From contig CAIJFT010000418.1 of the NCBI GenBank assembly GCA_903820035.1, forward strand, positions 1-40,666: a DNA stretch of 40,666 nt, read 5' to 3'. The notes beneath the pieces are model-generated. The model was given only the letters and a program-made list of their open reading frames with translations, was not told where the DNA came from and did not search any database. A program made the position numbers and the translations under genes. Of the stretch, positions 1 to 40,666 are shown piece by piece. Origin of the DNA: an uncultured Opitutia bacterium (GTDB taxonomy: Bacteria; Verrucomicrobiota; Verrucomicrobiia; Opitutales; Opitutaceae). Every line of letters begins with the position of its first letter. Within the stretch, counting starts at the first letter, position 1.

Positions 1-208
1 CGGCATAATGCGCCTGCGCCTCGGTCTCCCGACCGGGCAGTGTCCCCAACAGGACCGCCACGTTGTAATGCGCCGCCGCGAACTCCGGCTGGAGACGCAG
101 GGCCTCGAGGTAATGGGCCAACGCCTCGGCCCGCCCCTCCGGCCGCGCGTCCAGCTGGACGGCCAGGTTGTAGTGCGCGCCCGCAAAGTCCGGCTTGATC
201 CGGAGGGC
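1..208 (-). pseudogene. Continuation of the TPR array beyond the TAG stop
   Basis: Reading the minus strand in the same frame past the TAG at 211-209 gives two more TPR units (ALRIKPDFAGAHYNLAVQL and HYLEALRLQPEFAAAHYN) with no further stop before the window edge. There is no frameshift: the only lesion is the stop codon. This segment is therefore the separated C-terminal part of the upstream membrane-TPR gene. It could still be expressed if the TAG is a sequence error or is read through. It continues outside the window. Confidence 0.65.
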
Positions 209-1675
209 CTAGCGGTAATGCGCGATCGCCTCGTCCCGCCGCCCGCGCAGCGCCGCCAGCTGGTTCGCGAGATTGTTGTGCGCATCGGCGTACTCAGGTT
301 TCAACCGCAGCGCTTCCGCATAGTGAGCGATCGCCTCGTCCCGCCGGTCGAGCCGGTTCACCAGCAGGTTCCCGAGATTATTGTGCGCCTCCGCGTAGTC
401 CGGCTTCACCTGCACCGCCGTGGTGTAATGCGCCAACGCCTCCGCCTGCCGGTCGGGGATCTCGGCCAGGATCACGGCGGCATTGTAGTGCGCCGCGGCC
501 AGAGGCGCGCAGTACGACATCAAGCCGTCGACTGGGAGCGCCAGCTTGCCGATGACGTTGCTCGCCGGCGTCAGGTACGCCGCCAACGCCAGAACCGGCG
601 CCACGTAAAACGTCCGCCACCAAGCCGTGCGGGCCGCGATCCTCCAGCCGAGCGGCACGACCGGAACGAGCAGCACCATCGAGCGACTCAGATCCAAGGC
701 GGTAAACAAGCCGACGAGCGCGGTCAAAACCACGCCCGCCGCCAAGAGCCCCGCCTCCGCACGCCGGGCCGCGCCGGACCAACGCCAGGCACCGAGCACC
801 GCCGCCAAAACGAGGAGCCAACCCGCACCCAATCCTTGCCAGGCGCCGAAGAGCCGCTGGGCGAACGGAATCTTTTCCGCGAAAACGAACTGGTCCAGGT
901 ACTGCCCGATCGTCTGCGAACCGCCCGAGCCGCCGAGCTTCAACCGGAGGAGCACGTACGCGGTGACGAGGAGGAAGGGCACCAACGCCTGCGCCTTGAG
1001 CCAGGTCAGGCGGGGCGTCGGCTCGCCTGACTGCGCCAAACGCCGGACACAGAGCGCGAGCGGCAGCCCGATGACAAAACGTTCGTCGATCCACGGCGCC
1101 AGCACGCAGGCCAGCACCACGAGCCTGCGGGGCCCGGCGAACGCCACCGCCAGCAACGCGAGCGCGAGCCACGCATCGTAGTAGCCGAGCCATCCCATCG
1201 AGGTGAAAAACGGGGCGCTCGCCCCCGCCACCAGTCCGAGACAGGCCGCCTCCCACCACGGCCGGTCGGACGGCGTTGGCCTGAGCCCAATCGCAACCAA
1301 GGCCACGACGAGCCCCAGACAGCCCGCCTGCGCAAGGCCGAGGAGCAGCCATGGCGGGAGCCCCAAGACGTGACCCAACGCGGGCATCAGCAGCCGCCAG
1401 CGCACGATTTTGTGGTTGGCATCACCGATCTCCGTACCGAGGTCCCGGGCCTGCTCGGTCACAAAATGGCCCCGGGCCACATAATAGGTCGTGGTGAAAG
1501 CCCGCTCGACCGCGGCCCGCTCCGCCGGACTCACGGCCTGCGCCCGCGCGGCCACGGCCCCGCGCTGAAACGTCAGCCAGTTGGGCGTAAACCGCACCGC
1601 CAGCAGTCCAAACGCGATCGCCCCCCACAGCAGGGCCATCGCCGCCGGGCGGCGGTTATGCGAAGGTAGGTTCAT
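209..1675 (-). CDS. Multi-span membrane protein with C-terminal TPR repeats, cut short by an in-frame TAG
   Basis: The 488-residue product starts at an ATG at 1675. Roughly the first 370 residues contain about nine hydrophobic segments (for example near residues 13-29, 100-130, 145-180, 230-245, 280-297, 310-330 and 355-370), so this part is an integral membrane protein. From about residue 395 it has tetratricopeptide-like units of about 35 residues with the recurring pattern AHNNLxN...RDEAIAHYxEALRLKPEY. TPR units usually bind partner proteins, and membrane-TPR fusions are common among glycan-related membrane proteins, but I do not recognise a catalytic motif and assign no reaction. The stop is a TAG exactly where the other repeats have GAG (Glu of HYxEAL). 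The same frame continues with further good TPR units to the edge of the window, so the protein is probably truncated by a point mutation or a sequence error. It stands alone, divergent from the kinase-like gene. Confidence 0.7.
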   Translation of the reverse strand: MNLPSHNRRPAAMALLWGAIAFGLLAVRFTPNWLTFQRGAVAARAQAVSPAERAAVERAFTTTYYVARGHFVTEQARDLGTEIGDANHKIVRWRLLMPALGHVLGLPPWLLLGLAQAGCLGLVVALVAIGLRPTPSDRPWWEAACLGLVAGASAPFFTSMGWLGYYDAWLALALLAVAFAGPRRLVVLACVLAPWIDERFVIGLPLALCVRRLAQSGEPTPRLTWLKAQALVPFLLVTAYVLLRLKLGGSGGSQTIGQYLDQFVFAEKIPFAQRLFGAWQGLGAGWLLVLAAVLGAWRWSGAARRAEAGLLAAGVVLTALVGLFTALDLSRSMVLLVPVVPLGWRIAARTAWWRTFYVAPVLALAAYLTPASNVIGKLALPVDGLMSYCAPLAAAHYNAAVILAEIPDRQAEALAHYTTAVQVKPDYAEAHNNLGNLLVNRLDRRDEAIAHYAEALRLKPEYADAHNNLANQLAALRGRRDEAIAHYR

Positions 1676-1870
1676 GCGGTGGTTTTCATGGGGACGATTC
1701 GTTTCCTCCCGGCGGCGGACCCGGCGGAGACGCGAATGTTAGTGATCATCCAATCGCCCTGCGGAAAGTTCAAAAAGACCGCTCGCCTGTCCCGCGCGAG
1801 CCGGCGGGGGCATTTTTTCGCTGCGCCGTTTTCCGCGGCACCCCATTGACCGCGCTGATATACTTCGCCG

Positions 1871-2062
1871 ATGTGCGACCAAACCTCCGCCCCCACACCC
1901 CTCCCCTCCGTGGCCGAACAGCATCTTCAACCCCGCCCCCGCGAAGCGCGCGCGATCAAGCGATCGCAGCGGCGGGCGGCGCACTATTCCTCGCGGCCAC
2001 CGCGGTCCTTGACGGACTTCCGCGCGCAGTACGACCGGATTCAAGGTTCACTACGCGGTTGA
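1871..2062 (+). CDS. Small 63-residue ORF overlapping the kinase-like gene
   Basis: An ATG at 1871 opens a short, basic, Arg/Pro/Ser-rich frame. Its C-terminal part (about SLTDFRAQYDRIQGSLRG) looks like a possible amphipathic helix. Its stop TGA at 2060-2062 overlaps a TTG at 2059-2061 in the kinase-like gene's frame, giving a TTGA overlap of the kind that couples translation of two genes. I recognise no family. It could instead be the true N-terminus of the kinase-like gene separated by a frameshift. The short length and lack of a known match keep confidence low. Confidence 0.35.
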   Translation: MCDQTSAPTPLPSVAEQHLQPRPREARAIKRSQRRAAHYSSRPPRSLTDFRAQYDRIQGSLRG

Positions 2063-2580
2063 ACGCCGGGGTGCGGACCGCCGAAGCGGAGGCGTTGCGG
2101 GCGTTCGCGGTCGCGGCGGGCCTCCTGCTCGACGGGGCGCGTTTTGAAACCACCTGGCAGGCGCAGGGCGAAATGGGCGGCGCGGAAAACGACATTCACT
2201 ACGACGAAACGACCGGGCGGGTGTGGAAGCGCAACCGCGTCGACGTGATGCACGTGTCGTGGCGCCAGTTCTTCGAGCGCATGCTCCTGCATAACCTGTA
2301 CTTCCCGGAGGCCCCGCTCCGGCTCGAAGGATTCGTCGACCATGAGGCTCGTCTGTGCCCAGTCTTCACCCAACCCGATGTGGTGGCGGAACGCGGCGCC
2401 TGGCGCATCGAAGTGGAAGACCTGATGCAGGCGCGCGGCTATCATCGCGAAATGTCAGACGATTACGCCAACGACCTCCTGCAGGTGGCGGACCTCCACC
2501 CCGGCAACGTGCTGGTGGATGCCGACGGTGAACTGCACGTGATCGACCCCGCGATCTTCCCCGCGTTTCCCGGTGCTTGA
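2059..2580 (+). CDS. Orphan kinase-like protein of the polyvalent-protein kinase type
   Basis: About 173 residues if translation starts at the TTG at 2059. The same frame is open back to 1846, but the upstream residues look like out-of-frame low-complexity sequence. The C-terminal part carries ADLHPGNVLVD followed by HVIDP, the catalytic-loop and metal-binding layout of APH/UbiB-like kinases: Asp145, Asn150 and Asp163 in this numbering. VWKRN near residue 55 could supply the ATP-binding lysine. The pattern fits the 'polyvalent protein' kinase family, which usually occurs as a domain of very large phage or conjugative-element proteins and also as short stand-alone genes. Substrate and role are unknown. 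Neither neighbouring gene looks phage-derived. A TTGA overlap links it to the 63-residue ORF. Confidence 0.6.
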   Translation: MNAGVRTAEAEALRAFAVAAGLLLDGARFETTWQAQGEMGGAENDIHYDETTGRVWKRNRVDVMHVSWRQFFERMLLHNLYFPEAPLRLEGFVDHEARLCPVFTQPDVVAERGAWRIEVEDLMQARGYHREMSDDYANDLLQVADLHPGNVLVDADGELHVIDPAIFPAFPGA

Positions 2581-2675
2581 GCGGGCGCCTCGGCCGCATC
2601 CCGGCCGCCCGGGGGACGCAGGCACGGGGTCAGGGCGAAACCTGCAACCGGACCGACCGGGTGCTGGGATTCATT

Positions 2676-3155
2676 TCACGTTTCAGTCTTGACCCCTTCG
2701 ACAAATCCCCAGGCTTCGCGTTTAGTCGGCACCGTTCCTGGCTTGGCCCGCTCGGTGAGTTCGGACAACCGCTCGGCCAATTTCACGAGCCGGAGATCGC
2801 CGGGCACCCGGGTGGAATCAGCCCCGAGATCAATGAGCCGCTCGCGCGGTACCAGCCCCGCCGGCAACGCCGAAGAAAACGCCAGCAGCGTGCCGCCCCC
2901 GCGCACCCACTCATCGAGCACCGATATATCGGCCACCGTCGCCCCGCGCGCAAGAATCACGACCTTCCGCGCCGCCAGATCGGCGGCCGAAATCGACTTC
3001 GCCTCGTCGAACGGAATGTCGAACCGCGCGTGAAACGGCTTGAACGCGGTCGCGCGCACAAACCCCAAATCCGCCTCGGCTGTGCCCACCAAGAGCACCT
3101 CGGCGGCAAACGCCGGCGCCATCAGCAGTGTGAAAATGGAAAGACGAAGTTTCAT
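2676..3155 (-). CDS. Small exported protein with amidotransferase-fold-like segment
   Basis: 159 residues with a typical Sec signal peptide (MKLRLSIFTLLMAPAFA). The body reads like the core of class I amidotransferase/DUF4350-like domains: a strand (VLLVGTAE), a later strand ending at VVILARG, then VLDEWVRGGGTLLAFS, the usual helix followed by the Gly-rich turn. No catalytic Cys-His pair is evident, so it may be a binding or structural domain. The ATG lies within the stop of the preceding gene (ATGA, 4-base overlap), so it is the last member of the sigma/FecR/receptor/pyruvyl-transferase operon and is probably translated in step with it. Its function is unknown. Confidence 0.65.
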   Translation of the reverse strand: MKLRLSIFTLLMAPAFAAEVLLVGTAEADLGFVRATAFKPFHARFDIPFDEAKSISAADLAARKVVILARGATVADISVLDEWVRGGGTLLAFSSALPAGLVPRERLIDLGADSTRVPGDLRLVKLAERLSELTERAKPGTVPTKREAWGFVEGVKTET

Positions 3156-4522
3156 GTGCGGACGGAGACGCGCACGGCAGCGATCATGCGCTGTTGGATT
3201 TTTTCCACGCCCGCCATCGCCTCGCGTGCGCGGGCGCGGGAGGCCGTTGGATCGGCCGTGATCTTTCCGAGCGTGGTCGCGAGTTGAGCGCCACCCGTCT
3301 CTTCGATTTCAAACAGCCAATCGCCAAGCCCGAGGTCGCGAAACATGTGGCCCTTGAAGGTATCGGTCGGCTGCCGCACGTGCATCACCGGCGTCCCCGC
3401 GGCGAGGCTCATGATAAGCGAATGGGGCTCGACGCCGACGACACAGAGCGACTGCGCGTAAACCGATGTCGCCTCGTCCGGCATCCAGTAGCGGTCGCGC
3501 CAAACGACCGAACGGCGCACGTCGCCAGGAAGTTTTTCAAGGATCTGGGTGCGGCCCAACTCCACCTGATAGGTCATCTCCGCGCAAACGAGCACCTTCA
3601 TTTTGGTGGCCTTCGTCCACGCCGTAATCATGTCCCGCAGGCGCGCGTGATCGGATTCGACGGTGCGGGTGTTGATGGTGTCGCGCGTACGTTCCGTGTC
3701 GTTGCGCGCCCCCGTCGGTGAGTAGCGCCGGTCCTCCTTCATCAAGTGATAGGGCGTGTAACGCAGCCGCGGGATGACGCAGACGAACTTGCCCGGTTCG
3801 AGCCCGCTTGCGCGGAGAAACTCACCCGCCGCCGCATCATTGCGCAGATCAAAACCGAACACGGTATCCGGGCCGAACTCGAGGAGCGGCGTCTTGATTC
3901 CTTCGCGGCGCAGATAGTCGCGGGAGATCGTGTCGCGGAGAAAGACAAACGCCGCGCCCTCCACCAGCGCGCGCATCGCCGGATCGATGCCACCGAGCGG
4001 ACGTTTCTCCATCAGCGCACGCAATTCGCGGAGCGTTCCGCCCTCCGATTCACGGCCGGCGCCGATACGGGAAACGGGGTCGAATGTAATCCCGAGCACA
4101 CCGTAGGGTTTGCCCGTGATCTTCTTCCACGCGGTGAAATCCGCCGACGCAGAAAAATGCGCGGCCGAGGCGTGCACCGCGATATCGCACTCCGCGAAGG
4201 CGCGCGCGAGTTCCGGCGTCGACGGCTTTCCGTCTTTTCCGATGATACCGTCCACGAAGCGCACTTTCGGAAACGCCTTCACGAGCAGTTCGCGCGCGCC
4301 GAATTCGAGATTGCGCGGCCAGAGCGTGAGCTCGGCCTCCGGGAAATGGCGCTGGAGCAGCGCAAGCGCGCCGGGCGTGTGCGCGATGTCGCCGATGTTC
4401 ACACTCTGCCACGCCGAGCGGACGAGCACGCGGGGAGCGCGCGCGGCTGCGGCGTAGAGCGGGCGCGCCGCCAGTGCGCCCGTGGTGGCAGCGGCGAAGC
4501 GGAGGAAGTGACGACGTTTCAT
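3152..4522 (-). CDS. Tat-exported polysaccharide pyruvyl transferase family protein (second copy)
   Basis: 456 residues from the ATG at 4522, chosen because it gives a clean twin-arginine signal (MKRRHFLRFAAATTGALAARP) and overlaps the previous stop as ATGA. The mature part has the marks of the pyruvyl-transferase/CsaB superfamily: an N-terminal VNIGDIAHTPGALALL segment (the N-x-G-D loop), a central CVIPRLRYTPY strand, and a C-terminal VEPHSLIMSLAAGTP segment that corresponds to the conserved His-containing loop, where the usual Arg of S-x-R-x-H is replaced. It is a full-length paralogue of its upstream neighbour. Known family members move pyruvate from PEP onto cell-wall sugars in the cytoplasm, and there is no obvious PEP supply outside it. 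An exported member may therefore use another donor or only bind glycan. Substrate unknown. Confidence 0.75.
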   Translation of the reverse strand: MKRRHFLRFAAATTGALAARPLYAAAARAPRVLVRSAWQSVNIGDIAHTPGALALLQRHFPEAELTLWPRNLEFGARELLVKAFPKVRFVDGIIGKDGKPSTPELARAFAECDIAVHASAAHFSASADFTAWKKITGKPYGVLGITFDPVSRIGAGRESEGGTLRELRALMEKRPLGGIDPAMRALVEGAAFVFLRDTISRDYLRREGIKTPLLEFGPDTVFGFDLRNDAAAGEFLRASGLEPGKFVCVIPRLRYTPYHLMKEDRRYSPTGARNDTERTRDTINTRTVESDHARLRDMITAWTKATKMKVLVCAEMTYQVELGRTQILEKLPGDVRRSVVWRDRYWMPDEATSVYAQSLCVVGVEPHSLIMSLAAGTPVMHVRQPTDTFKGHMFRDLGLGDWLFEIEETGGAQLATTLGKITADPTASRARAREAMAGVEKIQQRMIAAVRVSVRT

Positions 4523-5862
4523 GGAGAGTTCAGGGCGCGTCCGATGGCTTCGGTCATCCCCTGCTGCATGGCGGCCACCTTGGTCATCGCCTGCCGCACG
4601 TGCGCCCGCGCCTTCGGCAGGTCCGCGTGAATCGTCCGCAACCTCTCCCACAGCTCGGTGCCCGAGGTCTTTTCGATTTCGAACAGCCAGTCGCCCACGC
4701 CCACATCGCGAAACATTTGGGCTTTCACGCTATCGACCGGCTGCCGCAGGTGCAGCGTCGGCGTACCGTTGGCCAGCGCGATGATCGGCGAATGACACTC
4801 GACGCTCACGACGGCCCGCGCCCGCGCATAAATCGAAGCCGCCTCGTCCGGCAGCCAGAAGCTGTCCCGCCAAATCACGTGTCTTTTCACGTCATCAGGG
4901 AGCGGATCGATCAACTGCTCCTTCGCCGTCTGAATTTGATACGTCATCTCGGGGCACGCGATCACCTTGGCTCCGGTGTTGCGCACCCAAAGTGTGATCA
5001 TCTCGCGCAACGGCGCGTGATCGCTCGTCGCCGTCGCGTCATTGAGCGCATCGACCGCATAGTCGGTCTTGGCGCGCGGGAGATTTTTCACCCGGTAGTA
5101 AGGCGTGTAACGCAGCCGCGGCACGACACAGAGGTAGTCCTCGCCCTTGAGCCCCTGCCGCCGCAGCCACTCGTCCGCCCGCGTCTCATCGCGCACCGCG
5201 ATGGCGAAACAGCCTTCGGGTCCGAAATCGAGCTGGCCAGGCCTCAACTTCTGTTGCCGCAGGAATCGCAGCGACAGCGTATCGCGGCAAAATATGAACG
5301 ACGCCTTTTCGTAGAGCGCACGCGCGCCGAATTTTCGCTCGAACGCCCCTGCCGGCACCCGGTCGATCGCCTCCTTTAACTCATCCAGCGTCGCTCCGCC
5401 GGGGCGCGTCGCCCGGTCGGTGATCGGATCGAAGGCCGAGCCGAAAAACCCATAGGGCCGGCCCGTCGCGGCCCACTCGACGTAGGTCCGCGCGTTCTTC
5501 GCGGGCGAGGTGAAGAAGTTCGCCGTCGCCCACGCCTCGGCCAGATCGGCATTCGAAGCTTTGCCACGCGCGTCGATCTCTCCCTCGACCATGCGCAACC
5601 TCGGAAACGCCCGCTTCAAAATCTCGCGCTCGCGCTCGTGCAGCGCCCAGGGCCACAGCGTGACCTCGGCCTGGGGCAGGTGTTGGTAGAAAAGCCGGAT
5701 CGTCCCCGGCACGCGCCCGCTGTCGCCGATGTTTTCGAACTGCAGCGCTTCGCGCAGCAAAATACGCGGGTGGATCGGTGCCGCGGCCGCTCGCAGCGGC
5801 GGGGCAACCGCGCTGAGCGCAGCGCCACCAATGAGCGTACCGACGAAATCGCGACGGTTCAT
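4519..5862 (-). CDS. Tat-exported polysaccharide pyruvyl transferase family protein (first copy)
   Basis: 447 residues. The start ATG at 5862 directly abuts the TGA of the receptor gene (TGAATG), and the protein begins with a twin-arginine signal (MNRRDFVGTLIGGAALSAVA). Family landmarks are FENIGDSGRVPGTIRLF near the mature N-terminus, CVVPRLRYTPYY in the middle, and VECHSPIIALANGTPTLHLRQP near the C-terminus. Conserved blocks shared with the second copy (TLWPW/TLWPR, MFRDVGVGDWLFEIEKT/MFRDLGLGDWLFEIEET, VIWRDSFWLPDEA/VVWRDRYWMPDEA) show a local gene duplication. Its position right behind a TonB receptor suggests a periplasmic role on a glycan or polymer handled by that receptor. That role is inferred, and the enzyme activity is not demonstrated by the sequence. 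Confidence 0.75.
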   Translation of the reverse strand: MNRRDFVGTLIGGAALSAVAPPLRAAAAPIHPRILLREALQFENIGDSGRVPGTIRLFYQHLPQAEVTLWPWALHEREREILKRAFPRLRMVEGEIDARGKASNADLAEAWATANFFTSPAKNARTYVEWAATGRPYGFFGSAFDPITDRATRPGGATLDELKEAIDRVPAGAFERKFGARALYEKASFIFCRDTLSLRFLRQQKLRPGQLDFGPEGCFAIAVRDETRADEWLRRQGLKGEDYLCVVPRLRYTPYYRVKNLPRAKTDYAVDALNDATATSDHAPLREMITLWVRNTGAKVIACPEMTYQIQTAKEQLIDPLPDDVKRHVIWRDSFWLPDEAASIYARARAVVSVECHSPIIALANGTPTLHLRQPVDSVKAQMFRDVGVGDWLFEIEKTSGTELWERLRTIHADLPKARAHVRQAMTKVAAMQQGMTEAIGRALNSP

Positions 5863-8800
5863 TCAGAAGGTCCCCTTGAGGCCAAACGTGTAGGCCGCGC
5901 CGAAGAGATCGATCTGGCGGGTGCGCGCATACGCCGGCGTGTTCGGTGCGTAGGATTCGGTCACGTTCGACATGTTCGTGAGATTGCGGACGGTCGCGTA
6001 GGCACCGAGGCGGCGCGAAAAGCGCCACTCGACGTTCACGTCGATTTGGAGGCGTGATTTCAGATATGTGTAGGTGCCCGCGGGAACGTTCGCGCCGATA
6101 ACCGCGGTCTGGCGGCGCGGGCCGGTGTAATTCCAATTGAGCTTCGTGCTGAAACGCGGGCGGTCCAGGCTCACACCCCAGTTGATCGTGCGGTCGGTGA
6201 AGCCGCTGAAATCCGCCGTCGTCGCACCGCTGAGCTGCATCTCCGTGCCGTTGAAAAACACGCCCACGCCCCGCGCCCAGTTCGGCAAGAATTCCAACCG
6301 CTGGCGCCATGCATACTCGACGCCGGTCACACGCGCGTCGCCAACGTTGAACTGCGACACGAGGTTGTAGCCGACATAGTCGTCACTCAGACCGTATTTC
6401 GCCAAATCCTCCGCCGTGGCAATCGTCGTCACGCTGCCGAAGAAATCGGCGACGTCTTTGCGAAACGCGCCGACCGAAAGCAGCCCGCCCTTGTTCGGGT
6501 AGTATTCGAGCGTCACATCCCAGTTGTCGGCCGTCCACGGCGTGAGGCCCGTGTTGTTGACCGTGATCGTGCGCGTGGCCGCAGTCGGATCGCTGACCGT
6601 CGTGCCCGGGATGATCTGCACGAAGTTAGGCCGACCCAGCGTCTTCGCGTAGGCGAAGCGCGCGATCAAGTCCTCGCGGAGATTGAGGGTCGCGTTGAAG
6701 CTGGGATACCAGTCGGCGTAGTGGCGTTTCGAATGGGCGCCGCGATCTTGATATTGCAACCGGGCGAGCACGATTGCGTCGGTGGTTACGCGCACCGGGC
6801 GCCCGTTGACAAGAATCAGGTTACCCTGCGCGTCCTGCTGGTAAGTCGCGCGGAGATCGTTGAGCACGCCGTAACCGTCGTCGTCCGTGCGCTCGTAACG
6901 CGCGCCGCCCACGAACCAGAGACGGTTTTGCCACAGCCGCGCGTCGGCCCGAAGGTAACCGGCGGAGACGGTCTCGGTGATCTTGCGCGAGTTGTTGGCG
7001 CTCGTGCTGATCGCAGAGGTATCGTTTAACACGAAGTAGTCCGGGTGTTGCTGGTAAAGCGCCCACAGTTTCGCGGTACTCTGCCACCGGCGCGGCTCCA
7101 GGCCCCACGCCATGTGCTGGCCGGAGTAGCCGGTGGCCTCAAGGTCGTAGCGGCCGACGACGTCGTCTGCCGTGTTCGCGACTTTGTCCGGGCCGACAAA
7201 ATTCCGCGAGAGTTGCGGATTGCGCATATCACGGTCTTCGCGGCGCAGATCGAGGCCGGTCTTGAGCGTAAGCGGAATACCCAGGTCGAAATCGCGGCGC
7301 GCATTCACATTGAAGTTGCCGACGACAGCGAGCACGTTGGCCTGGTTGCTGCGCGCGCTACCGATGGTGGCATTGTTGATATTTGTGCCGTCCGCCGGCA
7401 CGCCCGCCGGCGTGGCGGCCGACATGGTGGTGGGGCGGATCGCGTTAATTCCGGAGAAGTTCACGGTCACAGTCCGCAACGTGTAGGCGGCCTGCTCGAA
7501 AAATGCCTCGTCCACATCGCGGTAGTGCACGGTCGAGGTGGAATATGCCCCGCCCGCGTCGAGTTTCCAGACGAGGCCGGTGTGGCGCCACCTGGCGTTG
7601 GTGAGGATGGTCGCCCCCGCCTTGCGGCGCGACTGCGTCGAGTAGGCCACGGAGCCCGCCCCGGCGTTGCCGCGCGTGAAGTCCGGTCCGTAGGCCGCCA
7701 CCGTGCCAACCGTCCACGTCTGATCAACGATGTCGGTGAACTGGTTCGTGCCCGAATACGAAGCGCCGACCGAGAGCACATCGCGCGGCGTGAACTTCCA
7801 ATCGGCGGTCACACTGAACGATTCACGGGACAAAATCGCGGGCGCGCTTGGCAGCCGGTAGCTGAGCAGCGCGGGACTCGCCGCGGTGCCGGCGGCGTTG
7901 TTCGTCCCCGTGGGCGACCACGTGGGCTGCGACGAGTAGGACTGCTGGAAGCGCGAGAAATACGTGCCGTTGAATGTGAACCCAAACGCCTTCGACACAG
8001 GGACGATGTAAGAAAAATCCAGGCCTGGACGAATGCGCCAGCCGGTCGTGCCCTTACCCGGACCGGACTTCTCGCCGAGCGCGAGATACATGCCGTTGGC
8101 CGATTCGAACACGTGGTAGTTGAACTGCGGGCGCGCCAACTCGAAGGCGCTTTTGCTGATCACGTTCACCGCGCCGCCGAGGGAATTGGCCGCCATGTCG
8201 GGCGTGGGAGTCTTGCTCACCTCGACGCGTGCGATGTTGTTCATCGATAGGCCGACGAGTTCGAAATTGCGGTTCGTGCCGCTCGTGGCCGCGGAGGCGA
8301 TGGGGTTGCCGTCCACGGTGAGCGGCGTGTTGTTCGCCGGCACGCCGCGCACGGAAACGGTATTCGGCTGGAAGCCCGCCATGTCGATCGTCACCCCGGG
8401 CACGAACTTCAGAAACGCGCCGACGTTACCCTCCCCGATGTCGCCATACTCGTCGCCGGAGACGACACTCTTGATGTTGCCCGCGAAGCGCTGCTCGTTG
8501 ATCGCGATGGCCGCGGCGTTCGTTTCGCGCGCCTCGGCGACGACGAATTCGCCGAGCGCCACGACACTCTCGTCGCCGGCGCGCGGCGTGCGATCGAGTT
8601 CGAAATCGCGGCGCACCGTCCGCCCGGCCGACACCACGACCCGCACCATTTGCGGGGCGAGGCCGGTGAAAAACACCCGCACGCTCACCTCGCCCGCCGG
8701 CACACCCGCGAGGCGAAATTCGCCCGACTCGTCGGTGAAAGCATCCAGCGTCGTGCCATCGACGGTGATGCGCGCGTTGGTGAGATAGCTCTTGCTCGTG

Positions 8801-9249
8801 AGATTCAACACGCGACCCACCAGCGTGCCCGCGCCACTAGCGCGGACGGCGGTCGCCGGAGCTGGCGCCGCCGCGGGGGCGTTTGGGTCGGGGGCCCTCG
8901 CCACGGCAAACGTGCCACTCCGCTCGTCGAAGGTCGCGCGCAGCTCCGTGCCCGCAAGCAGCCGGCCGATGCCGTCGCGCAAGGTGAACTCACCTTCCAC
9001 CGCCGCCGTGCGCACGCCGCGCACCTCGTTCGTCGGATAGAAAACCTGCTGGCCCGCCTGCTGCGCGAAACGTTTCAAGGTCTCGCTCGCGTCTCCCACC
9101 GGAACCGCAAAGGTCTTTCTGGCCTCGGCGGCGCGCACCGGCAGCGCGAGTAGCAGCGAGAAAATTGCCACCACGAGCGGACCGCCCAACGCAAAGCGGG
9201 CGGCGGGGCCGAGGGCGGCAAACCGAAGAAACGGGCGGGGACTTGTCAT
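5863..9249 (-). CDS. TonB-dependent outer-membrane receptor with STN signalling domain
   Basis: 1128 residues from the ATG at 9249; a TTG at 9273 with a possible AGGA upstream is an alternative that adds eight residues. Order of domains: signal peptide (about 1-40, ending PVRAAEA); STN domain (about 46-118), which in FecA-like receptors contacts the FecR regulator; a carboxypeptidase-regulatory-like beta domain (about 141-218, GRVLNLTSKS...DFELD); a short ALGEFVVAEA segment; the plug with FLKFVPGVTIDMAGF and VSVRGVP; then the beta barrel, ending in the usual aromatic GLKGTF. The STN domain together with the adjacent sigma factor and FecR shows a receptor that both transports and reports ligand presence. 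The ligand is not deducible. The next gene begins at the base after its stop. Confidence 0.92.
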   Translation of the reverse strand: MTSPRPFLRFAALGPAARFALGGPLVVAIFSLLLALPVRAAEARKTFAVPVGDASETLKRFAQQAGQQVFYPTNEVRGVRTAAVEGEFTLRDGIGRLLAGTELRATFDERSGTFAVARAPDPNAPAAAPAPATAVRASGAGTLVGRVLNLTSKSYLTNARITVDGTTLDAFTDESGEFRLAGVPAGEVSVRVFFTGLAPQMVRVVVSAGRTVRRDFELDRTPRAGDESVVALGEFVVAEARETNAAAIAINEQRFAGNIKSVVSGDEYGDIGEGNVGAFLKFVPGVTIDMAGFQPNTVSVRGVPANNTPLTVDGNPIASAATSGTNRNFELVGLSMNNIARVEVSKTPTPDMAANSLGGAVNVISKSAFELARPQFNYHVFESANGMYLALGEKSGPGKGTTGWRIRPGLDFSYIVPVSKAFGFTFNGTYFSRFQQSYSSQPTWSPTGTNNAAGTAASPALLSYRLPSAPAILSRESFSVTADWKFTPRDVLSVGASYSGTNQFTDIVDQTWTVGTVAAYGPDFTRGNAGAGSVAYSTQSRRKAGATILTNARWRHTGLVWKLDAGGAYSTSTVHYRDVDEAFFEQAAYTLRTVTVNFSGINAIRPTTMSAATPAGVPADGTNINNATIGSARSNQANVLAVVGNFNVNARRDFDLGIPLTLKTGLDLRREDRDMRNPQLSRNFVGPDKVANTADDVVGRYDLEATGYSGQHMAWGLEPRRWQSTAKLWALYQQHPDYFVLNDTSAISTSANNSRKITETVSAGYLRADARLWQNRLWFVGGARYERTDDDGYGVLNDLRATYQQDAQGNLILVNGRPVRVTTDAIVLARLQYQDRGAHSKRHYADWYPSFNATLNLREDLIARFAYAKTLGRPNFVQIIPGTTVSDPTAATRTITVNNTGLTPWTADNWDVTLEYYPNKGGLLSVGAFRKDVADFFGSVTTIATAEDLAKYGLSDDYVGYNLVSQFNVGDARVTGVEYAWRQRLEFLPNWARGVGVFFNGTEMQLSGATTADFSGFTDRTINWGVSLDRPRFSTKLNWNYTGPRRQTAVIGANVPAGTYTYLKSRLQIDVNVEWRFSRRLGAYATVRNLTNMSNVTESYAPNTPAYARTRQIDLFGAAYTFGLKGTF

Positions 9250-9347
9250 GGGATGGGGTTGAACTGCTACCAAGACGCATTCCTGCGCCGAACCCCGTAA
9301 CTAAATCGTCGGAATTCTTTCCGGCGTCGCTGGACGAGCTCCGCCAC

Positions 9348-10406
9348 TCAGCGCGGCCCGCCGGCCGCCGCCGACCGGTGCAACACGATCATGCCGTCGG
9401 CGCGACGCTCGACCGCCACATGGAAGGTAGTCTCCAGGAGGCGCACAAAACCCTCGACGTTGTCCGACCGCAGCGTCGCACCGATGGGCAGCGCGGCGAG
9501 AATCGGATCGGCGACAACGAGCTTCACGCGATTGTCGCGATTGAACTCCGCCACGACCTGCGCGAGCGGCGCATCGGCAAACTCGAGGTGCCGCGGCTGC
9601 CAGGCGAGCAGGCGCGCCATTTCCGTCGGAGCGACCGCGGTGATCTTCGGCATAGCGTCGGGCTCAGCCAACGAAAGCACCGCGCGCTCGCCGACCTTCA
9701 CGAGCGCCGGCGCCCAAATCTCCACCGCCGCTGCGGAGGGCGGCGGCCGATTCACACTCACCCGTCCTTCCGTCACGAGCACCTCCACGTTTTCCGGTTG
9801 CAACCGCACATTGAACGCCGTGCCGACGGCCCGCACGCGCACGCGATTCGCCTCGACGACGAACGGCCGCAGGGAATTTTTCGCGACGGTGAAATGCGCC
9901 TCGCCCCGCACCAGCCGCACCAGCCGCTCCTCGGCGCTGAACCGCACTTCGACCTCCGCGCCGCGGTTCAAATCGATGGTCGAGCCATCCTCGAGCAGTC
10001 GCCGGAGCACCGGCGCGATTTCGGCCGCAAGGAGCGGCGTCTCCGGGATCTTTTCTGCCCGCGGCGCGGCGCTCTTCGGCCAGACGATGAACGCGAGCGC
10101 GAGGCCCGCCGCCACAAGACTACCCGCGACCCACCCATGCCGCGATTGCCACGCCCGCCGCTGCACCAGCAAATCAGGATTGGGCCACGCCCCGTGCTCG
10201 GGCCGCCATTGCGCAAGGCGTTTCAACCCCTTCTCGGTCTGCTGATGCCGCGCGAGCCACTCGCCGTGGCGCGGGTCCTCGGCCAGCCATAGAAACAGCT
10301 CATCCTGCTCCGTCGCCGTGAGCCCGCGGTCGCGTTTCGCGAGCCACGCTGCGGCGCGGTGAATAATCTCGGCCTCGTGGCCCGGACTGGAGGAGCGAAA
10401 GTCCAC
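9348..10406 (-). CDS. FecR-like membrane sigma-factor regulator
   Basis: 352 residues with a GTG start at 10406, seven bases after the sigma-factor stop. The N-terminal cytoplasmic part (about 1-90, with AAAWLAKRDRGLTATEQDELFLWLAEDPRH) is the DUF4880-type helical domain that contacts the sigma factor. A single membrane span follows (about 92-110, WVAGSLVAAGLALAFIVW). The periplasmic FecR beta domain covers about 130-230 (LEDGSTIDLNRGAEVEV...RVRAVGTAFNVR). The last 80 residues (PLAQVVAEFNRDNRVKLVV...) resemble an STN/DUF4974 fold that docks on the receptor. This is the middle link of a trans-envelope relay. In this family the protein may act as anti-sigma or as activator, and the sequence does not decide between them. 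Confidence 0.9.
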   Translation of the reverse strand: MDFRSSSPGHEAEIIHRAAAWLAKRDRGLTATEQDELFLWLAEDPRHGEWLARHQQTEKGLKRLAQWRPEHGAWPNPDLLVQRRAWQSRHGWVAGSLVAAGLALAFIVWPKSAAPRAEKIPETPLLAAEIAPVLRRLLEDGSTIDLNRGAEVEVRFSAEERLVRLVRGEAHFTVAKNSLRPFVVEANRVRVRAVGTAFNVRLQPENVEVLVTEGRVSVNRPPPSAAAVEIWAPALVKVGERAVLSLAEPDAMPKITAVAPTEMARLLAWQPRHLEFADAPLAQVVAEFNRDNRVKLVVADPILAALPIGATLRSDNVEGFVRLLETTFHVAVERRADGMIVLHRSAAAGGPR

Positions 10407-10413
10407 GACGGAT

Positions 10414-10941
10414 TCAGCCCGAGCAGCGACGGCGCACGAATTCCGTGCAGCGCCTGATCCCGATGGTCACCTGCGCCTCGACCGTGCGCACGGAGATGCC
10501 GAGTTGCGCCGCGATTTCCTTCTGCGGCAGGCCGTAGACATTGCGCAGCGTCATGACCTGACGGCAACGGTCGGGCAAAGCGTGGATGGCCTGGGTCATG
10601 AGTTCGATTTCCTGATTACGGGCGACGGTCTCCGCGACATCTTCACCCGCCTCCAAGACGCACAACTCGTCCCAACCCCCTAAAGGTTCCGCGTGGGTGA
10701 TGCGGCGGCGGCGGAAAAAATCGAGCGCGAGGTTGCGCGCCGTCGCGAAGAAAAACGCCTTGGGCAGGCGCACCTCGCGTTTGCCGCGCGCCGCGATGAG
10801 CCGCGCGTAGGCGTCCTGCACGATGTCGTCCGCATCGGTGAGCTGCGGAAACCGGCTGTGCAGCCACGCCCGCAGCATCGGCTCGTGCGGTTGCACGTGC
10901 TCGGCGAGCCAGCGGGCGGTCTCGGGATCTTGCGGGGGCAC
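10414..10941 (-). CDS. ECF RNA polymerase sigma factor, FecI-like
   Basis: 175 residues. The GTG at 10941 is the only plausible start, because an in-frame TAG lies three codons upstream. Sigma region 2 is seen as DADDIVQDAYARLIA and KAFFFATARNLALDFFRRRR, and region 4 as LPDRCRQVMTLRNVYGLPQKEIAAQLGISVRTVEAQV, with the helix-turn-helix that reads the -35 element. It heads the minus-strand series sigma, FecR, receptor, two pyruvyl-transferase-like genes and a small exported gene, with gaps of 7 and about 98 bases and then direct abutment or overlap, so it most likely activates its own operon on receptor signalling. I could not identify a convincing sigma-specific promoter upstream. Confidence 0.92.
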   Translation of the reverse strand: MPPQDPETARWLAEHVQPHEPMLRAWLHSRFPQLTDADDIVQDAYARLIAARGKREVRLPKAFFFATARNLALDFFRRRRITHAEPLGGWDELCVLEAGEDVAETVARNQEIELMTQAIHALPDRCRQVMTLRNVYGLPQKEIAAQLGISVRTVEAQVTIGIRRCTEFVRRRCSG

Positions 10942-11161
10942 CGACGATGGCTATGAGCCGCCGCCTGCCCGGGCGTCAAGGCCATGGAGATCGAGGGCTA
11001 TGAGGAGGCGACATGGGACCTGCACATCCAACGCGATGATCAAGCGTTTGGACTCGTCAATCCGCCGCGAGCATGTCGGCCATGCGTCCGACGTTCGCCG
11101 CCAATACACGCACCGCGAGGCCTAGCCCTTCGGCGTCATTCGTGGAAGGGCTGCCGACGGG

Positions 11162-12258
<1,097 letters not shown>

Positions 12259-12272
12259 AAAACAGGGTGCTA

Positions 12273-12300
12273 GGACTAGGCTCGGCCCCGCATCCGTCAA
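12273..12300 (-). promoter_or_regulatory. Likely sigma70 promoter of tRNA-Gly
   Basis: On the minus strand TTGACG (12300-12295) is followed after 16 bases by TAGTCC (12278-12273), about 15 bases before the tRNA 5' end. The -35 is close to consensus and the -10 is weak. The position fits a stable-RNA promoter. Confidence 0.45.
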
Positions 12301-12345
12301 CAGCTTTTTCGAACTCTTTTTCGGCGCGGCGGTAACGGGCGAATT

Positions 12346-13755
12346 TCAGCGGTCGATCACATCCAACTCCGGCCACTGCGCGAGCTTGCGGTGCAACGTG
12401 CGCCGGCTGATCCCCATCAACTCCGCCGCCTTGGTACGGTTGCCGCGCGCTTTCAACAGCGCCTCGTGCAGAAGGTGTTTCTCATTCTCCGCCACGGAAA
12501 GCGAGTTACCGCCCGGAGCTGGCGGCGGGATGACCGCGCCGGAACTGACGGCGGACGCCGCGGCGGCCTCGGCGAACGTGGGAGCCGGCGCACGGAACTT
12601 CGGCTCGATGTCGTACTCGGTCAGGCTGCCCCCGCGGCGCAGCACCACGGCGTTCTCACAAAAATTCCTCAGTTCGCGGATGTTGCCCGGCCAGGCGTAG
12701 CCCTGCAGCACGCGCAGCGCGCCGGGCTCGACGGTGAGCGGCGGCACGCCGTTCTCCTGGGAGAAGACCTTGATGAAGTGCGCCAGCAGCAGCGGGATAT
12801 CTTCGGCCCGCTCGCGCAGCGGCGGCATGGTTAGCCGCACGACGTTTAGGCGGAAGAACAGGTCCTCGCGGAACTTGCCGCGCTTTACTTCCTGCTCGAG
12901 GTCGCGGTTCGTCGCCGCCACCAGGCGCACGTCGAGTTCGATGGGCTTGGAGCCACCCACCCGCTCGATCGCCTTCGTCTCGAGAAAGCGCAGTAGCTTC
13001 ACCTGCGTCGAACCGGAGATTTCCCCGATCTCATCGAGGAACAGCGTGCCGCTGTCCGCCGACTCGAAGCGCCCGATGCGCCGCTCGGTCGCGCCCGTAA
13101 ACGAACCGCGCTCGTGGCCGAAAAGTTCGCTTTCCAGCAGGTTGTCCGACAGCGCCGCGCAGTGCACGGCAACGAAAGAACCGCGGGCGCGCGGGCTGGA
13201 TTGATGGATCGCCTGGGCGATGAGCTCCTTGCCAGTACCTGATTCGCCCTCGATCAAGATCGTGGCGCGGGAAGGCGCCACGAGTTTCATCTTGTCGATG
13301 ACAGCCTTCAACTTCGGCGACGCGCCGATGATGCCCTCGGTCTTGAACTTTTCGTCGAGCCGCTCATGCAGATTCTGCACCTCAACCTCGAGCGTGCGGG
13401 TTTTCAGCGCGCGCTGGATCAGGACCTCCAGTCGCTCGATGTTGACCGGCTTGGTCAGAAAATCGACCGCGCCGCGCCGCATCGCCTCGACCGCGGTATC
13501 AATGTTACCGTAGGCCGTCATCATGAGCACGGCGGGGCGCTGCGGCAGCGCCAGGGCCTTGTCGATGACCTTGAGCCCCGATTTTCCGGGCATGCGCAGG
13601 TCGGTGAGGACGACATCGTAGGCCTGCGTGTCGAGCAGGTTGAAGGCCTCGTCAGCGTTGGCGGCCACCGAAACGTCGTAACTCTCCGCCAAGGCCTCTT
13701 GGAGACCTTCGCGGGTGTGTTTCTCGTCGTCGACGATGAGCACGCTTGGCACCAT
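12346..13755 (-). CDS. Sigma54-dependent response regulator (NtrC family)
   Basis: 469 residues from the ATG at 13755, where the receiver domain begins (MVPSVLIVDDEKHTREGL). Receiver: acidic pair at 9-10, phospho-acceptor Asp52 in LTDLRMPG and Lys102 in LTKPVN. AAA+ domain: Walker A GESGTGKE (about 170-177), the sigma54-contact loop GSFTGA (about 217-222, normally GAFTGA) and Walker B GTLFLDEIGE (about 236-245). A Pro/Ala linker then leads to a Fis-type helix-turn-helix (NRTKAAELMGISRRTLHRKL). It should bind enhancer-like sites and open sigma54 promoters after phosphorylation. No cognate histidine kinase is adjacent, and only a kinase fragment lies at the far end of the window. A sigma54 promoter upstream of one amt gene is a possible target. 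Confidence 0.92.
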   Translation of the reverse strand: MVPSVLIVDDEKHTREGLQEALAESYDVSVAANADEAFNLLDTQAYDVVLTDLRMPGKSGLKVIDKALALPQRPAVLMMTAYGNIDTAVEAMRRGAVDFLTKPVNIERLEVLIQRALKTRTLEVEVQNLHERLDEKFKTEGIIGASPKLKAVIDKMKLVAPSRATILIEGESGTGKELIAQAIHQSSPRARGSFVAVHCAALSDNLLESELFGHERGSFTGATERRIGRFESADSGTLFLDEIGEISGSTQVKLLRFLETKAIERVGGSKPIELDVRLVAATNRDLEQEVKRGKFREDLFFRLNVVRLTMPPLRERAEDIPLLLAHFIKVFSQENGVPPLTVEPGALRVLQGYAWPGNIRELRNFCENAVVLRRGGSLTEYDIEPKFRAPAPTFAEAAAASAVSSGAVIPPPAPGGNSLSVAENEKHLLHEALLKARGNRTKAAELMGISRRTLHRKLAQWPELDVIDR

Positions 13756-13841
13756 GGGCGTATGAACCTCCCGCGGTGACCGACGGTCAACGGGAAACAG
13801 CGCGGGCCACCGGCCCGCATTCCCCTTTTCCACGTTCAAAA

Positions 13842-13927
13842 TGGTGCTCGGGACAGGACTCGAACCTGCACGCCTTGCGGCACATGCACCTCAAACATGT
13901 GTGTCTACCAATTCCACCACCCGAGCA
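13842..13927 (-). tRNA. tRNA-Leu (anticodon GAG)
   Basis: 86 nucleotides with the long variable arm of a class II tRNA. The acceptor arm TGCTCGGG pairs with CCCGAGCA, the D arm contains TGGTGGAATTGGTAGACA, the anticodon loop is TTGAGGT (GAG), and the T loop is TTCGAGT. CCA is encoded. It lies 86 bases before the response regulator on the same strand. Confidence 0.95.
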
Positions 13928-14233
13928 TTTTGAAACGAGGAAGGCGGACTAAGAGACATGACCCTAGGCTTGTCCAGCCCTGAAATTATTCGCGCCGAAA
14001 AACGCGATTTCCCCTCTGGCGCGCACCACTTCCGGCCTGCCGTTCACGAACCACGCGAGCCGAATCCGATCCGCGGAGGCGGGCCGCCGAGACGCCGGAG
14101 GAGAACGCAGCGAGCATTGCACCGGCCGAGGGCACTCGCTGGCGCTCGCAGCTCCCGACCGAAGGCCGCGCGGCTCGCGGTCCGCCGCGAAAAGCGCGGG
14201 CAAGTGGCTTCGTTTGTATCCCCGCGCACCCGC
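13928..14233 (-). other. Gene-free stretch between tRNA-Leu and pyrD
   Basis: About 300 bases with no convincing gene on either strand. It must contain the tRNA-Leu promoter, and a TAGTCC hexamer like the -10 of tRNA-Gly occurs at 13949-13954 (minus), but no good -35 goes with it. A 7-base inverted repeat (14108-14114 with 14135-14141) is visible. Otherwise I see nothing. Confidence 0.5.
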
Positions 14234-14246
14234 TTAGCGGGTGCGC
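14224..14246 (-). terminator. Perfect hairpin around the pyrD stop codon
   Basis: Ten-base perfect arms (14224-14233 and 14237-14246) enclose only three bases, which are the TAA stop of pyrD. No T tract follows on the minus strand, so this is not a standard intrinsic terminator. It may protect the mRNA 3' end or act with Rho. Confidence 0.4.
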
Positions 14247-15301
14247 TGACGCTCCATGAGTCCCCGCGCCAGGTCGGCGGCGAAGAAAGGTCCCCGATAG
14301 ATCATCCCGCTATAAACCTGCACCAGCGTGGCACCGGCATCGAGTTTCTCGGCGGCGCTGCTGACGTCGGTGATGCCGCCGACGCCAATGATGGGCAGGC
14401 GCCCGCCGGTGCTGCGCGCGATATAGCGGACAATTTCAGTGGAGCGACGGGTCAGCGGCGCCCCGCTGAGGCCGCCGGCCTCGCTCACGGTCGCAAAGAA
14501 ACCGGGCCGCGCGAGAGTGGTGTTCGTCGCGATGATACCGTCGAGTTTGTACTCCGCGATGACCCCAAGCACGGCGTCGACTTGCGGCCAGGTTAGATCC
14601 GGGGCTATTTTCAGCAGCACCGGCACATGGCGCTTGCCCGGCTGGGCGGAGCGCGCGGCGTTTGCGCCGGTGACGGCGGACAGTAACTCGCGCAAGCGGG
14701 ACTCGTCCTGCAGCTGGCGCAGGTTGGGCGTGTTCGGGCTGGAGACGTTGAGGACCAGGTAGTCGGCGTAGTCGGCGAGTCGGCGGAAGCTGGCGAGGTA
14801 ATCCTCGGGCGCCTGCTCGATTTCGGTCACCTTGGACTTGCCGAGGTTGATCCCGAGGGGAATCCGGCGCTGGCCCGGCTGGGCCTGTTTGGCGAGGCGC
14901 GCGGCGACGGCTTCGGCGCCCTCATTGTTGAAGCCCATCCGATTGATCACCGCTTCCTCCGCCGGATAGCGGAACATCCGGGGCTTCGGGTTGCCCGGCT
15001 GGGCCAGGGCGGTGACGGTGCCGATCTCGACGTGACCGAAGCCCAGCGCGGCCGCGGCGGGCCAAGCTTTGGCGTTTTTGTCAAAACCCGCCGCAAGCCC
15101 GACCGCATTGGGAAACTTCAGGCCGAAGGCCTCCACGGGCTTGGCGGCGGACATCCCCCGCCGGGACCAGCACTCCAAAGCCCGACGCAGCGGGGGCAGG
15201 CCCCCCAGCAAAGCCATGGCTTCGACCCCCAGCTCGTGGGCAGTTTCGGAGTCCTTACGGAAGAGCGCCGGACGGAAAAGGGTCTCGTAAAAGGTCGCCA
15301 T
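14234..15301 (-). CDS. pyrD: Dihydroorotate dehydrogenase, quinone-linked class 2
   Basis: 355 residues, the usual class 2 length. It oxidises dihydroorotate to orotate in pyrimidine synthesis and passes electrons through FMN to membrane quinone. Class 2 features are the N-terminal amphipathic extension (YETLFRPALFRKDSETAHELG), the FMN site GLAAGFDKNAKA, the NVSSPNTPNLRQLQ segment containing the catalytic Ser (class 1 enzymes have Cys), LKIAPDLTWPQ, IATNTTLARPG, IGVGGI and VYSGMIYRGP near the C-terminus. It is a single-gene unit between tRNA-Leu and the acidic-tailed protein, with nothing unusual apart from the hairpin at its stop codon. Confidence 0.97.
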   Translation of the reverse strand: MATFYETLFRPALFRKDSETAHELGVEAMALLGGLPPLRRALECWSRRGMSAAKPVEAFGLKFPNAVGLAAGFDKNAKAWPAAAALGFGHVEIGTVTALAQPGNPKPRMFRYPAEEAVINRMGFNNEGAEAVAARLAKQAQPGQRRIPLGINLGKSKVTEIEQAPEDYLASFRRLADYADYLVLNVSSPNTPNLRQLQDESRLRELLSAVTGANAARSAQPGKRHVPVLLKIAPDLTWPQVDAVLGVIAEYKLDGIIATNTTLARPGFFATVSEAGGLSGAPLTRRSTEIVRYIARSTGGRLPIIGVGGITDVSSAAEKLDAGATLVQVYSGMIYRGPFFAADLARGLMERQRTR

Positions 15302-15482
15302 GTCACGCCAAGGTGAAATCTCGCGCTGCTATTGGCAAGAACCGGAGTCATCCGAAACTTCGTCTCCAGAGCATTTTCCGCGGAAAAACCAACCACCCTG
15401 TCCCGCCGCCTCTGCGATCGTTTTTGTGCTTGTTTTTTAAACCTCCCCTCGCACGCTGCGCCAAAAATCACTCTGACTTTCC

Positions 15483-16298
15483 ATGGCAAAAGCTACTTCC
15501 ACTCTCGATTGGGCCGTTGTTCGTCTTGGCGACGACCATAACTGGTGGGTCGCCGAAACGAGCGATCCGGTCCGATGGGACGTTGATGGGCTCAGCATCG
15601 TCGATCCCCGCCAGCTCCAACACTTGATCGAGCTCGTCGATCAGTTGCGCGACTACGGGTTCGACCAGGACACGTTTGAGTCGGCCTTCATCCCTTTTCG
15701 GATCGATAAGGACCTTGGCAACGGCAAAGTCCGCCTGCGGCGCGTGAAGGAGTCACTCTTCGATTCCGAGGATAAACTCTTCACGCTCCCCGATATCCTC
15801 GACGAGGAGAACGGGCCGTACGCGGATCTGCTCGATCATCTCACGCGCTGCCGCGTGAAAATGCTCAACGACCTCTTCAAATTCGAATCCAAGCTCTCGG
15901 TCGACGAAGTCGAAGACGAGATCCGCGAGGACCAGAACAGCGCCTTCATCCAGGGCAAGGCGGTCCACACCTTCGAAGAAGTCACGGCCATCCTCGACTA
16001 CATGCCCGCCGGCTATGACGCCGACGAAGAGGCGCCCGCCAAGGGGATCGAGGACGAAGGCGACGACGATCTTCCCGAGCTCGACGAGGCCGAAGAGGAA
16101 AAACTCAAAAACGACGAGTCGCTCAAGTGGGACGAAGAGGAAGAGGCCAAGCCCGACGAGGAGGGAGCGAAGAAGGCCAAGAGCGACGACGATGAGGATG
16201 GCGACGACGATGAGGAGGAGAAGGACGAGGACGAAGAGGATGACGAAGACGGCGACGAGGATGAAAAGCCCAAGCGCAAGACCAAGAGTAAGCGCTGA
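15483..16298 (+). CDS. Protein with folded N-domain and long Asp/Glu-rich tail
   Basis: 271 residues. The first 180 look globular (LDWAVVRLGDDHNWWVAETS..., LPDILDEENGPYADLLDHLTRCRVKMLNDLFKFE), probably mixed alpha/beta then helical. From about residue 184 to near the end the chain is almost entirely Asp, Glu, Lys and Ser, then closes with a basic stretch (KPKRKTKSKR). The DNA of the tail is correspondingly purine-rich on the coding strand. I do not recognise the family. Acidic tails followed by a short basic end occur in proteins that compete with nucleic acid or chaperone basic proteins, as in the acidic tail of the RNA polymerase delta subunit, but that is only an analogy. A strong terminator follows, and it is convergent with hemB. 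Confidence 0.75.
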   Translation: MAKATSTLDWAVVRLGDDHNWWVAETSDPVRWDVDGLSIVDPRQLQHLIELVDQLRDYGFDQDTFESAFIPFRIDKDLGNGKVRLRRVKESLFDSEDKLFTLPDILDEENGPYADLLDHLTRCRVKMLNDLFKFESKLSVDEVEDEIREDQNSAFIQGKAVHTFEEVTAILDYMPAGYDADEEAPAKGIEDEGDDDLPELDEAEEEKLKNDESLKWDEEEEAKPDEEGAKKAKSDDDEDGDDDEEEKDEDEEDDEDGDEDEKPKRKTKSKR

Positions 16299-16317
16299 GC
16301 GCTGACGACCGTTCCGC

Positions 16318-16347
16318 AAAAAAGGCAGCCGCAAGGCTGCCTTTTTT
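16318..16347. terminator. Bidirectional terminator between the acidic-tailed gene and hemB
   Basis: The stem GGCAGCC/GGCTGCC (16324-16330, 16335-16341) with a GCAA loop is flanked by six A residues on the left and six T residues on the right, so it can stop transcription from both converging genes. Confidence 0.88.
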
Positions 16348-16387
16348 ATTTCCCATTTCATTCCGGCGGGCGGTCGCCCGCGCGATC

Positions 16388-17398
16388 CTACTTCAGCAAA
16401 GTCGCCATTTCCTTGGCGAAATAGGTCAAAATAAGATCGGCGCCCGCCCGCTTGATCGCGAGCAACGACTCGTGGCGGCAGCGCGCAAGATCGAGCCAGC
16501 CGAGGCGAGCCGCCGCCTGGATCTGCGCATACTCTCCGGAAATCTGATACGCGGCCACGGGCTTGCGCGTGGCGTTGCGGACCTCGCGGATGATGTCGAG
16601 GTACAGCCCCGCCGGCTTAACCATCAAAATGTCCGCGCCCTCGGCATCATCGAGCAGGATCTCGGCAATCGCCTCGCGACGGTTGGCCGGATTCATCTGG
16701 TAGGTCGCCTTGCTGAGCAACCGCGTGCCCGCGGCCTGCGCACTGCCCACGGCGTCGCGAAACGGTCCGTAATACGCGGAGTTGTACTTCGCCGCATAAG
16801 CCAGAATCCCCGTACCCGTGTAGCCCGCGGCATCGAGGGCCCGCCGGACCGCGCCAATGCGTCCGTCCATCATGTCGCTCGGCGCCACGAGATCCACGCC
16901 CGCACGGGCCTGCAGGACGGCCATTTTACCGAGGATGCCGACCGTGGCGTCATTTGCCACGTCGTCGCGCGCCGCATTGAGCACGCCGTCGTGGCCGTGC
17001 GAGGTGTAAGGATCGAGCGCGACGTCGGTGATCACCGTCAACTCGGGCACAGCCTTCTTGACCGCGCGCACGGCCCGCAGCACGAGGGTGTCCTCGTTGA
17101 GCGCCTGCGTGCCCTCATCATCCTTCAACTTGGGATCGAGTTTGGGAAACAGCGCAACCGCGGGGACTCCGACCTTGTGCAGGGCGCGGCACTCTTTGAC
17201 GAGGTCGGTTAGATTAAGGCGGAACACGCCCGGCATGGACTTGATTTCGTCCGGCGGGGCCTTGCCCTCGACCACAAAGAGCGGTGCGATGAAGTCCGCC
17301 GGGCGGAGGACCGTCTCCTCGACCATCGCGCGGAGGCTGGCGGTGCGCCGGAGGCGGCGCGGACGTTGCGTCAAATCGAGCGAGAAGGCGTCGGGCAT
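16388..17398 (-). CDS. hemB: Delta-aminolevulinic acid dehydratase (porphobilinogen synthase)
   Basis: 336 residues, normal length. It condenses two 5-aminolevulinate molecules to porphobilinogen, the second committed step of tetrapyrrole synthesis, in the cytoplasm. The two Schiff-base lysines are visible: Lys204 in AAKYNSAYYGPFRDA and Lys261 in LMVKPAGLYLD. The metal loop reads DVALDPYTSHGHDG (about 125-138), with Asp in place of the three cysteines of zinc enzymes, so this is the magnesium-dependent type. APSDMMDGR (about 172-180) is the conserved allosteric/active-site segment. It is transcribed alone, toward the shared bidirectional terminator. Confidence 0.97.
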   Translation of the reverse strand: MPDAFSLDLTQRPRRLRRTASLRAMVEETVLRPADFIAPLFVVEGKAPPDEIKSMPGVFRLNLTDLVKECRALHKVGVPAVALFPKLDPKLKDDEGTQALNEDTLVLRAVRAVKKAVPELTVITDVALDPYTSHGHDGVLNAARDDVANDATVGILGKMAVLQARAGVDLVAPSDMMDGRIGAVRRALDAAGYTGTGILAYAAKYNSAYYGPFRDAVGSAQAAGTRLLSKATYQMNPANRREAIAEILLDDAEGADILMVKPAGLYLDIIREVRNATRKPVAAYQISGEYAQIQAAARLGWLDLARCRHESLLAIKRAGADLILTYFAKEMATLLK

Positions 17399-17527
17399 GG
17401 GAGAATGAGCCCAAGCGGTAACCGCAAATCGGGGCTATTTCACGCCAATCCTCAAAAAAGAGTTCGAAAGCCCCCGTGATATTAGCGCCAATGCGGGGAA
17501 TTTAGCGGTATCCTACCTTCGAATTTC

Positions 17528-18889
17528 ATGGCCATCCGACTCCACGACTCGCTGTCCCGCGAGGTCCGCGAACTGAAACCGTCCCACGCCGACGGTGTTA
17601 TCCGGTTCTACAACTGCGGCCCGACCGTCTACGCGCCCGCGCACATCGGCAACTTCCGGACCTTCGTGGTGAACGACGTGATCCGCCGGCTGCTCGAGCT
17701 TGAGTTCGGAGCCGACAAGGTGAAGCACGTCCGCAACCTCACTGACGTCGACGATAAGACGATCAAGCGCGCCCGCGACGAGGGCCGGCCCCTGGCCGAT
17801 GTCACCCGCCAGTGGACCGAGAAATTCCACGCCGATTGCGCGGCGTTGCACTGCCTGACGCCGCACGTCGAGCCGACGGCAACCGGCCACATCCGCGAGC
17901 AGGTCGATATGATTGAGGTGCTGATGCAGAAGGGCAACGCCTACCGCGCGCCCGACGGCTCGGTGTATTTCAAGGTGTCGTCGTTCGACGGCTACGGCCG
18001 TCTCTCCCGCGTGAAGGAGCGCGAGCTGCAGATGGGCAGCGCGCTCAAGGCCGTGGACGCGGACGAGAAGGAAGACGGCAGCGACTTCGCGCTTTGGAAG
18101 GCGCACAAGCCCGACGACGGCGCAAACGCCTGGGACAGCCCGTGGGGCCGCGGCCGTCCCGGGTGGCACATCGAGTGCAGCGCGATGAGCAAGAAACACC
18201 TCGGCGCGACCATCGACCTCCACACCGGCGGAGTCGACCTGCTCTTCCCGCACCACGAAAACGAAATCGCGCAGAGCGAGTGCTGCAACGGGACCGCGTT
18301 TGCCCAGCACTGGTACCACAGCGAGCATCTGCTCGTGGACGGCAAGAAGATGAGCAAGAGCCTCGGGAACCTCTATACCCTGGACGACCTCAAGGCGAAG
18401 GGCTTCTCGCCGATGGCGCTGCGTTACGCGCTGCTCATGGGGCATCCGCGGAAGCAGCTGAACTTCACGCTGGATTCGCTGCACGCGGCGGAAAAAGCCC
18501 TTGGTACGCTCCGCCAGTTCCGCGCGTCCCTCGCGCCGGCCGGCGGCGATGCCGCCCTCTTCGCGCCCGTGCACGCCGCGCTGGCCGACGACTTGAACAC
18601 GCCGGGCTCACTCGGTGCGCTCTTCACCATCGTCAACCGGGGTCCGCAGGGCGTGGAGCTCGCGGCCTTCGACCGCGTGCTTTTCGCCCTTGGACTGAAA
18701 CTCGACGCCCCCGTCGCACCCAAGGCCGACATTCCCGCCGACATCGCCGACCTCGCCGCCAAACGCTGGGCCGCGAAACAAGCCAAGGACTTCGCCGCCG
18801 CCGACACGCTGCGCAACGAGCTGACGGCCGCCGGTTGGTCGATGCTCGACCGCAAAGACGGCTATTCGCTGGAGCCGGTTCGCAAGTAA
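17528..18889 (+). CDS. cysS: Cysteinyl-tRNA synthetase
   Basis: 453 residues, a class I synthetase that charges tRNA-Cys. Zinc ligands are Cys30 (YNCGPTVY), the Cys of WHIECS and the FPHHENE pair. The HIGH signature appears as AHIGN (about 38-42) and KMSKS at 274-278. The C-terminal part (about residue 350 on) is the helical anticodon-binding region with the typical KDFAAADTLRNEL helix. The ATG at 17528 places the first catalytic strand correctly. No T-box-like leader is evident in the 129 bases upstream. A small gene on the other strand ends one base after its stop. Confidence 0.97.
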   Translation: MAIRLHDSLSREVRELKPSHADGVIRFYNCGPTVYAPAHIGNFRTFVVNDVIRRLLELEFGADKVKHVRNLTDVDDKTIKRARDEGRPLADVTRQWTEKFHADCAALHCLTPHVEPTATGHIREQVDMIEVLMQKGNAYRAPDGSVYFKVSSFDGYGRLSRVKERELQMGSALKAVDADEKEDGSDFALWKAHKPDDGANAWDSPWGRGRPGWHIECSAMSKKHLGATIDLHTGGVDLLFPHHENEIAQSECCNGTAFAQHWYHSEHLLVDGKKMSKSLGNLYTLDDLKAKGFSPMALRYALLMGHPRKQLNFTLDSLHAAEKALGTLRQFRASLAPAGGDAALFAPVHAALADDLNTPGSLGALFTIVNRGPQGVELAAFDRVLFALGLKLDAPVAPKADIPADIADLAAKRWAAKQAKDFAAADTLRNELTAAGWSMLDRKDGYSLEPVRK

Positions 18890-18890
18890 C

Positions 18891-19118
18891 TCACGCCGCC
18901 TCGCCCCGCCTCCGCAACGGACGAATCTGCACAATATGCGCCGGATTGATCGCCAGCGAAAACTCCTCCCGGTCGTCCAAGAAGATGATCAGGTCCTTGG
19001 TTTTCGGGTGCACCGTGGCGTGATCGGGATGCTTAAACACGTGGCGGTCGCCCCTCGAGTGTGTGATCTCGACCGGAAAATGCTTGGCTGACCCGAGTAA
19101 TCGTTCCACCGACCTCAT
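18891..19118 (-). CDS. Small conserved-looking protein of unknown function
   Basis: 75 residues from an ATG at 19118. The sequence has the layout of short bacterial proteins of about 75-90 residues that begin with a helix and continue as a small beta sheet (FPVEITHSRGDRHVFKHPDHATVHPKTKDLIIFL, then FSLAINPAHIVQIRPL). I recall that general pattern from uncharacterised proteins of Planctomycetes and Verrucomicrobia but can give no family name or function. It lies tail to tail with cysS (one base between the stop codons) and head to head with thrS (70 bases), so it probably has its own promoter in that short gap. Confidence 0.55.
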   Translation of the reverse strand: MRSVERLLGSAKHFPVEITHSRGDRHVFKHPDHATVHPKTKDLIIFLDDREEFSLAINPAHIVQIRPLRRRGEAA

Positions 19119-19188
19119 GCCGCGGACCGTTCGCTTCCCAGACTCGCCTTCAAGCCCGCTCTCTACCCAAATCTAAGCCTTTCCGACC

Positions 19189-21117
19189 ATGCCGATGACT
19201 CCGCTCGAAGAACTCCGTCACTCCGCCTCGCACATCCTTGCGACGGCCGTCCTGCGTCTATTCCCCGACGCCAAACTCGACATCGGTCCGCCGACGGAGA
19301 CCGGGTTCTACTACGACATCGACCTTGAGCATAAATTCACGCTCGACGACCTCGCGAAGATCGAGATCGAGATGAAGAAAATCGCCGAGGAGAACCAGCC
19401 GTTCTACCGCAAGGAAGTCTCCCGCGAAGAAGCCGTCGAGATCATCAAGTCGCGCGGCCAGGAGCGTTACAAACTCGGCCGTCTCGCCGACATCCCCGAA
19501 GGCGAAAAGATTTCGTTCTACCAGAACGGCGAGTTCATGGACCTGTGCGCGGGCACGCACGTCCGCTACAGCTCGAAGGTGAAGTCGGTAAAGTTGCTCT
19601 CGATCGCCGGCGCGTACCACCGCGGCGATGAGAAGAACAAGCAACTCCAGCGCATCTACGGCACGGCGTTCCCTTCGAAGGACGAACTCAACAACTACCT
19701 CACGCAAATCGAGCAGGCGCGCCTGCGCGACCACCGCAAACTCGGCAAAGAGCTGAAGTTGTTCCATATCGACGAGGACGTCGGTCAGGGCCTGATCCTC
19801 TGGACGCCCAACGGCTCGATCATCCGCCAGGAACTGCAGGACTTCATCGGCGGCGAACTGCGCAAACAGGGCTACTCGCAGGTCTTCACGCCGCACATCG
19901 GCAAACTCACGCTCTACAAGACGAGCGGTCACTTCCCCTACTACAAGGAGTCGCAGTTCACCGCGTTTGCGGAGCCCGAGGCGCTGACGCAGGCCGCAAC
20001 CGAGGGTTGCTCGTGCGCCGATCTCACGGCGCGGCTCGAGGGTGTCTCCCAGCAGTTCGCCGATGAGATCAACCGGCGGGCCGGCAAGGAAGTCATCGCG
20101 AGCGACCGCGTGATGGACCCGACCAAGCTCCTCGACGGCTTCATGCTGAAGCCGATGAACTGCCCGCACCACATCAAGATCTTTGCCTCGCAGCCGCATT
20201 CTTACCGCGACCTGCCCGTTCGCCTCGCGGAGTTCGGCACCGTCTATCGCTGGGAACAAAGCGGCGAACTCAACGGCATGACGCGCGTCCGCGGCTTCAC
20301 GCAGGATGACGCCCACTTGTTCTGCACCGAGTCGCAGGTTGCGCAGGAAGTGCTCGGCTGTCTCTCGCTGGTGAAGACCGTGCTGACAACCCTCGGCATG
20401 AGCGACTACCGCGTGCGTGTCGGTCTCCGCGATCCCGACAGCAGCAAGTTCACCGGCGATCCCGCCAAGTGGGATGCCGCCGAAGCGGCATGCCGCGAGG
20501 CCGCCAAGACCCTCGGCGTGCCGTTCACCGAAGAGCCCGGCGAGGCCGCATTCTACGGCCCGAAGATCGATTTCGTCATCAAGGACGTCATCGGCCGCGA
20601 GTGGCAGCTCGGCACCGTGCAGGTGGATTACGTGCTGCCCGTGCGCTTCGACCTCAGCTACATCGGCGCGGACAACCAGCCGCACCGGCCGGTGATGATC
20701 CACCGTGCGCCGTTCGGCTCGATGGAGCGTTTCTGCGGCGTGCTCATCGAGCACTTCGGCGGCGACTTCCCCGCATGGCTCGCCCCCGAGCAGGTCCGCC
20801 TCGTACCAATCAGCGAAAAGACGATCGACTACTCGCGCGCGCTGCTGGCGAAGCTCAAGGCCGAGGGCCTGCGCGCCACGCTCGACGAACACAGCGACAA
20901 GCTCGGCGCCAAAATCCGCCGCGCCGAACTCGACAAGGTCCCCTACACCCTCGTCATCGGCCAAAAGGAAGCCGAGGCCAACAGCGTCTCCGTCCGCTCC
21001 CGCGCCCGCGGCGACGAGGGCGTGATGAACGCCGACGACTACGTGACGAGGCTCAAGGCCGAGGTCGCGGCCCGCGCACTGCCTGACAAGAAGAAGCCGG
21101 TTGCGCCCGCTGCCTGA
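19189..21117 (+). CDS. thrS: Threonyl-tRNA synthetase lacking the TGS domain
   Basis: 642 residues, a class II synthetase that charges tRNA-Thr and edits Ser-tRNA-Thr. The editing site is intact: His11, His15, Cys120 and His124, the same 4/105/4 spacing as the Escherichia coli enzyme (His73, His77, Cys182, His186). The protein therefore starts about 62 residues late and has no N-terminal TGS domain, and an in-frame TAA at 19174-19176 rules out a longer start. The catalytic core has the zinc Cys325 in KPMNCPHH, FRVRGFTQDDAH-like motif 2 and HRAPFGSMERF motif 3. Between QFT and GFMLKPMNCP there is an extra segment of about 50 residues (about 261-316, containing GCSC) absent from the E. coli protein. 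The C-terminal anticodon domain is complete and ends in a short basic tail. Confidence 0.96.
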   Translation: MPMTPLEELRHSASHILATAVLRLFPDAKLDIGPPTETGFYYDIDLEHKFTLDDLAKIEIEMKKIAEENQPFYRKEVSREEAVEIIKSRGQERYKLGRLADIPEGEKISFYQNGEFMDLCAGTHVRYSSKVKSVKLLSIAGAYHRGDEKNKQLQRIYGTAFPSKDELNNYLTQIEQARLRDHRKLGKELKLFHIDEDVGQGLILWTPNGSIIRQELQDFIGGELRKQGYSQVFTPHIGKLTLYKTSGHFPYYKESQFTAFAEPEALTQAATEGCSCADLTARLEGVSQQFADEINRRAGKEVIASDRVMDPTKLLDGFMLKPMNCPHHIKIFASQPHSYRDLPVRLAEFGTVYRWEQSGELNGMTRVRGFTQDDAHLFCTESQVAQEVLGCLSLVKTVLTTLGMSDYRVRVGLRDPDSSKFTGDPAKWDAAEAACREAAKTLGVPFTEEPGEAAFYGPKIDFVIKDVIGREWQLGTVQVDYVLPVRFDLSYIGADNQPHRPVMIHRAPFGSMERFCGVLIEHFGGDFPAWLAPEQVRLVPISEKTIDYSRALLAKLKAEGLRATLDEHSDKLGAKIRRAELDKVPYTLVIGQKEAEANSVSVRSRARGDEGVMNADDYVTRLKAEVAARALPDKKKPVAPAA

Positions 21118-21143
21118 GTTAATCGCCGCGCACTCACTTCAAG

Positions 21144-21174
21144 TCCCCGCCCGGGTGTGGCGGGGATTTTTTTT
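21144..21174 (+). terminator. Terminator of thrS
   Basis: An 8-base stem TCCCCGCC/GGCGGGGA (21144-21151, 21159-21166) with a 7-base loop, then eight T residues, 27 bases after the thrS stop. Confidence 0.9.
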
Positions 21175-21202
21175 GGCCGGGACCGCGACGAAACTCACCG
21201 AA

Positions 21203-21233
21203 GCCGCGTGGGAACGCAGCGAACCCGTGTGGC
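21203..21233 (+). repeat. Dispersed intergenic repeat, copy 1
   Basis: Begins GCCGCGTGGGAACGCAGCGA and ends near GTGTGGC. It shares the pattern GGGARCGYRGCGA...CGTGGC with intergenic sites at 25092-25116, 27866-27887 and 35216-35245. Confidence 0.5.
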
Positions 21234-21301
21234 ATCCTAGTCGGACAAGCTTTCGCATTCCCCTCAAGCGCGGCTACCGGAAAATTTCGACGCCCCGCCG
21301 A

Positions 21302-22798
21302 TCACGACTTTGATTCGAGGATATAACCCTCTTCGCCGTGATCGGAAAAATCGAGGCCTTCCTGCTCGGACTCGATCGACGTCCGCAGGCCGATGAACGT
21401 GTTCACCAGAAAAGCGATCGCCGCGGTCGCGGCGACCGACAGCACGATCGTGAGCCCCATCGCCTTGAGCTGTTCGAGCCACAGGGTACGACCGACCACA
21501 TCCTTGAGGTTGGTCGCGAGGTTGCCGTTCACCGCCGCAGTCGCGAATAAACCGGTCAGCAACGCGCCGAGAGTTCCGCCCACCGCGTGCACCCCGAAGG
21601 TGTCGAGGGCGTCGTCGTATTTCAGGAACGGCTTTAGCGTGGAACAGGCGAGGAACGGCACAGCCCCGGCCAGTACGCCGAGCAGCACCGACGAACCCGG
21701 AGTGATGAAACCGCAGGCCGGCGTCACCACTACCAGCCCAGCCACCGCGCCGGAGCACAGCCCGAGCACACTCGCCCGGCGATGCAGGACGAACTCCAGC
21801 GCGCCCCAGGTGAAGGCGGCGATCGCCGCGGCCAGCGTCGTGGTGGTGAAGGCGTTGGCCGCCACGCCGTCGGCCGCCACCGCCGAGCCCGCGTTGAAGC
21901 CGTACCAGCCGACCCATAACATGCCGGTGCCGATCAGGCAGAGTACGAGGCTGTGCGGCGGCATGGGCGTGCGACCGTGGCCGAGGCGCGGCCCGATCAT
22001 GAGGCAGAGCACGAGGGCCGACCACCCCGAGGACATGTGCACCACGGTGCCGCCGGCGAAGTCGATCGCCTTGATCGAGGCTCCGGCGTTCCACACGCCG
22101 TTCATGTAGCCGGTCGAGCCCCACACCATGTGGGCCAGCGGAAAGTAGACGACGAACATCCAGCAGGCGGTGAAGACGAGCACCGCGGTGAACTTCATGC
22201 GCTCCGCAATCGCGCCGACGATCAGCGCGGGCGTGATGATCGCAAACATGAGCTGGTACATCGCAAAGATATTCTGCGAAACCCACGCCGCGTAATCGGT
22301 GTTCGGTGCGCTATCGATGCCGGTCATGAAGAAATATTCGGAGCCGCCGAGGAACGGGCTGTTGAAGCTCTTGCCGAAGACCAAACTGTAACCGAAGGCC
22401 CACCACAGGATGATCACGAGGCCCGCGATGCCGAGGCACTGGGCCATGACGGAAAGGACGCTCTTCGTTCGGACCAGTCCGCCGTAGAATAGCGCGAGCC
22501 CGGGCAACGTCATGAAAAGCACCAGAGCGGTGCAGAGCATCATGAAACCGTTGTGGCCCGGTCCGGCGGTGCCCACGGACGGAGACGTGAGGCCGGCGGG
22601 CACGGCGCCCTTGGCGTCCTTCAACGCGGCCCCCGGGTCGCCGTTGGCAAGATAGGCCTCCAGCCCGGCCACGCGCTGTTCGAGCGTGGGCGCGGGCACG
22701 GGGGCCGGCACCGGGGCCTGGGCCCCGAGGCGGCAGGTGCAGAAGAGTGCGACGGACAGCAGGAGTAGCCGCGGGAGCGGGAGATGCAGGAGTTTCAT
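21302..22798 (-). CDS. amt: Ammonium transporter Amt, copy 1
   Basis: 498 residues from the ATG at 22798. A signal peptide (MKLLHLPLPRLLLLSVALFC) and an exported leader of about 60 residues (EQRVAGLEAYLANGDPG..., ending before HNGFMMLCTALVLFM) precede the usual eleven-helix Amt core. The pore histidines are both present: His254 in DFAGGTVVHM and the His of DTFGVHAVGG, so it should be a standard ammonium channel or transporter regulated by PII. It is the last gene of the amt/glnK run and has no PII gene after it. A terminator lies between the preceding glnK and this gene, so it needs a promoter in the 75 bases upstream. I find no sigma54 site there. Confidence 0.95.
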   Translation of the reverse strand: MKLLHLPLPRLLLLSVALFCTCRLGAQAPVPAPVPAPTLEQRVAGLEAYLANGDPGAALKDAKGAVPAGLTSPSVGTAGPGHNGFMMLCTALVLFMTLPGLALFYGGLVRTKSVLSVMAQCLGIAGLVIILWWAFGYSLVFGKSFNSPFLGGSEYFFMTGIDSAPNTDYAAWVSQNIFAMYQLMFAIITPALIVGAIAERMKFTAVLVFTACWMFVVYFPLAHMVWGSTGYMNGVWNAGASIKAIDFAGGTVVHMSSGWSALVLCLMIGPRLGHGRTPMPPHSLVLCLIGTGMLWVGWYGFNAGSAVAADGVAANAFTTTTLAAAIAAFTWGALEFVLHRRASVLGLCSGAVAGLVVVTPACGFITPGSSVLLGVLAGAVPFLACSTLKPFLKYDDALDTFGVHAVGGTLGALLTGLFATAAVNGNLATNLKDVVGRTLWLEQLKAMGLTIVLSVAATAAIAFLVNTFIGLRTSIESEQEGLDFSDHGEEGYILESKS

Positions 22799-22873
22799 CC
22801 GGGGACGAGCCGCATCAGCACGATCAATGCCGCGGACGGGGCAGCAGTGGGGATTTCGCGGAAAATACCCGCC

Positions 22874-22912
22874 AAAAAAGCCGGGCCGGACCCCGCGAAG
22901 GGTCCGGCCCGG
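22874..22912 (-). terminator. Terminator of glnK copy 1
   Basis: A perfect 13-base GC-rich stem (22912-22900 with 22893-22881), a 6-base loop and then CTTTTTT on the minus strand. It separates glnK copy 1 from amt copy 1. Confidence 0.92.
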
Positions 22913-22936
22913 TTGACTTCGAACAGGGTAGCCGAG

Positions 22937-23287
<351 letters not shown>

Positions 23288-23304
23288 TTAGGTGTTGGGA
23301 AAAC

Positions 23305-24837
23305 TCAGGATTTCGACTCGTAGATGTAGCCTTCTTCGCCGTGGTCCGTGAGGTCGAGCCCCTCGCGCTCCGCGTCGACCGACGGGCGAAGGCCTAGGAC
23401 GGCCTTCACGAGGTAGGCGATGACGACCGTCGCGACGATTGAGAGGATCAGCGTCAGGCCGATGGCCTTGAGCTGCTCGAGCCAGAGCGTCTTGCCGACG
23501 ACGTCTTTTAGGTTGGTGCTCAGGTTGCTGTTGACCGAAGGCGTGGCGAAGATGCCGGTGATGAAGGCACCCACCGTGCCACCGACGGCGTGGACGCCGA
23601 AGGTGTCGAGGGCGTCGTCATACTTGAACAGGCTCTTGAGCTTGGTGCAGGCGAGGAAAGGGACGAGACCGGCGATCAGGCCGACCCACATGGCCGACGT
23701 GCTGTTGATGAAACCGCAACCAGGCGTGACCACGACGAGACCGGCGACGGCGCCCGAGCAGAAGCCGAGGACGCTAGCCTTGCCGCGGGTGATGTACTCC
23801 AAGGCGGCCCAGGTGAAGGAGGCAACGCCGGTGGCGAGCGTGGTGGTGGTGAAGGCGTTGGCCGCGACACCGTCAGCGGCAACCGCAGAGCCTGCGTTGA
23901 AGCCGTACCAGCCGACCCAGAGCATGCCGGTGCCGACCATGCAGAGCACCAGGCTGTGCGGAGGCATCGGGGTTTTGCCGAAGCCGAGACGGGGCCCGAG
24001 GATGATGCAGAGGATCAGGGCGGACCAACCCGAGGACATGTGCACCACGGTGCCGCCGGCGAAGTCGATCGCCTTGATGGAGGCGCCGGCATTCCAGACG
24101 CCGTTCATCAGACCCGTGGAGCCCCACACCATGTGGGCGAGCGGAATGTAAACGACAAACATCCAGATGAACACGAAGGCCATGATGGCGGAGAACTTCA
24201 TGCGCTCGGCGATCGCACCGATAATGAGGGCCGGGGTGATGATCGCGAACATCAGCTGGTACATCGAAAAGACGTTTTGCGATACCCAGAAGGCGTAATC
24301 CGTGTTCGGCGCCGCATCGACGCCGGCGAGGAAGAAGTACTCCGTGCCACCGAGGTAAGGGCTGTTGAAGCTCTTGCCGAAGACCAGGCTGTAACCGACC
24401 GCCCACCAAATGATCGTGACGAGACCGGCGATGCCGAGGCATTGCGCCATGACTGAGAGCACGTTCTTCGTGCGGACGAGACCGCCGTAGAAAAGGGCGA
24501 GGCCGGGCAGCGTCATGAAGAGCACGAGAGCCGTGCAAATCATCATGAAGCCGTTGTGACCGGGACCGGCGGTGCCGACCGACGGGGTCGTGAGACCCGC
24601 CGGGATCGTGGCATTACCGTCCTTATCCTTGGGGCCGACCTTGAGCACGACAGTCGGGTCACCATTACCCAAATACGCCTCGAGTCCGGCGATACGCTGT
24701 TCAAGGGTGGGCGGCGGAGGCGCGGGCGGCGTAGCGGCCGCGGGCGGAGTTTGGGCAAACAGCGATCCAAGGCCCAGCCCTGCGGTGAGGGCCAAAGTGG
24801 CGAGGAGCTTCGGGCGACGGGAGCGTGAACAGGTCAT
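23305..24837 (-). CDS. amt: Ammonium transporter Amt, copy 2 (sigma54 promoter)
   Basis: 510 residues from the ATG at 24837, chosen because it opens a proper signal peptide (MTCSRSRRPKLLATLALTAGLGLGSLFA); a start 13 codons earlier adds only polar residues. The exported leader has EQRIAGLEAYLGNGDPTVVLK, and the eleven-helix core starts near HNGFMMICTALVLFM. The twin pore histidines are intact (His266 in DFAGGTVVHM, and DTFGVHAVGG). It forms a two-gene unit with glnK copy 1, 29 bases downstream, the standard arrangement for a transporter and its gatekeeper. A perfect -24/-12 sigma54 promoter 111 bases upstream points to nitrogen-starvation control by an NtrC-type activator. A structured leader lies between promoter and gene. 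Confidence 0.96.
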   Translation of the reverse strand: MTCSRSRRPKLLATLALTAGLGLGSLFAQTPPAAATPPAPPPPTLEQRIAGLEAYLGNGDPTVVLKVGPKDKDGNATIPAGLTTPSVGTAGPGHNGFMMICTALVLFMTLPGLALFYGGLVRTKNVLSVMAQCLGIAGLVTIIWWAVGYSLVFGKSFNSPYLGGTEYFFLAGVDAAPNTDYAFWVSQNVFSMYQLMFAIITPALIIGAIAERMKFSAIMAFVFIWMFVVYIPLAHMVWGSTGLMNGVWNAGASIKAIDFAGGTVVHMSSGWSALILCIILGPRLGFGKTPMPPHSLVLCMVGTGMLWVGWYGFNAGSAVAADGVAANAFTTTTLATGVASFTWAALEYITRGKASVLGFCSGAVAGLVVVTPGCGFINSTSAMWVGLIAGLVPFLACTKLKSLFKYDDALDTFGVHAVGGTVGAFITGIFATPSVNSNLSTNLKDVVGKTLWLEQLKAIGLTLILSIVATVVIAYLVKAVLGLRPSVDAEREGLDLTDHGEEGYIYESKS

Positions 24838-24875
24838 GCGCTTAGGTGGTTGTGATTTGGAGGGACCGGAAAACA

Positions 24876-24934
24876 CCCGGCGACCGGACTGACCGATCGC
24901 CGGGAGACTACGGGCCCACGACGGCGGGGGCCCG
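24876..24934 (-). promoter_or_regulatory. Two hairpins in the amt copy 2 leader
   Basis: On the minus strand, inside the leader that would start near 24937, there is a 7-base stem (24934-24928 with 24917-24911) and then an 8-base stem (24904-24897 with 24883-24876). Neither is followed by a T tract. They may affect mRNA stability or translation; no known riboswitch is recognised. Confidence 0.4.
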
Positions 24935-24947
24935 CTGCCCCTCGTTT

Positions 24948-24963
24948 AGCAACAGGCGTGCCA
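24948..24963 (-). promoter_or_regulatory. Sigma54 (-24/-12) promoter for amt copy 2
   Basis: The minus strand reads TGGCACGCCTGTTGCT, a full match to the RpoN consensus TGGCACG-N4-TTGCW with correct spacing between the GG and GC elements. The start point would fall near 24937, about 100 bases before the amt ATG. No clear NtrC-type enhancer palindrome was seen upstream. Confidence 0.88.
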
Positions 24964-25091
24964 ATCAACACGCCACCGCCAACAAGTCCGTTTCAACTTA
25001 GCCAAACCCTTCACCCGCGCCCCGTGCGGCGGAAAACATCCAACCAGCGTTCGTCGCTGACTACAGGGGTCTCGGAAATGCCTTACCCGGC

Positions 25092-25116
25092 TTGGAGCGT
25101 AGCACCCACGTGGTCC
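25092..25116 (+). repeat. Dispersed intergenic repeat, copy 2
   Basis: TTGGAGCGTAGCACCCACGT followed by GGTCC, matching the pattern of the other copies with more changes. It lies about 130 bases upstream of the sigma54 promoter. Confidence 0.35.
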
Positions 25117-25154
25117 GCGCTCGCTGCGTTGGGGGCAGGCCCGACCGCGCGGAC

Positions 25155-25183
25155 AAAAAAAGCGGTGCCGGTGACGGCGCCGC
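25155..25183 (-). terminator. Terminator of glnK copy 2
   Basis: A 9-base stem with one mismatch (25183-25175 with 25170-25162), a 4-base TCAC loop and seven T residues on the minus strand, 43 bases after the glnK stop. Confidence 0.85.
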
Positions 25184-25226
25184 ACAAAAGCGAAGGGAGT
25201 GGGAGCGGTGCGACCCGGGCGGTCGC

Positions 25227-25586
<360 letters not shown>

Positions 25587-27092
25587 TCAGGACTTGGCGT
25601 CGAAGATATAGGCTTCCTCACCATGGTCGCTAAGGTCAAGGCCTTCGGTCTCATCCTCGATGGTCGGCCGCAGGCCGATAACGCGATTCACGATCAGGGC
25701 GATCAGGGCGGTGCCCAACACCGCCAGGGTCAGGGTGACACCGATCCCCTTGAACTGCTCACGCCACAGGGAATGACCGACGACCGCCTGGAGATTATTG
25801 TTCAGATTGGGATTAACAGTGGCTGTGGCAAAAATGCCCGTGATGACCAGACCGACCGTGCCCGCCACGCCATGGACGCCGAACACATCCAACGCGTCGT
25901 CATAGCGCAGCCAGCCCTTCAATTTTGTGCAGGCGAAAAATGAGACTACGCCGCCCAGTGCACCGCACAGCACGCCACCCGTGGAGTCGACGAAGCCGCA
26001 GGCCGGCGTGATCGCCACGAGGCCGGCCAAGGCGCCGGAGCAGAATCCGAGGACGGAGGCCTTGCCCCGCACCAAATACTCCATGAACGCCCATACTCCC
26101 GCCGCCACGCCCGCCGCGAGCGTGGTGGTGGTGAAGGCGCTCGCCGCAACGGCATCGGCCGCGATCGCCGACCCGGCGTTGAAACCGTACCAACCCACCC
26201 AGAGAATCCCCGTACCGGTTACCGTTAAGATGAGGCTGTGCGGCGGCATCGGGGTCTTCCCGTACCCGAGGCGCGGACCGACCATCATGCAGAGGATCAA
26301 CGCGGAATAGCCGGAGGCCATCTCAACCACCATGCCGCCGGCGAAATCAACCGCCTTGATTGCCGCTTCGGGGTTGGCGAGGCCATTCATCCAACCGTTC
26401 ACGCCCCACACCATATGGGCCAGCGGGCAGTAGACAAACAGCAGCCAGAGCGTCGTGAAACCCAGCACCGCGGAGAACTTCATCCGCTCCACCACCGAGC
26501 CGATGAGCACCGCCGGAGTAATGATCGCAAAGGCCATCTGGAACATCGCGAAGACATTGTGCGAAACCCAAAATGAGTAGTCCGGATTCGGCGCTCCGCC
26601 GACGCCCCGCAGGAAGAAAAACTCCGTGCCGCCGATAAACGGGCTGCCAAAGCTCTTGCCGAAGACGAGACTGTAGCCGACCGCCCACCAAAGCAACGTC
26701 ACCCAGCAGGTAATGCCAAAGCACCACGCCACGACCGAAAGGGCGTTCTTGGTCCGCACCAGGCCACCGTAAAAAAGCATGAGCCCGGGCAGGGTCATCA
26801 ATAGAACCAACGCGGTGCTCACCATCATCCAGCTGTTGTGCGCCGGACCGGGCGAGCTCGCCGCCGGGGTCGTCAACCCGGCCGGCACTCGACCCGCAGC
26901 ATCTTTCAACGCCACGGTCGGATCCGAGTTGGCCAAATAAGCTTCAATGGAGGCCAATCGCTGCTCCACCGAGGGAATAGGAACAGGGACCACCGGAGCC
27001 GAGGACGCCGCCGCGAGCGGCGGGGTCACGCTAACGAAAATGACGCTCGCCAGTACGACGAGCGCCCGAAAACACACGGGGATTTTTTGCAT
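25587..27092 (-). CDS. amt: Ammonium transporter Amt, copy 3, with Glu at the first pore-histidine site
   Basis: 501 residues from the ATG at 27092, which opens a signal peptide (MQKIPVCFRALVVLASVIFVSV); a start 17 codons earlier is less likely. It has the same exported leader (EQRLASIEAYLANSDPTVAL) and eleven-helix core as its neighbours. The first pore histidine is replaced: the segment reads DFAGGMVVEM, with GAG (codon at 26324-26322, residue 257) where copies 1 and 2 have CAC. The second histidine is kept (His407, DVFGVHGVAG). The yeast Mep1/Mep3 transporters carry the same His-to-Glu change and differ from Mep2 in transport behaviour. This copy is therefore likely to be functional but with altered kinetics or pH dependence. 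It is the most diverged of the three and forms a unit with glnK copy 2. Confidence 0.95.
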   Translation of the reverse strand: MQKIPVCFRALVVLASVIFVSVTPPLAAASSAPVVPVPIPSVEQRLASIEAYLANSDPTVALKDAAGRVPAGLTTPAASSPGPAHNSWMMVSTALVLLMTLPGLMLFYGGLVRTKNALSVVAWCFGITCWVTLLWWAVGYSLVFGKSFGSPFIGGTEFFFLRGVGGAPNPDYSFWVSHNVFAMFQMAFAIITPAVLIGSVVERMKFSAVLGFTTLWLLFVYCPLAHMVWGVNGWMNGLANPEAAIKAVDFAGGMVVEMASGYSALILCMMVGPRLGYGKTPMPPHSLILTVTGTGILWVGWYGFNAGSAIAADAVAASAFTTTTLAAGVAAGVWAFMEYLVRGKASVLGFCSGALAGLVAITPACGFVDSTGGVLCGALGGVVSFFACTKLKGWLRYDDALDVFGVHGVAGTVGLVITGIFATATVNPNLNNNLQAVVGHSLWREQFKGIGVTLTLAVLGTALIALIVNRVIGLRPTIEDETEGLDLSDHGEEAYIFDAKS

Positions 27093-27217
27093 GCAGGGAG
27101 GTACAAATGAGCAACCTTCATGCCTAGCATGCGAGTTATTCACCTATTACTGCACTTTTATGACATCTGGTTTTTCTGCCAATTCCTTGCGCGGCGGACA
27201 CTGCCATAACCGGACGC

Positions 27218-27243
27218 AAAAAAGCCCCCGCTCTCGCGGAGGC
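27218..27243 (-). terminator. Terminator of glnK copy 3
   Basis: An 8-base stem (27243-27236 with 27231-27224, one G-U pair) with a GAGA loop, then six T residues on the minus strand, 40 bases after the glnK stop. Confidence 0.9.
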
Positions 27244-27283
27244 CAAAAGTCGCGAACTTGATCTTCCCTGAAGCAACTCGAGC

Positions 27284-27763
<480 letters not shown>

Positions 27764-27865
27764 TCAGCCCTCAACCACCCTATCCGGCCGTCCCTGTCAG
27801 GACCGCACCTGACCCGAACCCAAGCCACTCACCCTCACCGTCGAAATCAGCTTCAGCGGCAGGGC

Positions 27866-27887
27866 GGAGCGCAGCGACAACGTGGCC
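27866..27887 (+). repeat. Dispersed intergenic repeat, copy 3
   Basis: GGAGCGCAGCGACAACGTGG followed by CC. It is nearly identical to the copy at 35216-35245 over this length. Confidence 0.5.
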
Positions 27888-27958
27888 ACCTGATGCCACG
27901 ACCACGCTTTCCGCCACCGGCTCAAGCGCGGCCGTCCGTTGGATCAAACCGGCCGGCC

Positions 27959-29746
27959 TTACTCCGGCATCACGACGTTGAGGTGCAGTTCCTTGAGCTG
28001 ACGCTCGGTGACCGGCGTCGGGCTCTGCGTCATGAGACACTGGCCCTTCTGGGTCTTCGGGAACGCAATCACATCGCGAATACTCGTGGTGCCGCAGAGC
28101 AACGCGCACATGCGGTCGAGGCCGAACGCAATCCCGCCGTGCGGCGGAGCGCCGTACGTGAAGGCCTTGAGCATGTAGCCGAAGCGGCTCTCGACGACGT
28201 CGGCCGGAATCTTCAGCACGTCCTCGAACACCTTCTTCTGCAGCGCGGGTTGGTGAATGCGGATCGAACCGCCGCCGAGTTCCATACCGTTCAGCACGAC
28301 ATCGTAGTGCTGACCGCGGACGGCCTTCGGGTTGGAGTCGAGCAGCGCCGCGTCCTCGGGCACAGGGGCAGTGAACGGATGATGCGTCGCCACGTAGCGG
28401 TTCTCCGCCTCATCATGGCTCATCAGCGGGAAATCGATCACCCAAAGGAACTGCCAGTCGTCGTGGCGGATCGTAAGCTTACCGCGCTTCACCAGCAGTT
28501 GCGCGGCCTCGAGGCGCAGACGGCCGAGGATCGCGCACGCCTTCTCCCAAGGGGCGGCCGCAAAAAAGACCATGTCACCTTCGGTGATGCCGAGCTGCTC
28601 CGAGAGCGCCGCCTTCTCCGCCTCGGAGAAGAATTTAACGATCGGCGACTTCCATTCGCCTCCCTCGACCTTGATGAAGGCGAGTCCCTTCGCGCCGAGA
28701 GACTTGGCGATCTCCTCGAGGCTCTTAAGTTCACCCTGGGTCAAATCGGCCAGCCCCTTGGCATTGACCGCCTTGATCACGCCGCCGCCGGCGACGGTTG
28801 ACTGGAAGACCTTGAACGCGGAGTTGCGGAACGTCTCGGAGAAGTCGACGAGCTCGAGACCGAAGCGCACGTCAGGCTTGTCGACCCCGAAGCGGTTCAT
28901 TGCCTCGTGAAACGGCATGCGCCGGAAGGGCGTCGGGATGTCGGCCCCGAGTATGTCTTTCCAAAGCTTCTTCAGCATGCCTTCGAACAACGCGTAGATA
29001 TCCTCACGCGTCACGAACGAGGCCTCGACGTCCACCTGCGTAAACTCCATCTGGCGGTCGGAGCGAAGGTCTTCGTCACGGAAGCAGCGGGCGATCTGGA
29101 AATATTTCTCCACCCCGGCGACCATGAGGATCTGCTTGAATTGCTGTGGGGACTGCGAGAGCGCGTAAAACTGCCCGGCGTGGATGCGTGAAGGCACGAG
29201 GTATTCGCGCGCACCCTCGGGCGTGCTCTTGAACAACGCCGGTGTCTCCACCTCGATGAACTCCTGGGAGTCGAAGTAGTCGCGGATCGACTTGGCCGCC
29301 TTGTGGCGCACCTGCAGATTCTTCCGCATCTTCGGCCGGCGGAGGTCGAGATAGCGGTAGGTGAGGCGCAGGTCCTCGTTAACCTTGTCGCCGCCAATAT
29401 CGTCGAGCGGGAACGGGGGCGTCTCGGAAATATTATAAATCTCGAGCGAACTGGCAACCACCTCGATATGGCCCGTCGGGAGCGACTTGTTCTCCGTCCC
29501 GGCGGGACGGCCCACCACCTGGCCCGTGATGCCGATGACCGACTCGGTCTTCAGGTGCTTCAGCTGATCCGCGAGCTGCACATTATCGTGCGGTTCCAGC
29601 TTGATTTGCGTGACGCCCTTGCGGTCACGGAGGTCGACGAAGATGATGCCGCCTTGGTCGCGGATCGTATCGACCCAACCGAGCAGCGACACGGTGGCTC
29701 CGAGGTCGGTTTGGGAGAGCTGGGCACAATGATGGGTGCGCTTCAT
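27959..29746 (-). CDS. aspS: Aspartyl-tRNA synthetase
   Basis: 595 residues from the ATG at 29746, the usual bacterial length. N-terminal OB-fold anticodon domain (VSLLGWVDTIRDQGGIIFVDLRDRKG), class II core with motif 2 around CFRDEDLRSDRQMEFTQVD, the bacterial GAD insertion in the middle, and motif 3 GIAFGLDRMCALLCG followed by IRDVIAFPKTQKGQCLM. The frame is open far upstream of this ATG, but the extra part is antisense to the sugar-kinase gene and is not AspRS. Whether it also charges tRNA-Asn cannot be told from this window. It is divergent from the PfkB gene, with about 280 bases between them. Confidence 0.97.
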   Translation of the reverse strand: MKRTHHCAQLSQTDLGATVSLLGWVDTIRDQGGIIFVDLRDRKGVTQIKLEPHDNVQLADQLKHLKTESVIGITGQVVGRPAGTENKSLPTGHIEVVASSLEIYNISETPPFPLDDIGGDKVNEDLRLTYRYLDLRRPKMRKNLQVRHKAAKSIRDYFDSQEFIEVETPALFKSTPEGAREYLVPSRIHAGQFYALSQSPQQFKQILMVAGVEKYFQIARCFRDEDLRSDRQMEFTQVDVEASFVTREDIYALFEGMLKKLWKDILGADIPTPFRRMPFHEAMNRFGVDKPDVRFGLELVDFSETFRNSAFKVFQSTVAGGGVIKAVNAKGLADLTQGELKSLEEIAKSLGAKGLAFIKVEGGEWKSPIVKFFSEAEKAALSEQLGITEGDMVFFAAAPWEKACAILGRLRLEAAQLLVKRGKLTIRHDDWQFLWVIDFPLMSHDEAENRYVATHHPFTAPVPEDAALLDSNPKAVRGQHYDVVLNGMELGGGSIRIHQPALQKKVFEDVLKIPADVVESRFGYMLKAFTYGAPPHGGIAFGLDRMCALLCGTTSIRDVIAFPKTQKGQCLMTQSPTPVTERQLKELHLNVVMPE

Positions 29747-29854
29747 GGAAACGTGGATCGGACAGCACAACCCAGCGTCGCACGGGAGGGCAAACAGATT
29801 CTCTGAACGGCCCGAGTCGCGCCGGGTCTTTCCGCTTCGGGCCCGACGGGAGTC

Positions 29855-29899
29855 CAGCCCGCTCGCGAGCACGGTCTGGGTGCGCCCGCGAGCGGGCTG
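29855..29899. repeat. 13-base perfect inverted repeat upstream of aspS and the sugar kinase
   Basis: CAGCCCGCTCGCG (29855-29867) and its exact complement (29887-29899) are separated by 19 bases, in the divergent gap between aspS and the PfkB gene. No T tract flanks it. It could be a strong hairpin in either leader, a REP-like element or a regulator site. Confidence 0.6.
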
Positions 29900-30025
29900 A
29901 GCGACGACAGCCATACGAACCAGCGGGCGGTCCGGAAACGAAAGCATGTCCGCGCGACCGTCGCGTCCAGTGAACGGTTGACCCGCCCCGTCCTCCGCTC
30001 TTCGCTCCGAGCCCTTTTTGTATCC

Positions 30026-31123
30026 ATGAGCCTCCAAATCAAACCCGCCAACTCTGTTGCCTTTGATCAAATTTCGCTGGGCGAAGTCATGCTTCGCCTC
30101 GACCCGGGCGAAGGCCGGATTCGCACCGCGCGCGAGTTCAAAGTCTGGGAGGGCGGCGGCGAGTACAACACGTCCCGGGGCCTCCGCAAGTGCTTCGGCC
30201 TGAAGACGGCCGTCGTCACCGCGTTCGTCGACAACGAGGTCGGGCACCTCGTCGAGGACTTCATCATGCAGGGCGGCGTCGCCACCGACTTCATCAAATG
30301 GCGCGAAGACGACGGCATCGGTCGCACCGTCCGCAACGGCCTCAATTTCACCGAGCGCGGCTTCGGCGTCCGCGGTGCGGTCGGCAATCCCGATCGCGGT
30401 AACACCGCAGCTTCCCAACTCAAGCCGGGCGACATCGATTGGGACCATATCTTCGGCAAGCTCGGCGTGCGCTGGTTCCACACCGGCGGCATCTTCGCCG
30501 CGCTGTCCGCCTCCACCGCCGAGTTGACGGTTGAAGCCGTGAAGGCCGCCAACAAGTACGGCACGATCGTCAGCTACGACCTCAACTACCGCCCCTCGCT
30601 CTGGAAGACCATCGGCGGCCTCAAGAAGGCCCAGGAGGTCAACCGCGAGATTGCCAAGTACGTCGACGTCATGATCGGCAACGAGGAGGACTTCACCGCC
30701 TCCCTCGGCTTCGAGGTCAAGGGCGTGGACCACAACATCAGCCACATCGAAACCGACGCGTTCAAGACCATGATTGAGACCGCAGTGACGGAGTTCAAAA
30801 ACTTCAAAGTCGCCGCCACCACCCTGCGCGCAGTGAAGAGCGCGACGATCAACGACTGGAGCGCGATTCTCTGGCACGACGGCAAGTTCCACGAGAGCCG
30901 CAAGTATCCGGACCTCGAGATCCTCGACCGCGTCGGCGGCGGCGACAGCTTCGCCTCCGGCCTGCAGTTCGGCTTCCTCCAATTCAACGACGCCCAGAAG
31001 GCCGTCGAGTACGGCGCCGCCCACGGCGCCCTCGCCTCGACGACTCCCGGCGACACCTCGATGGCCACGCGCAAGGAGGTCGAAAAGACCTTCGGTGGCG
31101 GCGGGGCCCGCGTGGTGCGCTGA
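30026..31123 (+). CDS. PfkB-family sugar kinase, resembling 2-keto-3-deoxygluconate kinase
   Basis: 365 residues from the ATG at 30026. PfkB family marks are the N-terminal GEVMLRLDP strand, the GGGEYNTSRGLRKCFGL substrate-binding segment (in place of the more common GGAPxNVA), VSYDLNYRPSLW in the middle, and the C-terminal VGGGDSFASGLQFGFL with the catalytic Asp and anion hole. It should phosphorylate a sugar or sugar acid with ATP in the cytoplasm. The Asn-Tyr-Arg-Pro segment and overall layout suggest 2-keto-3-deoxygluconate kinase, but the substrate is not fixed. A terminator separates it from the arabinose transporter genes downstream, so it is probably not in their operon. Confidence 0.85.
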   Translation: MSLQIKPANSVAFDQISLGEVMLRLDPGEGRIRTAREFKVWEGGGEYNTSRGLRKCFGLKTAVVTAFVDNEVGHLVEDFIMQGGVATDFIKWREDDGIGRTVRNGLNFTERGFGVRGAVGNPDRGNTAASQLKPGDIDWDHIFGKLGVRWFHTGGIFAALSASTAELTVEAVKAANKYGTIVSYDLNYRPSLWKTIGGLKKAQEVNREIAKYVDVMIGNEEDFTASLGFEVKGVDHNISHIETDAFKTMIETAVTEFKNFKVAATTLRAVKSATINDWSAILWHDGKFHESRKYPDLEILDRVGGGDSFASGLQFGFLQFNDAQKAVEYGAAHGALASTTPGDTSMATRKEVEKTFGGGGARVVR

Positions 31124-31149
31124 GCGCAATCCGCGTTCGAATCACTCCA

Positions 31150-31177
31150 GCCCGGGCCCCGAGGCCCGGGCTTTTTT
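31150..31177 (+). terminator. Terminator of the PfkB gene
   Basis: A perfect 9-base stem GCCCGGGCC/GGCCCGGGC (31150-31158, 31163-31171) with a CCGA loop, then six T residues. Confidence 0.92.
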
Positions 31178-31444
31178 GTGCATCGGCGGTCCGCGCCACG
31201 TTCGCTCCGGAGGCGGAGCGCCCCCGCCCCCTTGCGACCTGATCACCTCACGTTTCCGCCGGGCACGGACGGGATGTGAAGTTCGGCGCGTAGGTCAGCT
31301 CACTTGCGAGCGCGGGTTGCCGCGCGTCCATGCACGTGTTCACACGGCATCACCGCACCTCCTTTACGGAAAAAGCTCACCCCGTTTCACTGTTGCCACC
31401 TCCCGCCGCCGGCGGCTCCTTGATTAATCGCAATTACGTCGCGC
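31178..31444 (+). other. Upstream region of the arabinose-type transporter genes
   Basis: 267 bases without a gene. It should carry the araFGH promoter. I see a small GATTAATC palindrome at 31422-31429 just before the ATG and a partial inverted copy of the dispersed repeat (GCCACGTTCGCTCC, 31195-31208), but no convincing -35/-10 pair. Confidence 0.4.
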
Positions 31445-32485
31445 ATGAATCACCCGCTGTCGCCCCTGACCCTGCGTCTGCTCTGCTCGCTTTGCCTCGG
31501 CCTCTCGGTCCTCGCGGCCGGCTGCAGCAAGTCGCTTGATGCTGGGGTCAACGCGACCGCCCCCAAATCCGGCGCAGTGAAGATCGGCTTTCTCGTCAAA
31601 CAGCCCGAGGAGCCGTGGTTCCAGCTCGAGTGGAAGTTCGCCGATCAAGCCGCCAAGGCCCTCGGCTTCACGCTGGTAAAAATCGGCGCCACCGACGGTG
31701 AGAAAGCCCTCGCCGCCATCGACAACCTGGCCGCCGGCGGCGCCCAAGGCTTCATCATCTGCGCGCCGGACACCCGGCTCGGTCAGGCGATCGCAACCAA
31801 GGCTAAGGCCTCCAATCTAAAACTTATCGCGGTCGATGACCAGTTCCTCGGCGCCGACGGCCAGCCGATGCAACCGGTCCACTACCTCGGCATCTCCGCC
31901 CGGAAGATCGGCGAGAATGTCGGTCAGGTGCTCGCGGCGGAAATGAAGGTCCGCGGCTTCAACCCCGCCGACACCGCCGTGTGCACGGCAACGTTCGACG
32001 AGCTCGCCACGGCCAAGGAACGCACTGACGGCGCGGTCGCAGCCCTCACGGCCGCCGGGTTTCCCGCCAACCGGATTTTCCGCGCGCCGATGCGCACGGC
32101 GGACATCCCCGGCGCACTCGACGCCGCCAACACCCTGCTCACCCAGCAGCCCGCCGTAAAACACTGGCTCGTCTGCGGCATGAACGACAACGCGGTCCTA
32201 GGCGCCGTTCGGGCCCTCGAGGGTCGCGGCTTCGCCGCCGAGAGTTGCATCGGCGTCGGTATCAATGGCACCGACTGCATCGTCGAACTGGAAAAGGCGA
32301 AGCCCACCTCGTTCCATGGCTCGATGCTCCTATCCGCCAAGGCCCACGGCTACCAGACGGCGGAAATGATGTATAAGTGGATCAAGGACGGCGTGGAACC
32401 GCCCCTCGACACCCGCACCATCGGCGTCCTGATCACCCGGGCCAACTTCCGCCAAGTCCTGCAGGAGCAGGGCATCCGCGACTGA
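31445..32485 (+). CDS. araF: L-arabinose-type ABC transporter substrate-binding lipoprotein
   Basis: 346 residues. The mature part matches E. coli AraF closely along its whole length: IGFLVKQPEEPWFQLEWKFA, DGEKALAAIDNLAA, LIAVDDQFL, DIPGALDAANTLL, KHWLVCGMNDNAVLGAVRA, and GVGINGTDCIVELEKA. The family binds L-arabinose and related sugars (D-fucose, D-galactose) in the periplasm and delivers them to AraGH. Unlike E. coli AraF, it has a lipobox (VLAAGC, Cys27), so it is probably anchored to a membrane by lipid. It is the first gene of araF-araG-araH. The strong similarity to a proteobacterial set could reflect gene transfer or simply conservation. Confidence 0.92.
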   Translation: MNHPLSPLTLRLLCSLCLGLSVLAAGCSKSLDAGVNATAPKSGAVKIGFLVKQPEEPWFQLEWKFADQAAKALGFTLVKIGATDGEKALAAIDNLAAGGAQGFIICAPDTRLGQAIATKAKASNLKLIAVDDQFLGADGQPMQPVHYLGISARKIGENVGQVLAAEMKVRGFNPADTAVCTATFDELATAKERTDGAVAALTAAGFPANRIFRAPMRTADIPGALDAANTLLTQQPAVKHWLVCGMNDNAVLGAVRALEGRGFAAESCIGVGINGTDCIVELEKAKPTSFHGSMLLSAKAHGYQTAEMMYKWIKDGVEPPLDTRTIGVLITRANFRQVLQEQGIRD

Positions 32486-32580
32486 CCCGTAGCCCTGCGC
32501 GTGAGCGCCGGGACCATCCCTCCGGCGATCCTTTCAATTGAGGTCCCGCCGCTCACGCGGCGGGGTACGAAAGACAAGTG

Positions 32581-34086
32581 ATGTCCGCCCCCGCCCTCTC
32601 GTTCAACGGCGCCACCATGGAGTTCCCCGGCGTCAAGGCGCTGACGGATGTCTCCTTCCACGTGCACGCCGGCTCGATCCATGCGCTCGTGGGTGAAAAT
32701 GGCGCCGGCAAGTCCACGTTGCTCAAGATTCTGAGCGGCGCGTACCGCCCGACCGCCGGCGGGCTGGCCCTCGGGGACCGCGCCCAGGGATTCCGCGATA
32801 CCTCCGCCGCGCTCGCGGCGGGCGTCGCGGTCATCTATCAGGAACTGCACCTCGTGCCCGAGATGAGCGTGGCGGAGAACATCTTCCTCGGCCACCTGCC
32901 GCGCCGCGCCGGACTCGTCGACCGCCGCGAACTTGCCGCCGCCGCCCGCCGGCAACTGGAGCTCGTCGGCGAGTCAATCGACCCCGCCACGAAGGTCCGC
33001 AAACTTCCCCTCGCGCAACGCCAGATGGTCGAGATCGCCAAGGCGCTCACGCGCGGCGCCCGCATCCTCGCGTTCGACGAACCGACGAGCAGCCTCTCCG
33101 ACCGCGAGGTCCGCCGGCTTTTCACCATCATCCGCGACCTCAAGGCCCGCGGCTGCGCCATCCTCTACGTATCGCACCGCCTGGAGGAGATCTTCGCCCT
33201 CTGCGACCGCATCACGATTTTGCGCGACGGACGCCACGTCGAGACCGCCGCTTTGGGAAATCTGACGCGCGACGAAGTGGTGCGGCGGATGGTCGGCCGA
33301 GAGCTGTCCCATATCCACCAATACGCACCCCGGCCCGCGGTCGGCGCCGGTCTCGCCATCAAAAACCTCACCGGCCCGGGCCTCGCCGCGCCCGTGTCGT
33401 TTGCGGCGCACGCGGGCGAGATCTTCGGCTTCTTCGGCCTCGTCGGCGCCGGCCGCACCGAACTGCTGCGGCTGATCTACGGCGCAACGGAGAAGACCGG
33501 GGGACAAGTGCTGCTGCAGGGCGCACGGGTGGACATTGCGAAGCCGCGCGATGCGATCGCCGCCGGGATCGTCCTGTGCCCGGAGGATCGCAAAAAGGAG
33601 GGCATCGTCGCCGTGCGCTCGGTCCTTGAGAACATCAACCTTAGCGCCCGCCGCCGAACCGCCCGCGCCGGGGTGTTCATCAACGAATCCTGGGAACAAG
33701 CCAACGCGCGCCAGCGCATCGAGCAACTGAGGGTGCGGACGCCGTCGGCGCGCCAGCTCATTCGTCATCTCTCCGGCGGCAACCAGCAGAAAGTCATCCT
33801 CGGCCGCTGGCTTTCCGAAACGGTCAAGGTCATCCTCCTCGACGAACCGACGCGCGGCATCGACGTCGGCGCCAAGAGCGAAATCTACGGCATCATGCAG
33901 GATCTCGCCCGCGCGGGCGTCTGCGTCATCGTGGTTTCCAGCGAACTGCCCGAAGTCCTCGGCACCGCCGATCGCATCGCGGTCATGCGGCAGGGCCGGA
34001 TCGCCGCGGTCCTGGACCGCGCCGACGCCACCGAGGAAAAACTCCTGCGCCTCGCGCTCCCCGTGGAATCCACCCCCGCCGCCTAA
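32581..34086 (+). CDS. araG: L-arabinose-type ABC transporter, tandem ATPase subunit
   Basis: 501 residues from the ATG at 32581; a GTG one codon earlier is an alternative. Two ABC domains in tandem, as in all sugar importers of this class. First domain: Walker A GENGAGKST, Q loop IYQELHLVPEMSVAENIFLG, a degenerate signature (LPLAQRQMVEIAKAL), Walker B ILAFDEPTSSLS, switch His in VSHRLEE. Second domain: GLVGAGRTELL in place of a normal Walker A, LCPEDRKKEGI, a canonical signature LSGGNQQKVILGRWLS and Walker B VILLDEPTRGIDVGAKSEIY. It powers uptake with AraH. It lies 95 bases after araF and 15 bases before araH. Best match by eye is AraG rather than RbsA or MglA. Confidence 0.93.
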   Translation: MSAPALSFNGATMEFPGVKALTDVSFHVHAGSIHALVGENGAGKSTLLKILSGAYRPTAGGLALGDRAQGFRDTSAALAAGVAVIYQELHLVPEMSVAENIFLGHLPRRAGLVDRRELAAAARRQLELVGESIDPATKVRKLPLAQRQMVEIAKALTRGARILAFDEPTSSLSDREVRRLFTIIRDLKARGCAILYVSHRLEEIFALCDRITILRDGRHVETAALGNLTRDEVVRRMVGRELSHIHQYAPRPAVGAGLAIKNLTGPGLAAPVSFAAHAGEIFGFFGLVGAGRTELLRLIYGATEKTGGQVLLQGARVDIAKPRDAIAAGIVLCPEDRKKEGIVAVRSVLENINLSARRRTARAGVFINESWEQANARQRIEQLRVRTPSARQLIRHLSGGNQQKVILGRWLSETVKVILLDEPTRGIDVGAKSEIYGIMQDLARAGVCVIVVSSELPEVLGTADRIAVMRQGRIAAVLDRADATEEKLLRLALPVESTPAA

Positions 34087-34101
34087 ACGCCGCCACGCAC
34101 C

Positions 34102-35061
34102 ATGTCCAACCCCACCGCCCGCCGCGCCGTCGCCGACTTTCTGGACCGCGCCGGCATGCTCCTCGTGCTGGCCGCGCTGTTTGTCGTCTGCTCGGTTGGC
34201 GTCGAGAATTTCCTCTCGTGGCGCAACCTCCAGGGGCTTTCGCTCGCCGTGTCGACCACCGGCATGGTCGCGTGCACGATGTTGTTCTGCCTTGCGGCGG
34301 GCGACTTCGACCTCTCGATCGGCTCGGTGGTTGCCTGCGCCGGCGTCCTTGCCGCGGTGGTGATGACGCGCACCGGCAGCATCACGCTGGGCATCCTCGG
34401 CGGCCTCGGCCTCGGCGCCCTCGCGGGGTACGTCAACGGCTTCGTCGTCGCCCGCCTGCGAATCAATGCGCTTATCACCACGCTCGCCACGATGCAGATC
34501 GTGCGCGGGCTCGGCTTTATCATCTCCGACGGCAAAGCGGTGGGCATCGGCCAGGAAAACTTTTTCCTGCTCGGCAACTCCGGGTTCGCCGGCATCCCGA
34601 CCCCGGTGTGGATCACCGCCGCGTGCTTCACCGTTTTCGGCCTCGTCTTGAACCGCACGGTCTTCGGTCGCGACACCCTCGCCGTGGGCGGCAACACCGA
34701 GGCGGCGCATCTCGCCGGCATCGACGTCGCGCGCATCAAGGTCGTCATCTTCACCGTGCAGGGCCTCATGGCCGCGTTCGCCGGCATCGTACTCGCCTCC
34801 CGCATGACCAGCGGCCAACCGAACGCATCGCTGGGCTTTGAACTCGAGGTAATTTCCGCCTGCGTGCTCGGCGGCGTCTCGCTCACCGGCGGCGTCGGCA
34901 GCATGGGGTTCGTCATCGCCGGCGTCCTCATCATGGGCATCGTGCAAAACGCGATGAACCTGCTGAACGTCGCGACGTTTTATCAGTACGTTGCGCGCGG
35001 CCTCATTTTGCTCGCGGCCGTACTATTCGACCGCTGGAAGCGGCGGCGGCAGGTGGGGTGA
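34102..35061 (+). CDS. araH: L-arabinose-type ABC transporter permease
   Basis: 319 residues with eight to ten hydrophobic segments, the inner-membrane channel of the importer. Close matches to E. coli AraH include GMVACTMLFCLAAGDFDLSIGSVVACAG, RINALITTLATMQIVRGLGFIISDGKAVGI, TFGR-type VFGRDTLAVGGNTEAAHLAGI, and ASRMTSGQPNASLGFELEVISACVLGG, the cytoplasmic coupling region with the ATPase. It ends the three-gene operon. No terminator is recognisable after it. No arabinose catabolic genes (isomerase, kinase or epimerase) occur in this window. Confidence 0.93.
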   Translation: MSNPTARRAVADFLDRAGMLLVLAALFVVCSVGVENFLSWRNLQGLSLAVSTTGMVACTMLFCLAAGDFDLSIGSVVACAGVLAAVVMTRTGSITLGILGGLGLGALAGYVNGFVVARLRINALITTLATMQIVRGLGFIISDGKAVGIGQENFFLLGNSGFAGIPTPVWITAACFTVFGLVLNRTVFGRDTLAVGGNTEAAHLAGIDVARIKVVIFTVQGLMAAFAGIVLASRMTSGQPNASLGFELEVISACVLGGVSLTGGVGSMGFVIAGVLIMGIVQNAMNLLNVATFYQYVARGLILLAAVLFDRWKRRRQVG

Positions 35062-35073
35062 GCGCAGAAAGTG

Positions 35074-35097
35074 GAGCGTTGAGGGCTGAGCGTTGAG
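35074..35097 (+). repeat. Short direct repeat after araH
   Basis: GAGCGTTGAG occurs twice (35074-35083 and 35088-35097) separated by GGCT. No function is evident. Confidence 0.4.
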
Positions 35098-35215
35098 AGA
35101 CAGTCCGGAGCGGTCCCGCCCGGCGACCGTGTCGTGTCGCTGCGAGCGCCAGCGCGTGCAGCTGCCCGGTTTTCCCTCGGCTCAGCGAACCTTCCGCGTG
35201 TTCAGTCATAGCGTA

Positions 35216-35245
35216 GCCGCGTGGGAGCGTGGCGACAACGTGGCC
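35216..35245 (+). repeat. Dispersed intergenic repeat, copy 4
   Basis: Begins GCCGCGTGGGAGCGTGGCGA and ends CAACGTGGCC. It shares its first half with 21203-21233 and its second half with 27866-27887. Confidence 0.5.
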
Positions 35246-35306
35246 CTCATTCGCGCCCACGTTTTCGCCTGCGGCTCGAACGCGGCGACGGGAATCGCGG
35301 CACCGC

Positions 35307-36362
35307 TCAAGCGTCACTGGGCGGCTGGCCCCGCCGCGGGAGCGTCCGCCCTTCGTTCCACTGCCCCTCAACCATCAGCGTCGTCGCCTGCCCGGGCAGC
35401 CCGCGTTCATGGCGCTCCACCATCCCGAGCAGCGCGTCGACGGCCAGTCCGCCGATCAGCCGGCCGTTTTGATAAATCCCGGTGTTCGGATCGTCCGCCT
35501 CGGGACACGCGAGGAGAGCCACCCCGCAGTGTTCGGGAACCCGCAACCGCGCCAGCTCAAGCGCCGGACGGATCGCATCGGCAGAAGGGGTGATGATCAC
35601 GTCGGGCTTTTCCCGGCGCAACCAGCGCGCGACCGCGGCCACCTCGGACCAATCGTCCACGTACAACGGCGCCATCAGATCGAGCCCCCCGAGCAAGTCG
35701 CCGGCGGCCCGGAAGCCCGCCTCCCAACGTCCCTGAAAACGCGTGCGGTGATTGCGCAACAAGAGCAAGCCGGGCCGGCGGTAGCCGCGCGCGTGGCACT
35801 CGCGCACCGTCCGCAGCGCGGAGAAATAATGGTCGTTGCACACCGTGGTCACCGACAACGACGGCAAGGGCACGCTTAGGCACACCGTGGAAAAATGTTC
35901 CCACCGCAGCGCTGGCGTCGGATCGCCCTCGGCCAGCGGGCTGAGCAACAGCCCGCGGATGCCGCGCGCGTGGAGCACATCGGAAAAGCGCTCGTTGGAC
36001 ATGCCGTCACGGTGAAGCCAAAACTCCTCAGCCCGATAACCCCGCAACCCCGCCCGGCCCAACGCGCCTTCGCGCATCTGCCGGATGGTCGCCGCCGGGT
36101 GATTCCGCCAGCCGTCTTCCGATCGTTGCGCGCACACCAAGGCAATCACTGGCTGGTCCTTCAACGGCTTCCCCTGCCGACGGATCCGCATCAAGGTCGA
36201 AACATACGGGTTCGGCTGATACTCGAGTTCGCGGGCGATCGCCTGAATGCGCTCCCGGGTCGCCACCGGAATGCGGGGATTATTCGCGAGGCACATCGAC
36301 ACCGTCGCCTGGGTCACGCCGGCCCGCGCGGCAATGGTCTTCATGGTTACGGCCGCACTCAT
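35307..36362 (-). CDS. LacI-family transcriptional regulator
   Basis: 351 residues. The N-terminal helix-turn-helix and hinge are clear: MKTIAARAGVTQATVSMCLANNPRIPVATRERIQ (about 7-40), then NPYVSTLM, then a periplasmic-binding-protein-like effector domain (VIALVCAQ..., GIRGLLLSPLAEGD, PDVIITPSADAIRPALELARLRVPEHCGVALL). It should bind a palindrome and respond to a sugar or sugar metabolite. It is divergent from the TonB receptor gene, with a TTTGC-TCG-GCAAA palindrome between them, and lies tail to tail with araH. Control of the receptor and perhaps of araFGH is the obvious inference. The ATG at 36362 is used; a second ATG six codons later starts directly at the helix-turn-helix. Confidence 0.93.
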   Translation of the reverse strand: MSAAVTMKTIAARAGVTQATVSMCLANNPRIPVATRERIQAIARELEYQPNPYVSTLMRIRRQGKPLKDQPVIALVCAQRSEDGWRNHPAATIRQMREGALGRAGLRGYRAEEFWLHRDGMSNERFSDVLHARGIRGLLLSPLAEGDPTPALRWEHFSTVCLSVPLPSLSVTTVCNDHYFSALRTVRECHARGYRRPGLLLLRNHRTRFQGRWEAGFRAAGDLLGGLDLMAPLYVDDWSEVAAVARWLRREKPDVIITPSADAIRPALELARLRVPEHCGVALLACPEADDPNTGIYQNGRLIGGLAVDALLGMVERHERGLPGQATTLMVEGQWNEGRTLPRRGQPPSDA

Positions 36363-36430
36363 TGCTTAAGGATGAAAGCAAGACGGCGCTTCCCTTGGGG
36401 GTGGCAACCGAAATCCTCGCTCTTTGGCCT

Positions 36431-36443
36431 TTTGCTCGGCAAA
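36431..36443. promoter_or_regulatory. Candidate LacI-type operator
   Basis: The perfect 5-base inverted repeat TTTGC-TCG-GCAAA lies in the divergent gap between the LacI gene and the TonB receptor gene, 64 bases before the receptor ATG. The size and TTGC/GCAA half-sites suit LacI-family proteins. Only one copy is seen. Confidence 0.4.
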
Positions 36444-36506
36444 CGGATCGCCCCCCGCCCGAATCAAACCCAGGCGGCCGCTGTTTTTTTCACGATTAAC
36501 CCCACC

Positions 36507-38894
36507 ATGAACCTACCCAAACCCACCACCCTGCGCCGGCTGACCGGCACTCTCGGTGTCCTCGGCCTTGCGCTCCAGCTCCCGGCCCAAACGGCGCCGG
36601 CCCCCCGGCCCAAAACCGCGGAAGACGTCGTCCAGCTGTCGGAATTTTCCGTCAAGGCCGACCCCGACCGCGGCTACGCGCCTTCGGAAACGATGACCGG
36701 CTCGCGCGTCGCGACCAAGATCATCGACCTGCCCTACACGGTGAACGTGCTCACGAGCGAGTTCCTCGAGGACTTCGGCATTTTCGAACTCGCCGATAAC
36801 ATCGTCCAAATCGGCAGCTTCACCGGCCTCGACATCGGCGGTAACTTTTTCCTGCGCGGGTTTCAATCGACCTACCAGCTGCGCGATGGTTTCTTCCGCC
36901 TCGGCCGTTACGGCTCGAGCAACGTCGACCGCATCGAGATCATCAAAGGCTCCAATGCCGCCATCTACGGCCGCACCTCCCCCGGCGGCATGGTCAACAT
37001 GATCTCGAAGGCGCCGAAGGACCGCCAGAGCGAGCGGCTCAGCTACAATTTCGGCGACTACGGCACGCAACGCCTCACGCTCGAAGCGACCGGGCCCGTA
37101 CCGATCGAGACCGGGGGCAAGACCTCCTACATCGTCACGTTGAGCCAGTACCAGCGTGACTTCGGTCAGGAATACGCCCGTAACCGCAACCTCGAGTACT
37201 ACGCCGCGCTGAAGCACACCTTCAAGGACGGCGGCAACCTCCTCCTCTCCGCAGAATACCTGCTGCAGATTCGCCACTCCCCCAATGGCGCCGCCCCGCT
37301 GATCAACGACCAGAAGGGCACCGCCGCCACCACCGACGACGAGATCGTCGGCTACGCGAAGAACCTCGCCCAATACAACGCCTACGGCCCGGCCAGCGAA
37401 CTCACGCGCGGCGGCAGCAGCTTCACCGCCAATTACGACAAGCGGCTGAGCGACGTCTGGAGTCTCCGCACCTCGGCCAATTATTACCGGATGCGCCGTT
37501 GGGATTATAACTCCAACAACGGCTGGCCGACGGTAAACATCAACCCTGCCGTCGCCACCACCCCCATTAGCGTCGTGCGCGGCGCAATTCCGAGCAAGGG
37601 CCAGATCATCGAGGACGGCGGCGGCGTCCAGGGCGACATCCTCGCCCACTATTGGAGCAACAACCACTCGATCGAACACCGCACGCTCTTCGCGGCCGAC
37701 CTCAACGACTACTACCGCTGGGATCCTTCCCGCAGCTACGCGGTCGCGACCGACCCCGACCTCGTCGCGTGGAGCACCGCGGCCCGCACCGTCACGCTCG
37801 ATAGCAAAACGCTGGCTCCGACCAGCCCGATCAACTACTTCACGAAGTGGTTCGACGGTTCCAAGGGCGTCTCGACCCGCATCCGCAAACAACGCGTCAC
37901 GGTCGCCGGCGCCTTGATCCGCGAACAAGCCGCCTTCTTCAAGGGCGACCTGCTCGCCTACTTCGGCACCCGTTACGACGGCGTCCGCTTCCGCCACCGC
38001 GACTTCACCGCCCCGCCGGCGGGCTACCTCCCGGGCCAGATGCTCGATAAGAAGATGAACTCCGGGTTCAAGCCCAACCTGGGCGTCAACTACAAGCTGA
38101 CCTCCGCCCTGCGCGTATTTGCCAACTACAGCGAGAGCTACTTCGTCCCGCAGTCCGACGCGACCGCGACGGTGGCTCTGCCGGACTACGCGGCGGAAAC
38201 CGCCAAGGGTTATGACTACGGCTTCAAGGGCTCCCTGCTCAATGACCGGCTCAACTTCACCGTGAGCGGCTTCTACGCCACCCGGATGAACGTCTCCGTG
38301 AGCGACTCGGTCGAGACCCCGCCGGGTTCCGGCACCTACGTCGTGACCTCCCGGCGCGACGGCGACCAGCTCGTCCGCGGCTACGAGCTTGACGTGAACT
38401 ACAACGTGACGAGCCAGGTCAATGTCGGCGGCAGCTGGGGCAACGTCTACTCGATCTACAGCAATTACGGCAGCGCCTTCCCCGAAGCGGTCGGCCGCCG
38501 CGTCACCAGCGTCTCTCCGCAAAACGGCGGCGCCTACGTCAAGTACACGCCCTCCTCCGCCGCTTGGCGCGGATTCTCGACCAACCTGAACGTCACCTAC
38601 GTCGGTTCCACGCCCACGGAAAACCCCAACGCCGGCGACACCACCGCCCGCGTTGGCGGCGTGGTCGTCGTGACGCGGACCACGAACCAGTGGCGCCTGC
38701 GCACGCCGTCTTACACCCTGTGGAATTTCGGCGCCCGCTACAAACTGCCGTTCAATTCCAAGATCGAGCAGACCCTCGCGCTCAACGTGAACAACCTCTT
38801 CGATCTCGACTACCTGCGCGCCAACAAGATCCCCGGCGACCGGCGCTCGATTTTCTTCACCTATACGCTCGGGCACAGCGGCAATCGCCGCTGA
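36507..38894 (+). CDS. TonB-dependent outer-membrane receptor (no STN domain)
   Basis: 795 residues from the ATG at 36507, which opens a signal peptide (MNLPKPTTLRRLTGTLGVLGLALQLPA). The frame is open for over 200 codons upstream, but that part is antisense to the LacI gene. After VVQLSEFSVKADPDRGY comes the plug (TMTGSRVATKIIDLPYTVNVLTSEFLED, FLRGFQSTYQLRDGFFR, VDRIEIIKGSNAAIYGRTSPGGMVNMISKAP), then the barrel with typical alternating aromatic strands (FKPNLGVNYKLTSALRVFANYSESYF). The plug resembles siderophore-type receptors, but such receptors in Verrucomicrobia also take up glycans. The divergent sugar-type regulator and nearby araFGH favour a carbohydrate ligand, which is an inference. 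It lacks the N-terminal signalling domain of the receptor at 5863-9249. Confidence 0.93.
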   Translation: MNLPKPTTLRRLTGTLGVLGLALQLPAQTAPAPRPKTAEDVVQLSEFSVKADPDRGYAPSETMTGSRVATKIIDLPYTVNVLTSEFLEDFGIFELADNIVQIGSFTGLDIGGNFFLRGFQSTYQLRDGFFRLGRYGSSNVDRIEIIKGSNAAIYGRTSPGGMVNMISKAPKDRQSERLSYNFGDYGTQRLTLEATGPVPIETGGKTSYIVTLSQYQRDFGQEYARNRNLEYYAALKHTFKDGGNLLLSAEYLLQIRHSPNGAAPLINDQKGTAATTDDEIVGYAKNLAQYNAYGPASELTRGGSSFTANYDKRLSDVWSLRTSANYYRMRRWDYNSNNGWPTVNINPAVATTPISVVRGAIPSKGQIIEDGGGVQGDILAHYWSNNHSIEHRTLFAADLNDYYRWDPSRSYAVATDPDLVAWSTAARTVTLDSKTLAPTSPINYFTKWFDGSKGVSTRIRKQRVTVAGALIREQAAFFKGDLLAYFGTRYDGVRFRHRDFTAPPAGYLPGQMLDKKMNSGFKPNLGVNYKLTSALRVFANYSESYFVPQSDATATVALPDYAAETAKGYDYGFKGSLLNDRLNFTVSGFYATRMNVSVSDSVETPPGSGTYVVTSRRDGDQLVRGYELDVNYNVTSQVNVGGSWGNVYSIYSNYGSAFPEAVGRRVTSVSPQNGGAYVKYTPSSAAWRGFSTNLNVTYVGSTPTENPNAGDTTARVGGVVVVTRTTNQWRLRTPSYTLWNFGARYKLPFNSKIEQTLALNVNNLFDLDYLRANKIPGDRRSIFFTYTLGHSGNRR

Positions 38895-38918
38895 TAACCC
38901 GAGCGAATGTCCCTCCGA

Positions 38919-38947
38919 CCGCCGGCCTCCGGGCCGGCGGTTTTTTT
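38919..38947 (+). terminator. Terminator of the second TonB receptor
   Basis: A perfect 9-base stem CCGCCGGCC/GGCCGGCGG (38919-38927, 38932-38940) with a 4-base loop, then seven T residues, 24 bases after the stop. Confidence 0.92.
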
Positions 38948-39142
38948 GCGCCCGCAACTCCCTGCCGGGTCGGGCGGGACCCGGAAAACCGGAGATTTGA
39001 TCTATCTTTTTTCCCGCGATGCCGCATAGTGGTAGAAATCATCAGAGGTCTGAGTCGCTTCCCCCTTCCCTCAGGCCCGCCGCCGAGGCAGGAAGTCGCC
39101 CTTTTCGCCCCGTGGCGACCGCTGATCCATCCTCCTCCGCCT

Positions 39143-40228
39143 GTGCAAACTTCCGCCCACGTCCGCTTCGAAAAACGAGATGAGTTCCATGACGAACTCC
39201 AACGCCGCATCGCGGCCTATTTCGAAGAACGGGGCCTCTCCCGCTTTGGCGGCATCCGGCTGCTGACCAAGTCCGTGATGATCGGCCTGTGGCTGGTCGC
39301 GTCCTACCTGCTCCTGGTTTTCTCCCCGGTCCCGCTCTGGGGCGCCGCCCTCCTCGCCGCGTCACTCGGCGCTGCCATGGCCGCCGTCGGTTTCAACATC
39401 ACCCACGACGCCAACCACGACTCCTTTTCCCGCAACAAATGGGTGAATCTGGTGATGAGCCATACCATGGATCTGATTGGCGGCAGCAGCTACGTATGGC
39501 GCATCAAGCACAACGTCATCCACCACACCTACACGAACATCGCGGGCCTCGACGACGACATCAACCTCTACCCTTGGGGCCGACTCGCCCCCGGCCAGCG
39601 CCGGCTGAAACTCCACCGCATCCAAACGTTCTACATCTGGCCCCTCTACGGCATGCTGGGTATCAAGTGGCACTTCGACGACGTACTGACCGCCATCACC
39701 GGCAAAGTGAGCGGCCAGAAGATCCGTCGGCCCGACGGCATGGAACTCGCCTGCCTCATCATCGGCAAGGCGCTGTTCTTCGGTTGGGCCCTCGTACTCC
39801 CCATGGTCGCCGGCCACGCTTGGTGGGCCGTCCTGTTGACCTACCTTTTCACGGAATTCGTCATGGGGGTGGTCATGTCGCTTACCTTCCAACTCGCCCA
39901 CTGCGTGGAGGAGGCCCAATTTTTCCCGACTCCCCTCACCGCCGACGAGGGTAAGTTCCAGTCGTGGGCCCGGCATCAGATCGAGACGACGGTGGATTTC
40001 GCACCCCGCAATTTCTTTCTCACCTGGTACATGGGCGGCCTGAACTACCAGATCGAGCACCACCTCTTCCCGCGCATCTCCCACATTCACTACCCGAAAA
40101 TCGCCCCGATCGTACGTCAAGTGAGCGCCGAATTCGGGGTCCGCTACACCGCGCACCGCAGCTTCGTCCGCGCCCTGTTCTCGCACGTCCGCTGGCTTCA
40201 CCGCATGGGCCGCCCGGAAGCCGCGTAA
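39143..40228 (+). CDS. Membrane fatty-acid desaturase (acyl-lipid/acyl-CoA type)
   Basis: About 361 residues if it starts at the GTG at 39143. There is no ATG at the right place, and the frame is open far upstream into the receptor gene, so the start is an estimate based on where desaturase-like sequence begins (VRFEKRDEFHDELQRRIAAYFEERG). The three iron-binding histidine boxes are present: HDANH (88-92), HNVIHH (123-128) and QIEHH (303-307). Glutamine in the last box is typical of delta-5/delta-6-like and related front-end desaturases. Four hydrophobic spans are visible. There is no fused cytochrome b5 domain. It introduces a double bond into membrane fatty acyl chains using a separate electron donor. 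A terminator follows; it is probably a single-gene unit. Confidence 0.9.
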   Translation: MQTSAHVRFEKRDEFHDELQRRIAAYFEERGLSRFGGIRLLTKSVMIGLWLVASYLLLVFSPVPLWGAALLAASLGAAMAAVGFNITHDANHDSFSRNKWVNLVMSHTMDLIGGSSYVWRIKHNVIHHTYTNIAGLDDDINLYPWGRLAPGQRRLKLHRIQTFYIWPLYGMLGIKWHFDDVLTAITGKVSGQKIRRPDGMELACLIIGKALFFGWALVLPMVAGHAWWAVLLTYLFTEFVMGVVMSLTFQLAHCVEEAQFFPTPLTADEGKFQSWARHQIETTVDFAPRNFFLTWYMGGLNYQIEHHLFPRISHIHYPKIAPIVRQVSAEFGVRYTAHRSFVRALFSHVRWLHRMGRPEAA

Positions 40229-40290
40229 GCCGGGGCCGCGCCCCGAGGAATGCCCGTTGGCAGGACGGCCGGACCGCGTCCACCGCAGAA

Positions 40291-40315
40291 CCCGATGCCC
40301 CCATCGGGTTTTTTT
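40291..40315 (+). terminator. Terminator of the desaturase gene
   Basis: The stem CCCGATG/CATCGGG (40291-40297, 40302-40308) with a CCCC loop, then seven T residues, 62 bases after the stop. Confidence 0.88.
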
Positions 40316-40368
40316 ATCCCCCCCCGTGCCCGCACGATGGGGACATCGGGTCCCCAGCCACCCGCGGC

Positions 40369-40666
40369 TCAGGCCGCGCCCGCATTTCGCGCCGGAATCT
40401 CCACGGTAAAACAGGTGCCCACGCCGAGGGTCGATTCCACGGTAACTTTCCCGCCGAGGATGTCGGTCATCCGTTTGACGATGTTCAACCCGAGCCCGCT
40501 GCCTTTGATCAGGCCGACATTCGAGCCGCGTTCAAATGCATCAAAGATCCGCTTTATGTCCGCCTCGGGAATGCCAATGCCCTTGTCCGCGATCGCGAGC
40601 CGGGCCTGCGTCGCATCAACCTGCAGCGTGACGGCGATCGTCGTGCCCGCGCCCGAATAGTGCGCC
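40369..40666 (-). CDS. Sensor histidine kinase, C-terminal part (runs off the window)
   Basis: The last 98 codons of a gene read from the window's right edge. They encode the C-terminal half of the HATPase domain: AHYSGAGTTIAVTLQ after the N box, the G1 box IADKGIGIP, the F box IFDAFERG, the G2 box GSGLGLNIVKRMTDILGG and VESTLGVGTCFTVEIP at the end. It binds ATP to phosphorylate a conserved His that lies outside the window, so the sensor input and any partner regulator are not visible. It is convergent with the desaturase gene, and a terminator lies between the two. Confidence 0.92.
   Translation of the reverse strand, partial: AHYSGAGTTIAVTLQVDATQARLAIADKGIGIPEADIKRIFDAFERGSNVGLIKGSGLGLNIVKRMTDILGGKVTVESTLGVGTCFTVEIPARNAGAA

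Follow-up and report, generated by a model that had tools for sequence, protein, structure and literature searches.

The genes at positions 10941 to 2676 on the minus strand of the 40,666-nucleotide stretch of DNA analysed here (the window) join a FecI/FecR-type signalling relay and a TonB-dependent receptor to two proteins of the pyruvyl transferase family PF04230, which carry twin-arginine signals and an acidic residue in place of one arginine of the PEP site. We consider it highly probable that these genes form an operon for the uptake or catabolism of a glycan, sensed through the sigma factor, FecR and the STN domain of the receptor; the polymer taken up probably carries acidic groups. The two PF04230 proteins, here called PPTa and PPTb, are likely to be exported enzymes, and their job is probably an undescribed one that differs from pyruvate addition. 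The parts of this system are known and the combination is new; it was not found in the open literature searched. The source assembly comprises 6.05 Mb in 469 contigs, and its closest named relatives among the matches listed are Opitutus or Opitutae metagenome bins.

Six reading frames follow one another on the minus strand from 10941 to 2676, and the coordinates bear out the gaps and overlaps given in a preliminary description of the window. By Pfam and NCBIfam, an ECF sigma factor, a FecR and an STN-domain TonB receptor are encoded together. The sigma factor (10414..10941) is FecI-like, matching Pfam Sigma70_r2 (8e-11) and Sigma70_r4_2 (1.2e-13) and scoring 81.6 bits with NCBIfam sigma70-ECF (cut-off 42.9). 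A gap of 7 bases separates its gene from that of the FecR-type sigma regulator (9348..10406; Pfam FecR, 1.3e-16; FecR_C and DUF4880 match below the Pfam cut-off only), and 98 bases lie between this gene and the receptor gene (5863..9249) if the latter starts at the ATG at 9249; a TTG at 9273 is a possible alternative start. The receptor, with Pfam matches to STN (3.3e-7), Plug (1e-12) and the barrel (1.5e-24), has an N-terminal STN signalling domain and a carboxypeptidase-regulatory-like domain, and scores 342.5 bits with NCBIfam TIGR01782 (cut-off 310). The gene for PPTa (4519..5862; 447 aa; PF04230, 3.1e-9) abuts the receptor gene directly (TGAATG) and shares an ATGA overlap at 4519-4522 with that for PPTb (3152..4522; 456 aa; PF04230, 2.5e-13), which overlaps a sixth frame (2676..3155) by a second ATGA at 3152-3155. 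PF04230, with 51 and 37.6 bits for the two proteins against a cut-off of 25.3, is the only Pfam or NCBIfam family over cut-off for them; S_layer_CsaB (TIGR03609) gives 25.4 and 18.2 bits, below its equivalog cut-off of 213.1.

The PF04230 family of the window was found at E <=1e-10 in 29 of the 95 genomes searched, its own genome included. We fetched 59 stretches, in which genes were called by our own script, so that starts and short genes are approximate, and in which the receptor label denotes a profile grown from the window receptor; cluster c0 was included among the receptors on the basis of a Plug match in one member, just below cut-off. In the 29 high-similarity loci (L039-L066 plus the window, the near-identical L040 counted too), a receptor lies at most three same-strand genes upstream of 33 of the 42 PF04230 genes, with three of the remainder reaching the locus end and six having no receptor, against 22 of 123 comparison genes of at least 300 amino acids (24 reach an end). 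Counted as gene runs, 24 of 31 contain a receptor, and 13 of 31 contain FecR/sigma genes too. The absence of conserved linkage in related genomes, against which the preliminary description had asked that its proposal be checked, did not occur, and the linkage bears out the proposed tie between the relay and twin-arginine PF04230 proteins. Over all fetched loci plus the window, a receptor is upstream of 40 of 70 family genes (6 reach an end) and of 41 of 265 comparison genes of that length (55 reach an end); because the proportion in this wider set is just 40 of 70, the link belongs mainly to the Opitutaceae. It recurs outside the genus, in L048 and L168. The named loci used in further comparisons are the best 79 of 503 relatives, 11 of the 79 having no family gene by our own gene caller. 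Members of another family, c4, lie directly upstream of a PF04230 gene in seven loci; these proteins of ~453 aa, which may resemble oligogalacturonate lyase, start with an RR motif in five of seven cases (own gene calls) and match PD40 propellers below cut-off only.

The two window proteins were aligned with 79 family proteins of 360-480 aa from the named loci (alignment A2; mean column identity 46%). Eight residues, N42, D45, R196, E315, W346, E350, H367 and K390, are invariant in all 81 sequences. In Pvg1p and CsaB, the PEP site comprises the residue pairs R217/R148, R337/R306, H339/H308 and K361/K328; the assignment of the R337/R306 pair rests on docking, and no mutant was made (PMC10435577). 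When this site is mapped onto the PPT proteins, from sequence and not from a ligand-bound structure, Arg196, His367 and Lys390 are kept in 81/81, and the fourth residue, an arginine, is replaced by Glu or Asp in 81/81. At this position, 365, Glu occurs in 74 and Asp in 7 of the sequences of A2 (58 and 6 in a partly overlapping set of 64), and the residue, two before the PEP-site His, is Glu in both window proteins. The loss of Arg from the His loop (VECHS in PPTa, VEPHS in PPTb), first noticed in the window pair, thus holds across the family.

Controls were taken from 45 loci of PF04230/CsaB-profile matches in the phylum together with Escherichia coli WcaK; 27 of these 46 passed a filter on length and His motif (R, S, T, F, E, D or G allowed), and one (L205) was removed because its frame was wrong, leaving 26. 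At the position equivalent to 365, these ordinary PF04230 proteins have Ser (16), Arg (8), Thr (1) or Phe (1) and an acidic residue in 0/26, E. coli K-12 WcaK having Arg335. The Arg and His residues of the PEP site align in 26/26, and a small gap in the control alignment shifts the Lys390 column. The window family forms a clade apart from the 26 controls, with support of 0.999. PPTa and PPTb are duplicates, as had been proposed, but of an old event: they share 46% identity, and their last common ancestor spans 43 tips of the family tree. PPTa has Arg in place of His48 (6/81 likewise), is missing two residues of the GlySer loop and belongs to a six-member clade (support 1.0), so that the two window proteins may have different roles.

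An AlphaFold2 model of PPTb built on A2 (pLDDT 92.5, pTM 0.90) has a GT-B fold according to Foldseek and VIA-align. UDP-GlcNAc 2-epimerases top the Z ranking (3ot5_C, rmsd 4.5, 339 residues aligned); Pvg1p (5ax7) is absent among the best 50 structure matches listed, which has no bearing either way. A sequence search of solved structures gave no match for PPTa or PPTb, and two profile matches to solved structures (E 0.013 and 0.92) were rejected as not credible.

PPTa begins with MNRRDF and PPTb with MKRRHFLRF, so that both have an RR-x-F motif near the N-terminus. The RR motif is present in 65/81 family members and missing, with our own start calls, in 16/81, some of which appear to be cytoplasmic; PEP is available in the cytoplasm. 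The genome has a TatC gene. Of the earlier assignment of both proteins as Tat-exported, the twin-arginine motif stands, but the Pfam TAT_signal profile scores PPTb at 12.8 bits, below its cut-off of 22.7, and lists no match for PPTa.

The sixth frame, which has no Pfam or NCBIfam match, had been described as a small exported protein. It does begin with a signal-like stretch, but its ~149 residues of homology correspond to the start of a DUF4838/GH67N-like protein of ~832 residues that is intact in L098 (832 residues) and L100 (838 residues), and we rejected the reading of this frame as a functional small exported protein. The intact proteins match DUF4838 (2e-32 and 1.2e-33), and the GH67 N-terminus below cut-off; L098 is an Opitutae bin whose PPTb is 95% identical to that of the window. 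We regard the window gene as broken because DNA homology to L098 and L100 stops at base 2707 while their frames run on. Homology to L040 stops at base 2687, and the profile match to the long protein continues through a stop to 2610. A contig of another genome (G025) matches 9640 bases of the window at 99.96% identity and departs at 2687 into other DNA; 203 bases at this departure have a 99% copy in contig C217 of the window's own genome, beside a frame that matches the transposase family HTH_Tnp_1 (3.7e-9). The remaining matches that the long protein has in the genome of the window are 28-32% identical to it. A plasmid search with the bases around the break found no match, nor did a search of phage proteins with PPTb. 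The break could still be an assembly mis-join instead of a true truncation.

A motif that we take to be like ECF promoters, GTTACGG-N18-GTCTTGG, lies at 9270..9301 on the minus strand, 21 bases before the receptor ATG, and is conserved in L098 and L100, where the gap between FecR and receptor genes is also 98 bases. Forms of the type GGAAA/TGAAA-N14-N16-GTCT(A/T/C)GG precede receptors by 14-95 bases in L046, L052, L057, L059, L061, L064 and L094. Thirteen gaps between FecR and receptor genes served to define the pattern, which is largely in-sample; it fits eight of these source gaps and does not fit the other five (L058, L063, L065, L066 and L084). L046, L098 and L100 are outside the 13, the last two being orthologous loci. 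A scan of 1.17 Mb, made up of the window, all fetched loci other than L040, and 10 of the named loci, gave 19 matches, 12 of them (10 sites) intergenic and 14-95 bases before a receptor and seven not before a receptor. The fetched set plus the window has 16 matches, compared with a mean of 1.5 in shuffles that keep base composition alone. In the whole 6.05-Mb genome, the exact motif occurs once, as does its reversed control, and only its position is informative. Promoters separating the sigma, FecR and receptor genes from the rest had been named as a sign against the proposal. A promoter-like motif does lie between FecR and receptor, but we do not draw that refutation; since a FecI-type target promoter is expected at this very place, we read the motif as favouring the relay, in which the STN domain would act on FecR and thence on the sigma factor.

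The window operon contains no intact carbohydrate-active gene, just the broken DUF4838/GH67N-like piece, and the genes around the operon's relatives were tallied by their 25 commonest families, with receptor, FecR, sigma and PF04230 proteins excluded and no far-set control. In the high-similarity loci (89 proteins), these include PSCyt2 (6), 3-keto-disaccharide hydrolase (5), PSD1 (4), DUF1501 (3), FAD oxidoreductase (3), GDSL (3) and fucosidase (2), as well as unrelated Rsm22, histidine kinases and methyltransferases. A second set, of 101 proteins after the five largest-sized of 106 had been omitted for their length, includes LacI (6), sulfatase (5), heparinase-like (5), FAD oxidoreductase (4), mandelate-racemase-like (2), RraA (2) and GH28 (2) proteins. 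Receptors, heparinases and beta-helices were only slightly richer near the family genes than far from them (102 proteins each; 40 chosen named loci outside the close Opitutus group, with a random far set from 30 loci, and 25 of 177 and 199 families listed). One neighbour, in L053, is a chondroitinase-AC-like PL8 lyase. Among solved structures it is closest to chondroitinase AC (5.9e-72) and matches xanthan lyases more weakly (6.2e-24 and below); its reading as a xanthan lyase was rejected, and we draw no link to xanthan. Many of the nameable neighbours in relatives are catabolic, beside unrelated ones, which makes a polymer of the cell's own envelope, one of the targets originally suggested, less likely.

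We propose, as a whole explanation to which we give somewhat less than even weight, a glycan uptake operon whose exported enzymes work on an acidic group and make no use of PEP. Ligand binding at the receptor would free the sigma factor, which would then transcribe the genes for the receptor, PPTa and PPTb and, in intact relatives, the DUF4838/GH67N-like protein as well. PPTa and PPTb would be exported to the periplasm, with the imported oligosaccharide as their substrate. They would not transfer pyruvate from PEP, because no PEP supply is known in the periplasm and because the PEP-site arginine is now Glu or Asp. The carboxylate of the sugar could be held by Arg196, His367 and Lys390, and Glu365, perhaps with Glu315, could be the acid/base in hydrolysis or hydration of an alpha-carboxy ketal or enol ether, a reaction that a kept Arg/His/Lys carboxylate site with Glu for Arg would fit. 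Candidate substrates are a pyruvate ketal, which is the product of the ordinary PF04230-family reaction, or the unsaturated uronate terminus that polysaccharide lyases create, which has an alpha-carboxy enol-ether group in common with PEP. That the chemistry is specifically one of these two is doubtful, and the uronate idea is weakened by the finding of no polysaccharide lyase among the 25 families listed for the closest set (89 proteins).

The PF04230 proteins might instead be non-catalytic and bind glycan in aid of the receptor, somewhat as SusD is used. Their genes stand close behind the receptor, often in tandem copies, no SusD is among the 25 families listed for Opitutaceae neighbours, and PPTa has lost otherwise conserved residues. 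Binding proteins would not, however, readily explain eight polar or aromatic positions identical in 81/81 at a mean column identity of 46%, and in Emticicia (L168) a family protein adjoins a real SusD; we judge this role unlikely. A little more doubtful is that PPTa and PPTb are genuine pyruvyl transferases that modify the cell's own envelope glycan, the donor in the periplasm being PEP or some other compound. In favour of this reading are the PF04230 match over cut-off, the three of four PEP-site residues kept, the Ser for Arg in 16/26 controls, which shows that the position can vary, and Pvg1p, which is reported to work in the Golgi with PEP transporters (PMC10435577). Against it are the acidic residue, in 81/81 of the family and 0/26 controls, and the many catabolic neighbours in relatives.

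The pyruvyltransferase label could also reflect shared ancestry only, the proteins being enzymes akin to glycosyltransferases or epimerases that use a different donor, as their nearest solved folds, UDP-GlcNAc 2-epimerases and GT-B glycosyltransferases (3ot5_C, Z 24.1), might suggest. A fold in common shows no function, however; PF04230 remains the sole family over a cut-off, and nucleotide sugars are not known in the periplasm, so that we find this improbable. We give as little credence to an ordinary sensing operon with passenger genes, one of several STN-receptor modules in a genome with 11 STN matches (7 over cut-off): the relay is indeed a standard module, but its association with PF04230 genes recurs in many loci, also beyond the genus.

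If exported enzymes acting on an acidic group are indeed encoded here, they would add a step to the bacterial breakdown of acidic polysaccharides, and proteins whose present profile scores mark them as biosynthetic pyruvyl transferases would receive a new label, for which the change of Arg to Glu/Asp offers a simple annotation rule. Titles of family records name Verrucomicrobia, Acidobacteria, Planctomycetes, Bacteroidota-type genera and Lentisphaerae. It is a speculative idea, and an unlikely one, that a widespread, undescribed and relay-controlled exported class uses a pyruvyltransferase site with Glu/Asp for Arg to remove pyruvate ketals or hydrate unsaturated uronate ends. No titles in the open literature searched name an enzyme that removes pyruvate ketals, 'ketal hydrolase' and 'depyruvylation' being absent from the papers listed, so a testable candidate would be useful.

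The system resembles several known ones in part. Like FecI/FecR/FecA, it has an ECF sigma factor, a FecR and an STN TonB receptor in order, the receptor gene being preceded by a promoter-like motif, but its cargo is PF04230 proteins with export signals and not iron transport genes. With polysaccharide utilization loci it shares a TonB receptor and exported proteins, with lyases, sulfatases and glycosidases nearby in relatives; it differs in its sigma/FecR relay, in a window operon without SusD and in the broken state of its glycosidase-like gene. The predicted PPT structure has the overall fold of UDP-GlcNAc 2-epimerases, whereas the PPT proteins have no sequence-family match to these enzymes and carry an export signal. 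With the PF04230 proteins CsaB, WcaK and Pvg1p, they share a profile match over cut-off, the N-x-G-D motif, Arg196, His367, Lys390 and Asp219, although the last is Glu in PPTa. They depart from these proteins in the PEP-site arginine (R337 in Pvg1p, R306 in CsaB, R335 in WcaK), which is Glu or Asp in the window family, in the invariant Glu315, in a twin-arginine signal that is usually present and in forming a clade of their own.

The break of the DUF4838-type gene in the related genome G025 falls at positions 9641-9843 of its locus L040, which is nearly identical to the window, and this DNA is found as a 99% copy in the window's own genome (G000:C217:13903-14105). The latter copy adjoins a transposase-like frame. 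A Kinase-PolyVal gene (1846-2580, plus strand; 2.1e-23) lies immediately past the broken DUF4838/GH67N-like gene of the window, and a gene of the phage-integrase family (11162-12247, plus strand; 5.8e-14) sits upstream of the sigma gene.

The neighbours of the PF04230 genes in other loci include a strongly conserved, propeller-like protein family, c4, which adjoins them in seven loci (L051 5381-6679, L052 8264-9628, L061 7659-9032, and four more) and for which a Pfam scan returned no family above the cut-off. In L100, which carries the intact long gene, a second receptor-like gene (6659-9532; Plug, 1.9e-8) separates the PPTa gene from the PPTb gene.

Elsewhere in the window, a class II (D/K/N) tRNA synthetase (27959-31024, minus strand) has approximately 440 residues preceding its anticodon-binding domain, a figure that depends on the start chosen by our own gene caller; no Pfam family matched these residues at 0.001. 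Three ammonium-transporter genes alternate in tandem with three P-II (GlnK-like) genes, each encoding 112 amino acids, at 21302-27622 (minus strand).
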